A stretch of DNA of 64,000 bases from Siminovitchia fordii DSM 16014 = CIP 108821 (GTDB lineage Bacteria > Bacillota > Bacilli > Bacillales > Bacillaceae_C), in contig NZ_KB894689.1 of NCBI RefSeq assembly GCF_000374565.1, positions 1 to 64,000 of the forward strand, written 5' to 3'. The notes below the pieces were generated by a model. The model searched no databases, was not told the DNA's origin, and worked only from the letters and a program-made list of their open reading frames with translations. Of the stretch, positions 1-64,000 are shown piece after piece. A program made the translations under genes and the position numbers. How positions within the stretch are numbered: the stretch's first letter is position 1; every line of letters begins with the position of its first letter.

Positions 1-148
1 AGCCCGTTTCACGCAGAAAACCGGCGAAAGCTTCGTCCGGAATTCTTTCCACCACATCGTTGACGGCATAGGCAATATCATTCTCCTGAAGTTTTATTTC
101 CAAGTCCAACGGCAAAACGATCTGATTCATGTTATAATGTTTAAACAT
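1..148 (-). CDS. IS1182 family transposase, N-terminal fragment
   Basis: Partial minus-strand gene, cut by the window edge. Translation from the ATG at 148 begins MFKHYNMNQIVLPLDLEIKL and continues with a VVERIPDEAFAGFL segment, the conserved N-terminal stretch of IS1182/IS1272-type DDE transposases. A perfect GGAGG box (rc of 156-160) sits just upstream. About 49 residues are visible, so whether the gene is intact cannot be judged. It lies upstream of spoIIID and points away from it. Confidence 0.75.
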   Translation of the reverse strand, partial: MFKHYNMNQIVLPLDLEIKLQENDIAYAVNDVVERIPDEAFAGFLRETG

Positions 149-300
149 AAGGATACCTCCGATTAATTTATTGTTGTGGTGACTTTAATTTTATCAGAAG
201 GTATCCTTTTTTACTTTCTAAAACAAATAAAAAGTGGCATCTGCACCAACTTATGTTGGTGGATGCCACTCTTTTTTTTACTGGGTTTTGTCCCAGCCTC
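1..300 (-). mobile_element. IS1182-type insertion sequence, 5' end (runs off window)
   Basis: The window opens inside an insertion sequence. The minus-strand transposase starts at 148. Upstream of it is a strong hairpin near 233-268 (AGTGGCATC ... GATGCCACT followed by a T-run), typical of the element-internal terminator that shields the transposase from outside transcription. A smaller hairpin at about 281-296 (CTGGG ... CCCAG) reads GGCTGGGACAAAA on the minus strand, a motif I associate with ends of this IS family. The outer boundary at about 300 is an estimate because no target duplication can be seen. Confidence 0.6.
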
Positions 301-659
301 TTTTTTTGAATTAAAAAAGACTGCATTTCCAATACCAGCTTTTACTGAAAATATTTTGTCCACCGCCTTGTCCTTATTGCCTTTTTCGAGCATATATCTT
401 CAACTGGACAAATAAGATGATAGCAACACGATAAAAACAGAGAGTGCTTGAGGTGAGCAATCGTTTAAATAGAGCCTACATTCAATTCGATATTTGTTTA
501 ATTCCTGTAAAATAGCTTGATTTGTAAAAGATGATTTCCTATCCGTACAGTATGCTGTGGAACAGAAGGAAAGTTCCAAAAAAGCAGATCCAGCATGTAT
601 ATACAAAAGACGAGTCTCATTTCACACTCCTCACATCCAATTCAGGGAGGGCGAGTGGT
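301..659. other. Gene-free stretch between IS end and spoIIID
   Basis: About 360 bases without a convincing gene. It should contain the spoIIID promoter, which in B. subtilis is read by the mother-cell sigma factor SigE. I could not find a confident SigE -35/-10 pair. An 8-bp inverted repeat TTTGTCCA/TGGACAAA spans about 354-412; its meaning is unknown. Confidence 0.4.
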
Positions 660-920
660 GTGCACGATTACATCAAAGAGCGAACGATCAAGATTGGAAA
701 GTATATCGTGGAGACGAGAAAAACGGTTCGCATGATTGCGAAGGAGTTTGGCGTATCCAAAAGTACTGTCCACAAAGATTTGACTGAAAGACTTCCGGAA
801 CTTAATCCGGAGCTTGCAAACCAGGTGAAAGGCATTTTGGAATATCATAAATCAATCAGACATCTCAGGGGAGGAGAAGCGACCAAGCAGAAATATAAGA
901 AAGCCGAGCTTCAAAAATAA
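660..920 (+). CDS. spoIIID: Sporulation transcriptional regulator SpoIIID
   Basis: Small DNA-binding protein of the mother cell that activates or represses many SigE-dependent genes and helps switch to SigK. The 86-residue product starts at a GTG (660) with GGGAGG at 645-650. An upstream in-frame ATG at 531 would add an unrelated N-terminus, so it is not used. Helix-turn-helix at about residues 23-44 (TVRMIAKEFGVSKSTVHKDL) and a C-terminal KSIRHLRGGEATKQKY segment are nearly identical to B. subtilis SpoIIID. It sits just before mbl, as in B. subtilis. Confidence 0.96.
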   Translation: MHDYIKERTIKIGKYIVETRKTVRMIAKEFGVSKSTVHKDLTERLPELNPELANQVKGILEYHKSIRHLRGGEATKQKYKKAELQK

Positions 921-930
921 TTCTCGAGAG

Positions 931-960
931 GAAGGCAGGAAGTTGTAGGCCTTCTTCTTT
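931..960 (+). terminator. Rho-independent terminator after spoIIID
   Basis: Stem GAAGGC (931-936) / GCCTTC (949-954) followed by a T-rich run (TTCTTTTACTTTTT). It separates spoIIID from mbl. Confidence 0.7.
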
Positions 961-1150
961 TACTTTTTAACTTTAAAAAGGCATCGCTAAAAGTCACACT
1001 TTGCTTTCCTCTATGTCAAAAAACCTATAATTTTGTCAATCCTTCATTCCTTTTTAGGGCTAGGGTATGATAAAATATATAATTAGGGATATGTGTGTTC
1101 ATCGGAAATGTACATAATGAAGTTTGAATATATGAAGGTAGGGATAAAAA

Positions 1151-2152
1151 ATGTTTGCAAAAGATATCGGCATTGACTTGGGAACGGCTAATGTTCTGAT
1201 TCATGTAAAGGGGCAGGGAATCGTCTTGAATGAGCCATCGGTTGTGGCTATAGATAAGAATACGAGTAAAGTCCTTGCGGTTGGCGAAGAGGCCAGACGC
1301 ATGGTTGGACGGACGCCGGGAAATATTGTAGCCATTCGTCCTTTAAGGGATGGGGTCATTGCCGATTTTGATGTTACGGAATCAATGTTGAAGCATTTTA
1401 TCAATAAATTGAATGTGAAGGGATTTTTATCAAAGCCCCGCATTCTTATTTGTTGCCCGACAAATATTACAAGCGTTGAACAGAAAGCGATCAAAGAAGC
1501 GGCGGAAAAAAGCGGCGGGAAGAAAATCTACCTTGAGGAAGAACCTAAAGTTGCAGCAATCGGTGCGGGAATGGATATTTTTCAGCCGAGTGGAAACATG
1601 GTCATCGATATCGGTGGAGGCACTACGGATGTGGCTGTGCTTTCGATGGGCGACATTGTGACGTCCGCTTCTATAAAGATGGCAGGCGACAACTTTGACA
1701 ACGATATCTTAAATTACGTTAAAAAAGAGTACAAGCTGCTGATCGGAGAAAGGACAGCTGAAAATATCAAAATCAATATTGGTACAGTTTTCCCAGGTGC
1801 TCGTGATGAGGAAATGGAAATACGCGGCCGTGATTTGGTAAATGGTCTTCCGCGGACTATCACTGTTACTTCTAAAGAAATAGAAGGCGCTTTAAGAGAG
1901 TCGGTCGATGTCATCGTTCAGGCTGCAAAAAATGTATTGGAAAAAACACCGCCGGAGCTTTCTGCAGATATTATTGACAGAGGTGTCATATTAACAGGCG
2001 GCGGAGCGCTCCTCCATGGAATTGACCAATTGCTTGCAGAGGAGTTGCGAGTTCCGGTTTTAGTGGCAGATGAGCCGATGGACGCCGTTGCGATTGGTAC
2101 GGGAATCATGCTTGAAAATATCGATCGGATTGCCAGGCGCAGTATTGTTTAA
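1151..2152 (+). CDS. mbl: MreB-like cell-shape protein Mbl
   Basis: Bacterial actin that forms membrane-associated filaments and steers elongation-phase cell-wall synthesis. The 333-residue protein shows the actin-fold phosphate 1 motif DLGTAN (residues 9-14), the phosphate 2 motif DIGGGTTD (153-160) and a C-terminal GGGALLHG adenosine motif. Residues 90-140 match B. subtilis Mbl almost exactly (CCPTNITSVEQKAIKEAAEKS region). Gene order spoIIID-mbl-flhO-flhP supports Mbl over MreB or MreBH. The TAA stop at 2150-2152 lies at the very start of a structured repeat element, and the last residues differ from the usual Mbl tail. Confidence 0.96.
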   Translation: MFAKDIGIDLGTANVLIHVKGQGIVLNEPSVVAIDKNTSKVLAVGEEARRMVGRTPGNIVAIRPLRDGVIADFDVTESMLKHFINKLNVKGFLSKPRILICCPTNITSVEQKAIKEAAEKSGGKKIYLEEEPKVAAIGAGMDIFQPSGNMVIDIGGGTTDVAVLSMGDIVTSASIKMAGDNFDNDILNYVKKEYKLLIGERTAENIKINIGTVFPGARDEEMEIRGRDLVNGLPRTITVTSKEIEGALRESVDVIVQAAKNVLEKTPPELSADIIDRGVILTGGGALLHGIDQLLAEELRVPVLVADEPMDAVAIGTGIMLENIDRIARRSIV

Positions 2153-2344
2153 CTTCATTCAGCAAAAATCTCCCACTTCTATAAGTGGTGAGATGAATGC
2201 ATAATGGTATTCCATTCAGCGGGGGTTCAAACCCCGGCTGAATAAAATTAAAGCCTCCGGCGGATGCCACAGATTTTCAGAGGAAATTTATCGAGTGAAG
2301 ATCGATAAAATCTGGGCGCAAATAAGCCAAGGCGCATTTGATAA
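2150..2344 (+). repeat. 195-bp structured interspersed repeat, copy 1
   Basis: Noncoding element between mbl and flhO that recurs, at clearly high similarity by eye, at 59930-60123. Shared blocks include AATCTCCCACTTCT, GGTATTCCAT, GGCTGAATAAA, TCTCCGGCGGATGCC (one difference), TTTTCAGAGGAAATTTAT and GCCAAGGCGCATT. It folds into several hairpins: ATCTCCCACTT/AAGTGGTGAGAT; an outer ATTCAGC/GCTGAAT pairing; and CAGATTTT/AAAATCTG enclosing ATCGA/TCGAT. It carries no ORF. It could be a MITE-like element or a structured RNA. Confidence 0.8.
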
Positions 2345-2357
2345 GGGGGCATGATCA

Positions 2358-3134
2358 ATGCTAAGAGGCCTTTTTACAGCAGCATCAGGAATGTATGCTT
2401 CTCAGCGAAAAACGGAAATGTTGACGAACAATATGGCTAACGCCCAGACACCGGGATTCAAAGCGGACCATTCTAATGTACGTGCTTTTCCGGAAATGCT
2501 TATTGAACGTTTCAATGCAGGCAAAAGCCGGTCAGAACGGGTAGGAACACTGCATACCGGCGTATATGTCCAGGAGATGCTTCCACGTTTTGTGCAGGGG
2601 GATAGCATTCAGACGGAGCGGCCCACCGACTTCGCTCTATTTGATAGGGCAGAGGGAACCGCCTTTTTTTCAGTGGAACAAGACGGTCAGGTAAAATATA
2701 CCCGAAATGGCAGATTTACAGTTGATCCATCGGGCACAATAACGACAGAAAACGGTTGGCCTGTTCTCGATATGAACGGAAATCAAATTCGGGTGACCAG
2801 CGATCGGTTTGAGGTAGATGAATCCGGATGGATTACAGAAAACGGGATACAAATCGCCCGTTTTGGAATTGTACGAGCGGATAACCCCGAAAATCTGGCA
2901 AAAGAGGGAGACGGACTATTCCGGACGGAAAATAACGCTGCTCTTCCAATTGCCGAAAATGTCGATTTTACAATTTCTCAGGGGTTTGTTGAAAAATCGA
3001 ATGTCGATATGTCACGCTCAATGACTGACATGATCACTGCTTACAGGACTTTTGAAGCAAACCAGAAAGTGGTGCAGGCATATGACCGGAGCCTGGATAA
3101 AGCAGTCAATGAAGTTGGGCGGGTAAACGGATAA
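2358..3134 (+). CDS. flhO: Flagellar hook-basal body rod protein FlhO
   Basis: Axial rod component of the flagellum, exported by the flagellar type III system. The 258-residue protein has the N-terminal rod signature LFTAASGMYASQRKTEMLTNNMANAQTPGFK (residues 5-35, split by normal variation) and the matching C-terminal coiled segment with NVDMSRSMTDMITAYRTFEANQKVVQ. B. subtilis FlhO is about 270 residues. It lies 14 bases before flhP, presumably co-transcribed. RBS AGGGGG at 2344-2349. The gene is immediately downstream of repeat copy 1. Confidence 0.93.
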   Translation: MLRGLFTAASGMYASQRKTEMLTNNMANAQTPGFKADHSNVRAFPEMLIERFNAGKSRSERVGTLHTGVYVQEMLPRFVQGDSIQTERPTDFALFDRAEGTAFFSVEQDGQVKYTRNGRFTVDPSGTITTENGWPVLDMNGNQIRVTSDRFEVDESGWITENGIQIARFGIVRADNPENLAKEGDGLFRTENNAALPIAENVDFTISQGFVEKSNVDMSRSMTDMITAYRTFEANQKVVQAYDRSLDKAVNEVGRVNG

Positions 3135-3148
3135 GAAGGTGAAGAAGA

Positions 3149-3979
3149 ATGAATAGAACAATGGTAGCCGCAGTTAATACACTTGGACAATTACACAAAC
3201 AAGTGGATTTGATCGGTCATAACATAGCAAATGCTGAAACTGCAGGGTATAAGAAAAGGGAAGCTTCTTTTGCGGATTTGATGGCTCAGCAAATCAACAA
3301 CTATTCTTCTGCCGGTTCCGAGATTGGCAGACAATCCCCATTGGGTATTCGCCAAAGTCCCGGAATGATGATTTCACAGACAGCTATGCTTTCAAAGCAG
3401 GGATCATTGAAAACAACCGGACGTTCTCTCGATGTGGCTTTTACTAAAGAGAATCAATATTTAAAAGTAAGAGTCCAAGAAGGCGGAGTCCCACAAATCC
3501 GTTTTACCCGTAATGGTGAACTGGATATTGTTAACGCGGGAGACCAGTGGATGCTTGCGACGAAAGATGGTCATCCGGTTTTAGATGAAAACAACCAAGT
3601 CATCACCTTTTCCGGGAAAGTTGATGACGTTAAGATGATTCAGCCCGGAACCCTGGAAGCAACATTGGGCAATGGAGAGATTCTTACATATCAATTGGGA
3701 GTCATCGCTTTAAACAAACCCCAGTTCATGGAGCAAAAGGGAGAAACACTTATAGGGCTGCCGGACGGAACGAATAATAATCAAAATCTGATTTATGTTG
3801 ATTTGACTGGAGCAGGAAGACAGGAGATTTCACTTCAGCAGGGTGTATTGGAAGCGTCAAATGTTGATATTGGACAGGAAATGACTGACTTGATGGCAGC
3901 ACAACGGTCTATCCAGTTCCAATCCAGATCCATTACATTTGCCGATCAAATGATGGGTCTAATTAATGGAATACGTTAA
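3149..3979 (+). CDS. flhP: Flagellar hook-basal body rod protein FlhP
   Basis: Second FlgG/FlgF-like rod protein, paired with FlhO. The 276-residue product opens with MNRTMVAAVNTLGQLHKQVD and the NIANAETAGYKKREASF motif of flagellar rod/hook proteins. It ends with the ASNVDIGQEMTDLMAAQRSIQ coiled coil needed for axial assembly. RBS GAAGGTGAAGAAG lies just upstream. In B. subtilis flhO and flhP form an operon, and the spacing here suggests the same. Confidence 0.93.
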   Translation: MNRTMVAAVNTLGQLHKQVDLIGHNIANAETAGYKKREASFADLMAQQINNYSSAGSEIGRQSPLGIRQSPGMMISQTAMLSKQGSLKTTGRSLDVAFTKENQYLKVRVQEGGVPQIRFTRNGELDIVNAGDQWMLATKDGHPVLDENNQVITFSGKVDDVKMIQPGTLEATLGNGEILTYQLGVIALNKPQFMEQKGETLIGLPDGTNNNQNLIYVDLTGAGRQEISLQQGVLEASNVDIGQEMTDLMAAQRSIQFQSRSITFADQMMGLINGIR

Positions 3980-4028
3980 TTTTTTTCGTTCATTCATGTA
4001 ACCGAACGGCCAAAAGGAGTTTTTTTCT

Positions 4029-4307
4029 ATGTCGGCTAAATTTATCAGTAAAGATCAATCTAAGACACGTGAGAAAATCGATAAAAAGCGAAACAAAGAA
4101 AAAAATACGGGAGAGTCTTTAACAAAAATCAAAGTTCGGCTCATCCCCATTTGGCTGAGAGTGTTGATTGTCATTTTCTTAACCGTCATCAGTTTGATTG
4201 CCGGTATCATAACAGGGTATGCTGTGCTGGGTGATGGAAAACCGCAGGATGCTTTGAAAAAAGAAACATGGACCCACATTGTCGATTTAGTGAATAAGAA
4301 AAAGTGA
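4029..4307 (+). CDS. EpuA-like small membrane protein (DNA-directed RNA polymerase subunit beta family name)
   Basis: 92-residue protein with a very basic N-terminus (about residues 1-36, many K/R), one transmembrane segment at about 38-65 (IPIWLRVLIVIFLTVISLIAGIITGYAVLG) and a short C-terminal tail with WTHIVDLVNKKK. This is the pattern of the EpuA family (PF11772). Annotation pipelines often call it 'DNA-directed RNA polymerase subunit beta', although it is a single-pass membrane protein and no polymerase role is evident. The same small gene sits between flhP and fabZ in related genomes. RBS AAGGAG at 4014-4019. Confidence 0.75.
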   Translation: MSAKFISKDQSKTREKIDKKRNKEKNTGESLTKIKVRLIPIWLRVLIVIFLTVISLIAGIITGYAVLGDGKPQDALKKETWTHIVDLVNKKK

Positions 4308-4383
4308 AGGCTGTCAGCTATTTTAAAAGGAATGAAAGTATAAATTTAGCCTTATTTTCTTTTATTGAACTAGTATCTGTTAT

Positions 4384-4505
4384 GTCTAGTTCCAGGGACC
4401 ATCAGCGCAAGGGTCAAGTCGTTCCCTGTGGTGAAACGAGGGAACTTCTTCACAAGATTCGCCTTGTTCTTGTCACCCAAGGATGCGAGCCTTGCGCTTT
4501 TCTAT
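4384..4505 (+). repeat. Bacillus foldback repeat, copy A
   Basis: Noncoding element starting GTCTAGTTCCAG and ending CCTTGCGCTTTTCT, the ends of a widespread Bacillaceae intergenic repeat. Outer stem GCGCAAGG/CCTTGCGC and inner stem GTTCCCT/AGGGAAC enclose the middle. The trailing TTTTCT could make it act as a terminator ahead of fabZ. Its right end (CTTGTTCTTGTCACCCAAGG) resembles copy C at 62116-62215 and the reverse complement of the left end of the leuA-leuB insert. Confidence 0.75.
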
Positions 4506-4528
4506 ACTTTTAATTTTGGGAGGAATGA

Positions 4529-4957
4529 ATGATAATGGATATTCAGGAAATAAAAGAAATAATCCCACACCGATACCCATTTTTACTTGTTGACCGGATT
4601 CTCGAAATTGAGGAAGGCAAACGTGCTGTCGGAATAAAAAACGTCACAGCAAATGAGGAGTATTTCAATGGGCATTTTCCGGACTATCCAGTCATGCCTG
4701 GGGTTTTGATTGTGGAGGCACTTGCACAGGTGGGGGCAGTAGCCATGCTCAAAAGAGAGGAAAATCGCGGAAAGCTTGCGTTTTTCACTGGAATTGATAA
4801 ATGCCGTTTTAAGCGTCAAGTGAAACCGGGCGACCAGCTTCATTTGGAAGTGGAAATCATTCGGGTAAAAGGACCAATCGGCAAAGGAAAAGGCGTCGCC
4901 CGTGTGGGTGAAGAGATTGTTTGCGAAACAGAAATTATGTTTGCCCTTGGGGAATAG
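4529..4957 (+). CDS. fabZ: 3-hydroxyacyl-[acyl-carrier-protein] dehydratase FabZ
   Basis: Dehydrates 3-hydroxyacyl-ACP to trans-2-enoyl-ACP in fatty acid elongation (cytosolic type II FAS). The 142-residue hotdog-fold protein shows [12 protein letters not shown] (residues 13-24), the catalytic His in [11 protein letters not shown] (His49) and Glu63 in [18 protein letters not shown] at 4518-4523. ATG 4529 and in-frame ATG 4535 are both possible starts; spacing alone does not decide. It appears monocistronic behind foldback repeat copy A. Confidence 0.95.
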
Positions 4958-5132
4958 TGGTAAAGAGACATTTAGGGTATTGATGGAAAAGTATTCGAAA
5001 AAAGATTGAAGAAATTTGGGGAATTTGGGAAAGCTAAAATCAGACCAATCAGGTCCTATAACAAACGGAAATTGGCATAAGCCAATCCACCCACTTGAAG
5101 TGGGCCTAAAAAATCTGAAAGGAGCTTACCAA

Positions 5133-5417
5133 ATGAATCCAAAGTTTGGAAAAATCATGGGGGCAGTAGCCCTGTCATCATTGCTTTTTGCGGGATGTGC
5201 AAATAATGACCAAGAGCCACCCCCGCCAAATGACAATAATGGAGTCCAGAACAACAATGACGTCAATGATAACAATGGTGTCAATGATAACAATGGCGTC
5301 AACGACAATAATGACATGAATAACGGCGACAACCTGGACAATAATGACGGTCTTGATACAGACAATAATGATTTGGACAACAATAACAATCGTATGGATG
5401 AAGACGATAACAAATAA
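5133..5417 (+). CDS. Asn/Asp-rich repeat lipoprotein, unknown function
   Basis: 94-residue predicted lipoprotein. The start is ATG 5133 (AAAGGAG at 5118-5124); a longer upstream reading from 5016 lacks an RBS. Residues 1-21 form a signal peptide with lipobox LFAGC. After that the mature chain is almost entirely N, D and G, with a tandem NDNNGV hexapeptide-like repeat encoded by near-identical DNA units at about 5262-5316, then an acidic tail. No domain recognised. The composition suggests a flexible, highly charged surface protein, possibly spore- or envelope-associated, but that is a guess. Confidence 0.75.
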   Translation: MNPKFGKIMGAVALSSLLFAGCANNDQEPPPPNDNNGVQNNNDVNDNNGVNDNNGVNDNNDMNNGDNLDNNDGLDTDNNDLDNNNNRMDEDDNK

Positions 5418-5442
5418 AAAGCGGGGCTACCCGCTTTTTTTT
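5415..5442. terminator. Bidirectional terminator between lipoprotein gene and ywpF
   Basis: AAAAAGCGGG (5416-5425) pairs with CCCGCTTTTTT (5430-5440); A-run and T-run flank the stem, so it can serve both convergent genes. Confidence 0.85.
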
Positions 5443-5869
5443 ATTCCTTGGAAACAGGCTGCTTTATTCTTATTCTTGCTCTGAACTCTTTTAGCAATTC
5501 TTCTCCGCTCAATCCTTCTTTTATCAAATCGGCCAGTAGTAATTCCAAGTATTCGTTTCTGCGCTTGCTCAGACGCCCTATAAACAAAACACTGATATGG
5601 TCTTTCACCTGTTTGATGGAATGAATCGAGACAGTGAAAGGGGCTGGATCGTTAGCAGCATGGGTGATGATCACCCGAATTTCAAAAGGCTCTCCCTTTT
5701 CATGAATAGACTCGAAATAAGATTGAAACCGGTTGTCGACATAAGCCTCAATTATCCAGCTTCCTTCCTCATTCTCTTTGTTGATGATCAATCCATCTGT
5801 AAGTGGAATATTTTTGGTTTCAAGGTGATCATCGACTATTTGCAGGGCTACGATTTTAAAAGTTTTCAA
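5441..5869 (-). CDS. ywpF: YwpF-like protein
   Basis: 142-residue cytosolic protein of the YwpF-like family (PF14183), function unknown. The N-terminus MKTFKIVALQIVDDHLETKNIPLTDGLIINKENE matches B. subtilis YwpF in pattern, and the gene sits between fabZ and ssbB as ywpF does there. The predicted fold is a mixed N-terminal half with basic C-terminal helices. RBS GGAGG (rc of 5878-5882). Its stop lies within the shared terminator. Confidence 0.82.
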   Translation of the reverse strand: MKTFKIVALQIVDDHLETKNIPLTDGLIINKENEEGSWIIEAYVDNRFQSYFESIHEKGEPFEIRVIITHAANDPAPFTVSIHSIKQVKDHISVLFIGRLSKRRNEYLELLLADLIKEGLSGEELLKEFRARIRIKQPVSKE

Positions 5870-6046
5870 ATCGAGTCTCCTCCATATGTTCTTTTTTAAA
5901 GTATATCATTTTCCCATTTCCCCTTCATACCTATAAGAGACCTCTTTATTCGACATGGTCCTTCAAAGTTTGATGTTTTTTAAAAACATCCAATATTCTT
6001 ATATAGGTACAGAAAAACGAATGAAACTCTAAATTTGATTATAGGG

Positions 6047-6090
6047 AACAGTTTATTTTGAGATGAATTCTTTGAGGAAAAGTGATTTTT
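6047..6090 (+). promoter_or_regulatory. Predicted ComK box (K-box) upstream of ssbB
   Basis: Two AT-boxes in the exact ComK geometry: AACA-N5-TTTT at 6047-6059, an 18-bp spacer, then AAAA-N5-TTTT at 6078-6090. K-boxes are two AAAA-N5-TTTT motifs separated by 8, 18 or 31 bp. Downstream, TTTACA (6097-6102), a 17-bp spacer and TAAAAT (6120-6125) form a SigA-type promoter. Confidence 0.75.
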
Positions 6091-6155
6091 GGGGATTTTA
6101 CATTATAAAGGTTCGCTTATAAAATATGGGTACTAAAACATAAAGGAGTGATCAA

Positions 6156-6536
6156 TTGATCAATCAGGTTACATTGGTCGGAAGGCTGACAAAAGATCCA
6201 GAGCTTCGGTATACGGTGGAAGGGAAAGCTGTTTTAAATATCACGCTGGCGCTTAACCGCCATTACCGAAATTCCCAAGGTGAAATTGATGCAGATTTTG
6301 TCCTTTGCACGCTCTGGAGCAAGATTGCTGAAAATACTGCCAAGTATTGCAGTAAGGGTTCCATAGTCGGAGTCATTGGGAAAATACAAACGAGAAATTA
6401 CGAGAACCCTGATGGAAGAAAAATTTATGTTACAGAGGTCGTTGCAGATTCAGTAAAGTTCATGGGAGAAAGAACACCAGTAGAGAGGCCTGCTGTATCA
6501 AGCCAGTCTAATGACTTAAAGGAGGTGAACATTTGA
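6156..6536 (+). CDS. ssbB: Single-stranded DNA-binding protein, competence-type SsbB
   Basis: 126-residue OB-fold protein that coats single-stranded DNA. It lacks the long acidic C-terminal tail of the essential SsbA, like B. subtilis SsbB (YwpH, 113 residues), which protects incoming DNA during transformation. Motifs: NQVTLVGRLTKDPELRYT at the N-terminus and VTEVVADSVKFM near residue 100. The start is TTG 6156 with AAAGGAG at 6143-6149. The ComK box and position after ywpF support SsbB rather than SsbA. Confidence 0.9.
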   Translation: MINQVTLVGRLTKDPELRYTVEGKAVLNITLALNRHYRNSQGEIDADFVLCTLWSKIAENTAKYCSKGSIVGVIGKIQTRNYENPDGRKIYVTEVVADSVKFMGERTPVERPAVSSQSNDLKEVNI

Positions 6537-6709
6537 GAAGAGCCGGTCAAGGTGATTCCCTGGAACTCCTTATTAGTGACCTCATTTTCAAGCTTGGAAA
6601 AGCCAACCAGCAAATCCATTCTTTATCCCAACGGATCCATCACCTTGAACTTCTATTAAAACAACGTACACCCGAACACTTCTCTTCAACAAACCGTAAA
6701 ACCTCCTAG
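6533..6709 (+). CDS. Small 58-residue protein translationally coupled to ssbB
   Basis: Short ORF starting at TTG 6533, overlapping the ssbB stop, with a very strong AAAGGAGGTG box at 6518-6527. The product is RRAGQGDSLELLISDLIFKL followed by a heptad-like helical segment (IHSLSQRIHHLELLLKQ), so probably one amphipathic or coiled-coil helix. It is directly followed by a spacer and terminator at 6781. Not recognised. The coupling and RBS make translation likely; a role in competence is only inferred from location. Confidence 0.55.
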   Translation: MRRAGQGDSLELLISDLIFKLGKANQQIHSLSQRIHHLELLLKQRTPEHFSSTNRKTS

Positions 6710-6780
6710 AGAGAGATCCATCGATTTTCATCCCCGATAGTCCGATTCAAATGTATCCTCGTTTGACCACCCCAAAATGG

Positions 6781-6810
6781 AAGACCAGCGGAAATGGCTG
6801 GTCTTTTTTA
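6781..6810 (+). terminator. Terminator after ssbB operon
   Basis: AAGACCAGC (6781-6789) pairs with GCTGGTCTT (6797-6805), followed by TTTTT. Confidence 0.9.
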
Positions 6811-6988
6811 AAGAATAAAATATAAATAAAGTACATGTGTGTATGCTTAGTCCAACTGAAACAAAAAGGCTGTCCTTGGGCAAGAGGTATAGCCTAGCCC
6901 CACGTGTATCACTATTCTCCTGCAAACTCTTTCCTCGTGAATCCAATTATTTGCCCGCTATGGGCTAGGGCCCTTGTACTTGTCTTTA

Positions 6989-8530
6989 TCACTGTATCGG
7001 TATCCAAAAATCTTTCCCATTATATACGGAAATCCCATTGAGAGTCTCTTTTCTGCCATTTACTATCCTGATATTTTGGTTGGCAGGATATTGGATGAAT
7101 GTGCCGCTTTTTTTCGCTATAAAGATGGCTTGTTTGTTTTCCTTCACTTTTATTTCTGTCTTAAATCCCATATTGATGTAATGCTCTTTTGCAGGGACGA
7201 ATCTTTTTTTTGTAAGCTCGGAAAGTGGGGGAAGTGCGAGATGCTTGATGACATATCCAGGCAGCTCCGTATTATTAATGAGACCCTGCGGCTTATGCAA
7301 GACGCCTTTACCCCCATAGGTGTAGAGAAAGACATCCTCACCTGAATGCCCGCGGGTGGTGAAACCTAAATGGGCACGTTGGGTCATCATTTGAACCATC
7401 GCTTTTTCTATATCTTTTTCTTTTTTTAACCGCTTAATTTCAGTTTTTGTAAGATTATCCAGGCCATAGCTTTTTAGGACATCTTCAATATTAGACTTGT
7501 TTTGCTTTAATTGGGATATAGCACCTGCCACAGTAAGGGAAGCTTTCTTTAAAGGTTCTGTAAACTCTTCTGATGGTGTTTCTGGATACGTTTGATCCGT
7601 TTGTCTGTTTCCCATTGTCAATCCGCTGTTTCCATGGTCTGCGACAGCGATTAGAAGGGTGTTTTGGTCTTCTTTGGCAAATTGCAGAGCTACTTTAACA
7701 GCTTCATCAAATGCCAGGACCTCGCTGATCATTCCAACAGGGTCGTTTTTGTGTCCGGCAAAATCAACCTTGCTCCCCTCTATAAAGAGAAGAAAACCAC
7801 TAGGGTTTCGATCAAGTGTTTGAAGGGCTTTTTTAGTCATCTCAGCAAGGGAAGGCTGTTTCGGATGCAGCTTTTTCCTGTCAAAATCATAGGCCATGTC
7901 TTCTTCGGAAAAATAACCAATGAGCTGCCGGCTGTTAGAATCCATCAACTCATTCTTAGTGGAAACATGATCTAGCATCCCTTCCATTTTGGCAAATGAA
8001 TATTTTTTTCCGCCGCCAAGCATGACATCGAAATTCTGATGGGCTTGCTGAATACCGATCTCTTTCATTTGATGGCGGCTGTTAGAGTGCGCTGAAAAAG
8101 CAGCAGGTGTGGCATGTTGAACAGGAGCTGTGGCAACGATGCCTGTTGCCAGCCCTTTTTCTTTTGCAGCTTCTAAAACGTTTGCCACTGGCCGTCCTCT
8201 GAACGTTCCGTCTTTTTCTTCAACGGGAACCATTCCAATAAAATCCACGATCGTTTTCTGACCAGTGGCCATGGCGGTTGCAGCAGCTGCTGAGTCGGTA
8301 ATGGCCGATCGCAAAGAATAGGTACGGACTCCTCCTGACAGTATTTCATCCAATGCAAGTGCTTTGCCCTTATAATGCCTGGCCAATGTAATGACGTCCG
8401 AATTTGTTCCGTCCATCACCATGAAGATGACATTTTTTCGGCTATCCACGTTCAAAGAGGCATCGACGTTATGGGGGACAGCATAAGAAATAGAATATAA
8501 AAGAACTGCAATGACCATTTTCTTAAACAT
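6989..8530 (-). CDS. Secreted alkaline phosphatase (PhoA family)
   Basis: Phosphomonoesterase that releases inorganic phosphate outside the cell. About 513 residues with an N-terminal signal peptide (residues 1-25). The metal-binding NVIFMVMDGTN segment replaces the common DGMG. The nucleophile motif ITDSAAAATAMATG contains the catalytic Ser. Later metal-site blocks are FIEGSKVDFAGH, VADHGNSG and TTRGHSGEDV. ATG 8530 is preferred over 8533 for RBS spacing (GGAGG at rc 8537-8541). It has a longer C-terminal beta-rich tail than E. coli PhoA. I see no PHO box with confidence. Confidence 0.88.
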   Translation of the reverse strand: MFKKMVIAVLLYSISYAVPHNVDASLNVDSRKNVIFMVMDGTNSDVITLARHYKGKALALDEILSGGVRTYSLRSAITDSAAAATAMATGQKTIVDFIGMVPVEEKDGTFRGRPVANVLEAAKEKGLATGIVATAPVQHATPAAFSAHSNSRHQMKEIGIQQAHQNFDVMLGGGKKYSFAKMEGMLDHVSTKNELMDSNSRQLIGYFSEEDMAYDFDRKKLHPKQPSLAEMTKKALQTLDRNPSGFLLFIEGSKVDFAGHKNDPVGMISEVLAFDEAVKVALQFAKEDQNTLLIAVADHGNSGLTMGNRQTDQTYPETPSEEFTEPLKKASLTVAGAISQLKQNKSNIEDVLKSYGLDNLTKTEIKRLKKEKDIEKAMVQMMTQRAHLGFTTRGHSGEDVFLYTYGGKGVLHKPQGLINNTELPGYVIKHLALPPLSELTKKRFVPAKEHYINMGFKTEIKVKENKQAIFIAKKSGTFIQYPANQNIRIVNGRKETLNGISVYNGKDFWIPIQ

Positions 8531-8611
8531 CATTTACCTCCAGTCTATGCTAGTGAATGGTCTTATTATTGGAAGCAAAAATGAAATTATTCGATATTAA
8601 AAGCAAGTTAA

Positions 8612-8650
8612 AATAAAAAACCGTAACGCTTTTCCGCGTTACGGTTTTCG
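8612..8650 (-). terminator. Terminator after the NlpC/P60 endopeptidase gene
   Basis: Perfect 11-bp stem AACCGTAACGC (8619-8629) / GCGTTACGGTT (8636-8646); on the minus strand it is followed by TTTTTTATTTT. Confidence 0.9.
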
Positions 8651-8652
8651 TA

Positions 8653-9732
8653 TTAATAAAACTTCTTGAATCCGTCGAATTTGCTTTTCCAATAGGAATT
8701 ATTCAAGCTGGATACCTCAACTCCATTGTTTCCCGCATGGATAAATTGGTTGCTTCCCAGGTAGATTCCCATATGTGAAATACCACTTCGATATGTATTT
8801 TTAAAGAAGACCAGGTCACCGGCCTGTGGGCTTTTTACATAATACGAGCGATTGTAGTATCCGTCTGTTCCCATTCTGCTGATGTTGTGGCCAGCTTGTT
8901 TAAATGCATAGTAAATGAATCCGCTGCAGTCAAATCCGGAAGGAGATGTTCCACCCCAAGCATATTTAGTTCCAATATGCTGTTTGGCCACTTGGACTAC
9001 ATTACCGACTTTTGATGGGGCTGGTTTCGAAGGAGCAGCCGGTTGTTTGACATTGTTCCCGGTAGGAGCTTGGCCGCTCAGACGCAGGACTTGTCCAACA
9101 TAAATCAAGTCAGATCTTAATCCGTTTGCCTGTTTCAACTTTGCAACAGTTGTACCGTATTTTGCTGCTATGCGACCGAGTGTATCGCCAGCGACAACCT
9201 TATATGTAGTTGCATTTGCAGTGTTGTTGTTGCTACTGTTTGCTGCCGGCCTTGAATTTGAAGGAGATCCAGCGGTCGGTGCAGATGAACTGCTGCCGCC
9301 TCTCTTTGATACTTTTAAAACCTGTCCTGGTCTGATAAGATCAGATGTCAGTCCGTTCCATTGCTTTAATTGGGAAAGGGAAATGCCGTGAGAATTCGCA
9401 ATCTTAATCAGATAGTCTCCTGATTTAACAACGTATGTATCTTTCGAGTTAGAGGCAGTGGCCGAACTGTTTGTTGAGGTTTTGGCAGTCGGAGCAGTTG
9501 ACGTACTGCCTGTTTTTTTGTTTCCATCTATTTTGAGTACTTGCCTTGGGTAGATGATATCACTGTTTAATTTATTCAAATTTTTTATATTAGTGACAGT
9601 GGTTTTGTATTGGTTTGCTATCTTCCAAAGAGTGTCCCCAGGCTTTACTTCGTGGCTTGCAGCAGAAGCTTCTCCAGAAAAAGTTGCTACTAATGCTACT
9701 GTAGCCACGCCGCCCACTAACTTTTTCTTCAC
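8653..9732 (-). CDS. Peptidoglycan D,L-endopeptidase with three LysM domains (LytE/CwlS type)
   Basis: 359-residue cell-wall hydrolase. Signal peptide at 1-25 (ending GEASAA), three LysM repeats at about 27-69, 98-142 and 177-219 (each with a YxVxxGDTLxxIA-type start) joined by Ser/Thr/Asn-rich linkers, then an NlpC/P60 domain from about 245. The catalytic Cys is in FDCSGFIYY and the His in GISHMGIYLG, with a second His in FIHAG. Start GTG 9732 with GGGGG upstream. B. subtilis LytE has the same 3xLysM-NlpC plan. TTAACA-N17-TATGCT upstream on the minus strand is a plausible promoter. It is a vegetative autolysin, likely needed for elongation or separation. Confidence 0.9.
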   Translation of the reverse strand: MKKKLVGGVATVALVATFSGEASAASHEVKPGDTLWKIANQYKTTVTNIKNLNKLNSDIIYPRQVLKIDGNKKTGSTSTAPTAKTSTNSSATASNSKDTYVVKSGDYLIKIANSHGISLSQLKQWNGLTSDLIRPGQVLKVSKRGGSSSSAPTAGSPSNSRPAANSSNNNTANATTYKVVAGDTLGRIAAKYGTTVAKLKQANGLRSDLIYVGQVLRLSGQAPTGNNVKQPAAPSKPAPSKVGNVVQVAKQHIGTKYAWGGTSPSGFDCSGFIYYAFKQAGHNISRMGTDGYYNRSYYVKSPQAGDLVFFKNTYRSGISHMGIYLGSNQFIHAGNNGVEVSSLNNSYWKSKFDGFKKFY

Positions 9733-9926
9733 TATTTATTCCCCCTAAATATGTAGCTTTTAAGCAAGTCTAGCATAAAAATTTCACAATTCATGTTAAT
9801 AATACAAAATGTTACATTTTTTTAATAATGTAACCATATTTTTCCAATCAAGATAAATGATTTTCTTTTCATCTGTGGGTCAATATCATAGAATATGAAT
9901 AATAAGTATTTCAGGAGGTTATTGAC

Positions 9927-11111
9927 TTGGAAAAAATAAATAGATTTGAAACGGATGTCATACATGCCGGGTATAAACCATCCGATCACCATGGAAGCCT
10001 CGTCCCGCCCATTTTTCAAACTTCGACATATACATTTCCTTCCGCCGAAGAAGGGGAGAGACGATTTGCGGGGGAATCTGAAGGGCACATTTATTCAAGG
10101 CTGGGAAACCCAACTGTAAAAGCTCTTGAGGAGAGAATGACAGTACTTGAACAGGGGGAGGCGGCTCTTGCATTTGCTTCAGGAATGGCGGCTGTAAGTG
10201 CAACACTTTTCCATTTGACGAATACAGGCGACCATATTCTATGCTCTGATGGTATTTATGGATGTACATTCGGCCTTTTACAATTGATGGAGAAGAAATA
10301 TAAGATCAATCACAATTTGATTAGTATGGATAGTGAGGAAACGGTCAGGTCAGCTATTCGTGAGAACACGAAAGTGATTTATGTTGAGACCCCAATCAAT
10401 CCGACAATGAAGCTGGTCGACCTTGAAATGATTGTAAGCATAGCAAAGGAACACGATATACGTGTTGTCGTTGATAATACATTTTGTTCACCGTATTTGC
10501 AAAGGCCGCTTGCCTTGGGATGCGACTATGTTGTACACAGCGCCACCAAATATATTGGGGGTCATGGTGATGTAGTTGCGGGTCTTGTAGTTGGTGCAGA
10601 TAAAGATGAGATAGCTGAAATGGGCGTCACTATGAGAAAAGATATCGGTGGAATTATGTCTCCTTTTGATGCCTGGCTGCTGTTGCGCGGGTTGAAGACA
10701 CTAGCAGTACGACTTGACCGCCACTGCGAAAATGCCGAAAAAATTGCCGGCAATTTAAAAGCGCATCCGAAGGTTGGGCGAATGTTCTACCCTGGGGATT
10801 CCGAGTTCCCGCAATATGACCTTGCCAAGCGGCAGATGAAACTGCCGGGAGGGATGATCAGCTTTGAAGTAAAGGGAAGCAAAGAGGATGCACAAGCAAT
10901 TTTAAACCGAGTAAAGCTCATTCGCCTTGCGGTAAGTCTGGGTGACACCGAAACATTGATTCAGCATCCGGCTACGATGACCCATGCTGTCGTACCTGAG
11001 GAAGAACGGAAAAAAATGGGAATAACTGATACATTAATCAGAATGTCTGTTGGTCTTGAAGCATGGGAAGATATTTGGGAGGACCTGAAACAGGCTCTGG
11101 ATGGAATCTGA
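9927..11111 (+). CDS. Methionine gamma-lyase-like PLP enzyme (Cys/Met metabolism family)
   Basis: 394-residue fold-type I PLP enzyme. The lysine that binds PLP is in HSATKYIGGHGD (Lys208). YGCTF at 111-115 carries Cys113, equivalent to the Cys116 I recall as diagnostic of methionine gamma-lyase in Pseudomonas, and the DNTFCSPYLQRPLALG block is also lyase-like. Predicted reaction: L-methionine to methanethiol, 2-oxobutyrate and ammonia; related activity on homocysteine or cystathionine cannot be excluded. Start TTG 9927 with AGGAGG at 9914-9919. It stands alone, with its own terminator. Confidence is high for the family and moderate for the substrate. Confidence 0.82.
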   Translation: MEKINRFETDVIHAGYKPSDHHGSLVPPIFQTSTYTFPSAEEGERRFAGESEGHIYSRLGNPTVKALEERMTVLEQGEAALAFASGMAAVSATLFHLTNTGDHILCSDGIYGCTFGLLQLMEKKYKINHNLISMDSEETVRSAIRENTKVIYVETPINPTMKLVDLEMIVSIAKEHDIRVVVDNTFCSPYLQRPLALGCDYVVHSATKYIGGHGDVVAGLVVGADKDEIAEMGVTMRKDIGGIMSPFDAWLLLRGLKTLAVRLDRHCENAEKIAGNLKAHPKVGRMFYPGDSEFPQYDLAKRQMKLPGGMISFEVKGSKEDAQAILNRVKLIRLAVSLGDTETLIQHPATMTHAVVPEEERKKMGITDTLIRMSVGLEAWEDIWEDLKQALDGI

Positions 11112-11116
11112 TAGAG

Positions 11117-11160
11117 AAAAAACCTTGCCATTTTCATTGAAAATAAGGCAAGGTTTTTTG
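11117..11160 (+). terminator. Terminator after methionine gamma-lyase gene
   Basis: AAAAAACCTTGCC (11117-11129) pairs with GGCAAGGTTTTTT (11147-11159); may work in both directions. Confidence 0.9.
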
Positions 11161-11271
11161 GGTCGGGATGTAGTGAAATCGAAATTTAACATATACATGA
11201 AGAAGCTTGAGTCCATAATCAAAAGGTCTTGAACTGGTGCTAAAAAAATTTTGGGTATCGGCTTTTTTTTA

Positions 11272-11300
11272 TTGTAACCGAAAAAAATGACATTTATAAT
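11272..11300 (+). promoter_or_regulatory. nagB promoter with overlapping cre-like site
   Basis: TTGTAA (11272-11277), a 17-bp spacer and TATAAT (11295-11300) form a SigA promoter about 165 bases before nagB. Bases 11272-11286 (TTGTAACCGAAAAAA) match the CcpA cre consensus WTGNAANCGNWNNCW except at the late C, so catabolite repression through the -35 region is plausible. Confidence 0.5.
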
Positions 11301-11462
11301 TAATAGATGTTCGATGTATGGTTAAGAATGCCCCATTGAAGTATAGAACAGGGTGTATTTTATACTGATTAAGGGTTGCTGTATGAATAGCAGTGACCGG
11401 CCAATGAGAAAACAGATAAAAGAATAATTGTTTTGCGCCGATACTTGTTAGGAGGAAAAAGT

Positions 11463-12173
11463 ATGAATGTGTTAATATTCGAAAGCCCCGAAGAAGCCAC
11501 ACAAGCAGCTTTTGAGATTGTAATGAAACGCCTTGAAAGTGGGTTGAGAACAATCGGCCTTGCTACAGGAAGCACCCCTTTGAAGCTTTATGAAAAACTC
11601 CGTAATACGAATACTGATGTATCTCATGTGACAACTGTTAATTTGGATGAGTATGTTGGGTTGGAACCGACTGATCCCCAAAGCTACAATTATTATATGA
11701 ACGAAGAATTATTCAAATATATGAATTTCGCTGCAACTTATGTCCCTAATGGTGTGGCTGAGGATCCTGAACAAGAGTGTGAACGCTATGAGGGAATTCT
11801 CAAAAAACATCCCGTTGACCTACAAATATTAGGTATGGGGCCAAACGGCCATATCGGCTTCAATGAACCGGGCACCTCCTTTGATTCAGTAACGCATATT
11901 GCCGAGTTGACTCCATCCACGAGAGAGGCCAATAAACGATTTTTTGAAAAAGAGGAAGACGTTCCGACGAAAGCTATTACAATGGGGATTTCTTCCATTA
12001 TGTCTGCAAAAGAGGTTTTGATGCTGGCATTTGGGGAAGGTAAAGCGGAAGCGGTAAGAAGTATGATTGAGGGGGCTGTTACGGTGGATTGCCCCGCCTC
12101 TGTACTGCAAAAACATTCAAATGCTATCATCATCCTAGATACAGAGGCAGCAAGTAAATTAAAGTCTGAGTAA
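11463..12173 (+). CDS. nagB: Glucosamine-6-phosphate deaminase NagB
   Basis: Converts glucosamine-6-phosphate to fructose-6-phosphate and ammonia, the entry of amino sugars into glycolysis. 236 residues from ATG 11463 (TTAGGAGG upstream); a longer frame from 11433 lacks an RBS. Sugar-phosphate loop LATGSTP (33-39), catalytic Asp62 in NLDEYVGL, and His130 in GMGPNGHIGFNEPG. No nagA or nagR is adjacent, unlike the usual nagAB operon. A terminator follows and the next gene is convergent. Confidence 0.95.
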   Translation: MNVLIFESPEEATQAAFEIVMKRLESGLRTIGLATGSTPLKLYEKLRNTNTDVSHVTTVNLDEYVGLEPTDPQSYNYYMNEELFKYMNFAATYVPNGVAEDPEQECERYEGILKKHPVDLQILGMGPNGHIGFNEPGTSFDSVTHIAELTPSTREANKRFFEKEEDVPTKAITMGISSIMSAKEVLMLAFGEGKAEAVRSMIEGAVTVDCPASVLQKHSNAIIILDTEAASKLKSE

Positions 12174-12183
12174 ACACAAATAA

Positions 12184-12222
12184 GGCCGGAGCATCAAGTT
12201 ATGGTGCCCGGCATTTATTTTT
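12184..12222 (+). terminator. Terminator after nagB
   Basis: GCCGG(A)GCATC pairs with GGTGCCCGGC (12185-12212), followed by ATTTATTTTT. Confidence 0.75.
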
Positions 12223-13495
12223 AATGCTGCAATATCCCCATAAGAATATATTTGATGACTTGCTTTCGTGTAATGTCTTTTAATGCAGTTCTGTTTAATT
12301 GATAAACGTCCAACGGGGTTATGAATGGAGCCTGCTTCACTGCGTCACGCTGATCCGTAACGTACAATTCCCCCTCCTGTGCTCCTTTTGTAATTGAATA
12401 AAGGTTTCCCACATTCAATCCCGTGGCAATTTCCCTCTCTTCAGTCAATCCTTTTTCGTTTAAAATCCAAATATAAGACTTTTCATCTTCATCCCTAATG
12501 CTTTTTCCGAAAATGGCCGGAACGTTGTTTGCCTCTTCTAAAATGATATCCGCAGTAACATGGTAACCGATGTGTACATCCTTGTTTTCTTTTTCAAAGG
12601 TAACCATAAAGGGATAAAGACTTTTGTTTTTATGATCGGGATTGTCCGACGGCAGTTTGACGATTTGACTAATTTCCCCGGTTAAGCGACCTTCGAACAA
12701 GTGAGAAAGGACTTTCACTTTCATCCCTTCATTTACTTTGCCCAACTGCTCCTCGTTTAGTTCCCCTTTCAGCACTGTCTCATTGGAAGCGATTGTCATG
12801 ATTTTGTTTGAGTCTGGATTAATTTCTTTGATAATCCCTGCGATGGGACTTGTAATTGACAGCTTTTCCTTGTCAATTAGAAACGTGTCTCTTTGTTTCT
12901 CCAGTTTCTTAATATCCGCTTCAATCTTTTCCATCTCCAATGTTTTTTCACCGATTTCTTTATCAATGGTCTGCTGCCATTCAGCCTGATTAAAATCCTG
13001 ATAAGTTTCAGGAAGAGGCTGTGGATCGTTGTAATCAGTATCGGAATCGATATTGTAATATGAATCTGTGTAAGTTGGTCTCGATGAAACGGGAGGAGGC
13101 ATGGACTTTAAGTTGTTGATAAGAATCTGGATACTGTTTTTCTTTGAATGCAGGCTTTCTATCTCCGCATTCAGTTGAGCGGCAAGGTTGTCAATTTTTT
13201 CACCCTGGTAAGCGAACAGAGGGGTTCCCGCTTCAACAGAATCGCCTTCATTGACATAGAATTCCTTTATGGTTTCATCCTTATCGGCCATTACATAGTG
13301 TCTCTCGGCTTCTGTAATCACTCCATCGACGGGCATTGAATGAACAATGTCCGTTTTCCGTATCAGGGACCAGTCTGTAATATGATTAACCCGGCTGACT
13401 TTGCTGTTCTCCCTGCCGATTAGCACAATGTTTGCTGTTAGAAAAACTGTTATTCCTATTACAACTAGTAAGCGAAGCCACTTATTCATTGCCAC
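12221..13495 (-). CDS. HlyD/YknX-like membrane fusion protein
   Basis: 424-residue efflux adaptor. N-terminal membrane anchor at about 7-27, then a split biotinyl/lipoyl domain, a long coiled-coil hairpin (about 115-215, interrupted by a Tyr/Asp/Pro-rich loop at 151-170) and beta-barrel domains with SPIAGIIKEIN and GLNVGNLYSITKGAQEGE. B. subtilis YknX is the closest known type; it works with YknW and the YknYZ ABC transporter against the SdpC toxin. Here the gene follows a YknW-like gene, but the ABC subunits are missing on both sides. The stop lies close to the nagB terminator. Confidence 0.75.
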   Translation of the reverse strand: MAMNKWLRLLVVIGITVFLTANIVLIGRENSKVSRVNHITDWSLIRKTDIVHSMPVDGVITEAERHYVMADKDETIKEFYVNEGDSVEAGTPLFAYQGEKIDNLAAQLNAEIESLHSKKNSIQILINNLKSMPPPVSSRPTYTDSYYNIDSDTDYNDPQPLPETYQDFNQAEWQQTIDKEIGEKTLEMEKIEADIKKLEKQRDTFLIDKEKLSITSPIAGIIKEINPDSNKIMTIASNETVLKGELNEEQLGKVNEGMKVKVLSHLFEGRLTGEISQIVKLPSDNPDHKNKSLYPFMVTFEKENKDVHIGYHVTADIILEEANNVPAIFGKSIRDEDEKSYIWILNEKGLTEEREIATGLNVGNLYSITKGAQEGELYVTDQRDAVKQAPFITPLDVYQLNRTALKDITRKQVIKYILMGILQH

Positions 13496-13507
13496 AGCAC
13501 ACTTTCA

Positions 13508-14200
13508 TTATAAGATCTTATTAAAATCAAGTAGAGCCAGAATTGCGGTACCGAGCCAAAAAATGACATGCATACCAAGAGTGATAAAAAATGATGTCAC
13601 TGGGCTCCGGCTGCTTAAGATACGCAGGCCATAAAGCTGGATCGAAATAGCCCAAATTTTAAATAAAGAGATACATCCAAGAAAATAAATCAAAAATGGT
13701 TTTTCAGTCATGTGCTGAGCAGCCGGACCCATAGAAAATGGGGAAGAGAACCAGGGCAAATTCATTTGCGCGGCAAGCACAATATTTACTACCTGCTCAA
13801 ATAGAAAAATGGGAAATACAAAAGCCTGTAATGCAACAAGTTTGGTATAGGGGACGTCGGTAAGTGTCCAGAACCAAAGTGCTTGGAAGAAAATAATTAA
13901 GGCTGCATAGAGAAATCCAAGAATCAACCGTCCCGAAACAAAGTAGATTTTCAGCCATTCAAACTCTTCATTGGGAACTTCCGTTAATTTTGAGGAAAAT
14001 ACATGAGACCCTATGCCTACAAAACCCGATATGCCAAAAACAAGAGCGCTTATTAAAAAGAGCAGCCATATTTTCGGGTGTAGACCATAAACGGTTTCTG
14101 CTTTTTCCAGTTGGAAAAAACTTCTTTTAGGGTAAATCAAGCCTTTTAATATCCTAAACTGATAAATCAACTTCAGATCACCTGTCTCTGAAACCTTCAA
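13508..14200 (-). CDS. Yip1-family membrane protein (YknW-like)
   Basis: 230-residue integral membrane protein with about five hydrophobic segments, of the Yip1 type. The N-terminal cytosolic stretch includes KGLIYPKRSFFQLEKAE, resembling YknW, which in B. subtilis helps assemble the YknXYZ exporter. It lies 12 bases before the YknX-like gene, so the two are co-transcribed. RBS on the minus strand is weak. No ATP-binding cassette follows. Confidence 0.65.
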   Translation of the reverse strand: MKVSETGDLKLIYQFRILKGLIYPKRSFFQLEKAETVYGLHPKIWLLFLISALVFGISGFVGIGSHVFSSKLTEVPNEEFEWLKIYFVSGRLILGFLYAALIIFFQALWFWTLTDVPYTKLVALQAFVFPIFLFEQVVNIVLAAQMNLPWFSSPFSMGPAAQHMTEKPFLIYFLGCISLFKIWAISIQLYGLRILSSRSPVTSFFITLGMHVIFWLGTAILALLDFNKIL

Positions 14201-14416
14201 TTTCCTTCATTTTACCTTATATTTTATATTTTTGTAATCTTCAATATAAAAATAAGATATTATTCGAATTATTTACTGAAAAACCACGTTAATATAGCCC
14301 TGAAAACAATATAACTCTTTTCTAACAAAGCTTTCAAAAAAAGTTTAAAATAGGAAAGGTTGATATAATCAATATGTAAACGGATACAGGTTTTGCAGCT
14401 GCTTATGAGCAGCTAT

Positions 14417-14462
14417 AAGATTCTGAAAAATGGTTGACGAAACATGTAATCAGCGTTATGAT
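14417..14462 (+). promoter_or_regulatory. ilvE promoter with CodY-like box
   Basis: TTGACG (14434-14439), 17-bp spacer, TATGAT (14457-14462): a near-consensus SigA promoter. Directly upstream, 14417-14431 (AAGATTCTGAAAAAT) matches the 15-bp CodY motif AATTTTCWGAAAATT at 12 of 15 positions. CodY is the branched-chain amino acid and GTP-responsive repressor of ilv-leu genes in Bacillus. Confidence 0.7.
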
Positions 14463-14517
14463 TAGGAACAATATAATACATCCACAAACGACAAATGTGC
14501 GAGAGGGGCGAACAAAG

Positions 14518-15417
14518 GTGAGTGAGCAGTGGATATTCCTCAACGGCAGCTATGTGAAAAAGGAAGAAGCCGTTATTTCGGTATATGACCATGGATTTTT
14601 GTATGGGGATGGTGTTTTTGAAGGAATCCGTTCATACGGCGGCAATATATTCCGCCTGAATGAGCATCTCATACGCCTGTATGAATCCGCCAAATCCATT
14701 ATGATTGATATACCGTATACACAGGAGGAAATGACACAAATTCTTGTGGAAACTCTCCGAAGAAATAATCTGAAAGATGGGTATATTCGCCTGGTCGTTT
14801 CTCGTGGAGTCGGAGATCTTGGGCTTGACCCGGCAAACTGCAGGAAGCCTTCTGTGATAGTGATTGCCGAGCCTCTTCGAATTTTCCCTGAAGAGCTGTA
14901 TGATTCAGGAATCGAGATTGCTACAGTAGCCAGCCGGCGCAACCGTTCGGATGTACTCGATCCGATGATCAAATCATTAAACTATTTAAATAATATTCTT
15001 GTAAAAATAGAAGCAAACCTTGCTGGCGTACAAGAAGCGTTAATGCTGAACGACCAAGGATATGTTGCTGAAGGTTCTGCTGATAATATATTTATTGTGA
15101 AAGGTAACAAACTGTTGACTCCTCCGGGGCATGTAGGAGCGCTCGTGGGAGTTACGAGAAATACCATCATCGAAATTGCAAGAGAGAAAGGCTATGAAGT
15201 TGAAGAAGCCATGTTCACCAGACATGAGGTTTATACAGCTGACGAGGTATTCCTGACAGGAACTGCAGCGGAAGTCATTGCTGTTGTAAAAGTGGACGGA
15301 CGTGTCATCGGTGAAGGCAAGCCAGGTCCTGTAACAAATGATCTGCTTTCAAGCTTCAGAGAGATAACCTTGACAGATGGAGTAAAAGTTTACAGCGAAT
15401 CATTACATGTCAGCTAA
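14518..15417 (+). CDS. ilvE: Branched-chain amino acid aminotransferase IlvE
   Basis: Last step of Ile, Leu and Val synthesis: transfers the amino group from glutamate to the branched 2-oxo acids. 299 residues, class IV PLP fold. The PLP lysine is Lys152 in MIKSLNYLNN; phosphate-binding GVTRNTIIEIA lies in the C-terminal half. Start GTG 14518 (GAGAGGGG at 14501-14508). The longer frame from 14434 would begin inside the -35 element, so it is excluded. This is the shorter type I enzyme rather than the ~360-residue YwaA/YbgE type. It leads the ilv-leu block. Confidence 0.93.
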   Translation: MSEQWIFLNGSYVKKEEAVISVYDHGFLYGDGVFEGIRSYGGNIFRLNEHLIRLYESAKSIMIDIPYTQEEMTQILVETLRRNNLKDGYIRLVVSRGVGDLGLDPANCRKPSVIVIAEPLRIFPEELYDSGIEIATVASRRNRSDVLDPMIKSLNYLNNILVKIEANLAGVQEALMLNDQGYVAEGSADNIFIVKGNKLLTPPGHVGALVGVTRNTIIEIAREKGYEVEEAMFTRHEVYTADEVFLTGTAAEVIAVVKVDGRVIGEGKPGPVTNDLLSSFREITLTDGVKVYSESLHVS

Positions 15418-15435
15418 GATTAGAGGGGGATGACG

Positions 15436-17100
15436 ATGCGCAGTGATATGATAAAAAAGGGGATCGATCGTGCCCCTCACCGAAGTTTGCTTTATGCTAC
15501 CGGTATTAAAACAAAGGATCTGGACAAACCATTTATTGGTGTCTGTAATTCATATATCGATATTATTCCCGGACATAAACATTTGAATGTATTTGCGGAA
15601 GTTGTCAAAGAAGCGATTTGGGAAGCGGGCGGAGTACCGTTTGAATTTAACACAATCGGAGTAGACGATGGAATTGCGATGGGACACATCGGAATGCGCT
15701 ATTCACTCCCAAGCCGCGAATTGATTGCTGATGCCGCAGAAACAGTCATCAACGCACACTGGTTTGATGGAGTATTCTATATTCCGAATTGCGATAAAAT
15801 CACTCCCGGCATGCTGATGGCTGCATTCAGAACGAATGTCCCTTCCATATTTGTATCAGGTGGACCGATGGAAGGCGGTACGTCATCCGAAGGAGAACCA
15901 CTAACATTGACATCGGTCTTTGAAGGTGTCGGTGCGTACCATGCCGGAAAAATGACTGCCGAAAAACTTCTAGACATTGAACAAAATGCATGTCCGACAT
16001 GCGGTTCCTGTTCCGGAATGTTTACAGCCAACTCCATGAACTCCTTGATGGAAATGCTTGGTATGACAATTCCAGGAAACGGGACAATCGTTGCCACTTC
16101 TGATGAGCGGCACCGTTTGATCAAAGAGGCGGCCCGCCATTTGATCCGAATGGTAAAAGAGGACATAAAACCTAGAGACCTTGTGACTGAACGAACCATT
16201 GACGATGCATTTGCGCTTGATATGGCAATGGGCGGATCAACAAATACAGTTTTGCACACATTGGCTATTGCACATGAGGCTGAAATAGATTACGATTTAT
16301 CTAGAATCAATAAAGTGGCTGAAAGAGTCCCATATTTGGCGAAAATCGCTCCGGCTTCAGACTACACGATGCAAGATATCCATGATGCCGGCGGAATCAG
16401 TGCCATCATCCGCGAACTATGTGAGATGGGCGCGGTTGAAGCAGATCGCCTGACAGTCACAGGCAAAACAGTTTACGAAAATGTAAAAGACAGCGTAATT
16501 AAAAATTCTGAAGTCATAAGACCAAGGGAAAATGCATATAGTCCAGTTGGAGGGTTATCTATCCTTTACGGGAATATCGCTCCAAACGGCGGGGTCATCA
16601 AAGTGGGAGCAGTCGATCCATCCATTAAAACTTTCCGTGGAAAAGCGATTGTTTTCGATTCCCAGGAAGATGCCCAAAAAGGCATCAATGACGGGACTGT
16701 CCAGGCGGGCCATGTAGTGGTTATCCGGTACGAAGGACCGAAAGGCGGACCAGGAATGCCGGAAATGCTCGCTCCTACATCGGCTATTGCTGGGAGAGGC
16801 CTTGGCAAAGAGGTTGCTTTAATTACTGATGGACGCTTCTCCGGAGCTTCCCGCGGAATTTCAATTGGCCACATTTCACCAGAGGCTGCTGAAGGCGGAC
16901 CGATTGCATTGGTTGAAAACGGCGATGAAATTTTCATAGATTTAGTGAACCGTACAATTCAATTGCTTGTAGATGATGAGATACTAGCCGAACGTAAAGA
17001 TCAATTAAAACCATTTGAGCCGAAAATCAAAAAAGGCTATTTGGCAAGATATTCGAAATTGGTTACATCCGCAAGTACAGGCGGAGTCATGAAAATATAA
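15436..17100 (+). CDS. ilvD: Dihydroxy-acid dehydratase IlvD
   Basis: Iron-sulfur enzyme dehydrating 2,3-dihydroxy-isovalerate or -methylvalerate to the 2-oxo acid. 554 residues. Cluster cysteines sit in [16 protein letters not shown] and [11 protein letters not shown]; the C-terminal block [17 protein letters not shown] and [11 protein letters not shown] is typical. ATG 15436 is preferred over 15430 because the GAGGGGG box ends at 15429. It follows ilvE by 18 bases. The T-box leader begins almost immediately after its stop. Confidence 0.96.
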
Positions 17101-17104
17101 AATT

Positions 17105-17395
17105 GAAGGCAATGATGAGGAAAAAGTGGATGAATCCCTGCATTCACAGAGAGCCGGTAATGCTGGAAGCCGGCAATGCAGTCATTCGCGACATCGCCTT
17201 GGAGCCGGAATCCTGAAAGCGGAAGTGATTAGGGATTCACGGGGATACTTAGGAGTTCCCGTTATCAATGAACAGCTGTGTAGTTGTTCTTAAGTCAGTG
17301 ATTGACACTGTAAAGTAGGGTGGTACCATGAAAGTTTTTTCATCCCTGCATAAAAGGTTCTCCTTTTGTGTGGGCTGAAAAAACTTTTTTATTTG
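17105..17395 (+). promoter_or_regulatory. T-box riboswitch with probable Ile specifier, ahead of ilvB
   Basis: Leader with the hallmarks of a T-box: GAGAGCCGG and GCTGGAAG in stem I, a specifier loop, the T-box core AGGGTGGTACCATG (17317-17330), and a terminator whose arms AAAGTTTTTTCA and TGAAAAAACTTTTTT enclose 17331-17391. The specifier reads GAC-ATC-GCCTTGGAG, placing codon ATC (Ile) at 17193-17195. Uncharged tRNA-Ile would stabilise the antiterminator and let transcription continue into ilvB-leuD. No promoter fits between ilvD and the leader. Confidence 0.88.
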
Positions 17396-17459
17396 CAATA
17401 AAAACAGTCCTCATACCGTCAGTACAAGCAAAAAAATAAAAATTGAAAGGAAGGCGCTA

Positions 17460-19198
17460 GTGGTGAGTATAGGTTTCCCGATAAAAGCAGGCAGCCAACA
17501 GTCAGACACGGCCGCGAAGGAACAAGTGAAGACAGGGGCAGACTTGTTTATTGAAGCATTACAAAAAGAGAACGTAGAATTAATATTCGGCTACCCGGGA
17601 GGCGCCGTACTTCCGATTTACGATGCATTATATAAAAACCCCATCAAACATATTCTGACAAGACATGAACAGGGGGCCATCCATGCAGCGGAAGGATATG
17701 CACGGGTAACCGGTAAACCTGGTGTTGTAATAGCAACTTCAGGACCGGGTGCCACAAACCTTGTTACAGGTATTGCAGATGCGATGATGGATTCTATTCC
17801 GCTTGTTATATTCACAGGTCAGGTAGCGAGCGCAGTCCTTGGAACAGATGCTTTCCAGGAATCCGATATCATCGGAATTACAATGCCGATCACAAAACAT
17901 AATTATCAAGTGAAGAACCTTGAAGATCTCGGCCGAATCATCAAAGAGGCGTTCTACATCGCCAACAGTGGAAGACCGGGGCCTGTATTGATTGACATTC
18001 CTAAAAACATCGCGACTGAAACGGCCGGAGAATACCCGGATAATCCGCTTCATTTGCCGGGCTACCAGCCAACTACAAAGCCTAACTATTTACAACTTCA
18101 AAAGCTTGCCAATGTCATGTCGACAGCTAAAAAGCCGCTTATTTTGGCCGGTGCGGGCGTCATCTTTTCAAAAGGAGCTGACGAGTTAAAGGCATTCGTT
18201 GAAAAGACAGGATTTCCGATTACAAATACTCTCTTGGGGCTTGGAAGCATTCCCGGAGACCATCACCAGTTTTTGGGAATGGCTGGTATGCACGGAACTT
18301 ATGCATCCAACATGGCTATCACGGAATGCGACTTGCTAATCAACTTTGGAGCGCGTTTCGATGACCGGTTAACTGGGAATTTGAAATATTTTGCACCGAA
18401 TGCAACAGTTGCCCACATCGATATCGATCCGGCAGAAATCGGTAAAAATGTCCCTACTGAAATCCCGATTGTTGCGGATGCAAAGACGGTTTTGAAAGAA
18501 CTTGTTGAGATGGACTTTGAATTGTCTGATATCTCTGCCTGGACAGAGCATATCCAAGAGTATAAGGAAAAATATCCATTTAAAAAACCGGTGTCCAACG
18601 GTAACAAGCTTTCCTCACCGCATGTTGTCAAAATGATCCATGAGATAACCGGCGGCGATGCCATTGTTACAACGGACGTAGGGCAACACCAAATGTGGAC
18701 CGCCCAATATTACGAATTCAGCAGGCCGAACCATTGGGTTACATCTGGGGGACTTGGCACCATGGGCTTTGGTTTCCCATCGGCGATCGGCGCTCAGTTA
18801 GCTGATCTCGACAAAACTGTCGTATCCATTTCGGGAGATGGAGGATTCCAAATGTGTCTGCAAGAATTATCTGTTGTCAGAGAATTTAATCTTCCAATCA
18901 AGATTGTCATCTTAAATAACAAGGCCCTAGGAATGGTACGCCAATGGCAAGAGAGTTTTTACGATGAAAGATATTCCCAGTCCCTCATTCCTGATCAGCC
19001 TGACTTCATTAAATTGGCTGAAGCATATGGAATCAAAGGATACAAAGTCGAGAATGAGCAAGAGGCCAAAGATGTATTTGAAAAAACGCTGAACAGCAAA
19101 GAGCCGGTTTTAATCGACTGCCGCGTCGTACAGGAAGAGAATGTATATCCAATGGTTGCACCAGGCACAGGACTACATGAAATGATCGGGGTGGGAGA

Positions 19199-19202
<4 letters not shown>
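17460..19202 (+). CDS. ilvB: Acetolactate synthase large subunit IlvB
   Basis: ThDP- and FAD-dependent first common enzyme of branched-chain amino acid synthesis, forming acetolactate or acetohydroxybutyrate from pyruvate. 580 residues: N-terminal PYR domain with the catalytic Glu in [14 protein letters not shown], central FAD domain, C-terminal ThDP motif GDGGFQM...LNN. GTG 17460 or GTG 17463 could start it (GGAAGG at 17449-17454). It overlaps ilvN by 4 bases, and expression is gated by the preceding T-box. Confidence 0.95.
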
Positions 19203-22286
<3,084 letters not shown>

Positions 22287-22299
<13 letters not shown>

Positions 22300-22625
22300 A
22301 CAGAAGAAGCGTAAGGCGCGCAGCCTTAGGCGACAAACACAAGACGAATTCTGATGAGGGAGCTCTTCGGCCACCACAGCAAAGCTGCTGATTCTAAACA
22401 CGCCATGAGAAACATCTCTGAATTTATTTCATGCAGCTTTGCGACGAGGGAAACATACGCTTCCTCGAATTCGCTATGCCGCAGGAGCATATTCTTCCTG
22501 AATATGCTTCCTCGCTGCTTGTGACCTCGAGCCAATGGCGCTGAAGGCAGGCTCAGTCAGCGACGTCCTGTCGCTTCGCCTGCACTAGCACATCCTATGC
22601 GTCACTGGACATAGAATAATATTAC
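22287..22625 (-). repeat. Composite foldback repeat insert between leuA and leuB (copy B)
   Basis: About 340 bases without an ORF of interest. Its left end, read on the minus strand, ends TCTTGTGTTTGTCGCCTAAGG then GCGCGCCTTACGCTTCT, resembling the right ends of foldback copies A (4384-4505) and C (62116-62215). The right end (GCGAAGCGACAGGACGTCGCTGA when complemented) is also of a kind common in Bacillus intergenic repeats. Internal inverted repeats such as CAGCTTTG/CAAAGCTG (22378-22445) are present. Confidence 0.65.
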
Positions 22626-22643
22626 AATTGGGAGGAAAACGGG

Positions 22644-23744
22644 ATGAAGAAACGGGTAGCTGTACTCGCTGGAGACGGTATTGGCAAAGAAGTAACGAAT
22701 GCGGCAACGGCTGTTTTGGATACAATCGGCCGCCGCTTCCATCACGAATTTGAGTGGGTGCATGGCTTACTCGGCGGGGATGCTCTTGATCAGGCCGGTC
22801 ACCCGATTCCTGAAGAGACCATCAGGAAATGCGAAGAAAGTGATGCCATATTACTCGGAGCGATCGGAGGGCCGAAGTGGGATCATTATCCAAAGGAACT
22901 ACGGCCGGAAAAAGGGCTTCTTCAGCTTCGCAAGCACTTTGAATTAAGTGTGAATTTAAGACCCGTGCAAGCATACAAAACGTTGCTTTCCTCCTCTCCT
23001 TTAAAGGAGGAAGTTGCAGAAGGCGTCGACTTGGTGTTCGTCAGGGAGTTGACAGGCGGTCTTTATTTCGGAGAACCGAGTTATCACACGGATGAAGAAG
23101 CAGTGGACACATTAATATACAAACGTGAGGAAATTGAGCGAGTTGTCAGATTTGCTTTTGAATTGGCTAAACAGCGTAATAAGAAAGTATCATCAGTAGA
23201 TAAAGCCAATGTGTTGGAGTCAAGCAGGCTGTGGCGCAAAATTGTGGAAGAAATTGCGGCTGACTATCCTGACGTAGAGTATGAGCATATGCTTGTAGAT
23301 TCCACATCCATGAAGTTGATTACTTCTCCAGCTTCTTTCGACGTGATTGTAACTGAAAATATGTTCGGTGATATTTTAAGCGACGAAGCTTCCGTTATTT
23401 GCGGATCCCTTGGAATGTTGCCTTCAGCAAGTCTTCGTGCGGACGGATTCGGTCTGTATGAACCGGTACATGGTTCTGCACCAGATATTGCAGGGCAGAA
23501 CAAAGCGAATCCGCTGGGAGCCATTTTATCGGGTGCCATGATGCTTAGAACAGCATTTGGAATGAATCAGGAAGCAAATGCTATCGAAGAAGCGGTCAAA
23601 AAAGTATTGGAAGCCGGGTTTAGCACGGGAGAATTTAAAACCCACGGTGGAAAAGTATTGACTACTACGGAAATGACAGAAAAAGTCATTAACGAAATTG
23701 AAAGTGAATTAGTTTCTGACCATATTTTAGCAGCGTATAAGTGA
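22644..23744 (+). CDS. leuB: 3-isopropylmalate dehydrogenase LeuB
   Basis: NAD-dependent oxidative decarboxylation of 3-isopropylmalate. 366 residues with the NAD-site [21 protein letters not shown] substrate loop and metal-binding [26 protein letters not shown] just before ATG 22644. A separate strong RBS is expected because translation cannot couple across the repeat insert. Confidence 0.96.
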
Positions 23745-23754
23745 GGTGTGGAAA

Positions 23755-25170
23755 ATGGGCAAAACAATCATTGAAAAAATATGGGATAAACATGTTGTTC
23801 ATAGTGAAGATTCAAAGCCGGATCTCATCTATATCGATCTGCACCTTGTCCATGAAGTAACTTCACCGCAGGCGTTTGAGGGATTGCGCTTAAACGGCCG
23901 TAAAGTGAGAAGGCCTGATCTTACATTTGCCACAATGGACCATAACATTCCAACAAGAACGAATGAAGAGGTAAAAGATCCAATTGCGAAGAAACAGATG
24001 ACTACGTTGGAGAAAAACTGTGCTGAATTTGGAGTTCCTTTAGCAGGAATGGGTCATCCTGATCAAGGGATTGTCCATGTTATCGGACCAGAACTTGGAT
24101 TGACGCAGCCAGGTAAAACGATCGTTTGCGGAGACAGCCACACCTCCACACATGGTGCTTTTGGTGCCCTTGCTTTCGGAATTGGAACAAGTGAAGTGGA
24201 GCATGTACTTTCCACACAGACATTATGGCAGCAAAAGCCGAAAACGATGAAAGTTCAGGTGAACGGAGAGCTCGGAGCCGGAGTTACTGCCAAAGACTTG
24301 ATTTTGGCGATCATTGCCAAGTATGGGGTAGACGTTGGAACAGGTCATGTCATTGAATACACGGGTGAAGCCATCCGCAAATTGACGATGGAAGAACGGA
24401 TGACTGTTTGCAATATGTCCATCGAGGCTGGAGCAAGAGCAGGTCTCATCAGCCCTGATGAGACAACTTTTGAATACTTGAAAGGGCGCGAACATGTTCC
24501 ATCCGGAGATGAGTTTGATAAGTTAGTAGAAGAGTGGAAGCAGCTTGCATCCGATCCGGATGCTGAATATGATTCAGTCATCGAGATAGATGCTCCTGAA
24601 ATTGAGCCATTCGTAACATGGGGAACAAATCCTTCTATGGGTGTCAGGATTTCAGAAAGCATACCTAAACCTGAAAATGCGGCAAGTGAATCCGAAAAAG
24701 AATCCATCGAGCAGGCTCTGCACTATATGGGCTTGGAAGGCGGCATGAAAATGACCGATGTGGATATTCAATATGTGTTCATCGGTTCATGCACAAATTC
24801 TCGTATCGAAGACTTGAGAGCGGCGGCTAAAGTACTGAAAGGAAGAAAAGTGAGTGAAGGGGTAACAGCCATCGTTGTTCCCGGTTCCCGTACTGTAAAG
24901 GCACAAGCCGAAGAAGAGGGCTTGGACCAGATTTTCCGTGAATCAGGCTTTGAATGGCGGGAGACAGGGTGCAGCATGTGTCTTGCGATGAATGCTGATC
25001 AGGTTCCCGCAGGCAAACGATGTGCTTCTACATCCAACCGGAACTTCGAGGGGCGCCAAGGTAACGGATCCCGTACACATCTTGTAAGCCCGGCAATGGC
25101 TGCAGCTGCAGCTGTAGAAGGCCGCTTTGTGGATGTAAGGAACATGATGAAGGAGGAGGTTCACGCATGA
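23755..25170 (+). CDS. leuC: 3-isopropylmalate dehydratase large subunit LeuC
   Basis: Aconitase-type [4Fe-4S] isomerase of 2- to 3-isopropylmalate, with LeuD. 471 residues from ATG 23755, chosen over the GTG at 23746 because GAGGTG at 23743-23748 is correctly spaced. Cluster Cys residues are in IGSCTNSR and [10 protein letters not shown]; substrate loop [18 protein letters not shown]. Overlaps leuD by 4 bases. Confidence 0.96.
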
Positions 25171-25754
25171 AGCCGATAAAAGAAGTAACAAGTGTCATCA
25201 CACCATTGGACCGCGTGAACGTCGATACTGACCAAATCATTCCAAAGCAATTTTTAAAAAGAATTGAACGGACCGGGTTCGGAAAATTTTTATTTTATCA
25301 TTGGCGTTTCAATGACGATGGCTCTGAAAAAGCCGGTTTTGTCCTAAACAAACCGGAATATAAAGGCAGCGAAATCCTTGTTTCCCGCGAAAACTTCGGG
25401 TGCGGCTCTTCACGTGAGCATGCTCCTTGGGCTTTGGGCGACTATGGTTTCCGTGTTGTTATTGCTACGAGTTTTGCTGATATTTTCCATAGCAACTGCT
25501 TTAAAAATGGCATTCTGCCAATACAATTGAAAGAATCAGAGATCGAAGAACTTCTTCAGGCAGGGAAAGAGAATCCTCTGAAGATTACCGTCAATCTCGA
25601 AACCGAAACAATTGTGGCGGAGAACGGAAAAACGTATTCCTTCTCCATTGATCCTTACCGCCGTCAAATGCTTTTGAACGGTTGGGATGAAATTGCATTA
25701 ACGCTGCAATTGGAGGATGAAATTACTGCATATGAAAATTCTATAGCCAGATAA
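25167..25754 (+). CDS. leuD: 3-isopropylmalate dehydratase small subunit LeuD
   Basis: 195-residue swivel subunit of isopropylmalate isomerase. Motifs [13 protein letters not shown] near the N-terminus and [27 protein letters not shown] inside the end of leuC. Last gene of the ilv-leu block; a strong terminator follows. Confidence 0.96.
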
Positions 25755-25758
25755 AGAA

Positions 25759-25797
25759 ATGTCCACAGGCATCGTGCCTGCGGACATATTTTTTTTG
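25759..25797 (+). terminator. Terminator of the ilv-leu operon
   Basis: ATGTCCACAGGCA (25759-25771) pairs with TGCCTGCGGACAT (25775-25787), then an eight-T run. Confidence 0.92.
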
Positions 25798-26142
25798 CAA
25801 AGCTTGTAATAATGATTTATTGTTATTCGATATAGGAAGATGGTCAAAATGTTTTAAAATGTGTTACTACTTCAGAACGGAACTGAAAAAGAAAACAGTT
25901 TTATCGGGAAGGTAGTCTGCAAAGGAAAGACTTTAGAGAACAAAGTGGTTTTACTTAGCTCCCGCAATCCTCAAGTGAACTGAACGAAATTCGATGTTTA
26001 TATATAGAAAATCTAACCGCCCTTTATAAAAAACAGTCGTCTTTTCGAAGTTTTCCCCAACATCATGTGTTGACTTATCATTAAAAGACTATATAATTAA
26101 GCTTACTAAATAATTAATCTTTATAACTGGAGTTTTGGCAAA
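25798..26142. other. Gene-free leader region of the MarR-bpsA-speD cluster
   Basis: No ORF seen. A SigA promoter TTGACT (26070-26075), 16-bp spacer, TATAAT (26092-26097) lies about 45 bases before the MarR start. The sequence across and after the -10, ATAATTAAGCTTA (26093-26105), resembles ATAATTAAGTTA ahead of speD (27781-27792) and may be a MarR operator. Confidence 0.6.
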
Positions 26143-26583
26143 ATGTTGACTGAATATATCAAACACGTTAAAGAGCTTCATCAAGCAGAAGAGAATTGTA
26201 ACATGCTAATCGTTGATGAATATAAACCGTTAATGAAATACGATTTAACATCAAAGCAGGAATTTCTATTGAAAATTGTTAGGAAATATAATGACTTAAC
26301 AGTTAAGGAACTCGCTGAGAATATGAAAGTAACTTCCAGTGCCGTCAGCCAAATTGCTTCGAAGCTTGAAAAAGAAAAGTATATTAAAAGATCAATCAAC
26401 CCTGCTAACAGAAGAGAGATCATCGTGTCTCTTGATGAGAAAGGGAAAGATTATTTTAGAGAGATGGATAATATCGAACTCAAGATCATTAAAGAATATT
26501 ATTCAAAGCTTAGTTTAGAAGAGATCATAACACTGAAAAACATCACCGTTAAACTTGAGAAGGTGATGACCGGTAATTTATAA
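26143..26583 (+). CDS. MarR family transcriptional regulator
   Basis: 146-residue winged-helix protein. Recognition helix region ELAENMKVTSSAVSQIASKLEKEKYIKRS and wing NPANRREIIVSLDEKGK. Dimerisation helices are at both ends. It is the first gene of the cluster with bpsA and speD, two bases upstream of the first possible bpsA codon, so it probably controls polyamine genes and itself. The ligand is unknown. Confidence 0.85.
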   Translation: MLTEYIKHVKELHQAEENCNMLIVDEYKPLMKYDLTSKQEFLLKIVRKYNDLTVKELAENMKVTSSAVSQIASKLEKEKYIKRSINPANRREIIVSLDEKGKDYFREMDNIELKIIKEYYSKLSLEEIITLKNITVKLEKVMTGNL

Positions 26584-26600
26584 AGATGGTGGGTCATTCG

Positions 26601-27767
26601 ATGAACTATGTTGATATTGCATGTAGAAACGTTCAATTAGAAGAAGGCAGGCAAGTAGTGGAACAATTGCTGATTGAGTCCTATTTAAAACCAGGTATTT
26701 CAACAAAAGAACTTTCCCGCTCCTTGAAAATACCTGTCCCTATCACGGTTGCAATTAGGAATGAACTGGCAAAAGCGGGTGCCCTGATATCTAGTCGGGG
26801 CACAAGATGTACTTTACATGGCAAAAGATTTGTAGAGTTTGAACTGGGGTATCAAAGTTTTAAAAAAGAGTTGTGGAATGAAATAAAGAACAGTGGGCAC
26901 TCTTTCAAACTGGAGGAGCTGTTGGAAAGATATCAAGATATTTATAATCTAAGGCCCCAAATAAACGCTGCCATTGATCAGTCAAAGTGTACCTCTCAAA
27001 CCAGCTTTAAACGTGCCATCCATGCCCTCCAATCCAATTTTGTTATCGGTAAAAAAATACTCTGCTTAGGAGATGATGATTTAGTCAGTGTTTCACTTGC
27101 AATCATTCTAAAAGAGCTATTACCGAACAGGAATGTTCATACAAAGATACAGGTAATAGATATGGATAATAATGTCTTGGAATATATTGGGGACATCTCT
27201 CAACAATACAACTTGGGGATTGACTGCTTGCAGGGGGATTTGAGAGAACCGCTGCCAACAGAAATGATGGGGAAATTTGACTGTATTTTTACAGATCCGC
27301 CATATACACTGACTGGTCTTTCACTGTTTCTTTCTAGGGGGATTGAAGCACTGAAAAACGAAATTGGATTGAAAATATATTTATCCTATTCGCATAAACA
27401 TCCTAATTTCATGTTAAATATTCAAGAAGAACTTACCAACTTGGGTTTGTCCGCAACTGAAATTATTCCAAATTTTAATGAATACGAAGGAGCACAAATA
27501 CTGGGTGGGAGCGGGCAACTTATCACGTTGTCTACAACAAATAAAACAACTTCGTTGCACACCGATAAATTTGAAGTACCGTTGTATACAGGTGAGATAA
27601 AACAGACGCTGCGCAAGTATATTTGTAAGAGATGCAGTAGAATTTATCATGTCGGTTTGGAACAAAACTTTACAACAATCGAACAATTGAAAGAGGAAGG
27701 GTGTAGTGCCTGTCAACATAATACCTTCAACTTAATAAAAAGACAGGTAAAAAAATTTGAAAAATAG
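26601..27767 (+). CDS. N4-bis(aminopropyl)spermidine synthase family protein (BpsA, DUF43)
   Basis: 388-residue protein of the branched-chain polyamine synthase family. Family knowledge: BpsA transfers aminopropyl groups from decarboxylated AdoMet to spermidine to make N4-branched polyamines in thermophiles. Visible here: N-terminal winged-helix domain (about 15-85), Rossmann domain with LGDDD (156-160), FTDPPY (230-235) at the active site, and a C-terminal pair of CxxC motifs (CKRC, CSAC) fitting a zinc ribbon. ATG 26601 is used, with GGTGGG ahead. The AdoMet decarboxylase next door would provide the aminopropyl donor. Product identity in this organism is inferred. Confidence 0.8.
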   Translation: MNYVDIACRNVQLEEGRQVVEQLLIESYLKPGISTKELSRSLKIPVPITVAIRNELAKAGALISSRGTRCTLHGKRFVEFELGYQSFKKELWNEIKNSGHSFKLEELLERYQDIYNLRPQINAAIDQSKCTSQTSFKRAIHALQSNFVIGKKILCLGDDDLVSVSLAIILKELLPNRNVHTKIQVIDMDNNVLEYIGDISQQYNLGIDCLQGDLREPLPTEMMGKFDCIFTDPPYTLTGLSLFLSRGIEALKNEIGLKIYLSYSHKHPNFMLNIQEELTNLGLSATEIIPNFNEYEGAQILGGSGQLITLSTTNKTTSLHTDKFEVPLYTGEIKQTLRKYICKRCSRIYHVGLEQNFTTIEQLKEEGCSACQHNTFNLIKRQVKKFEK

Positions 27768-27800
27768 TTTAGATAAATTAATAATTAAGTTAATTAAAGG

Positions 27801-28238
27801 ATGAAGATTAGCCGTATGGAATATACAACGGAAGGGATTCATATAACAGCAGATTTATGGGGCATTGAGTCATCAATAATCAAAAATAATTTATTGCTGA
27901 TAGATTTAGCCAAGATTGCAGCCAAGATTTCCGGAGCAACTATAGTATCCGTTCAATTTAAAGAATTTCAACCGATGGGAATGACCGTTGTTATTCTGTT
28001 ATCGGAAAGTCATTTATCCATTCATAGTTACCCGGAAAAGTCTTTCATTGCTGTTGATTGCTATACTTGTGGAGGCAAAGTGGATCCGGAAGCAGCTATT
28101 AATAATCTAATCTCCAGATTGAACCCGATAAAAGTATATGTACGAAAGCTTAAAAGAGGGACAGGAAGTATTTGTGATATGCCAATTAAGTCAAATAATT
28201 TCAATGGTAGCACACTGAAAAGACATACTTATGACTGA
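27801..28238 (+). CDS. speD: S-adenosylmethionine decarboxylase (SpeD family)
   Basis: Pyruvoyl enzyme making decarboxylated AdoMet, the aminopropyl donor. 145 residues from ATG 27801; ATG 27816 (MEYTTEGIHI) may be the true start because AAAGG at 27796-27800 abuts the first ATG. The self-cleavage serine is in ESHLSIHSYPE (Ser73), followed by DCYTCGG with the catalytic Cys. It sits 33 bases after bpsA. A dedicated speD beside bpsA, without a spermidine synthase gene here, argues for a specialised polyamine route. Confidence 0.85.
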   Translation: MKISRMEYTTEGIHITADLWGIESSIIKNNLLLIDLAKIAAKISGATIVSVQFKEFQPMGMTVVILLSESHLSIHSYPEKSFIAVDCYTCGGKVDPEAAINNLISRLNPIKVYVRKLKRGTGSICDMPIKSNNFNGSTLKRHTYD

Positions 28239-28573
28239 ATCTAGAAACAGTTTTTAAAGAGAGTACAATTAGTTCTAAGTTCATAATATGTGATGATCGG
28301 AAGCCGCTTTTGTACAGAAAAGTTGCCTTCAACGTTCAATTTTTCTTTTACATTTTCATACCGTACCGGTTAAAATTTCCTGCAACTAGCACCCATTTTT
28401 CTTTCAAAAGACATAATAGAAAATGGACATTTTAACGATACGAAAGCGAGAAGCGGTGGGAGCAGCAGTTTCATTATTGAACGATGCCAAATGTCTCCTT
28501 TGGGTAATGATTCGGGCTTTTCCACATACAAATAGTGAAAAAGACGTATGAAAAACAAGGAGACTGGCCCTAA
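28239..28573. other. Gene-free stretch between speD and the TerC gene
   Basis: 335 bases with no supported ORF. I looked for a yybP-ykoY manganese riboswitch because TerC-type genes often carry one, and did not see the conserved core. Weak inverted repeats (TTAAAAT/ATTTTAA, 28371-28424 region) exist. No clear promoter. Confidence 0.4.
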
Positions 28574-29269
28574 ATGATCCAAGATTTTCTGCAAGTGTTT
28601 TTTATGACCCTTGTAAGTGATATTGACAACATGTTGATCCTTGGAGCAGTTTTACGAAGGCAATCTTACTTTGAAGTTACCTTTTTAGCCGCTGTTCTGT
28701 TGACCCTTACTCGAACTGTATATGTTTGTATCGTGGAGGGGTTGTCAGGTGTCCCGATGTTTCACTTGTTAACTGGATTCATTTTGCTTTTCATATCCTA
28801 TAAGCTTGTTACAAAGCTTATTTATGGCGTAGAAACACAAAGATTTTCGCGCCGTCCGCGTTCGCTGTTTCACAACATGAAGATATTGGCAACCTTTGCT
28901 GCTACTGACTTTCTGATTTGTTGGGATGGTGTTCTCATCGTTTCAAATATTTCTGATCATATCCTAATCATTTCATTGGGAATTTTTTGCAGTCTTTTAA
29001 TCTCTCTCTATTTTTTGAGGCTGATTATAAAATTGGCTATTGCTGTTCCTTGGATGAATGTTGTTGCAGGGGGCTTTATTGCTCAAAATGCCATTATGGC
29101 ATTAGCAAAGGATCCATGGATGGAAAGTTGGATCAATTATGCAGACACGCTTTTTCCGGAGGTTAACATCGTAAATACGGCTGCCAATGGTGCTGTCATT
29201 ATTATTGCAGTCATTGGCCTTGTGACATATATTAAACATCACCGGATCATCATACACCGGAAGTTTTAA
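28574..29269 (+). CDS. TerC family integral membrane protein
   Basis: 231-residue membrane protein with about seven hydrophobic segments. The TerC-type acidic motif appears as SDIDNMLILGAVLRR in the first helix (other members show GGDNA) and a second as FAATDFLICWDGVLI in the middle. Members such as B. subtilis YceF/YkoY (MeeF/MeeY) export manganese, some to metallate exoenzymes. RBS AAGGAGA at 28558-28564. It is separated from the polyamine genes by 335 bases, so co-regulation is uncertain. Substrate cannot be read from the sequence. Confidence 0.78.
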   Translation: MIQDFLQVFFMTLVSDIDNMLILGAVLRRQSYFEVTFLAAVLLTLTRTVYVCIVEGLSGVPMFHLLTGFILLFISYKLVTKLIYGVETQRFSRRPRSLFHNMKILATFAATDFLICWDGVLIVSNISDHILIISLGIFCSLLISLYFLRLIIKLAIAVPWMNVVAGGFIAQNAIMALAKDPWMESWINYADTLFPEVNIVNTAANGAVIIIAVIGLVTYIKHHRIIIHRKF

Positions 29270-29333
29270 TGTAATAAAGATGAACTAAAGTGCCCGTCCC
29301 CCAAATAAAAAAGAATCATACTCTTTCCTTTTT

Positions 29334-29369
29334 AAGCCCAACGTATTTTTAATGAGAGGGCTTTTTTTA
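29334..29369 (+). terminator. Possible terminator after terC-like gene
   Basis: AAGCCC (29334-29339) and GGGCTT (29358-29363) with an 18-base loop, followed by TTTTTTAT. Confidence 0.55.
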
Positions 29370-29420
29370 TTTATTGAGATAATAAATGGGTGTTCTCAAC
29401 TATGAATATTTAAAAAAACA

Positions 29421-29475
29421 TTGACATTCACAAATTATTCTAATAGTATTTTTACTAAACTACCATGTTACATGG
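29421..29475 (+). promoter_or_regulatory. BCCT gene promoter with GntR operator
   Basis: TTGACA (29421-29426), 17-bp spacer, TAGTAT (29444-29449), then the 13-bp palindrome CCATGTTACATGG at 29463-29475, placed just past the expected start site. The same palindrome occurs upstream of the adjacent gntR gene, so repression by that regulator is likely. Confidence 0.75.
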
Positions 29476-29554
29476 CAGAAAAAGAAAGGAAAGGTGAAAG
29501 CGATTGCCAACAGAACCTCTGTAAATCAACTAAATTTAGAAATGGGGGGATAAA

Positions 29555-31153
29555 ATGTTTGAAAGTTGGAGTTCCATAAGGGAAAAAGTAGATTGGAAGG
29601 TATTTATTATCAGTGGTGGTACTCTGGTGTTTTTTGTCCTGATGTCACTTTTTAAAGTGGATCTTGTTAGTAAATACGTGAATATCGGTTTTGACTTGTC
29701 CATACGATTCTTTGGTGCATATTGGCAAATCTTAATGCTTGCGACGTTTGCAGTTGGAGCGTTTATCGCTTTATCGAAAAGTGGACAGGCAACTCTTGGG
29801 CAAAGTAAGCCTGATATGAGTTTTTTCAAATGGGTAGCTATAATTGTGACTGCTGGACTTGGAGCAGGAGGAGTCTTTTGGGCGGCAGCTGAGCCGATGT
29901 ACTATTTTCTTGAAGTACCACCAATGCATACAGGCATAGCAGCAAGCACAGAAGAAGCAATTGGACCGGCGCTTGCGCAGAGTTATATGTCTTGGGGATT
30001 CACCGCGTGGTCTGTATATGGTGCAATCAGCACCCTTGTGATCATGTATGCACACCATAATAAAGGAATGCCGCTTAAGCCCAGAACCTTGTTGTATCCT
30101 ATTTTTGGAGAAAAAATTAAAGACAGCAAGTGGGGTACCTTCGCAGATGTTTTTTGCATCATTGGAGCTGCAGCAGGAACGATAGGACCAATTGGATTTT
30201 TGGGGCTTCAGGTAAGCTACGGTGTAAACGCTATCTTTGGCTGGTCAGATTCTTTCTCTACGCAGGTTATGATCATCATTGGGCTCACAGCGGTTGTTTT
30301 GGTATCCACCATTACCGGTATAGATAAAGGAATCCAATGGCTCAGTAGGTTAAATGTTAATGTGGCTGTTCTTATCGCCATATTCCTTCTTTTCTTTGGG
30401 CCGGGTGAATTTATTATTAACTCGTTTATTTCATCCATGGGAACGTATGCGACTGAATTCATTAACATCAGCACTTACCGTGGGGATCAAGAGTGGCTGG
30501 GTTACTGGATGTTATTCTTCTTTGGATGGTTTATCGGCTTCGGTCCATTGGTTGCACTTCTTGTTGCAAGGATTTCGAGGGGACGTAAAATCAGAGAAGT
30601 CTTTCTAGTAGTGGCAATTATTGCTCCACTGACTACAAATTTCTGGTTTACTGTCTTAGGTGGAACAGGAATATTTTATGAATTACAAGAAAAAGGTACC
30701 ATCAGCGTTGCACTGACAGAAGGCGGTTTGCCTGCTGCAATCATTGCAATAGCTCAAAGTATGCCATTGGGGACAATCATGCCCAGTATATTCTTACTAT
30801 TAACAATTTTATTCGTAGTCACAACCGTTGATTCCATGTCATATTCCATCTCAATGAGCGTGACGGGGATAGGAGATCCTCCTAAGGCGATTCGGGTATT
30901 TTGGTCCATCATTATGGCAGCCATCGCTGTCATTTTAATAAAAATCGGCGGTGGAGGAATTAGTGCTTTGCAATCCTTTGTTGTCATTGCGGCTGTACCA
31001 GTATCGTTGATTATGCTGCCTCTTTTATGGCATGCTCCGAGGATAGCTAAGAAATTGGCGATTGAACAGGGAATTGTTGCAGAGCAAAAGCCCAGATCGA
31101 TAGATAATCAATTATTAGCACCCAATCAGTATTCTAAATCAGAAGCGAAATAA
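29555..31153 (+). CDS. BCCT family transporter (betaine/carnitine/choline type)
   Basis: 532-residue sodium- or proton-coupled permease with 12 predicted membrane helices. Family marks: SWGFTAWSVYGA, TGIDKGIQWLSRLN, and VALLVARISRGRKIREV at the end of helix 8. The usual tryptophan-rich box before that motif (WxxFYWAWW type) is replaced by LGYWMLFFFGWFIGFGP, so substrate specificity may differ from glycine betaine. Substrates of the family carry quaternary or similar ammonium groups. It shares an operator motif with the GntR-led catabolic cluster that follows and is the likely uptake step for its substrate. Confidence 0.85.
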   Translation: MFESWSSIREKVDWKVFIISGGTLVFFVLMSLFKVDLVSKYVNIGFDLSIRFFGAYWQILMLATFAVGAFIALSKSGQATLGQSKPDMSFFKWVAIIVTAGLGAGGVFWAAAEPMYYFLEVPPMHTGIAASTEEAIGPALAQSYMSWGFTAWSVYGAISTLVIMYAHHNKGMPLKPRTLLYPIFGEKIKDSKWGTFADVFCIIGAAAGTIGPIGFLGLQVSYGVNAIFGWSDSFSTQVMIIIGLTAVVLVSTITGIDKGIQWLSRLNVNVAVLIAIFLLFFGPGEFIINSFISSMGTYATEFINISTYRGDQEWLGYWMLFFFGWFIGFGPLVALLVARISRGRKIREVFLVVAIIAPLTTNFWFTVLGGTGIFYELQEKGTISVALTEGGLPAAIIAIAQSMPLGTIMPSIFLLLTILFVVTTVDSMSYSISMSVTGIGDPPKAIRVFWSIIMAAIAVILIKIGGGGISALQSFVVIAAVPVSLIMLPLLWHAPRIAKKLAIEQGIVAEQKPRSIDNQLLAPNQYSKSEAK

Positions 31154-31175
31154 TTCCCAAAATTTTAATTCCTGC

Positions 31176-31261
31176 TTGACTTTCAAAAATGATTCCTTTA
31201 ACATTTGAGGTAACTTGTATGGTACATGGTAGAGACATCATAATTCTGCCATGGTACATGG
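31176..31261 (+). promoter_or_regulatory. gntR promoter with two palindromic operators
   Basis: TTGACT (31176-31181), 17-bp spacer, TAACAT (31199-31204). Operator copies: GTATGGTACATGG (31217-31229) and the perfect CCATGGTACATGG (31249-31261). A half-like GGTACATG also overlaps the start codon of gntR (31277-31284). The arrangement suggests autorepression. Confidence 0.75.
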
Positions 31262-31281
31262 AAGAAGAGAGGAATGGGTAC

Positions 31282-31950
31282 ATGATTTCGACTATCAGCA
31301 TTACTGCTCAAGTAACCAATGCTATCAGGGATGCCATCGTTACTGGTGAATATGAGCCTGGAAAAAAGCTATCTGAATCTGCTTTATCACAATATTACAA
31401 AGTAAGCCGGACGCCAATTCGGGAGGCATTCAAACAACTCGAAAGGGAAGGATTGGTAGAAATCATTCCGCGAGTGGGGACTTGTGTGACAAAGCCTACT
31501 GAAAAAGAATTGATTGAATTATTTAGAGTCAAAGAAGTATTGGAAGGGCTTGCGGCCGGACTCTTAGCGGAAGTTGGCGATGCCGAGACAATTAAAGAAT
31601 TGGCAGAATCAGTTGACATGATGAGGGAAGCTGTTAGCACAAATAATCACAAACTTTATGTAGAGGCGAATAATATTTTCCATAGAGTGATCTTGGATGG
31701 TTCTGACAACTCTAAGCTAGTTTACTTACTAAACATCTTGTTAAATCAAATTCCTTATAACCGATATGTGTTTTTAAGCATTGAAGTTCCTAATCGCTTA
31801 GAGAAGTCCTTAGAGGAACATGAAAAGATTCTAAAAGCAATACAAGCTGGGGATAAAGAATTAGCTGAAAAAAGAATGCGTGAGCATGTAAGTGCGAGCG
31901 GTCAGCAGCTGCAAAAAGGAATAGCGCAAAAACTTTTAAAAAACAAATAG
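31282..31950 (+). CDS. GntR family transcriptional regulator (FCD type)
   Basis: 222 residues from ATG 31282 (GAGAGGAA at 31267-31274); the longer frame from 31189 runs through the promoter and operators and is rejected. N-terminal winged helix with GKKLSESALSQYYKVSRTPIREAFKQLEREGLVEII, C-terminal FCD ligand-binding domain with FRVKEVLEGLAAGLLAE and metal-site-like His residues (FHRVIL, EEHEKIL, MREHV). Heads the catabolic operon and probably represses it and the BCCT gene until the substrate or an intermediate binds. Confidence 0.88.
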   Translation: MISTISITAQVTNAIRDAIVTGEYEPGKKLSESALSQYYKVSRTPIREAFKQLEREGLVEIIPRVGTCVTKPTEKELIELFRVKEVLEGLAAGLLAEVGDAETIKELAESVDMMREAVSTNNHKLYVEANNIFHRVILDGSDNSKLVYLLNILLNQIPYNRYVFLSIEVPNRLEKSLEEHEKILKAIQAGDKELAEKRMREHVSASGQQLQKGIAQKLLKNK

Positions 31951-31968
31951 AGATAGGGGAAATGTGAT

Positions 31969-33132
31969 ATGAAATTTGGAATATTTGCTAACCTCTCTGG
32001 TCAGGGGAGGCATGAGGAATATCACAAGGTTTTAGATGAAGCGCGCGAGCAGGCGATTTATTGCGATGAAAATGGATATGACTCCATATGGTATACAGAA
32101 CATCATTTTGGACATGAAGGCAATGAATTAATTTCAAATCCTTTAATGATCGGTGCTGATATTGCCGCACATACAAAACGAATCAGAATCGGACAGGCCG
32201 CAAATGTCATTACATTTTGGCATCCTCTCCGTTTGGCGGAAGATATTGCGATGCTGGATCAACTTAGCAAGGGGCGCGTGGAAGTAGGACTAGCTCGAGG
32301 TCTTTACGGCCGGGAAGCAGCGAATTTAAATGCAAAAGCAGATCCTAAAAACCAAGCGCAAAACCGAGCGTTGTTTGACGAGACACTTGAAATTCTGAAG
32401 AAAGCTTGGTCAAACCGATTCTTTTCACATAAAGGTGAATTTTATGAGTTTCCACCGGAAGGACTTAAGTGGAATCATCCAATGAGCCCTTCTTCTCCAG
32501 AATTTATGGATATGGAGAAAAATGAAATCAATAAAATTTCTATTATGCCTGGGCCATATCAAAAACCATTTCCGCCTTTATGGCAAACAATTGACTCACC
32601 TCGCTCTATAGAACTTGCCGCACAGAACAATATTAAGGGAATCTTCTGGATGCCGACTGTAAAAGAGTTGAAAGGTCGCTTTAAGCTCTATCAAGAAAAG
32701 GCATCTGAGGCTCGTGGCTATGAGGTTCCGATGGGAGAAGGCATTGCGCTTGTCCGAGACGTTTATGTTGCTGAAACTATGGAACAGGCTCGAGAGGATG
32801 CGGCTGAGGCAGTGCTCAATAACTATCGCTGGATCTGCCATTGGAGAGGTCTTGGGAACTTAATGGATCCAGGGGAAGAAGTGAAGCCGGGCCAAGAGCT
32901 TTCTTATGATTTTTTACATCCACGTAACCTGCTCTTTGGAACACCGGAATATGTAACTGAAAAAATTAAGGAGCTAAAAGAAGAACTAAATCTTCAATAC
33001 TTATTGCTCTGGGTAAATCATAATGGTTTACCTCATGAAAAGATGATGAAGAGCTTAAAATTATTCACAGAAGAAGTAATGCCGAATTTTTCAGAGACAA
33101 CAGGAGGTAAAGTTCATGTTAGAAATTCGTAA
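31969..33132 (+). CDS. LLM class flavin-dependent monooxygenase
   Basis: 387-residue bacterial luciferase-like oxygenase component (TIM barrel, uses FMNH2 from a separate reductase). Motifs: FANLSGQGRHEEY, WYTEHHFG, NVITFWHPLRLAEDIAMLDQLSKGR and GLARG. Known enzymes of this class cleave C-S or C-N bonds or oxidise N-heterocycles, including the trigonelline monooxygenase oxygenase subunit TgnB as I recall it. The flavin reductase at 37272 in the same operon could be its partner. It overlaps the next gene by 17 bases. Confidence 0.88.
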   Translation: MKFGIFANLSGQGRHEEYHKVLDEAREQAIYCDENGYDSIWYTEHHFGHEGNELISNPLMIGADIAAHTKRIRIGQAANVITFWHPLRLAEDIAMLDQLSKGRVEVGLARGLYGREAANLNAKADPKNQAQNRALFDETLEILKKAWSNRFFSHKGEFYEFPPEGLKWNHPMSPSSPEFMDMEKNEINKISIMPGPYQKPFPPLWQTIDSPRSIELAAQNNIKGIFWMPTVKELKGRFKLYQEKASEARGYEVPMGEGIALVRDVYVAETMEQAREDAAEAVLNNYRWICHWRGLGNLMDPGEEVKPGQELSYDFLHPRNLLFGTPEYVTEKIKELKEELNLQYLLLWVNHNGLPHEKMMKSLKLFTEEVMPNFSETTGGKVHVRNS

Positions 33133-33694
33133 AGTTTACACAGCAATAGAGGAGACGAGAATTGAAGGCGGGAAAGAATTAGATAATCCCATAAGAATGA
33201 TCACCACAATGCTTGTGATGAAAAATCCTTGGGCAGGGCAAGGATTTGTAGAGGATTTGATGCCTAAAATTAATGAATACGCTCCCGAAATCGGTGAAGT
33301 ATTGGTAAATGAACTCTTTAAACATATTGAATCTGCAGATGATGTGGAGGCATTCGGAAAAGCGGCAGTCGTAGGTGTAGATGGAGAAGTTGAACATGCT
33401 TCAGCTTTTATACATACATTGAAATTTGGAAACAAATTCCGAGATGCCGTTAAAGGGAAAAGCATACTGAGCTTTACCAATAAAAGAGGTGGATCAGGTT
33501 CGCCTGTAACCATCCCAATGGTCCATAAAAATGATGAATCACAGCGCTCTCATTACATTACTTTTGAAGCTTCAATTCCTGATGCGCCGAGAGCGGATGA
33601 GATTGTAGTAGCAATTGGAGCTTCAACTGGAGGCAGACCGCATCCAAGGACTGGTAACCGCCATTCAGATATGGTTGAAATGGGGCTCGTTTAA
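33116..33694 (+). CDS. Amino acid synthesis family protein (PF06684, DUF1185)
   Basis: 192-residue protein of a family with solved structures but no settled biochemical role; the family name 'amino acid synthesis' is historical. Visible blocks: MLVMKNPWAGQGFVEDL, GKAAVVGVDGEVEHASAFIHTLKFGN, and C-terminal GASTGGRPHPRTGNR. AGGAGG at about 33102-33107 precedes ATG 33116. It overlaps both neighbours, so it is translationally coupled with the monooxygenase and hydrolase and probably acts in the same pathway. Confidence 0.8.
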   Translation: MLEIRKVYTAIEETRIEGGKELDNPIRMITTMLVMKNPWAGQGFVEDLMPKINEYAPEIGEVLVNELFKHIESADDVEAFGKAAVVGVDGEVEHASAFIHTLKFGNKFRDAVKGKSILSFTNKRGGSGSPVTIPMVHKNDESQRSHYITFEASIPDAPRADEIVVAIGASTGGRPHPRTGNRHSDMVEMGLV

Positions 33695-34494
33695 TGCCAG
33701 AAGCTAAGTATGGTCATAGACATATTTTTTATGAGGAAAAGGGAGAAGGAGAGCCTATAGTCTTCATTCATGGAGTAGGTTTGGATCATACAATGTGGCA
33801 TGGACAACTTGATGAACTGGCTAAATATTATAGAGTAATTGTCTACGATATGATAGGGCATGGGAGGTCTGAACAACTCCCAGGCCCCTATTCCCTTTCC
33901 CAATTTGTTGAGCAGTTATCAATCCTGCTAGACTACTTAAATATTAAAGAATGCCATCTTGTCGGATTTTCAATGGGTGGAATGGTGGCCCAGTCTTTTG
34001 CAATAAAAAACAAAACAAAATTGAAAACACTTACGATTATGAGTGCGGTGGCCAACAGAACAGACGAACAAAGAAGTGCCATCTTAAAAAGAGTTAATGA
34101 AGTAAAAATCAATGGAGCGGCCAGTACTATAGAACCTGCAATCCAGCGTTGGTTCAATCATGGGTTTCTCGGAGCAAATGAAGAAGCTGTCAATGAGATC
34201 AGAACAAGGCTTCAGAAAAATAATTCAGCTTCTTATTTAGCGGCCTACACTTTATTTGCGACTGCGGATAAAGAATTATGGCCGCAGTTGGATCAGATCG
34301 ATGTTCCCACTTTAATTGTAACCGGTGAATATGATGTAGGATCTACTCCGGATATGTCCCGACAGATGCATGAAAAAATCAAAGGCTCAGAGCTTCGAAT
34401 TGTTCCAGATATGAGGCATATGCTTCCAATGGAGGGAGCAGAAATAATAAATGAAATGATACTCTCGTTTATAAAGAAAAGTTCTTCTAGTTAA
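33694..34494 (+). CDS. Alpha/beta hydrolase
   Basis: 266-residue serine hydrolase. Oxyanion region FIHGVGLDHTMW (24-35), nucleophile elbow GFSMGG with Ser93, acid Asp in TGEYDVGS, and a late His in MRHMLPME. ATG shares the last base of the previous stop (TAATG). TgnD of the trigonelline pathway and the acetamidomethylene-succinate hydrolases belong to this fold; a C-N or enamide hydrolysis step would fit between ALDH and central metabolism. The exact substrate is inference. Confidence 0.87.
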   Translation: MPEAKYGHRHIFYEEKGEGEPIVFIHGVGLDHTMWHGQLDELAKYYRVIVYDMIGHGRSEQLPGPYSLSQFVEQLSILLDYLNIKECHLVGFSMGGMVAQSFAIKNKTKLKTLTIMSAVANRTDEQRSAILKRVNEVKINGAASTIEPAIQRWFNHGFLGANEEAVNEIRTRLQKNNSASYLAAYTLFATADKELWPQLDQIDVPTLIVTGEYDVGSTPDMSRQMHEKIKGSELRIVPDMRHMLPMEGAEIINEMILSFIKKSSSS

Positions 34495-34512
34495 AGAAGG
34501 GAGTAAACGGTT

Positions 34513-35997
34513 ATGACAGAGCTTAAAAAATATAACATGTATATAAATGGCGAGTGGACTCCTTCCTCTGATGGAAAGTATTTTAAAAGCTATAATCCGG
34601 CAACCGGGGAAGCATGGTGTGAGGTTGCAGAGGCAACTGCTGAAGACGTGGATAGGGCGGTAAAGGCAGCACAGGATGCTTTCGAAAATTCAGAATGGAC
34701 CAACATGACATATACACAAAGGGGCCGCCTTGTATCAAAACTGGGAGATCTTATTGCCGATAATGTCGAAGAACTGGCAACATTTGAAACAACTGATAAC
34801 GGTAAGCTTATTCGGGAGATGCGGGGTCAATTAAGCTATCTGCCGGAGTTCTATTACTATTTCGGCGGTTTGGCAGACAAAATTCAAGGTAGTACACTGC
34901 CCATTGATAAACGGGATATGTTCGCTTTTACAACACGGGAGCCATTAGGAGTTGTAGCTGCCATAACTCCCTGGAATTCACCACTCTATTTGACAACTTT
35001 AAAATTGGCACCTGCCCTCGTAGCAGGAAATACAATTGTTATTAAACCTTCTGAAGTAACCTCTGCTTCTCTTTTGGAACTGGTTCGGCTGGTGGAAGAA
35101 GCTGGTTTTCCGCCGGGAGTTGTCAATGTTGTCACGGGATTCGGCAAACCAGCCGGGGAAGCACTGACGACACATCCGTTAGTAAGGAAAATTGCCTTTA
35201 CAGGCGGGGAAGAATCAGCCCGTCATGTCGTGCGCAATTCGGCAGAAAACTTCGCACAACTTTCCCTTGAACTTGGTGGAAAGTCACCAAATATCGTTTT
35301 TGAAGACGCTGATCCGGATAACGCGGCTATGGGGATTATCGCAGGTATTTTTGGTGCTTCGGGTCAGAGTTGTGTTGCAGGCTCACGGGCATTTTTGCAC
35401 ACTAATATATATGACAGAGTGATTGAGCGATTAATAGATCGGGTGCAAAGCATAAAAATCGGTGATCCTCTTCAGGATGAAACCGAGATGGGTCCTCTTG
35501 CAACAGAAGCGCAGCTAAAACGTGTTGAGAAATATGTGGAACTTGGAAAGCAAGAAGGTGGACATCTCATATATGGCGGAAAAAAACCTGCGCGACTTGA
35601 AAAAGGATGGTATTTTGAGCCAACAATTTTTGAGCATACCGATAATCAATCTAAAATTACAAGGGAAGAAATCTTCGGGCCCGTCCTAAGTGTAATCCCT
35701 TTCAGAGATGAAGCGGAGGCAATTCAACTCGCAAACAGTACGGATTATGGGCTGGCGGCAGGAATTTGGGCAAGAGACATCGGTAAGGCACATCGGGTTG
35801 CGAAGGCAGTCCGTGCTGGCATTGTTTGGGTTAATACATATAGAAGCATATCACCTATCGCACCCATTGGAGGTTCAGGTCTCAGCGGTTATGGCCGGGA
35901 AGGCGGTTATGAAGCAATATATGATTATACACAAAGTAAAGTCGTTTGGGTGAACACATCCTCAGAGCCAATTCCGGATCCGTTTATTATGAGATAA
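34513..35997 (+). CDS. Aldehyde dehydrogenase family protein
   Basis: 494-residue NAD(P)-dependent dehydrogenase. ITPWNSP (151-157), cofactor loop FTGGEESA (229-236), catalytic Glu254 in LELGGKSPN and Cys287 in GQSCVAGSR. RBS AAGAAGGGAG ahead of ATG 34513. In the pathway model it would oxidise a ring-opened semialdehyde, like TgnC. It lies 18 bases after the hydrolase. Confidence 0.92.
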   Translation: MTELKKYNMYINGEWTPSSDGKYFKSYNPATGEAWCEVAEATAEDVDRAVKAAQDAFENSEWTNMTYTQRGRLVSKLGDLIADNVEELATFETTDNGKLIREMRGQLSYLPEFYYYFGGLADKIQGSTLPIDKRDMFAFTTREPLGVVAAITPWNSPLYLTTLKLAPALVAGNTIVIKPSEVTSASLLELVRLVEEAGFPPGVVNVVTGFGKPAGEALTTHPLVRKIAFTGGEESARHVVRNSAENFAQLSLELGGKSPNIVFEDADPDNAAMGIIAGIFGASGQSCVAGSRAFLHTNIYDRVIERLIDRVQSIKIGDPLQDETEMGPLATEAQLKRVEKYVELGKQEGGHLIYGGKKPARLEKGWYFEPTIFEHTDNQSKITREEIFGPVLSVIPFRDEAEAIQLANSTDYGLAAGIWARDIGKAHRVAKAVRAGIVWVNTYRSISPIAPIGGSGLSGYGREGGYEAIYDYTQSKVVWVNTSSEPIPDPFIMR

Positions 35998-36026
35998 TCC
36001 AAGATTACGAATGTGGAGGGATATCA

Positions 36027-36593
36027 GTGAGACTATTGGGTATCTCAGGAACGATCACGGGATCAAAAACTGGGATTGTAATTAGAAAAATCCTGAAAGA
36101 AATAAAGCAAAATCATCCTGATATTATGACCGAACTATTGGATTTGAAAGACTATCAAATTCAATTTTGTGACGGCCGGGATCCTTCAACATATGAGGAG
36201 GAAACAAAAAGAGTAATAGAGATCGTCGCATCCGCAGATTTTTATCTGGTTGGAACACCAATATTTCAAGGGTCAATTACAGGGGCATTAAAAAATTTAT
36301 TCGATTTGATTCCGCCACCTGTTTTTCGGAACAAAGTAATGGGTTTTATCGCAACAGGCGGTACGTATCAACATTATTTGGTTATTGAAAATCAATTAAA
36401 GCCCATTGCCGGTTATTTCCGCTCTTATGTGGCTCCAGGCTTCGTTTATGCACACAATGATCACTTTGACAGCAATAATCAAATTGTAGATCTCGATCTA
36501 TTAGAGCGGATGTCGAATTTGGGGGAAGAAATGGTGAGGATGAGCCGTGCTCTTACACATCAAATGCTGGAAACATCTAACTTCTATGGTTAA
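36027..36593 (+). CDS. NADPH-dependent FMN reductase family protein
   Basis: 188-residue flavodoxin-fold protein. Start GTG 36027 with TGGAGGG at 36013-36019; the longer frame from 35946 overlaps ALDH. FMN loop GISGTITGSKTG (residues 5-16) and TPIFQGSITGALKNLFDL. It could supply reduced FMN to the LLM monooxygenase, giving the cluster two potential reductases of unrelated folds. Confidence 0.85.
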   Translation: MRLLGISGTITGSKTGIVIRKILKEIKQNHPDIMTELLDLKDYQIQFCDGRDPSTYEEETKRVIEIVASADFYLVGTPIFQGSITGALKNLFDLIPPPVFRNKVMGFIATGGTYQHYLVIENQLKPIAGYFRSYVAPGFVYAHNDHFDSNNQIVDLDLLERMSNLGEEMVRMSRALTHQMLETSNFYG

Positions 36594-36645
36594 GAATCTA
36601 TTCCTGATGCCACAGGCAGCTATTTGAAAGTCAGGAGGTAATCTA

Positions 36646-36924
36646 ATGAATATAGAAGAAGCGATTCATTATTCAGATCTATATTTTGTCAATTACTGTT
36701 TTGAGAAATATGGCATTAATCGCGGAGTATATAATACCATTGATCGTTGGTTCTATGAACAAGGCATGGATAACATCCTTGAACGCCGGAAAAATATTAT
36801 TTTATTCCTAGAATATATTCAAAAAGACAGATATGAAAATAAGCCGCGAATTAAATTCGGAAACGGCGGTTTGAAAATTAAATTAAATAACTATTTATAT
36901 CCAAAAGATGAAATGGCCATTTAA
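36646..36924 (+). CDS. Conserved-context hypothetical protein, 92 aa
   Basis: Not recognised. ATG 36646 has an excellent TCAGGAGGTAATCT box, so it is almost certainly translated. The chain is rich in aromatic residues and Asn (DLYFVNYCFEKYGINRG, WFYEQGMDNILERRKN) with a basic C-terminal half (KPRIKFGNGGLKIKLNN). No signal peptide or membrane helix. Its place between the FMN reductase and YciI genes suggests an accessory role in the same pathway. Confidence 0.65.
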   Translation: MNIEEAIHYSDLYFVNYCFEKYGINRGVYNTIDRWFYEQGMDNILERRKNIILFLEYIQKDRYENKPRIKFGNGGLKIKLNNYLYPKDEMAI

Positions 36925-36945
36925 CTATTATGTGTGGGAGGCGTA

Positions 36946-37221
36946 ATGATGGGGTATTATGCCGCAATGCTTTATATGTTGGATCCTGAAAAGAATAAGG
37001 TAGTCCTCCCTCGACATATTGAATACCTGGACAGGCTTGATAAAGAAGGAAAGGTATTCGCGAGGGGGCCCTTTGCAGATGGGTCAGGCGGCTTAGTAAT
37101 ATATTTAGCTGAATCATTGGAAGAAGCTGCTGCTCTTGCAGAAAATGATCCGCATGTTGTGGAGAAAGTTCGTCGCTTGGAATTAAAAAAATGGAATGTA
37201 CTAGAACAGACTGGTCGGTAA
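36946..37221 (+). CDS. YciI family protein
   Basis: 91-residue ferredoxin-like protein of the YciI/YCII family. Opens MMGYYAAMLYMLDPEKN and shows the conserved RGPFADGSGGLVIY and ENDPHV blocks. GGGAGG at 36936-36941 serves ATG 36946. Family members occur beside oxygenase and dehydrogenase genes and some have dehydrochlorinase-like or hydrolase roles. Here it is part of the catabolic operon; activity is unknown. Confidence 0.8.
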   Translation: MMGYYAAMLYMLDPEKNKVVLPRHIEYLDRLDKEGKVFARGPFADGSGGLVIYLAESLEEAAALAENDPHVVEKVRRLELKKWNVLEQTGR

Positions 37222-37271
37222 TTCGGGGACAGTCTTTATACATACATGGTAAAGCGAAGAGGAGAGAGGAA

Positions 37272-37781
37272 ATGACTGTAACAAAAGAAGCTAAACAACA
37301 ATTGTTCAAAGAAGCACTCGGCAACTATCCTACAGGAGTAACAATCGTGACTACTACGAATGACGAGGGAGTGCCGTTCGGTCTGACGGTAAACTCGTTT
37401 GCATCGGTATCTCTGGATCCGCTGCTTGTCCTCTGGTCAATTGATCACCGCTCATCATCCCTTGAGGCATTCACTAAAGGGAATAAATTTGCCGTTCATA
37501 TTTTGGCTGCGGATCAGGTTGAGACATGCAAAGCTTTCGCTTCATCAAAGGGCGGAAAGTTCAGTCAATGTGAATGGAATACATCCGAATACGGCCTTCC
37601 GATTATTGAAGGGGCTTTTTCTGTTCTGCAATGTGAAGTCCATCAAACCATTGAAGCCGGAGACCATACTATTTTGATTGGAAAAGTCGTTGATATTAAT
37701 GTTGAGAAGCGGGATCCAATGTTATATCATAGAAGAAAATTTGGGTCTATTCCGGCTGAGTTTTATATAGATCACAACTAA
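37272..37781 (+). CDS. Flavin reductase family protein (HpaC-like)
   Basis: 169-residue non-flavoprotein flavin:NAD(P)H reductase. ATG 37272 with AGAGAGGAA upstream. Typical blocks: NYPTGVTIVTTTNDEGVPFG, TVNSFASVSLDPLLVLWSI, and GDHTILIGKVVDI. This class delivers FMNH2 to two-component monooxygenases; TgnA of the trigonelline pathway belongs to it. It is the last gene of the operon and the likely partner of the LLM enzyme at 31969. Confidence 0.9.
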   Translation: MTVTKEAKQQLFKEALGNYPTGVTIVTTTNDEGVPFGLTVNSFASVSLDPLLVLWSIDHRSSSLEAFTKGNKFAVHILAADQVETCKAFASSKGGKFSQCEWNTSEYGLPIIEGAFSVLQCEVHQTIEAGDHTILIGKVVDINVEKRDPMLYHRRKFGSIPAEFYIDHN

Positions 37782-37797
37782 TATATGAAAAGTGATA

Positions 37798-37842
37798 AGC
37801 TCCCAGGTAATGGATAAGTTCCAGTTACCAGGGGCTTTTTTA
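37798..37842 (+). terminator. Terminator of the GntR catabolic operon
   Basis: AGCTCCCAGGTAA (37798-37810) pairs with TTACCAGGGGCT (37825-37836) with minor mismatches, followed by TTTTT. Confidence 0.75.
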
Positions 37843-37859
37843 TTTTGCTAAAATAACCC

Positions 37860-37888
37860 TTGCCGTTCATAGTTTTTGCCTGTATAAT
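37860..37888 (+). promoter_or_regulatory. Promoter of the tetR-MFS pair
   Basis: TTGCCG (37860-37865), 17-bp spacer, TATAAT (37883-37888), 55 bases before the TetR start. CCGTT and AACGG half-sites (37863-37867, 37896-37900) flank the -10 and might be part of an operator. Confidence 0.65.
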
Positions 37889-37942
37889 TTTAAAAAACGG
37901 ATAAAACTTATTTTGTTTATTTGGTTTTGAAGGGGTAATCTA

Positions 37943-38506
37943 ATGAAAGATCGAATTATGCAGGCTTTTGTTGATGAAGTCAAAGATAAAGGAATTAAGT
38001 TTACAATGGATGATCTAGCAGGCAGGCTAGGCATCAGCAAACGCACTTTATATGAGAATTTTTCTTCAAAAGTTGAAATTCTGGAAGCTATTATCGAATT
38101 AACGATTACAGAATTTGATGAAAAAACAGAGGCGATTGTTGAGGATAGCAGTTTATCACTTTTAGAAAAGATAAAAGCGGCCATTATGGTTGTTCCGAAA
38201 TATGATGAGTTTTATGATTTACAAATACTGGAACAGATGAAAAAGTATTATCCCAAACAATGGGAAAGAATGAACCATTCTCTTTCCGAATGGGAAGCCT
38301 TAAAAAACTTGCTTGAACAGGGGATTGAGGAAGGTCTTATAAAAGAACAAAATGTAGAGTTGTTAATGCGGTTAGTCATCGATGCTACGAACCTTACATT
38401 GGACCGGCGTTTCATTTGGGAGAACAGAATAACCGTGGAAGAGGCAATGAATGGTATCGTGAATGTTCTATTATTTGGAATGGTTGAAAGAAATGCCGAG
38501 CCTTAG
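37943..38506 (+). CDS. TetR/AcrR family transcriptional regulator
   Basis: 187 residues. N-terminal HTH: FTMDDLAGRLGISKRTLYENFSSKVEILEAI. The remaining helices form the ligand-binding dimer domain. AAGGGG precedes ATG 37943. The MFS efflux gene follows at 84 bases in the same direction, so it probably regulates its own drug-export operon. Confidence 0.87.
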   Translation: MKDRIMQAFVDEVKDKGIKFTMDDLAGRLGISKRTLYENFSSKVEILEAIIELTITEFDEKTEAIVEDSSLSLLEKIKAAIMVVPKYDEFYDLQILEQMKKYYPKQWERMNHSLSEWEALKNLLEQGIEEGLIKEQNVELLMRLVIDATNLTLDRRFIWENRITVEEAMNGIVNVLLFGMVERNAEP

Positions 38507-38589
38507 TTTTTGTCTCGGCAATCAATCATATTTTTTTGAAAAAAACTTAAAAAACCTAAATAGTTTCCGTGTTTTATGGAGGTGCGAAA

Positions 38590-39816
38590 ATGAACTTTAT
38601 GAAGCAAATGAGCATGAAAAAAAGACTCGGATTAACGTTCGCGATCACCATTTTATTTCTAGATATGTTGCTATACAGCGTTATTATTCCGCTGACACCA
38701 TATTATGAAGAAAACTTCAAAGCTTCGCCAACTTTGATCGGCATTTTGTTTAGCAGCTATTCCATAACTTTATTGCTATGCACAACATACTTTGGAAAAT
38801 TGACAGATAAGATCGGCAGGAAAAAACCGATCGTCATTGGATTGATCGGAATGACTCTTTCGACTATTGTATTTGCGCATCCCGTAAATTTCGAAATCCT
38901 TATTCTCGCAAGAGCGTTGCAAGGCGTTGCTTCGGCAGCAACCTGGACGGCTTCGCTTGCCCTCCTTGCTGATATGTTCGTCAAAAAGGAACGGGCGATT
39001 GCTATGGGGCTTGCCATGACCAGTATGTCAGCAGGAACATTGCTAGGGGCGCCGATAGGGGGCTTTCTAATTGAATTTGGCGGGTATGCGACTCCGTTTT
39101 ATACAATTTCAGTGCTGATGATCGCTGTTATGATCCTGGCGGCTATCTATTTACAGGATGAACAGCGGCCGATTCTTCAGGAACCAAAGAAGGTTGTAGA
39201 CTTGTTAAGGCAGCGCGAGGTCATTTGGATCTTGACCATTATGGTGGTAAGTGAAGGAACGTTGACAATGCTGGAACCTATATTGCCGATTTATTTATCC
39301 GGTACCTTCACCGGAAATTCATTTTTCATTGGCCTGATGTTTGGAGTCATCACATTGGCTTATGGAATAATGGCCCCGGTATCGGGGTTTTTAATAGGTA
39401 AATATACTCCGAGCCGGGTTGTGCTGCTCGGTTTACTTCTTTCAGGGATCATCCTGCCATTCGTTGTTATCGCTAAATCTACCTTGCAAATGGTGCTTGC
39501 CCTATTGTTCTTAGGGGCAAGTATGGGACTCGCCGTTTCACCTACATTAACAATGCTCGGCAATACACAGGGAGACGGAGAAGAAAACTCCTATGGTGCG
39601 TTATATGGTTTATTCAACATATTTTTTGCTGTTGCAGCAATTATCGGGCCTTTTATGGGAGGGGTCCTGACGGATGCATTTACTTCGAAAGTCACCATTC
39701 TTATTGCGAGCGGGGCTATCCTGCTGTGCACATTCGGCCTATCTCTAACTAGAAAACAAAGTATGGGAAAAATGGAGTGCGCACCATCAGTAAATGCTGT
39801 TCATCGAATGGATTAA
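38590..39816 (+). CDS. MFS multidrug-type transporter
   Basis: 408-residue major facilitator with 12 predicted helices. Motif A is GKLTDKIGRKKP after helix 2; helix 5 has GTLLGAPIGGFLIE, resembling the antiporter motif C of drug exporters. ATG 38590 is preceded by GGAGGTG (38578-38584), which excludes the earlier frame start at 38569. Probably drug:proton antiport under the upstream TetR protein. Confidence 0.87.
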   Translation: MNFMKQMSMKKRLGLTFAITILFLDMLLYSVIIPLTPYYEENFKASPTLIGILFSSYSITLLLCTTYFGKLTDKIGRKKPIVIGLIGMTLSTIVFAHPVNFEILILARALQGVASAATWTASLALLADMFVKKERAIAMGLAMTSMSAGTLLGAPIGGFLIEFGGYATPFYTISVLMIAVMILAAIYLQDEQRPILQEPKKVVDLLRQREVIWILTIMVVSEGTLTMLEPILPIYLSGTFTGNSFFIGLMFGVITLAYGIMAPVSGFLIGKYTPSRVVLLGLLLSGIILPFVVIAKSTLQMVLALLFLGASMGLAVSPTLTMLGNTQGDGEENSYGALYGLFNIFFAVAAIIGPFMGGVLTDAFTSKVTILIASGAILLCTFGLSLTRKQSMGKMECAPSVNAVHRMD

Positions 39817-39821
39817 GCCTT

Positions 39822-39862
39822 AAAAGAGATTTGGACGGATTGATCGTCCAAATCTCTTTTCT
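39822..39862. terminator. Bidirectional terminator between MFS and ABC genes
   Basis: Perfect 16-bp stem AAAAGAGATTTGGACG (39822-39837) / CGTCCAAATCTCTTTT (39845-39860). Confidence 0.93.
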
Positions 39863-39863
39863 G

Positions 39864-40550
39864 TTATATTGATGCCTTTTTAAGCAATAAAAAGGAGGCA
39901 GCCATATTAATGAGAATGAGCGGCAGCAACCAATAGGAAAGCTCGGCTGCTGTTTGGGATAATAGCCACTGGAAAATGTCCGACCAAACGTGATAATGAT
40001 GAAACAACAGGACAACAATACTCCCTGCTAGCAAAGTAGACAACGATAATATCAGTATACCTTTTCCGCCATAACGTCGAGCAAAGCTTGAAATGAAAAA
40101 TCCAAGAAAGAACAAAAAGGCTGCTAAAATCATAAACATGGGCAACTTTTCAAGGAAATTGGTTCCATCATTTAAATAAGGAAAGTAGAAAAAGTGGAAT
40201 CTGTTTCCCCAACCATTGCTGATATATTCGATATAAGAAAAAACACCTAGTAAAGCACCGATAGTAAAGCTTGTTGCCAGGCCCATCAAAACTGTACCGA
40301 AAAAATAATCTTTTCGCGTGATAGACATCCCGATGGCAAATGGAAAGGACTGTGCGACCACAATGATTCCAAGCACAAGCGCGTATACAAGAATGGATGT
40401 TACCCCACCTGAATAGAATTTTTCATCATTATTGATTAGTAAACTGACAAGCAGGTTGACCAAAAAGCTTGAAGATAGAATGAGTGAAGGGATATAGAAC
40501 CAGCCCCATTTATCCTTTATATGAATGTTTACAACACTTTGGATATTCAT
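39864..40550 (-). CDS. ABC transporter permease
   Basis: 228-residue membrane protein with six hydrophobic segments, third gene of the minus-strand gntR-ABC operon. No strong family signature beyond an ABC-2-like topology (SIVVLLFHHYHVW loop; C-terminal LLPLILINMAASFLLL). It overlaps the ATPase gene by 4 bases, indicating coupling. Confidence 0.75.
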   Translation of the reverse strand: MNIQSVVNIHIKDKWGWFYIPSLILSSSFLVNLLVSLLINNDEKFYSGGVTSILVYALVLGIIVVAQSFPFAIGMSITRKDYFFGTVLMGLATSFTIGALLGVFSYIEYISNGWGNRFHFFYFPYLNDGTNFLEKLPMFMILAAFLFFLGFFISSFARRYGGKGILILSLSTLLAGSIVVLLFHHYHVWSDIFQWLLSQTAAELSYWLLPLILINMAASFLLLKKASI

Positions 40551-41443
40551 TTGGCCATCACTCCTTTTTGGTTGCGTTTCCCAGTCGTCAAATGTACGAT
40601 TAACTGCTGTAATGAAACCGGCGTTACTTCAAGACCATATGTTTCGGCTTGCTTTTGTCCGGAATCATGTTCAGCCCGAATGACAGTAGCTGAAAGCAAT
40701 CCTCCGAAGGGTTCCTGATGGACAACCTCTTTTCCAGCCAGGAATGTTTCTACTTGGGCCGCTTTGCCAGTAACCGTGTAAGCCATTCCCCTAAGCTCTT
40801 CAGCGTCTTGGTCAATTATAAGCTTACCGTCACCAATCACTAACACATGCTCAAGCAAGTTACTGACCTCATCAATAAGATGGGATGAAAGGATCACCGT
40901 TCGCGGATTTTCTACATAATCCTCCATTAACCGATCGTAAAAAACACCTCGGGAAACCGCATCAAGCCCTAAATAAGGTTCATCGAATACGGTCAGAGGC
41001 GAACGGCTTGCAAGGCCGACAACAATGCCGACTGCAGAGAGCATTCCGCGTGACAGCTTTTTAATCCTCTTCTTTAAGGGCAGGTTGAAATCGTTTATAA
41101 GCGAGTGGGCAAAATCAGCATCCCAATTTGGAAAAAGGGATTTGGACACATCCAATACATCTTTGACTGTAAAATTAACCGGGTATTGCTGGCTTTCTTT
41201 TATAAAGCAGATTTGCCTGAGTACATTTCTATTTTCATAAGGTTTTTCACCGAAAACCTTTATGTCACCGCTTGTGGGGAAAATTTGTGCTGTAATCATT
41301 TTCATCAATGTGGTTTTACCGGCGCCATTCCTTCCGAGAAGACCATATATTTTATTTTTTTGAATTGAAACATTAATGTTTTGTACAGCTTTAAAGCTAC
41401 CGTATGATTTCTCCAATTGTTTTATCTCGATTACTTGCTCCAT
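40547..41443 (-). CDS. ABC transporter ATP-binding protein
   Basis: 298-residue ATPase. Walker A GRNGAGKTT at about residues 37-45, degenerate signature LSRGM in place of LSGGQ, Walker B LTVFDEP, and H-loop SSHLIDE. It resembles YtrB/YhcH-type exporters controlled by small GntR regulators. It abuts the gntR gene (shared base at 41443) and overlaps the permease gene. Confidence 0.9.
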   Translation of the reverse strand: MEQVIEIKQLEKSYGSFKAVQNINVSIQKNKIYGLLGRNGAGKTTLMKMITAQIFPTSGDIKVFGEKPYENRNVLRQICFIKESQQYPVNFTVKDVLDVSKSLFPNWDADFAHSLINDFNLPLKKRIKKLSRGMLSAVGIVVGLASRSPLTVFDEPYLGLDAVSRGVFYDRLMEDYVENPRTVILSSHLIDEVSNLLEHVLVIGDGKLIIDQDAEELRGMAYTVTGKAAQVETFLAGKEVVHQEPFGGLLSATVIRAEHDSGQKQAETYGLEVTPVSLQQLIVHLTTGKRNQKGVMAK

Positions 41444-41811
41444 TATTCTTCATCTCCTCTCCGAATCATTTCGGTCAATTGATCAGTTGTGATTCCAAGT
41501 TTTTTCGCTTCATGGATCATCGTAACAACATATTGCTCAAAAAAATGCTCTTTTCTTTTTTCAATCACTTTTGCTCTTGCTCCTTCCGCTACAAACATGC
41601 CAATCCCTCGTTTTTTATAGAGAATTCCTTCGTCCACCAACAAATTGACTCCTTTAGCGGCAGTAGCAGGATTGATTTTATAAAATGCTGCAAACTGATT
41701 TGTAGAGGGTACTTGAGATTCTTCAGCTAATCCGCCCGAAATAATATCATCTTCGATTCTCTCGGCAATTTGAATAAAAATAGGGCGCCCATCATCAATT
41801 AAATTACTCAC
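41443..41811 (-). CDS. GntR family transcriptional regulator, YtrA type
   Basis: 122-residue short GntR protein: winged helix with RPIFIQIAERIEDDIISGGL and TNQFAAFYKINPATAAKGVNLLVDEGILYKKRGIGMFV, followed by a two-helix dimerisation tail. YtrA-type regulators repress adjacent ABC genes and in Bacillus often respond to cell-wall antibiotics. A long palindrome lies just upstream of the start. Confidence 0.9.
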   Translation of the reverse strand: MSNLIDDGRPIFIQIAERIEDDIISGGLAEESQVPSTNQFAAFYKINPATAAKGVNLLVDEGILYKKRGIGMFVAEGARAKVIEKRKEHFFEQYVVTMIHEAKKLGITTDQLTEMIRRGDEE

Positions 41812-41827
41812 TGCTTCACCACCATAT

Positions 41828-41853
41828 TGGTTAGTTACTTATGTAACTAACCA
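41828..41853. promoter_or_regulatory. YtrA-type operator palindrome
   Basis: Perfect inverted repeat GGTTAGTTAC (41829-41838) / GTAACTAACC (41843-41852), extended by one T-A pair, with a 4-base centre. It is 17 bases upstream of the gntR start on the minus strand. Confidence 0.8.
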
Positions 41854-41981
41854 TATAACGATTGTAATGAAAAGTCAATGCAAACCAGCAAAATATTTGA
41901 AAATAGGCGAAGTCATAAGTGGGAAAGCTCCGTAATAAAATGAATAGATGCAGGGGTTTTCGAACAAAGGGGGAGAACATC

Positions 41982-42764
41982 ATGATGGTACTGGGCGGCA
42001 TGGCTGCCTGGAATATGCCGCTTCTGATCATCCTTGCGTGCATATCGGCAATGTATTGCTTTTGGGCAAAAAAACATCCAGACGTAAGGTTCAGTCATTT
42101 TTATTTGTTTCATGCGGGGATTGGATTGTTCTACTTGTTAATTGGCAGCCCACTGTATGTAATCAGTCATTTCTCATTTAGTACACATATGCTGCAAATG
42201 AGTATTCTTTATTTTTTTGTATCACCTCTCCTTTTGCTCGGGATGCCCGGAAGGATAGGACAAAGATGGAAAAAGCGAAACATATCATCATTTTCAGCCC
42301 TCATCATTTTCTCAACATTATTCTTTCTGTATCATTTACCGCAAGTTCTTCCATTTCTTTATAAAAATCCGGTTATCCATACAAGCTTCATACTTTTCCT
42401 GTTTGCTCTGTCTTTCCTGATGTGGCTTCCTGTCATTACACCCGGTTCAGGACCAAAGCGATATTCTTGGTGGAGCAGTATTTTATTAATGCCAGCTTGT
42501 CTGTTGCTTATATTGAATGGATTAATAGATGGGCAGAATACCAGTCCATTGTTCACTCAGCTTATGCTAAAATTATGTATTCCTGCCGATCAGGGAGGAG
42601 CTTTGCTTCCTTTTCAAATCAATGCAAAAGTCGATCAAGTTTTTGGCGGCCTTTTGATGCTCGCACTTCATAAACTCAGTTTGCTGGCGGCAATACGTCT
42701 TGGGAGCCAAAGGACGAGTCCGGAAAACCTAAAATTAAAACCGTCACTCCACAGGATGGAATGA
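41982..42764 (+). CDS. ctaG: Cytochrome c oxidase assembly factor CtaG
   Basis: 260-residue multi-pass membrane protein of the Caa3_CtaG family (PF09678), involved in making an active caa3 oxidase. About seven hydrophobic segments. Conserved His-containing stretches include FLYHLPQVLPF and VFGGLLMLALHKL. ATG 41982 is chosen because AAGGGGGAG lies at 41967-41975. It stands alone, divergent from the YtrA operon; other cta genes are not in the window. Confidence 0.82.
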   Translation: MMVLGGMAAWNMPLLIILACISAMYCFWAKKHPDVRFSHFYLFHAGIGLFYLLIGSPLYVISHFSFSTHMLQMSILYFFVSPLLLLGMPGRIGQRWKKRNISSFSALIIFSTLFFLYHLPQVLPFLYKNPVIHTSFILFLFALSFLMWLPVITPGSGPKRYSWWSSILLMPACLLLILNGLIDGQNTSPLFTQLMLKLCIPADQGGALLPFQINAKVDQVFGGLLMLALHKLSLLAAIRLGSQRTSPENLKLKPSLHRME

Positions 42765-42774
42765 CGGTTTTTTC
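42737..42774. terminator. Bidirectional terminator between ctaG and MMPL genes
   Basis: AAAACCGTCA (42737-42746) pairs with TGACGGTTTT (42762-42771); A- and T-runs on both sides. Confidence 0.9.
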
Positions 42775-42779
42775 ATACT

Positions 42780-44912
42780 TTAAGTAGCTTCTTTACTTTT
42801 GACTGTTCGTTTCGGCCAAAAGCTCCATTTGCCAAGGAGCATCAAAATAGCTGGTATGAGGAGCGGACGAACAATAAATGTATCGATCAAAATCCCCAAA
42901 GCCATGATGAAACCGAACAATTTTAATTCATAGATAGGCATCGTTGCCAGGACAAGGAAGGTTGCAGCCAAAATCAATCCTGCGGAACTGATGACACCGC
43001 CTGTTCGATCGACGCCTCTTCTGACAGCATCAGCAAACGGTATTAATCTCATTTCTTCGCGTATCCTTGCAATTAGCATGATCGAATAATCCACGCCAAG
43101 TGCGATGAGGAACACTAAAGCGTACAGCGGAATTCGATAGCTGATGGAATCCAGGCCCAGGAAGATTTTAAACAGCAATAGTGATAGGCCAATTGTTGCT
43201 GCGTAAGAGAGCAGGATGGTCCCCATCATATAGATAGGTGCGACAACGGAACGGGTTTGCAGTCCCAACATGATGGAGATCAGGACGATCATCAATACCA
43301 TGACCACGAGGGTGTCACGTTTATTGATGTCTCTGAGATCAGCATTTTTTGCACTTTCACCTGCAACGAACAGCTCAGTGTCCGTCAAACCAGCGTCTTT
43401 TAAAATTTCATTGCTTTTTCCGCGAATAGTGTTAACAGTATCCAGCGCTTCAGATTCATATGGATTTCCTTTGAAAATCAATGAAAGTTTGGCGCTTTTT
43501 CCGTCTTCAGACAACGGGTGGCCTTGCGCAGTCACCTGGTCAACACCTTTGATGTTCTCAAGATTCTTAATCGCAGACTGCAAACCCTGCATGTCAAGCT
43601 TTTGATCAGATACAAAAAGCAGAGTTCCCGGTGCCAAACTTCCCTCAGAAAAATCTTTCCCGAGTTGCTCATAGCCAATCCGTGAAGACAAGTCTTCAGG
43701 GAAGGAGGCAATTAAATCATATGACTCTTCTATTTTCGTCATATTCCATGCCGCAAGTGCCAAAAGAAGAGTGATCGGGATGAGAAACGCAACCGGACGT
43801 TTGGTCACCTTGTTGGCAATTTTCCCCCAAATTGTTTTCTTCTCAGCTTTTTCATCCCCATACTTTGGAATGACCGGCCAAAAGGCTTTTCTGCCTGTCA
43901 ATGCGAATAAGGCCGGCAAGAGAGTCAACCCTGCGATCAGCATGAAGGCTGCTGCAATCGCAAACGCGGGAGCAAAATTCCGATAAGGCTCATATAAAGC
44001 GAAAAACAAAGTGGCTACCCCAAGAACAATCGTACTTCCGCTGAAAAAGATAGGCTCTTTTACATGGCGCATTGTTTCGCGCATAGCCGAATCTTTTTGT
44101 TCATGGGTACGGAGTTCCTCGCGATAACGGGAGAATATGAGCAGCGAATAATCGGTTACTACCGCAAATAAAAGGATAGTCATGATTGAAACAGCCTGAC
44201 TGTCAATAGTAAACAATTCAGCCTTCGTAGCTAGCCCGATCACTTTGTCTACAACCGTGTAAACAATGGCGGCACCAATAAGCGGAATTAGAGTCAACAG
44301 CGGCGAACGGTAGATGAATAGCAGCAATACCAAAATCAATCCGACAGTTGACAGCAATAGGACAATATCTGCACGGCTGAACAGTTCAACTGCGTCTGCT
44401 GCAATGCCAGCCGGTCCTGTCCAAGATACCTTTACATCATCATCTACGGTAATCTGCTTTTTGATTTGATCTACTGCTCCATGTAAATCCTTGCTCTCAA
44501 GGTTCTCAGGCAGCGTGATGGGAAGGAAGAATGTCCTCTTATTTTCAGAGAGAAACGAATTTCTGACTTCCGGGGGCATGTTGGATAATGGAATTATCTC
44601 GATGTCTCCGTATTTTTTATCCACCTTCAGATCCTCGGCCTGCTGGGCAAACATTAATATCTCATCATCCGACAGGCCGCTTTCTTTGGAAAAAACAGCA
44701 AACAGCGGCAGTCCACCGTCATCAGGGAAATACTTTTCCAACTGGTGGTCGGCGATGATAGATTCGGCATCCGGGGGGAGACCTGCATTTTTATTCCCAG
44801 ACACAAAATCCTTGGCACCGGGTGCAAAGCTTGACAATATGCCAGCCAAAGCCACCCATATAATAAGTGAAAACCACCAGAGACGATTTCCTTTTAATAA
44901 TCCATCAGACAT
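42780..44912 (-). CDS. MMPL family RND-type transporter
   Basis: 710-residue exporter with an internal duplication, each half having one helix, a large extracytoplasmic loop and five or six helices. The proton-relay helices carry FAVVTDYSLLIFSRYREEL in repeat 1 and ALGVDYSIMLIARIREEM in repeat 2. Actinobacterial MmpL proteins export lipids and siderophores; B. subtilis YdfJ is a similar uncharacterised protein. The gene overlaps the upstream membrane-protein gene by one base and shares its promoter region, which has an HssR-like box. Confidence 0.88.
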   Translation of the reverse strand: MSDGLLKGNRLWWFSLIIWVALAGILSSFAPGAKDFVSGNKNAGLPPDAESIIADHQLEKYFPDDGGLPLFAVFSKESGLSDDEILMFAQQAEDLKVDKKYGDIEIIPLSNMPPEVRNSFLSENKRTFFLPITLPENLESKDLHGAVDQIKKQITVDDDVKVSWTGPAGIAADAVELFSRADIVLLLSTVGLILVLLLFIYRSPLLTLIPLIGAAIVYTVVDKVIGLATKAELFTIDSQAVSIMTILLFAVVTDYSLLIFSRYREELRTHEQKDSAMRETMRHVKEPIFFSGSTIVLGVATLFFALYEPYRNFAPAFAIAAAFMLIAGLTLLPALFALTGRKAFWPVIPKYGDEKAEKKTIWGKIANKVTKRPVAFLIPITLLLALAAWNMTKIEESYDLIASFPEDLSSRIGYEQLGKDFSEGSLAPGTLLFVSDQKLDMQGLQSAIKNLENIKGVDQVTAQGHPLSEDGKSAKLSLIFKGNPYESEALDTVNTIRGKSNEILKDAGLTDTELFVAGESAKNADLRDINKRDTLVVMVLMIVLISIMLGLQTRSVVAPIYMMGTILLSYAATIGLSLLLFKIFLGLDSISYRIPLYALVFLIALGVDYSIMLIARIREEMRLIPFADAVRRGVDRTGGVISSAGLILAATFLVLATMPIYELKLFGFIMALGILIDTFIVRPLLIPAILMLLGKWSFWPKRTVKSKEAT

Positions 44913-45313
44913 TATTGTTTCCCCTCTTTCTCAATAAGGAAGGTCACAAAAATAAATAGGGCAAAGCTGATCAGAAGAATGGACCCGCCGACGATATAAA
45001 AAATCAGAGAAAAACTTTTATTCACTCCGAACGGCTGGATGAATTGAAACCACATACCAGCTGTCAAACCGATCGAACCGGTTATGGCCGTCCAACCGTG
45101 GAATGTGACCAATTTTTTTGCCCGCACTTTGAATATCCTGTAAAAAGCTCCCCATGCAAACATCGATAACCAGCCTACCAAGAGAATATGCGCGTGAACC
45201 GGGCGGAATGCATAAGATCCTGCACCCGCCATATGCGAACCCAAGACTGTTCCTATTAAACCGAAAATCGATGCAATTCGAATGAAACGGATACTCCATC
45301 TTTCTTGTGACAT
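44912..45313 (-). CDS. Small four-helix membrane protein resembling haem-copper oxidase subunit I helices
   Basis: 133 residues with four predicted helices. The FRPVHAHILLVGWLSMFAWGAFYRIF segment holds two histidines spaced as in haem-ligating helices of NorB/cbb3-type oxidases, so haem or copper binding is conceivable. No catalytic core is present, and I do not know its function. GGAGGAAT serves the ATG at 45313. It forms a two-gene operon with MMPL, and its promoter carries the HssR-like direct repeat. Confidence 0.6.
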   Translation of the reverse strand: MSQERWSIRFIRIASIFGLIGTVLGSHMAGAGSYAFRPVHAHILLVGWLSMFAWGAFYRIFKVRAKKLVTFHGWTAITGSIGLTAGMWFQFIQPFGVNKSFSLIFYIVGGSILLISFALFIFVTFLIEKEGKQ

Positions 45314-45362
45314 CGTAGATTCCTCCTGCTTTGTTCATGTTATATGCCTATCTTAATAATGC

Positions 45363-45382
45363 AACATGAACGCAAGATGAAC
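45363..45382 (-). promoter_or_regulatory. HssR-like direct repeat upstream of the MMPL operon
   Basis: On the minus strand: GTTCATCTT-GC-GTTCATGTT. The published HssR box, as I recall it, is GTTCATATT-N2-GTTCATATT; each half here differs at one base. Centre-to-centre spacing is 11 bp, one helical turn. A TATAAC -10-like hexamer lies downstream toward the gene (rc of about 45340-45345). Confidence 0.65.
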
Positions 45383-45550
45383 GGAAGGTTACAAACTGTT
45401 TTTTGCTATCTTCTTAATGAAAGCAGGGATCAGGACAGTTGATAAAAATCATCCCTGGTAAGATGTCAAACTCAATATACAGGATTTTATAGGAAATAGA
45501 GAATGATTTCATAAGGAATATTTTAGCTGTTTAAAAGAGGAGGGGAAAAA

Positions 45551-45949
45551 GTGGGAAAGGTTGTCGGGTTTGAATTAAACAGTCAGGAACCGGAAAAAGC
45601 TGCAAAATTTTATTCAACTGTCTTTGGATGGGAAGTTTCTGAGCCAAAATAGGATTATTGGACAGTTACAGCGGGCGGTGGTAATAGAGAGACCGGAATC
45701 GTAGGCGGGATAAGTAAAGGGCCCCATGATTATCCACATGGGACACGCATTCAAATAGAGGTTGATTTAATAGAGGCTGCCATCTCCAAAGCAATAGACA
45801 ATGGTCCAACGGTGGTTAGAGATAAAATGGAATTTGATAATTTTTTTCTTGCCTATTTAGTTGACCCTACGGGGATTGGTTTTGGTCTTATGCAAAAAAA
45901 TAAAGTCAAAGTTGCAGGGAAATCTTTTCCCTGCAAGCTTTTAGATTAA
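45551..45949 (+). pseudogene. VOC (glyoxalase/bleomycin-resistance) family protein, interrupted by a TAG stop
   Basis: Reading from GTG 45551 (GAGGAGGGG at 45537-45545) gives a 132-codon VOC-fold protein with ELNSQEPEKAAKFYSTVFGW, GGISKGPHDYPHGTRIQIEV and LVDPTGIGFGLMQ. The frame is uninterrupted except for an in-frame TAG at 45650-45652, where relatives have Trp (EPxWDYWTV). A single TGG to TAG change explains it. The rest of the frame is intact, so the lesion is recent or a sequencing error. The gene ends in the terminator shared with hssS. Confidence 0.82.
45912..45942. terminator. Terminator between VOC pseudogene and hssS
   Basis: TTGCAGGGAAA (45912-45922) pairs with TTTCCCTGCAA (45926-45936), 3-base loop, T-rich on both strands. 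Confidence 0.85.
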
Positions 45950-45952
45950 TCA

Positions 45953-47332
45953 TCATGCCTTGGGCAAATTCACTGCAAATGTCATGCCTTGATCCAAATT
46001 TCTTTGGGCATGAATGGTACCGCCGTGCAGTTGGACGATTTGCTGTACGATAGGAAGTCCAAGTCCTGTTCCAGGAATTTCTTTAGTCCTTGATTCATCC
46101 ACCCGGTAAAAGCGGTCAAAGATCCGCTCCAAATGTTCCTCATCTATTCCAATGCCGCTGTCACAAAAGGAAACGGCCAGTTGATCTTTCCGGTTAGTCA
46201 GTGAAATGTCTATAGTGCCGCCTGCCTCGGTATATTTTAAAGCATTGGATAAAAGGTTTTCCCACACTTTTTCAAGGAAAGACGGATCACCAAGGAATTT
46301 TGCTTCGTCTAAATACATGGACAAAGAAATTCCTTTTTCCTCCATAAGCCATCTGTACCTCAAGGTAACTTCCTTGATTTGCTTATCAAGCCTAAAGGCT
46401 TCCTTTCGGAGCGGGGAGGCAAGCTGATCCAGCGAAGTGAGAAGCATGAGCTGTTTTGTCAACGAAGAAAGCCGTTCCGTTTCCGACTGGATCACTTTAG
46501 CATAATTTTTCCTCTCCACCTCTGGAACGCTACTGTCCATTAACAGCTCAGCATATCCTTTTATATTTAAAAGCGGAGACTGGAAGTCATGTGATACATC
46601 GCTGATGAATTCTTTGCGGATTCGGTCGTTCTCACTCAATCGCACCGTCATGTGTTGAAAACTTTTGGCGAGTTGCCCGATTTCATCCCGCCGATTAATA
46701 TCCAACTCAGGGGAAAATTGCTCCTCACCCACTTTTTTGGCAGCTTCGGTTAATTTTGTAATCGGATCTATGAGCTTTTTGGCTACGATTAACATGACCA
46801 GTACACTGATGATTGCCATGACGATGACCATTCCGCCCAGCAAATAATGTACCTCTGTAAAAAGAAATTTGATGTCGGGACGAAGGAAAAGGGCATAGTC
46901 AGCTCCATTATAGCTGAAAGGCACTCCAACCGTATTTGCCAGCTCGTCCGAGAAGAAACCAGTGACAAATGTTTCGGTCGGAAAATCCCTCATTCCGTGA
47001 TATACACGCCCATTCAAGACCTGGCTGACGGCTTCCTGAGAAAGGTTGTTAACGCGAAAAGGCGCTCCATATTGAATCGTTTCTTTCTTCTTGTTTACAA
47101 CATAAATTTTATAACCTGTTGCAGATTGGGTTTGGAGAAATTCGTTCAAATCCAGATTTTTTTCAGACTCAATGAAGGAAGCCAATGATAAAGCAATTTC
47201 CATATTTTTTTCATCATTTTTTCCTTTTAAAAGCTGGTGATAAAATGTGTTGACAGCTAGAAAAGCGACGAGAGCGCTCATGATCATCGTTCCGAGTGTA
47301 AAGACAACGAATTTGCCATAAAGAGATTTCAT
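45953..47332 (-). CDS. hssS: Sensor histidine kinase, HssS-like
   Basis: 459-residue membrane kinase, close to the ~457 residues of Staphylococcus HssS. Helix 1 at 8-30, extracytoplasmic sensor about 31-160, helix 2 at 164-186, HAMP, then the H-box SDVSHDFQSPLLNIKGYAELL with His248, which resembles the unusual HssS H-box. ATP-binding boxes: ENLLSNALKYT, DSGIGI and GTGLGLPIV. HssRS senses haem and induces an efflux pump. It overlaps hssR by 4 bases. No hrtAB genes are adjacent. Confidence 0.82.
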   Translation of the reverse strand: MKSLYGKFVVFTLGTMIMSALVAFLAVNTFYHQLLKGKNDEKNMEIALSLASFIESEKNLDLNEFLQTQSATGYKIYVVNKKKETIQYGAPFRVNNLSQEAVSQVLNGRVYHGMRDFPTETFVTGFFSDELANTVGVPFSYNGADYALFLRPDIKFLFTEVHYLLGGMVIVMAIISVLVMLIVAKKLIDPITKLTEAAKKVGEEQFSPELDINRRDEIGQLAKSFQHMTVRLSENDRIRKEFISDVSHDFQSPLLNIKGYAELLMDSSVPEVERKNYAKVIQSETERLSSLTKQLMLLTSLDQLASPLRKEAFRLDKQIKEVTLRYRWLMEEKGISLSMYLDEAKFLGDPSFLEKVWENLLSNALKYTEAGGTIDISLTNRKDQLAVSFCDSGIGIDEEHLERIFDRFYRVDESRTKEIPGTGLGLPIVQQIVQLHGGTIHAQRNLDQGMTFAVNLPKA

Positions 47333-48003
47333 TTTTGCAGTACCTCTAGTTTATATCCGACTCCCCGTACTGTAGTAATCACGACATTATCCGCCAATTT
47401 TCTCAGTTTATCGCGAAGTCTTTTGATATGTACATTCAAAGTTTGCTCGTCACCTTCATAATCATAGCCCCAGACACGTTCAAGCAATATTTCGCGCGTA
47501 AATACCTGGTTTGGACGAGAGGCAAGAAGAGACAGCAATTCAAATTCTTTCAAGGGCAGCAGGACCACTTTTTTTCCGGAAGACACTTCGTAGCTCTGCC
47601 TGTTAATAGTGAGGGGGCCCACCTCGATCAAAATATCGACCGTTTTGTCATATCTTCTCAAAATGGCGTTGATTCTAAAAAGCAGTTCTTTCGGTTGAAA
47701 TGGCTTGACAAGATAATCATCCGACCCTGCCAGAAAGCCTTTCTCCTTGTCCTCCAGTTCTCCTTTTGCAGTCAGGAGAAGGACAGGAATATCCTCTTCC
47801 GCCCTTAATTTTTTCGTCAGTGTATAGCCGTCGATTCCTGGCATCATGACATCAACAACTGCTAGGTCTGGAATCTCATCTTTTAAAAATTCAAGGGCTT
47901 CATAACCATTCGCTGCTTTTCGGACCCTATATCCTGATCGCGTCAATTGAATGTTCACAAGCTCCAAAATATGAGGATCATCGTCGACAACAAGGATTTT
48001 CAA
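47329..48003 (-). CDS. hssR: Response regulator, HssR-like (OmpR family)
   Basis: 224 residues, the same length as Staphylococcus HssR. Start TTG 48003 with AAAGGAGCTGG upstream; the longer frame from 48123 is unlikely. Receiver domain with DDDP (7-10), phospho-acceptor Asp51 in VVDVMMPG and Lys100 in YLVKPF. The DNA-binding wing has FTREILLERVWGYDYEGDEQTLNVHIKRLRDKL, very like HssR. An HssR-type site lies in front of the neighbouring MMPL operon, suggesting that is its target. Confidence 0.85.
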   Translation of the reverse strand: MKILVVDDDPHILELVNIQLTRSGYRVRKAANGYEALEFLKDEIPDLAVVDVMMPGIDGYTLTKKLRAEEDIPVLLLTAKGELEDKEKGFLAGSDDYLVKPFQPKELLFRINAILRRYDKTVDILIEVGPLTINRQSYEVSSGKKVVLLPLKEFELLSLLASRPNQVFTREILLERVWGYDYEGDEQTLNVHIKRLRDKLRKLADNVVITTVRGVGYKLEVLQK

Positions 48004-48149
48004 GTCGCCAGCTCCTTTGTGATTACAATTTTTTCTTATTATAAAGCATTTGTAAAAAAGAGGAAGCATAGAGATGCAATTCTCACAATTTGTACAATTT
48101 GTGGTATAATTTTGATTATTCACAAATTTGCAGGAAGGGGGATTTAAAG

Positions 48150-49715
48150 ATGTCTCTTTTATTGACGCAATTTTTGGATCGGGCAGTCCATTTATATGGG
48201 AGAAAACCAGCTATTATTGATGAACTTGGCAAGCATTACACCTATGAAGATGTAAATAGGCGGGTTAACAGCCTTTCTTTTGGACTGGCTTCGCTTGGGG
48301 TGGAGAAAGGAGAACGTATCGCTTATTTAGCTCCAAATACGCTGGAAATGTACGAAGGGTTTTATGGAGTTTTTCAGGTTGGGGGCATCATGGTTTCATT
48401 GAATACGCGACTGAAACCGAAGGATTACGTTTATATTTTAAACCACAGTGAAAGCAAGGTGATTTTTGTGGACCAAGAACTGTTGCATCTAATTGAACCC
48501 ATCCGCAATCAGCTTGAAACTGTTGAGACAATCATTGTTCATGGTTTACAAAAGGACAAGGGCAGGCTCATTGCATATGATCGCTGGCATTCTTCCTTTC
48601 CGGAGACTGACTTCCCACGTGTGGACTTGCATGAAGAAGATGTCAGCACATTATTGTATACAAGTGGTACAACCGGAAATCCAAAAGGGGTCATGTTGAC
48701 ACATCGCAACAATTATTTGCACGCTTTATCCACCATGCATCATTTGCGGGTTAATGACCGTGATGTTTTAATGCATATTTTACCAATGTTCCATGTGAAC
48801 GGTTGGGGATCGCCTTTTTATTATACGGCGAATGGCGCGACCCAGATTATGCAAAAAACGATTAATCCGAAGGAGATCCTAGAAAAGGTTGAAAAATATG
48901 GTGTAACGGTGATGCATATGGCGCCAACTGTACTACAATCCATCATGGACCAATATAAGAATGTAAATCCGCAAATCAATCAAAATGTCCGGATCGTTGT
49001 AGCAGGTTCTGCACCGCCTAAGGCATTCATAAGGAAGTTGGAAGAAGAAATCGGCTGGGAATTCTATCAGGTATATGGAATGACGGAAACGTCGCCATTG
49101 AGTCTTGCGTCCTATATTTCATCTGAAAATGAATGCGCTTCCAATGGTGAGTATTATGAACTTAAAGTCAAAGCTGGCTTGGAGATGATTGGAACTCAAG
49201 TTCGAGTGGTAGATGGATGTGGAAATGATGTTGCAAAAAACGGCAAAGAAATCGGAGAAGTGATTGTAAGGGGCCCCGGTGTCATGAAAGGATATTGGAA
49301 AGATGAAGCAGCGACAAATGCAACGATCATCAATGGCTGGCTTCATACGGGAGACATGGGGACGATGGATGAACATCACCGTATCCAAATTGTTGATCGT
49401 AAAAAAGATATCATCATCAGCGGGGGAGAAAATATTTCTACCATCGAAGTGGAAAATGTCATATACGACCATCCAGCAGTGAAAGAAGTGGCGGTTATCG
49501 CTGCACCACATGAAAAATGGGGAGAGACTCCACATGCCATCGTTGTGGTGCGAGATGGACATGAGGTAACTGGACAGGAAATCATAGACTTTACCAGAGA
49601 AGGCTTGGCGCATTTCAAATGTCCTACAATCGTGACTTTTATGGAAGAACTTCCTAAAACGGCTAGTGGCAAGATCATGAAGGTCAAACTGCGGGAGCTT
49701 GTATCACAACGATAG
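48150..49715 (+). CDS. Long-chain acyl-CoA synthetase/AMP-dependent ligase
   Basis: 521-residue ANL-superfamily enzyme activating a carboxylic acid to its CoA thioester. P-loop LLYTSGTTGNPKGVM, A5 motif YGMTETSP, A7 HTGDMGTMDE, A8 DRKKDIIISGGENIS, and C-terminal catalytic Lys in PKTASGKIMK. ATG 48150 with GGAAGGGGG ahead excludes the frame start at 48090. TATAAT at 48105-48110 is preceded by direct repeats of CAATTTGT (48086-48102) that may be regulatory. Acyl length cannot be read; medium or long chain is likely. Confidence 0.87.
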   Translation: MSLLLTQFLDRAVHLYGRKPAIIDELGKHYTYEDVNRRVNSLSFGLASLGVEKGERIAYLAPNTLEMYEGFYGVFQVGGIMVSLNTRLKPKDYVYILNHSESKVIFVDQELLHLIEPIRNQLETVETIIVHGLQKDKGRLIAYDRWHSSFPETDFPRVDLHEEDVSTLLYTSGTTGNPKGVMLTHRNNYLHALSTMHHLRVNDRDVLMHILPMFHVNGWGSPFYYTANGATQIMQKTINPKEILEKVEKYGVTVMHMAPTVLQSIMDQYKNVNPQINQNVRIVVAGSAPPKAFIRKLEEEIGWEFYQVYGMTETSPLSLASYISSENECASNGEYYELKVKAGLEMIGTQVRVVDGCGNDVAKNGKEIGEVIVRGPGVMKGYWKDEAATNATIINGWLHTGDMGTMDEHHRIQIVDRKKDIIISGGENISTIEVENVIYDHPAVKEVAVIAAPHEKWGETPHAIVVVRDGHEVTGQEIIDFTREGLAHFKCPTIVTFMEELPKTASGKIMKVKLRELVSQR

Positions 49716-49789
49716 TTGTACGGGATAGAATAAAAGCTGATATAATGATGGCAGCCATAAAGAAATTTTGACAGAAAGAGGGCTGCACA

Positions 49790-50602
49790 ATGACATCAAC
49801 CATTGATATTCGCGTTCTGAACAGTAATGAAGAAATGAGACAAATGTATCAGCTTGAAGAATTCATTTGGCAGGGGGAAGGCGGAATCCCTGTCCACCAG
49901 ACAATTACGGCCATTCGGAACGGAGGCCTTGCGATTGGTGCATATTGTGATGATCAGCTTGTTGGGTTTAGCTATAGTTTTGCAGGATTCAAGGATGGTA
50001 AGGTCTATCTATGTTCACACAATATGGGAATCCATCCCGAATACCGTGACAGAGGGATCGGTGCTTCTTTAAAAAACAGACAAAAGACGGAAGCGGTCCG
50101 AATAGGGTACGATATGCTGACATGGACATATGATCCGCTGGAGACACGAAATGGTTATTTGAATCTGTCGAAACTCCGTGCGGTATGCAGTACATATATT
50201 GAAAATTGCTACGGAGAATTCGATGACGGACTGAATGCAGGCTTACCGACGGACCGCTTTAAAGTGGAGTGGTGGGTAAAAAGCAGGCATGTGAATGAAC
50301 AGCTTCAAACTCCTATTGAGGACGATATCTTTTATATCCCATGGAAAGAGGCTGCAAGCGGTCCGACCCTTGATATTAATGGTAAAATCCCTAATGTGAA
50401 ACAAATAATGGTCCCAGTTCCTGCAGCATTCCAAACAATTAAGCAGGATGATATGGAACTTGCACTGGATTGGAGATTGAAAACCAGAGCTGTATTTCAG
50501 GAGCTGTTCCAAAAGGGTTATGCGGCAGTTTCTCTTGAAAGAAGTGAAGAGGGGCCTGTGCATCATTATATGCTTATAAAAAAATCGGAGCTTTTTCTAT
50601 AG
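49790..50602 (+). CDS. GNAT family N-acyltransferase (COG3375-like)
   Basis: 270-residue protein with an N-terminal GNAT domain: GAYCDDQLVGFSYSF, then acyl-CoA site HNMGIHPEYRDRGIGASLKN (about 83-102). The C-terminal extension WTYDPLETRNGYLNLSKLRAVCSTYIENCYG is characteristic of the COG3375 group. In Geobacillus such a protein is the succinyltransferase of an N-succinylamino acid racemase pathway, and the matching racemase and hydrolase genes lie at 62221-64000. Substrate assignment is therefore inference. RBS AAAGAGGG before ATG 49790. Confidence 0.78.
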   Translation: MTSTIDIRVLNSNEEMRQMYQLEEFIWQGEGGIPVHQTITAIRNGGLAIGAYCDDQLVGFSYSFAGFKDGKVYLCSHNMGIHPEYRDRGIGASLKNRQKTEAVRIGYDMLTWTYDPLETRNGYLNLSKLRAVCSTYIENCYGEFDDGLNAGLPTDRFKVEWWVKSRHVNEQLQTPIEDDIFYIPWKEAASGPTLDINGKIPNVKQIMVPVPAAFQTIKQDDMELALDWRLKTRAVFQELFQKGYAAVSLERSEEGPVHHYMLIKKSELFL

Positions 50603-50803
50603 CAAATTCAAATAAACTGGATAAAAAGAAGAATGAAGTGTTGTCCATTCTCATACCTCCCAAAAATAGAAGAGATGTTTCTCTTCCAGCGGGAAATTTC
50701 AACTGGGGGCTCGCTTTTCAAAAAGCCAATTGTCTGCTTTTTCTTGTAACTAAACCCATGATATTGAAGTGGGTTATTGAAGGAAAATTTTTAAAAGTAA
50801 GAG
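50603..50803. other. Gene-free stretch after the GNAT gene
   Basis: About 200 bases. A short in-frame stretch at 50638-50841 has no RBS and no coding character. A hairpin GAAGAGATG/TTTCTCTTC-like repeat occurs near 50668-50687. Nothing else recognised. Confidence 0.4.
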
Positions 50804-50832
50804 TTGACAGTTATAAAGTGAGTACGTATAAT
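50804..50832 (+). promoter_or_regulatory. Near-perfect SigA promoter ahead of the SAM riboswitch region
   Basis: TTGACA (50804-50809), 17-bp spacer, TATAAT (50827-50832). The expected start near 50839 is only about 85 bases before a strong terminator at 50876-50922. Confidence 0.85.
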
Positions 50833-50869
50833 ACTGTATAACTTAACAAAGCGGAATAATCAGTATTGA

Positions 50870-50922
50870 CCGGTTAACCGGAGATACAACCTTTTAAAAG
50901 GGATTGTGTCTCCGGTTTTTAT
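50870..50922 (+). terminator. Terminator/possible attenuator upstream of the SAM riboswitch
   Basis: AACCGGAGATACAA (50876-50889) pairs with TTGTGTCTCCGGTT (50904-50917), followed by TTTATTT. Its 5' arm overlaps a 12-bp perfect palindrome CCGGTTAACCGG (50870-50881) that could form a competing structure. Confidence 0.75.
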
Positions 50923-50964
50923 TTGCTTTGGACAGTCTTTATTAAATTGCATATGCAGTTTTTT

Positions 50965-51120
50965 CTTATCAAGAGAGGTTGAGGGAATGGCCCTATGACA
51001 CCTCAGCAACCACCGTATCAAAGCGGAAAGGTGCTAAATCCTACAAGTTGTACCCAACTTGAAAGATGAGAAGAATCCTGAGCTTTATGGGGTCTTCTCC
51101 TTGTGGGAAGTCCTTTTTAT
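50965..51120 (+). promoter_or_regulatory. SAM-I (S-box) riboswitch with terminator
   Basis: Canonical S-box: CTTATCAAGAGAGGTTGAGGG, TGGCCCTATGACACCTCAGCAACC, AAGGTGCTAAATCC and GAAAGATGAGAAG spanning 50965-51073. The 3' P1 strand GATGAGAAG can alternatively pair with CTTCTCC, and a terminator-like stem GGTCTTC/GAAGTCC (one mismatch) runs into TTTTTATTTT at about 51115. High S-adenosylmethionine should terminate transcription ahead of the sulfate-assimilation operon. Confidence 0.93.
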
Positions 51121-51380
51121 TTTGTAAGTAAGGAAGGATTCTTAGCTATTTTTTGGGCGTGGACGCGCAACTCTTGTTGCACGGGACGTATGATGATTTG
51201 GGAAGAATGAACCATTTTATAAAAATCGCCTGTGAGGTGATAACAGTTAATTCCCATGCATCACTGCATAAACCCCGGAAGCTTTGGGTTATTTGGATTT
51301 GTTGGCACCGGGCAGTGGTTTTTTTCCTTCTTCAAGATCTGGTTTTCATCATTTCTTGTAACTGAAGACTTTATCTGGAG
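51121..51380. other. Long leader between SAM riboswitch terminator and SLC13 gene
   Basis: About 260 bases with no supported gene. The 51153-51365 reading has no RBS and low coding character. A-T rich, with an internal CCCGGAAGC/GCTTTGGG-like fold. It may simply be untranslated leader. Confidence 0.4.
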
Positions 51381-51401
51381 GTGATCATAATCAATCTGGA
51401 A

Positions 51402-53168
51402 ATGATCATTGTTTTGGTACTGATTGTGATGATGCTATTGGGGTTGCTTTTAGAAATAGCAAAACCGGGATTAATTATTTTTCTGGTACTTGCGATTTTA
51501 ATGCTACTTGGAATTATTACACCTGAGGAAGCGCTAAGCGGTTTTTCCAATGAGGGTATGCTGATTGTCGCACTCTTATTTATTGTAGCGGGCGCTGTAC
51601 AGGAGAGCGGGATGATAGATGGGGTCATTGAGAAGTGGCTTGAGAAAAGCAAGACAGAGCAAGAATCAAAAATACGCTTTTTCGTACCGATCGCCGGATT
51701 ATCCGCTTTTCTCAATAACACTCCGATCGTCGTTGCATTTACTCCTATCATAAAAAACTGGTGTGAAAAGCGCGGTATTGCACCGTCCAAATTCTTAATT
51801 CCATTATCTTATGTGACCATTTTGGGCGGAACGATTACATTGATGGGAACTTCAACGAATATAGTCGTCCATGGTATGCTGCTGGATTATGGCTTTGAAG
51901 GTTTTTCTTTATTTACGATCACCGTTGTTGGGGTACCTGTAACGGTTGTAGGAATACTTTACTTATTAACAATTGGAAATAGACTATTGCCGGATCATAA
52001 AGGTTTCAGTCAGCGAGTAAAAGAGGATGTCAAAGAGTACATCGCTGAATTGCAAGTGGAGAAATCTTTTCAATATATCAATCATAGTGTTGAAAAAGCT
52101 GGATTACGAGATCTGAACGGTTTGTACTTAATTGAAATTATCAGGAGGAATGGCAGGGTCTCTCCTGTGCGAAACTCGACCATTATCCAGGCTGGCGACA
52201 GATTAATTTTTACAGGACAGATCTCAACGATAGCCGAATTACAAAATATTGTTGGACTAACATTAGAAACAGGAACAAATGTAGAGCTGGATGATCTGAA
52301 AAATGGCAATACATTTTTAGTTGAAGCTGTTGTTTCCCATCACTCTTCTTTATTATCAAAATCCATCAAGCAGTCACAATTTCGTTCCCGTTACGATGCC
52401 GGTGTGATTGCTGTTCATAGAAAAAATGAAAAAATACAAAGTAAGGTGGGCGACATTGTTTTAAAACCCGGAGATACACTTTTATTGCTGGCGGGAGAAG
52501 ATTTTATTCAAAAATATAAACAATCCGATGATTTCTACGTCGTTTCCCGACTGGAAACTCCAAAGCTTTTAAATAAAAACAATTTCCAAGGTTTATGTTC
52601 TATTGCCATTCTATTGGTGATGATTATTCTTGTAGCGGTTGGCGTATTGTCAATGCTGAAGGCAATGGCCCTGGCGGTTATTATACTCCTGATATCAGGA
52701 ATGATTTCCGCAGAGGAGATCAAGGGATATGTACAATTTCATGTTCTGCTTATTATCGCGTGTTCCCTCGGTATAGGCACAGCCATGACAAAAACAGGCC
52801 TTGCACAATGGATAGCTGATGCTTTAATGGCAGTATCCGCACCCATCGGATTTATAGCCGTTTTGGTCATTATGTATATACTGACAAATATTTTCACCGA
52901 GTTAATTACAAATAGTGCCGCAGCAGCGTTAATGCTGCCGATTGGTCTCGAGGTTGCGGATTCTTTGCATCTAGATCCAATTGGTTTTGCGGTTCTGGTT
53001 GCAATTGCCGCTTCAGCAAGTTTTATTACGCCAATAGGTTACCAGACAAACTTAATTGTCTACGGGCCGGGCGGATATAAATTTAAAGATTATATTAAAA
53101 TAGGAGTCCCTTTAAGTTTTCTTGTAATGATAACATCCATAACTGTTATTTATTTTGTATGGTTTTAG
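51402..53168 (+). CDS. SLC13 family permease with TrkA-C domains, probable sulfate transporter
   Basis: About 588 residues: helices, [16 protein letters not shown] and TSTNIVVHG (first SNT-like motif), two cytosolic RCK_C/TrkA-C domains (about 200-370), then a second membrane half with [20 protein letters not shown] and TPIGYQTN. The start is ambiguous: GGAGGTGAT at 51377-51385 is too close to GTG 51381 and far from ATG 51402. It replaces cysP as the first gene of the operon behind an S-box, so sulfate is the likely substrate. Confidence 0.85.
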
Positions 53169-53181
53169 GAGGGTTTTGAAG

Positions 53182-53781
53182 ATGACAAAAGCTACTAATC
53201 TAGTGTGGCATGAATCTGAAGTTTCAAAGCAGGATAGACGAGAATTAAAACAGCATAAAAGTGCCGTTCTCTGGTTTACAGGATTATCAGGATCCGGAAA
53301 GTCTACTCTATCATCGGCTTTGGAAAAAGAATTATATATCAATGGTGTTCATACGTATAGATTGGATGGAGACAATATTCGGCATGGGCTAAATAAAGAT
53401 TTGGGATTTAGTCCGGAGGATCGGACGGAAAACATCCGGAGAATAGGTGAGGTATCCAAATTAATGGTAGATGCCGGATTGTTTGTACTAACAGCTTTTA
53501 TTTCTCCATATCGCAACGACCGCGCGCTTGTCCGTGAGCTTGTAGAAACAGAAGAGTTTATAGAGATTTATGTAAAAGCCAGTCTGGAAACCTGTGAAAA
53601 ACGCGATCCGAAAGGACTGTACAGAAAAGCGCGTACTGGTGAAATTAAAGGGTTTACAGGGGTTGATGCACCGTATGATGCTCCGCTTCAGCCAGAGGTC
53701 ACAATCGATACAGATGTGTTGAGCATAGAAGAATCAGTTGAGACAATAGTTGATTATCTTAAGCAAAACGATTATCTATAA
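53182..53781 (+). CDS. cysC: Adenylyl-sulfate kinase CysC
   Basis: Phosphorylates APS to PAPS. 199 residues from ATG 53182 (AGGAGGG at 53167-53173). Walker [10 protein letters not shown] (34-42), [15 protein letters not shown], active-site FISPYRNDR and lid [21 protein letters not shown]. It lies 13 bases behind the permease gene. Confidence 0.95.
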
Positions 53782-53866
53782 AGACCAGAAAAAACGGATC
53801 CTTCCAGCATAAAATCATAGTTAATGTATATGTATTATCAAATTAATGTGTAAAGGGGGAAAAGTA

Positions 53867-54589
53867 ATGAAGATAACATATGAATCATGGGCGGACCCCA
53901 GTCCTAATTTTATTGTTGATGATGCATACAAGGGTGCTCTGGATGTATTGGAATGGGCTTTTGAAATGTATGAAGAAGAGCTGGTATATGCCTGTAGCTT
54001 TGGTGTAGAAGGTGTAGTCCTGATTGATTTAATATCCAGCGTCAACCCGACGGCAAAGATAATATTTCTTGATACAGGGCTGCATTTTCAAGAAACTTAT
54101 GACTTAATTAGTTCGGTGAAAAAGATGTATCCCTTATTAGATATTGAAATGAAAAATCCAGAAATGACATTGGAAGAACAAGCTGACAAATATGGTGAAA
54201 AACTCTGGGAGACACGACCAGACCAATGCTGTCATATTAGGAAGGTATTGCCGCTGCAAGAAACATTGTCTGATGCAACTGCGTGGATTTCGGGATTAAG
54301 GCGGGAACAATCGGTAACAAGGCAAAACACGAACTTCATTAATAAAGATGAAAATTTTCGTTCTGTAAAAGTTTGTCCCCTTATTCATTGGACCTGGAAG
54401 GACATCTGGGATTACGTTGAAAAACATCAGCTAAAGTACAATCTGCTTCATGACCAAGGCTATCCAAGTATCGGCTGCCAACCCTGTACATTACGAGGGG
54501 ATATGTCGACAGGTTCCAGGTCCGGGCGTTGGGCAAACAAAGAGAAGACAGAATGTGGTTTGCATCAAAGGACACAAATGAATAAATAG
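53867..54589 (+). CDS. cysH: Phosphoadenylyl/adenylyl-sulfate reductase CysH
   Basis: Thioredoxin-dependent reduction of APS or PAPS to sulfite. 240 residues from ATG 53867 (AAAGGGGGAA upstream). The paired cysteines CC at 121-122 and CxxC at 204/207 bind a [4Fe-4S] cluster, the mark of the APS-type reductase seen in Bacillus. The catalytic CGLH motif (Cys230) is near the C-terminus. [12 protein letters not shown] is the substrate loop. With cysC also present, both nucleotides may be used. Confidence 0.94.
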
Positions 54590-54608
54590 TGATGAGGAGG
54601 AGATACAG

Positions 54609-55754
54609 ATGGGACTAAGTCAACCGCATGGAGGGGCATTAGTTAATCGCTGGAATCCAGATTATCAAGGGGAATCCTTTCAAAAAGAGATTGAATTAGA
54701 TGAAATATCCTTAAGTGATTTAGAACTGATTGGTACAGGTGCCTACAGTCCTTTAACAGGATTTTTAACTGAAGAGGATTATAATTCCGTATTGGAAAAT
54801 ATGAGGTTATCTACAGGAGAGCCATGGACAATTCCAATTACTTTGCCGGTTACAGAGGAAAAGGCACGAATTCTTTCTATAGGGGAGACAGTGAAGCTTG
54901 TCAAAGACCACTTGGTTTATGGTGTGTTGGAGATTGCAGATATTTTTACACCAAGCAAGGAAAGAGAGGCAAGGCTTGTATATTTGACAGATGATCTTGA
55001 ACATCCAGGAGTAAAAAAGCTGTTTGAACGGCCAAATGTGTATGTCGGTGGAAGAATAACTTTGATCCGCCGTACACCGCCCAGCCAATTTTCAGCATAT
55101 ATATTCGACCCTCTTGAGACACGAGAGGAATTCAAAAAATTGGGTTGGAATACTGTTGTCGGTTTTCAAACGAGAAACCCTGTGCATCGGGCGCATGAGT
55201 ACATTCAAAAATCTGCGTTGGAAATTGTGGATGGACTGTTTTTAAATCCATTGGTCGGTGAAACAAAGCAGGACGATATTCCAGCAGATGTACGATTGAA
55301 AAGCTATGAAATTCTATTAAATAAATATTATTCAAAAGATCATGTATTCTTAGGCGTTTTTACAGCGGCCATGAGATATGCAGGGCCCCGAGAGGCTGTT
55401 TTTCACGCCATGGTTAGGAAAAATTTCGGGTGTACCCATTTTATTGTTGGACGCGATCATGCGGGGGTGGGAAATTACTACGGGACTTATGATGCCCAAA
55501 AGATTTTCAGCAATTTTACGTCAGAGGAACTGGGTATTACTTTATTATTCTTTGAACATAGCTTTTATTGCCATAAGTGCAGCGGCATGGCGACACATAA
55601 AACATGTCCGCATGATTCAAAGCATCATGAAATATTATCAGGAACAAAAGTAAGGGAAAAACTTAGAAACGGTGAGTCATTACCGGAAACATTCAGTCGA
55701 CCGGAAGTGGTCGAGGTATTGATTGCTGGATTGCAAGAAGAAGTAAAAGTATAA
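54609..55754 (+). CDS. sat: Sulfate adenylyltransferase
   Basis: ATP sulfurylase, activates sulfate to APS. 381 residues. Active-site motifs [30 protein letters not shown], and GRDHAGVG; a zinc-like cluster [17 protein letters not shown] follows. RBS GAGGAGGAG before ATG 54609. Monofunctional (no APS kinase fusion), consistent with the separate cysC. Confidence 0.96.
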
Positions 55755-55777
55755 CCCTAAATAAAGAGGTGGAACAT

Positions 55778-56548
55778 TTGGGAAAGGTTTATATAGTAGG
55801 AGCGGGTCCCGGTGATGTGGACCTAATAACAGTAAAAGGCTTGAAATGTATTCAATCAGCGGATGTGATCCTGTACGACCGTTTAATTAATAAGGAACTG
55901 CTGCACTATGCGAAAACAGGGGCAGAATTGATTTTCTGCGGTAAAATGCCAGGTTTTCATCAAAATAAACAAGAAATCATTCATGATTTATTAATAAAGT
56001 ACGCCCAAAAAGGAAAAGTCATTACGAGGCTAAAAGGAGGAGATCCCTTCGTATTTGGGAGAGGAGCCGAAGAAGCACAAGTACTCGCGGCAAATGGCAT
56101 ACCATTTGAAATTGTTCCGGGTATTACATCAGGCATAGCCGCTCCTGCTTATGCAGGAATTCCTGTGACACATCGGGAGCTGGGCTCAAGTTTTGCGATT
56201 GTGACTGGTCATGTGAAAGCAGGGAAAGATGATTCCATTCAATGGAAAAATTTATCTGAAGGTGTAGATACACTAGCCATATATATGGGAGTCGGGAATC
56301 TGCCTTATATTTGTGAGCAGCTTACGAAATATGGAAAGTCGAGCGATACTCCGGTCGCTCTGGTTTATTGGGGTACCACAAAAGAGCAGCGTACGGTTAC
56401 AGGAACCCTTGCAACGATTGTTGACGTTGCCAAGGCCGCCAGAATTCAAAATCCCAGTATGATTATCGTCGGTGAAGTTGTTACATTGCGTAATGAAATC
56501 CAATGGTTTGAACAAACTCAGGAGTATCGTCATATGACGGTAATTTGA
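55778..56548 (+). CDS. cobA: Uroporphyrinogen-III C-methyltransferase (SUMT)
   Basis: Two AdoMet-dependent methylations of uroporphyrinogen III to precorrin-2, first step to sirohaem. 256 residues from TTG 55778 (AAAGAGGTGG at 55763-55772). Motifs VGAGPGDVDLITVKG, ADVILYDRL, RLKGGDPFVFGRGAEEA and PGITSGIAAPAYAGIPVTHR. Equivalent to B. subtilis YlnD. Overlaps by a few bases with the next reading frame but not with the chosen sirB start. Confidence 0.94.
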   Translation: MGKVYIVGAGPGDVDLITVKGLKCIQSADVILYDRLINKELLHYAKTGAELIFCGKMPGFHQNKQEIIHDLLIKYAQKGKVITRLKGGDPFVFGRGAEEAQVLAANGIPFEIVPGITSGIAAPAYAGIPVTHRELGSSFAIVTGHVKAGKDDSIQWKNLSEGVDTLAIYMGVGNLPYICEQLTKYGKSSDTPVALVYWGTTKEQRTVTGTLATIVDVAKAARIQNPSMIIVGEVVTLRNEIQWFEQTQEYRHMTVI

Positions 56549-56562
56549 ACAGGTGGTCTCTT

Positions 56563-57309
56563 ATGCAGGCAGTCTTATATGTAGCACATGGGAGCCGGTT
56601 AAAAGCAGGTGTTGCAGAAGCGATTGAGTTTATTGAAAAGGTCAAATTCAATGTCGATGCCCCTATCCAAGAAATTTGTTTTTTGGAGCTTGCTGAGCCC
56701 GGTATCTCAGAAGGTATATCAAAGTGTGTAGAACGGGGAGCTTCACACATTGCCATTATTCCTATTTTGTTGTTAACTGCAGTTCACGCTAAGAAAGATA
56801 TTCCTGAAAAAATTGAAGTGGGAAAGCAGATATATCCCCATGTCCGATTTACATACGGTACAACAATTGGAGTTCACCCAAAAATAATTGAAAGCCTGTA
56901 TGACCGTATAATCGAAAAAAAGACAGCGTTAGATGCAGATGCCGTTGTTTTACTAGTTGGACGGGGCAGCAGCGACCCTTTAGTCAAGCAGGATTTAACC
57001 CGAATTGGAAACCTATTAAAAAAGAATTACAGCTTTCAACAAGTTGAAGTTTCCTTTCTCTACGGGGCAAGTCCTCATGTTGATGAGGCCCTCAACCTAT
57101 TATTGAACTCTGCAAAGAAGCAAATATTTGTGATTCCATACTTATTATTTTCTGGTCTGTTAAAGAATGGGGTGGAAAAAAAGATAAAGAGACTGTCTGA
57201 TCCAAACCATTCCATTATTCTGTGTGACAGTATAGGGGATCATCCGAATATTCAAGAGGTCATTGCAGAACGTGTTAAAGAAGCAATCGAAACGGAAAGA
57301 GTGGGTTGA
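56563..57309 (+). CDS. sirB: Sirohydrochlorin ferrochelatase SirB
   Basis: Inserts iron into sirohydrochlorin. 248 residues, a CbiX-type duplicated fold: YVAHGSR in half one (His and Ser for metal), VGRGSSDP in half two, and PYLLFSGLLKNGVEK. ATG 56563 with ACAGGTGG upstream. Equivalent of YlnE. It provides sirohaem for the sulfite reductase encoded downstream. Confidence 0.9.
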   Translation: MQAVLYVAHGSRLKAGVAEAIEFIEKVKFNVDAPIQEICFLELAEPGISEGISKCVERGASHIAIIPILLLTAVHAKKDIPEKIEVGKQIYPHVRFTYGTTIGVHPKIIESLYDRIIEKKTALDADAVVLLVGRGSSDPLVKQDLTRIGNLLKKNYSFQQVEVSFLYGASPHVDEALNLLLNSAKKQIFVIPYLLFSGLLKNGVEKKIKRLSDPNHSIILCDSIGDHPNIQEVIAERVKEAIETERVG

Positions 57310-57312
57310 GGC

Positions 57313-57939
57313 ATGGAAGCATATCCTGTCATGCTTAATTTACACGGAAAGAAAGCTTTGATAGTCGGTGGAGGGAAAATAGCCTATAGGAAAGCAATAG
57401 GACTTTTAAAAGCAGGCGCAGAGATCACGATGATCAGCCCCGATATTTATTCCGAGTTTCATATTTTATTGGAAAAAGGCCAAATTAGGTGGAAACAGAA
57501 GGAGTTTGAGGAGAGTGACTTAAGGGACGCCTTGATTGTGATTGCAGCAACCAATAAAAAATCAATTAATAGGGAAATAGCCCAGCTCGCTTCTGACCAT
57601 CAGCTGATAAATGTTGTGGATGACTCAAGAATCAGTAATTTTCACGTCCCTGCAAAAATCACCAGGGGTAAACTGACGATTGCCGTAGGAACAGAGGGGG
57701 CCAGTCCGATATTGGCAAAAAACATCCGGGATGAACTTGCGGGTGTTTATGATGAATCCTATCGTGACTATCTTCATTTTCTTGAAGATGCTAGAAAACT
57801 AGTTTATTCCAAAGAGAAAAACACGCTAATGAGAACGCAATTATTAACAGAAATAGCAGAAAGAGATTATCAGAATGCAGGGAATCAACGAAAATTTTTT
57901 GAAAGGATGAAGTCTAACAATGAGGGAAAGGAAGTATAA
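57313..57939 (+). CDS. sirC: Precorrin-2 dehydrogenase SirC
   Basis: NAD-dependent oxidation of precorrin-2 to sirohydrochlorin. 208 residues with the Rossmann loop ALIVGGGKIAYRKA (16-29), VIAATNKKSINREIA and EGASPILAKNIRDEL. Equivalent of YlnF. Only 3 bases after sirB. Its last codons overlap the start of a broken YezD-like gene. Confidence 0.93.
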   Translation: MEAYPVMLNLHGKKALIVGGGKIAYRKAIGLLKAGAEITMISPDIYSEFHILLEKGQIRWKQKEFEESDLRDALIVIAATNKKSINREIAQLASDHQLINVVDDSRISNFHVPAKITRGKLTIAVGTEGASPILAKNIRDELAGVYDESYRDYLHFLEDARKLVYSKEKNTLMRTQLLTEIAERDYQNAGNQRKFFERMKSNNEGKEV

Positions 57940-58064
57940 ACATGAAGCTGCTCTAACGAAAGTGAAATCATTGCTAGATAATACAATTCGGTTCCATCAC
58001 TTTGATTATACAAGATAGCCAAGTAATCCAAATTGACAAAAATGAAAAAATCAGATTGAAATAA
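57920..58064 (+). pseudogene. YezD-like small protein gene, frameshifted
   Basis: Frame 1 from ATG 57920 gives MRERKYKHEAALTKVKSLLD then stops at 58016. From 57987 a different frame reads FGSITLIIQDSQVIQIDKNE then KIRLK and stops at 58062-58064. Joined, this is the YezD family (PF10055/DUF2292) pattern 'RFGSITLxIQDGKVIQIEKTEK', common in Bacillus sulfur operons. A small deletion (2 bases in the ATAATACA run, or about 5 bases near 57989) explains the shift. YezD function is unknown to me beyond its link with cysteine/sulfite metabolism. Confidence 0.72.
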
Positions 58065-58088
58065 TTTTTCCATGAGAGGTGAAAATGA

Positions 58089-59927
58089 TTGCAACTGCAA
58101 GTCATGAATAGTCCGTTTACTGAAAAACAGGCGGAACTTTTGAACCGTGTCCTTCCATCTTTATCGGAAAGTCAACAATTATGGCTGAGTGGCTATTTAA
58201 GTGGCTATCACAATCGAGCATCAGTATCAGCCACTGGCCTGCAAAATCCCTCTGCAACTGCTTTGCAGAAATCTGGAACGGTACAGGCCACCAAAGAATT
58301 AACAATTCTATTTGGTTCTCAAACAGGTAATTCGCAAGGGTTGGCTGAAGAAATATCAGAAAAGCTGAAAAATATGGAATACCAAGTCACATTGACACCC
58401 ATGAATGAGTTCAAAGTGAAAGATTTGAAGAAGCTCACCCTTTTATTGATTATTGTCAGTACACATGGTGAAGGAGACCCGCCAGATACTGCTCTGCCTT
58501 TCTATGAGTTCCTTCAGAGTCATCGGGCTCCAAAATTAAATGATTTACACTTCTCCGTGCTTGCTTTGGGTGATAGCTCCTATGAGTTTTTCTGCCAGAC
58601 TGGAAAGCAATTGGATGAACGATTAGAGGAGCTGGGGGCTAAACGTTTAAGTCCCCGAGTCGACTGTGACTTGGATTATGATGAACCAGCGGCGCAATGG
58701 TTTGAAGATGTCGCGCAAAGCCTGAAAAAATTGGTTGAGGCTGCATCAGGCGAATCGGCCGGTGAAGGGGCATTTGTATCGGCGGTGCCAAGCTCCACTC
58801 CAGAGCAGCTAAAATATTCAAGAACCAATCCTTTTCGTGCGGAAATATTAGAGAATATCAATTTGAATGGCCGTGGCTCTAATAAAGAAACCCGCCATTT
58901 AGAATTATCTCTGGAAGGCTCTAATTTTCAGTTCGAACCCGGGGACAGTATTGGGATATATCCAGAAAATGATGAAGAACTGGTTCATCTGATCATAAAG
59001 GAACTCCAGCTTGATCCAAATGAATCTGTGCCAATCAATAATCAAGGTGAGGTCCGTTCTTTATTAGAAGCCTTAAAGAACCATTACGAGATTACGGTTC
59101 TATCCAAACCATTATTAGAAAAAGCTTCTAAATTTAATGAAAAACTACAAGCATTTATTGAATCAGAAGAAGATGTCAGAGATTACTTAAAAGGGAGAGA
59201 CTTATTGGATTTAGCCCGTGATTTCTCTTCCTGGAACATCTCAGCTGTAGAACTGGTTGGAATACTGCGTAAAATGCCTGCGCGCCTATACTCCATAGCG
59301 AGCAGTTATCAATCCAATCCAGATGAAGTCCATTTGACAATAGGGACTGTCCGCTATGAAGCGAATGGGAGAAAGAGGAACGGCGTTTGCTCTGTACATT
59401 GTGCAGAGAAGGGGAAACATGGCGAGTTTTTATCAATATATGTACAAAAAAATCCTAATTTCCGGCTCCCTTCGGATCCGGATACTCCGATTATCATGAT
59501 TGGTCCAGGTACTGGTGTTGCACCATTTAGGTCTTTCCTTGAAGAAAGGGAGGAAATTGAAGCAAAAGGGAAGTCGTGGCTTTTCTTCGGAGATCAGCAT
59601 TTTGTTACAGACTTTCTTTATCAGGTTGAATGGCAAAGATGGCTTAAAAATGGCGTGTTAACCAATATGGATGTCGCCTTTTCACGGGATACGGAGAAAA
59701 AAGTGTATGTTCAACACCGTATGCTTGAAAAGAGCCGTGAAATATATAATTGGCTTGAAGAAGGAGCCCATGTTTATGTTTGTGGAGATGAAAAAAATAT
59801 GGCAAAGGATGTAAACTCGACATTGCTTGAGATTCTTGAAAAAGAAGGCGGCATGAGCTCTGAAGCAGCATCAGCTTATCTAGCGGATATGCAGCAAGAA
59901 AAACGTTATCAAAGAGATGTGTATTAA
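58089..59927 (+). CDS. cysJ: Assimilatory sulfite reductase flavoprotein CysJ
   Basis: NADPH-dependent electron donor to CysI. 612 residues from TTG 58089 (GAGAGGTGA at 58075-58083; start MQLQVMNSPF as in B. subtilis CysJ). N-terminal FMN flavodoxin domain (ILFGSQTGNSQGLAEE, STHGEGDPPD, ALGDSSYEFFC), then an FAD domain with RLYSIASS and GVCSVHCAEK, and an NADPH domain with GPGTGVAPFRSFLEER and the C-terminal RYQRDVY. A repeat element separates it from cysI. Confidence 0.96.
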   Translation: MQLQVMNSPFTEKQAELLNRVLPSLSESQQLWLSGYLSGYHNRASVSATGLQNPSATALQKSGTVQATKELTILFGSQTGNSQGLAEEISEKLKNMEYQVTLTPMNEFKVKDLKKLTLLLIIVSTHGEGDPPDTALPFYEFLQSHRAPKLNDLHFSVLALGDSSYEFFCQTGKQLDERLEELGAKRLSPRVDCDLDYDEPAAQWFEDVAQSLKKLVEAASGESAGEGAFVSAVPSSTPEQLKYSRTNPFRAEILENINLNGRGSNKETRHLELSLEGSNFQFEPGDSIGIYPENDEELVHLIIKELQLDPNESVPINNQGEVRSLLEALKNHYEITVLSKPLLEKASKFNEKLQAFIESEEDVRDYLKGRDLLDLARDFSSWNISAVELVGILRKMPARLYSIASSYQSNPDEVHLTIGTVRYEANGRKRNGVCSVHCAEKGKHGEFLSIYVQKNPNFRLPSDPDTPIIMIGPGTGVAPFRSFLEEREEIEAKGKSWLFFGDQHFVTDFLYQVEWQRWLKNGVLTNMDVAFSRDTEKKVYVQHRMLEKSREIYNWLEEGAHVYVCGDEKNMAKDVNSTLLEILEKEGGMSSEAASAYLADMQQEKRYQRDVY

Positions 59928-59929
59928 TT

Positions 59930-60123
59930 TAACTTCGTTCAGCAGAAATCTCCCACTTCTGTAAGGGGTGAGATGAAAAGATATTGGTATTCCATCAGTG
60001 GGGTCAAAACCCGGCTGAATAAAGCTAAAGTCTCCGGCGGATGCCCTATATTTTCAGAGGAAATTTATTGCGCAGAACTCGATAAAATCAGGACAGAAAT
60101 ACGCCAAGGCGCATTCGATAAAA
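59930..60123 (+). repeat. 195-bp structured interspersed repeat, copy 2
   Basis: Second copy of the element at 2150-2344, same orientation relative to the flanking genes, lying between cysJ and cysI. Hairpins are kept despite base changes: ATCTCCCACTT/AAGGGGTGAGAT (a G-T wobble replaces one pair) and GTTCAGC/GCTGAAT. Begins TTAACTTC just behind the cysJ stop, as copy 1 does with mbl. Confidence 0.8.
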
Positions 60124-60145
60124 GTGAAGGGAGAGCGGATTCATT

Positions 60146-61870
60146 ATGTCAAAAACAAAGCTTGTCCCATCTAAGGATGGTCCACCAAGTGATGTTGAGA
60201 AAATCAAAATAGAAAGCAATTATTTGCGCGGCACAATAGCTGAAACCATTGCAGCCCCGCTAACTGCAGGTATACCGGATGAAGATAATCGATTGATGAA
60301 GTTTCATGGCAGTTACATGCAGGATGATCGGGATGTGCGCAATGAGCGGCAAAAGCAAAAGTTGGAACCTGCTTATCAATTTATGGTTAGAGTGAGGGCT
60401 CCCGGTGGTGTCGTCACTTCAGATCAGTATATAAGCATGCATCATATTGCCAAAAAGTATGGAAATGGAACCTTGCGGTTAACAACAAGGCAAGCATTTC
60501 AAATGCATGGTATTTTAAAATGGAACATGAAGAAAAGTATAAGGGAAATTAACGATTCACTATTGGATACATTCGCTGCTTGTGGGGATGTGAATCGAAA
60601 TGTAATGTGTAATCCAAATCCATATCAATCAGATGTACATGGAGAGGTATATGAATGGGCTAAAAAAATAAGTGAACACCTTACGCCAAAAACCCGCGCT
60701 TATCATGAAATTTGGCTGGATGGTGAAAAGGTGGCGAGCGATTCTCAAAGTGATAAAGAGACTGAACCTATTTATGGGCCTGTTTACTTGCCGCGAAAAT
60801 TTAAAATCGGGGTTGCGGTGCCTCCTTCCAACGATGTAGATGTATTTTCACAAGACTTGGGTTTTATTGCCATTTTGCAGGATGGACAATTACAAGGTTT
60901 TAATGTCGTTGCAGGCGGGGGAATGGGCATGACCCATGGGGACACAAGCACTTACCCTCAATTGGGCCGGGTTATCGGTTTTTGCTTACCGAACCAGGTA
61001 GTGGACGTGGCTGAGAAAATCGTTACCATACAAAGGGATTATGGAAATCGGTCTGTAAGAAAAAATGCCCGTTTTAAGTATACAATAGATGCCAGAGGTT
61101 TAGAGTGGCTGACTGATGAGCTTAATGAGCGCCTCGGTTGGGAGCTTCAGCCTGCCCGCTCATTTGAATTTGCACATAATGGAGACAGGTATGGTTGGGT
61201 AAAGGGTACTAACAACAAATGGCATTTTACATTATTTATTGAAAACGGAAGAATTAAGGACCGTGATAACTATAAACTGATGACTGGTCTTTTGGAAATA
61301 GCCAAAATCCATAAAGGGGATTTTAGACTGACAGCCAACCAAAATTTGTTGATCGGCAATATAGCGGAAAAGGACAAAGCTCAAGTCGAAGAGTTAATCA
61401 AGAAGTATGGATTAACAGATGGGAAACAGTACTCCGCATTGCGGAGAAATGCCATGGCCTGTGTTGCACTTCCGACATGCGGACTTGCCATGGCTGAATC
61501 GGAACGTTATTTGCCTTCTTTGCTAGATAAAATCGAAGAAATTTTAGATGAAGCCGGCCTTAGGGAAGAAGAAATTGTCATCCGTATGTCTGGATGTCCT
61601 AATGGCTGTTCGCGTGCAGCTCTTGGGGAAATTGGCTTCATTGGAAAAGCACCTGGAAAGTATAATTTTTACCTGGGGGCTGGATTCTCAGGAAATCGAC
61701 TAAACAAGCTTTATCGCGAAAATATAGGAGAAAAAGAAATTCTGGAAGAACTGAGGCCCATTATCCATCACTATGCAAAAGAACGTGATGAGCGGGAACA
61801 TTTCGGAGATTTCGTGATTCGCGCAGGTTATGTAAAGCAAGTTCATTCCGGATTGGATTTTCATGATTGA
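60146..61870 (+). CDS. cysI: Assimilatory sulfite reductase hemoprotein subunit CysI
   Basis: Sirohaem/[4Fe-4S] subunit reducing sulfite to sulfide. 574 residues. N-terminal ferredoxin-like repeat, [13 protein letters not shown] substrate loop, [10 protein letters not shown], and cluster cysteines in [15 protein letters not shown] and [21 protein letters not shown] precedes ATG 60146. Last gene of the sulfate operon. Confidence 0.97.
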
Positions 61871-62115
61871 TGTAAGGAAATGATAACAGATTTTATCTTT
61901 TATATTTGGAGACCATCAACGTTCTACTTTCATTTCATGACGGGACTGAATAACAAACGATTTAGAAAATCTACCTGTCTTAAAAGTTTGACAGGATTAT
62001 AGACTAGTTAAAAAAGCATTAGTAATCTGTCCCTATTTTGAGTTAAGGAGGGGTTAACTGTTTCTTTCGTGGGTGATCTGTAGGATGAGAAGGGGTGTCA
62101 CCATTAAGTAATTAA
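61871..62115. other. Gene-free stretch after cysI
   Basis: About 245 bases, A-T rich. CCTGTC/GACAGG (61976-61997) can form a weak hairpin followed by ATTATA. No gene recognised; AAGGAGGGG at about 62045-62053 has no usable ORF behind it. Confidence 0.45.
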
Positions 62116-62215
62116 CAGGCGCCGTCGGCGCAAGGACCAAGTCAAATTGCTGAGGCCTCCTTGCAATTCGACTTGTTCTTGTTGCTTAAGGCTTTACGCC
62201 GTGCGCCTTTTTTCT
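62116..62215. repeat. Bacillus foldback repeat, copy C, probably acting as terminator
   Basis: CAGGCGCCGTCGGCGCAAGG ... CCGTGCGCCTTTTTTC: outer stem GGCGC/GCGCC with inner stem AAGTCAAATTGC/GCAATTCGACTT. Right end GACTTGTTCTTGTTGCTTAAGG matches copies A and B. The T-run after the stem and its place between convergent cysI and menC suggest terminator function. Confidence 0.75.
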
Positions 62216-62220
62216 TATTT

Positions 62221-63363
62221 TCAAGGAATCGGATGCGGCGTCTCAGCTGTAGTAATTCTCTCTTTTTCTATCGTGAGCTGTTCCAATTTCTTCCGATTAA
62301 CCTCAAAGCCGATTCCAGGACCTGACTGAACTTGAATGATTCCTAGATCCATTGTTACTTCAGGCTCGATGATATCTTCGTCCCAATAGTGGGAAGATGG
62401 TGCCGTATCTCCAGGAATCGTGAAATTGGAAAGGGATGTCAGGGCAATGTTATGAGCGCGCCCGATTCCGGTTTCAAGCATTCCGCCGCACCAGACTGGA
62501 ACTCCATTATCCCTGCAAAGGTTGTGAATTCGGATAGCTTCTCCAAGTCCCCCGACCCGGCCGATTTTTATATTGATAATTCTGCAGCTGCCTAATTGCA
62601 AGGCTTTACGTGCATCCTCCAGGCTGTGGATGCTTTCATCCAAACAGATCGGCGTCTGTATTTCCCTTTGCAAAGTGGCATGGTCAATAATGTCGTCATG
62701 AGCAAGCGGCTGTTCGATCATCATGAGGTTGTATTGATCAAGCTTCTTCAAATGCTCAATGTCATTCAATGTATACGCTGAGTTGGCGTCTGCCATTAAT
62801 GGGGCGTCAGGAAATGCTTTGCGTACGGCCTCAATATAGTCCAGGTCAGCGCCGGGAGCAATCTTCACTTTGATTTTTCGGAATCCTTCCTTCACATATT
62901 CGCCGACTTTCTCGACAAGCTTTTCCGGAGATTCTTGGATACCGATACTTTTCCCTACTTCTATCTCCGTTTTCATACCGCCGATCAATTCGGAAAGCGG
63001 CAAGTTATTCTTCTTTGCAAATACATCCCAAATTGCAGTTTCAATCGCTGATTTTGCAATCTGATTTCTTCGGACAAATGTGAGCATGTCATGGACATCC
63101 AGCGGATGATTAAAGGTTTTGTGGATGATTCTTGGAATAAGAAAATCCTTTAACATATAAACCGCTGTATGTGTAGTTTCCTCGTTATAATAAGGCTCGT
63201 CGCTTGTTGTCGTTTCTCCCCATCCGGAGATGCCTGACTCATCAATAGCCTCTACTAAGCAGACATGCTTTTCCTGAAACGTGCCAAAACTCGTTGTAAA
63301 AGGTGCAATTAGCCTCATCTTTACAGTGTGGAGGACAACTTCTTTAATTTTAACTGGTTTCAA
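62221..63363 (-). CDS. menC: N-succinylamino acid racemase / o-succinylbenzoate synthase (MenC family)
   Basis: 380-residue enolase-superfamily enzyme. Catalytic KxK is K165-x-K167, metal ligands Asp192 (ADANSAY), Glu217 (IEQPL), Asp242 (CLDESI), and second base Lys266 (INIKIGRVGG). This subgroup from Bacillus/Geobacillus can make o-succinylbenzoate for menaquinone and also racemise N-succinylamino acids. No men genes are adjacent; instead it follows an M20 hydrolase gene by two bases, favouring the racemase role. Confidence 0.88.
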   Translation of the reverse strand: MKPVKIKEVVLHTVKMRLIAPFTTSFGTFQEKHVCLVEAIDESGISGWGETTTSDEPYYNEETTHTAVYMLKDFLIPRIIHKTFNHPLDVHDMLTFVRRNQIAKSAIETAIWDVFAKKNNLPLSELIGGMKTEIEVGKSIGIQESPEKLVEKVGEYVKEGFRKIKVKIAPGADLDYIEAVRKAFPDAPLMADANSAYTLNDIEHLKKLDQYNLMMIEQPLAHDDIIDHATLQREIQTPICLDESIHSLEDARKALQLGSCRIINIKIGRVGGLGEAIRIHNLCRDNGVPVWCGGMLETGIGRAHNIALTSLSNFTIPGDTAPSSHYWDEDIIEPEVTMDLGIIQVQSGPGIGFEVNRKKLEQLTIEKERITTAETPHPIP

Positions 63364-63365
63364 TG

Positions 63366-64000
63366 CTAGTTCTCTCCTTTTTTTGCCAACACTTGTACGA
63401 TCTCTGCAATAATGTCAATTCCATTGAACAGAGCTTCGCGGTTGAAAGTCATGTGCGGATGGTGCAGTCCTGGCTTCAAATCGCATCCGAGTCCGATCAT
63501 CGTTGCTTTCAGTTCCGGCTTTTTAATGGTGTAAAAATGGAAATCATCTCCACCAGGTGTCATGAGTGGTTCCATTGTTTTTTCAGTGCCCAAAATATTG
63601 GAAATGGCCTGTCTGGTAATTTCCTTTGCTTCTGAGGCCACTTCGGCCGCTGGAATTCCATAGTCGTCCGTGATTTTTATTTTAGATTGAAAAAGCTGTT
63701 CAGTTGCTTCTAAAGTCTCATATACTTTTTCTTTCAGCATCTTCATGTGCTGATTTGTTTGTGCCCTCAAATCAAATGCCAATGATGCTTGCCCCGGGAT
63801 AATATTGGTGCTTTTTCCACCAGCATGGAACTTTGTGACTTTTACTGAGTGTGGAACGGTCGGATCCAAGTGGATGGCGTTAATGGCATTCACAATATGC
63901 GCTCCAACTTCAATTGCATTGCTTGTTAGATGTGGTCTGGCTCCATGGGCGTCATCCCCGATGATGTCACATTCGATTGAACTGGCTGCTCCATGAATAA
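63366..64000 (-). CDS. M20 family N-acyl-L-amino acid amidohydrolase (5' part outside window)
   Basis: The visible C-terminal 211 codons continue to the right edge. GDDAHGARPHLTSNAIEVGA is the dimerisation-domain motif of M20D peptidases, with TKFHAGGKSTNIIPGQASLAFDLR and MTPGGDDFHFY after it. Zinc ligands of the N-terminal part lie outside. In Geobacillus the equivalent hydrolase removes succinate from N-succinyl-L-amino acids made by the neighbouring racemase. The GTG at 63893 is internal, not a start. Confidence 0.88.
   Translation of the reverse strand, partial: IHGAASSIECDIIGDDAHGARPHLTSNAIEVGAHIVNAINAIHLDPTVPHSVKVTKFHAGGKSTNIIPGQASLAFDLRAQTNQHMKMLKEKVYETLEATEQLFQSKIKITDDYGIPAAEVASEAKEITRQAISNILGTEKTMEPLMTPGGDDFHFYTIKKPELKATMIGLGCDLKPGLHHPHMTFNREALFNGIDIIAEIVQVLAKKGEN

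Follow-up and report, generated by a model that had tools for sequence, protein, structure and literature searches.

A cluster of ten genes in Siminovitchia fordii (positions 29421-37842 of the 64,000-nucleotide stretch analysed, here called the window) is best read as a divergent, separately assembled trigonelline-type pathway, whose predicted substrate is an N-heterocyclic quaternary compound. Trigonelline is a plant compound whose ring is opened and eaten by some bacteria; ring cleavage of this type has been described in Acinetobacter and is likely in rhizobia. We consider it somewhat more probable than improbable that these genes form an inducible regulon for the breakdown of trigonelline or a closely related compound, similar to the tgn system and equipped with another oxygenase. 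If this is true, Bacillus-like bacteria also perform ring cleavage of the trigonelline type, by means of a different oxygenase, and genome surveys keyed on TgnB would miss the bacilli version. Among the matches listed in a literature search, no title dealt with such a cluster in bacilli.

The cluster comprises a transporter unit with the BCCT gene and an operon headed by the GntR gene, all on the + strand (Table 1). Open reading frames and Pfam matches confirmed the positions, strand and families that a first-pass annotation, made from the sequence alone, had assigned to the ten genes. The GntR gene is followed, in this order, by genes for a luciferase-like oxygenase (LLM), a PF06684 protein, an alpha/beta hydrolase, an aldehyde dehydrogenase (ALDH), an FMN reductase, a 92-aa protein, a YciI-like protein and a flavin reductase. 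Pfam scores were 466 bits for BCCT (cut-off 27), 166 for Bac_luciferase, 226 for AA_synth (PF06684), 583 for Aldedh and 156 for Flavin_Reduct, with further matches to FCD and GntR, Abhydrolase, FMN_red and YCII. The most likely start of the GntR protein is 31282, not 31189, because the reading frame from 31189 runs through the operator; that of the flavin reductase is 37272. An Rfam search of 26000-41000 returned nothing at gathering thresholds.

Table 1. Genes and candidate signals of the cluster, in window coordinates.
Feature	Position	Strand	Basis
Promoter-like site TTGACA-17-TAGTAT, transporter unit	29421..29449	+	consensus match only; just before operator-like palindrome
Operator-like palindrome TACCATGTTACATGGCA ahead of the BCCT gene; weak, differs from 14-base motif at 3 positions	29461..29477	.	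motif match
BCCT-family transporter; Trp box of TM8 altered, with Phe in place of three Trp	29555..31153	+	Pfam, alignment
Promoter-like site TTGACT-17-TAACAT, GntR operon	31176..31204	+	consensus match only
Operator TTGTATGGTACATGGTA, exact motif copy	31215..31231	+	motif with 0-1 mismatch before GntR operon, 15/15 clusters
Second, weaker operator-like site, 3 mismatches	31247..31263	+	motif match
GntR/FCD-type regulator	31282..31950	+	Pfam; start inferred from homologues (ORF from 31189)
Luciferase-like FMN oxygenase (LLM), with insert, outside TgnB clade	31969..33132	+	Pfam, trees, alignment
PF06684 (DUF1185) protein, TgnF-like	33116..33694	+	Pfam, identity, trees
Alpha/beta hydrolase, family of TgnD	33694..34494	+	best scores with PcaD models
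Aldehyde dehydrogenase, near TgnC	34513..35997	+	Pfam, NCBIfam, trees
NADPH-dependent FMN reductase (MsuE-like), start uncertain	35946..36593	+	Pfam, NCBIfam; 12/15 clusters
92-aa protein, Bacillaceae family	36646..36924	+	no Pfam or NCBIfam match
YciI-like protein, start uncertain	36934..37221	+	Pfam
HpaC/RutF-type flavin reductase	37272..37781	+	Pfam, NCBIfam; start inferred from G027 copy (ORF from 37191)
Terminator-like hairpin, then T run	37816..37837	+	position; count not above shuffles

Operator and transporter

Fifteen clusters of the window gene order were read (the window, L020, L109, L110 and L180-L190), in which the cluster is kept; in G027, a genome of the same genus, the immediate neighbours are also the same. 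A conserved 17-bp operator lies before the GntR operon in all 15 (0-1 mismatch) and before the transporter gene in 12. The proposal that the BCCT gene stands under the operator of the catabolic operon was therefore sustained, strongly in these 12 clusters and weakly in the window itself; the transporter-side copy is similarly weak in G027 (L020:4911, 3 mismatches), and G817 has none within 3 mismatches. There were 37 motif matches in the 14 non-window loci versus 1.2 after block shuffling. A set of 80 proteobacterial tgn-type loci (the best 80 of 547 confirmed relatives; 1.44 Mb) held 4 matches, each with 3 mismatches, and a search of the A. baylyi, S. meliloti, Arthrobacter and carnitine-linked loci did not find the motif. 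In the window alone, the motif count is not significant (10 matches when as many as 3 mismatches are allowed, versus 6.4 expected; 10 was reached by 12 of 100 shuffles), and the BCCT-side copy is weak, so that the case for the operator is carried by the 15 related clusters. Likewise, the promoter- and terminator-like calls rest on position, because their counts in the region were not above those of shuffles (26 versus 25.2 and 9 versus 7.3, respectively).

The transporter is a BCCT protein in 5 of the 15 clusters and an NCS1 protein in 10, never both. The same 80 proteobacterial loci comprise 42 with NCS1, 6 with BCCT, 32 with neither and none with both. Both are carrier families for nitrogen compounds, and from their exchange we infer an N-heterocyclic betaine, to which a ligand of both nucleobase-type and quaternary-ammonium-type carriers points. 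Together with the common operator, these alternative transporters offer a direct route to naming the substrate. The tryptophans of the Trp box have a role in substrate binding by BCCT proteins. In TM8 the window protein reads FFGWFIGF versus FWAWWVAW in E. coli BetT, and the box typical of BCCT carriers for trimethylammonium compounds is thus not kept; the change is present in all 5 cluster BCCTs and in 0/18 other aligned rows. Osmoprotectant uptake as the sole purpose was rejected, because the operator is common to the transporter and the catabolic operon.

Oxygenase and associated enzymes

The window LLM is 28% identical to A. baylyi TgnB, has about 26 inserted residues without counterpart in TgnB, and is excluded from a well-supported TgnB clade in three trees. 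These trees used 11/80 (first two) and 4/80 (third) of the proteobacterial loci, with plasmid loci added in each; four long-branch rows kept in the first were left out of the second. The AU test on the second tree did not separate placement as sister to TgnB (p 0.46) from placement as sister to insert-type LLMs (p 0.32). LLMs of other contexts are slightly nearer by identity (30-36%) than TgnB, and the window protein has 12 signature positions in common with four such LLMs versus 7 with TgnB. Alkanesulfonate (SsuD) and pyrimidine (RutA) oxygenases were rejected as candidates: they split off at 100/100, and NCBIfam scores lay far below the cut-offs. The grouping with alkanesulfonate oxygenases that the first-pass annotation had named as evidence against its reading was thus not found.

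Within the main reading, the insert-type LLM might carry out the ring cleavage of TgnB on the same substrate, with divergence confined to the proteins, in which case this would be the trigonelline pathway proper. The gene set shared with A. baylyi, GntR and TgnF included, agrees with this, as does the recurrence of both transporter types in loci with a TgnB-type LLM (best 80 of 547 relatives). A search of 397 genomes of the order with A. baylyi TgnB, run without positive control, gave no match at E 1e-50, which also speaks for this case. However, an LLM of such low identity in a separate clade often has another substrate, and we regard this case as rather unlikely.

The ALDH is 53% identical to A. 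baylyi TgnC and forms, in the later tree, the sister branch of a group that unites TgnC with carnitine-linked ALDHs (99/99). A strict clade with TgnC, which the early tree seemed to give, was lost after plasmid ALDHs had been added and was rejected (AU p 0.00025). Proteobacterial loci numbered 10/80 in the early and 2/80 in the later tree, with plasmid loci in each. The plasmid search (4 rows examined among 40 matches listed of 3415 records) led to an ALDH which, best-ranked among the matches listed at 57%, lies in a cluster of LLM, PF06684, hydrolase and RidA genes that is joined to carnitine-type genes and to one for a 3-keto-5-aminohexanoate cleavage protein; the second-ranked is likewise placed. 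These two clusters would suit a non-aromatic quaternary substrate, with the LLM and the dehydrogenase oxidising a cyclic betaine or one that resembles carnitine, as would the ProX-type betaine transporter adjoining the A. fabrum-type cluster (L024) and the 9 BCCT and 28 ALDH matches in the host genome (G000). Still, NCS1, a carrier family of nucleobase-like rings, occurs in 10/15 clusters, and the window ORFs in 26000-41000 include no carnitine-type gene, which makes such a substrate improbable.

The PF06684 protein is 53% identical to A. baylyi TgnF and groups with other LLM-cluster PF06684 proteins, separate from those that are linked to enamidases or come from distant genomes of the same phylum (100/99), with no firm place inside the group (10/80 proteobacterial loci in the early tree, 2/80 in the later, plasmid loci in each). 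TgnF is the published name of the PF06684-type protein in ADP1 (PMC7913881), and PF06684 is described as a structural-genomics family forming hexamers (PMC2954203). The family adjoins enamidase genes in G027 (L021) and in 6/18 PF06684 loci of distant same-phylum genomes. Neither this protein nor the ALDH proves an N-heterocycle, because PF06684 is also reported from a 7-hydroxycoumarin locus, and a Bradyrhizobium ALDH of 55% identity (among the matches listed) has no LLM within 8 kb. That coumarin locus, and the lactonase- or metallo-beta-lactamase-fold hydrolases beside the insert-type LLMs of Peribacillus and Sulfitobacter, could suggest a coumarin, lactone or cyclic ketone attacked by a Baeyer-Villiger-like LLM, with the BCCT as bystander, but the operator at the transporter gene in 12/15 clusters and the nitrogenous ligands of both carrier families render this more improbable still.

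The hydrolase shares 30% identity with TgnD, and both score best with PcaD-type models. The flavin reductase matches TgnA at 42% over 150 residues and is without the long C-terminal part. The trees of both proteins (10/80 proteobacterial loci, plasmid loci added) were too weak to use. Of the two enzymes whose distance from TgnC and TgnD had been named as evidence against the first-pass reading, the ALDH is near its counterpart, outside a strict clade, and the hydrolase shows the low identity just given. The HpaC-type reductase, the candidate counterpart of TgnA, is present in only 3/15 clusters; the MsuE-like reductase is found in 12/15, the 92-aa protein in 13/15 and YciI in 10/15, and L189 and L190 have neither reductase in the stretch read.

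An ALDH query of the window (C5:1-64000) found the cluster ALDH alone, and the window therefore has no succinate semialdehyde dehydrogenase of the ALDH family, as first noted. The host genome encodes an unlinked GabD/TgnE-clade ALDH (C10:98705-100102), and TgnE was seen in the fetched stretch of only 37/80 proteobacterial loci (best 80 of 547). All 10 NCS1-type clusters have a second ALDH; the one protein scored did best with lactaldehyde-/sulfoacetaldehyde-type models, below all cut-offs, and not as a succinate semialdehyde dehydrogenase, so that the end product of the pathway is not fixed.

Proposed pathway

In the preferred reading of an N-heterocyclic quaternary substrate, the GntR/FCD protein would sit on the conserved operator just downstream of two promoters and, judging from this geometry, repress both transporter and operon until released by the substrate or an early product. 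The BCCT would import the substrate, the MsuE-like and/or HpaC-type reductase would supply FMNH2, and the LLM, as its family suggests, would open the ring with O2. By analogy with the A. baylyi locus and tgn chemistry, the ALDH may oxidise the resulting aldehyde or lactol, and the hydrolase may remove a formyl group or open a lactone. The PF06684 protein could help the last step towards succinate semialdehyde, as the description of TgnF in PMC7913881 suggests, and an unlinked dehydrogenase would oxidise that product.

A wider and unlikely version is that the bacilli put together a trigonelline-type pathway of their own around a non-TgnB oxygenase and that the PF06684 fold serves generally as an enzyme in the breakdown of N-heterocycles, acting on a formyl-dicarboxylate or its enamine after ring opening. 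This would explain why the family accompanies LLMs in some loci and enamidases in others. The enamidase product in nicotinate fermentation is 2-formylglutarate; the trigonelline route would be expected to yield its homologue 2-formylsuccinate. Some clusters have an NCS1 carrier under this operator together with an amidohydrolase that scores weakly as RutB, biuret hydrolase and nicotinamidase; there, the diet would extend to an amide, for example 1-methylnicotinamide. The enamidase link provides a testable role for PF06684.

Comparison with known systems

The enzyme set of the tgn pathway, as first proposed, is present: the A. baylyi locus (TgnA-F; L036, DSM 14961) has the same six families (GntR, PF06684, hydrolase, flavin reductase, LLM and ALDH), and there, too, a transporter adjoins the catabolic genes. 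PF06684 and GntR, initially listed as differences, are thus common features, since A. baylyi has both; the MsuE-type reductase, YciI and the 92-aa protein are indeed extra in the window. Further differences are the insert-bearing LLM outside the TgnB clade, a BCCT instead of an NCS1 transporter, a flavin reductase of 169 instead of 310 aa, another gene order, an operator motif not found in A. baylyi, and a cluster without succinate semialdehyde dehydrogenase and porin genes. Against a simple trigonelline system stand the divergent LLM, the ALDH outside a strict TgnC clade, the low identity of the hydrolase and the scarcity of the HpaC-type reductase; the suggestion of a distinct version, or of a different N-heterocycle, is the half of the original claim that survives.

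The insert-type LLMs of Peribacillus frigoritolerans (L009, 36% identical to the window LLM) and Sulfitobacter (L010, 30%) have a similar insert, but other neighbours, and the annotation of the stretches read lists no PF06684 protein. LLM, PF06684, hydrolase and ALDH occur together in the A. fabrum-type locus, in the carnitine-linked loci of Parasedimentitalea and Aminobacter (L191, L192) and in Arthrobacter dokdonellae (L193), whose GntR is 46% identical to that of the window; the LLMs of these four loci group with TgnB (99/100), whereas the window LLM does not. As in the window, a BCCT gene lies beside the TgnB-type clusters of Pseudovibrio, Ruegeria and Gemmobacter (L093, L095, L099, L090, L078, L079). 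The window BCCT is about 30% identical to these proteobacterial BCCTs and lies on other branches, which rules out orthology and indicates that the transporters were recruited separately.

Organisation, operator and distribution of the cluster

Gene content, linkage, operator and distribution of the cluster could be observed directly. ORF calling and Pfam searches of positions 29421-37842, which lie on contig C5 of the 4.5 Mb Siminovitchia fordii genome, gave two plus-strand transcription units, a BCCT unit and a GntR-led operon. From GntR through the aldehyde dehydrogenase (ALDH), neighbouring genes overlap or are separated by at most about 20 bases. Promoter-like sites were found 5' of each unit and a terminator-like hairpin 3' of the final gene, at match frequencies no higher than in shuffles.

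Coordinates of the window units, the 92-aa protein family and related loci
Feature	Location	Strand	Remarks
BCCT transporter	window 29555-31153	+	separate unit ahead of operon
GntR-led operon		+	GntR/FCD, LLM oxygenase, PF06684, alpha/beta hydrolase, ALDH, MsuE-like FMN reductase, 92-aa protein, YciI, flavin reductase
92-aa protein	window 36646-36924
92-aa family member	L009:355-636	-
92-aa family member	L140:6986-7336
92-aa family member	L141:6947-7252
92-aa family member	L142:6986-7267
92-aa family member	L143:6941-7315
92-aa family member	L167:5421-5717
92-aa family member	L168:7815-8171
Second PF06684 locus of G027	L021:10488-14589
tgn-type cluster, S. meliloti pSymA	L011:7835-18567

Fifteen clusters were read, namely those of the window, of G027 (same genus), G361 and G342, and eleven more, including one with broken frames in G814. 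GntR, the luciferase-like oxygenase (LLM), the hydrolase and ALDH occur in all 15. PF06684 was called in 14; in genome G832 (L187) it may still exist, because an opposite-strand ORF took its place in the longest-ORF listing. Less constant are the 92-aa protein (13/15), the MsuE-like reductase (12/15), YciI (10/15) and the HpaC-type flavin reductase, which was found in the window, G027 and G342 (3/15). Neither reductase was found in the stretches read of L189 and L190, the former of which ends at a contig end. In G814 (L188; genome 87% complete), the LLM and ALDH, and probably also GntR and NCS1, are in broken frames, which reflects either decay or sequencing error.

The conserved 17-bp site TTGYATGGTACATGGTA precedes the GntR operon with 0-1 mismatch in all 15 clusters (in G342 it precedes an ORF located 5' of GntR) and is found at the transporter gene in 12. 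Of the other three, the window and G027 have a weak BCCT-side copy, and at the G817 transporter gene there was no match with up to 3 mismatches. At that threshold, the 14 non-window loci gave 37 matches, as opposed to 1.2 after dinucleotide-block shuffling. A search of named genomes with an Acinetobacter LLM, made to reach the A. baylyi reference locus, kept the best 80 of 547 relatives (LLM identity 73-98%); these 80 proteobacterial loci gave 4 matches, all with 3 mismatches.

Of 397 genomes drawn from the order (G027 not among them), 3 contained close LLM relatives; among 398 genomes drawn from the phylum, 1 did, the window's own; the families of G361 and G342 yielded 10/43 and 3/29. PF06684 is present in 2 of 34 family and 2 of 6 genus genomes.

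The 92-aa protein represents a Bacillaceae family with no match in Pfam or NCBIfam, in which D11, F14, C18, N25, G27, N30, R47, R48, F54 and G72 are invariant in 14 sequences. It occurs in 13 plasmid records and at ten places in four genomes; its neighbours are LLM oxygenases, flavin reductases, hydroxyarylic acid decarboxylase subunits, riboflavin kinase or what looks by eye like a Rieske-type oxygenase.

Transporters and additional genes

In the stretches read, five clusters have a BCCT and ten an NCS1 transporter, none both. The corresponding numbers for the best 80 of 547 proteobacterial loci are 6, 42 and 0, with neither in 32, where some stretches end at contig ends and others may use ABC carriers, as in rhizobial records. 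The BCCTs of bacillar and proteobacterial loci were separate recruitments. The cluster NCS1 proteins are 31-37% identical to that of the trigonelline degradation (tgn) genes and had no match to the enamidase-adjacent NCS1 among those listed. From the use of either BCCT or NCS1 we infer a ligand acceptable to both carrier families, an N-heterocyclic quaternary compound. The Trp box is altered in all cluster BCCTs, which suggests that their ligand may differ from trimethylammonium compounds.

A second ALDH is present in all ten NCS1-type clusters; that of G361, the one protein scored, was best matched as lactaldehyde type. Four (G817, G816, G820, G832) also contain an isochorismatase-fold amidohydrolase, for which the G817 copy gave weak scores to profile models of biuret amidohydrolase, RutB and nicotinamidase. 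It is followed by an NCS1 (G817 has no other; each of the remaining three has two), and the operator lies 5' of this unit in 3 of the 4. Loci L110, L189 and L190 encode an extra protein, whose L190 copy resembles DHBP synthase and weakly riboflavin kinase, all scores being under cut-off; such a protein would fit FMN demand.

Relationships of LLM, ALDH and PF06684

The window LLM and its relatives formed their own clade in three trees, outside the group of TgnB (the tgn LLM) and A. fabrum-type LLMs. An alkanesulfonate placement, which the first-pass annotation had named as speaking against its trigonelline-like reading, was not found: SsuD and RutA were separated at 100/100 in two trees. Neither TgnB nor the insert-type LLMs (Peribacillus, Sulfitobacter, Nonomuraea) could be preferred as sister group (AU p values of 0.46 and 0.32), and a further tree gave 37/23 support with p 0.45. 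Kinship with the insert-type LLMs rather than TgnB seems favoured by identity (36% to Peribacillus vs 25-30% to TgnB rows), by shared signature positions (12 vs 7), and by an insert of ~26 residues with a similar one in that group. Because the LLM fell outside the TgnB clade, we do not class the window cluster as a tgn locus.

In a first tree the window ALDH seemed sister to TgnC, the tgn ALDH, but a strict clade of the two was rejected once plasmid ALDHs were added. The plasmid search yielded ALDHs 55-57% identical to that of the window in further LLM/PF06684 clusters of Arthrobacter and of Parasedimentitalea and Aminobacter, the latter two linked to carnitine-type genes, and a Bradyrhizobium ALDH with no LLM within 8 kb. 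In the expanded tree, TgnC and the carnitine-linked ALDHs together form the sister group of the window ALDH (99/99). These results place the window cluster in a class broader than trigonelline. The Parasedimentitalea and Aminobacter plasmid clusters (L191, L192) comprise LLM, ALDH, hydrolase, RidA and PF06684 and also hold a 3-keto-5-aminohexanoate cleavage protein gene; they perhaps serve another quaternary amine route.

In the PF06684 tree, the copies from LLM clusters group together, separately from an enamidase-adjacent copy and from the proteins of 18 distant same-phylum loci (100/99); in a smaller set the grouping had 95/97, with one of two Arthrobacter copies outside. In L021 of G027, a second PF06684 gene has an NCS1 permease and an isochorismatase-fold hydrolase as neighbours, together with an enamidase (2vun, E 1.6e-138). 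Six of the 18 distant loci have an enamidase neighbour within about 3.5 kb.

Comparison with trigonelline loci

The S. meliloti tgn-type cluster adjoins noeAB and nodL. The title of a 1991 paper locates trigonelline-use genes in the pSym symbiotic region, for which this cluster is a candidate.

According to PMC7913881, the PF06684-type protein HcdD is a homologue of TgnF from Acinetobacter baylyi ADP1, a protein that stimulates the TgnE-dependent oxidation of succinate semialdehyde.

Our reference locus (L036) is from A. baylyi DSM 14961, a strain other than ADP1, and has the order GntR (minus strand), PF06684, hydrolase, flavin reductase, LLM, ALDH, NCS1-type permease, porin (by eye) and SSADH. 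Its genes we take to be TgnA-E from family membership and the tgn pathway. Identity to the window is 53% for both PF06684 and ALDH, 42% over 150 residues for the flavin reductase, 30% for the hydrolase, 28% for the LLM and 26% for GntR. Substrate, chemistry and direction of regulation are inferred, and we give about an even chance to a tgn-like mode of action of the window cluster, with an N-heterocyclic quaternary compound as substrate. PF06684 and GntR had at first been read as departures from the Acinetobacter locus; this was wrong, because the A. baylyi locus carries both, and they are thus common to the two clusters.
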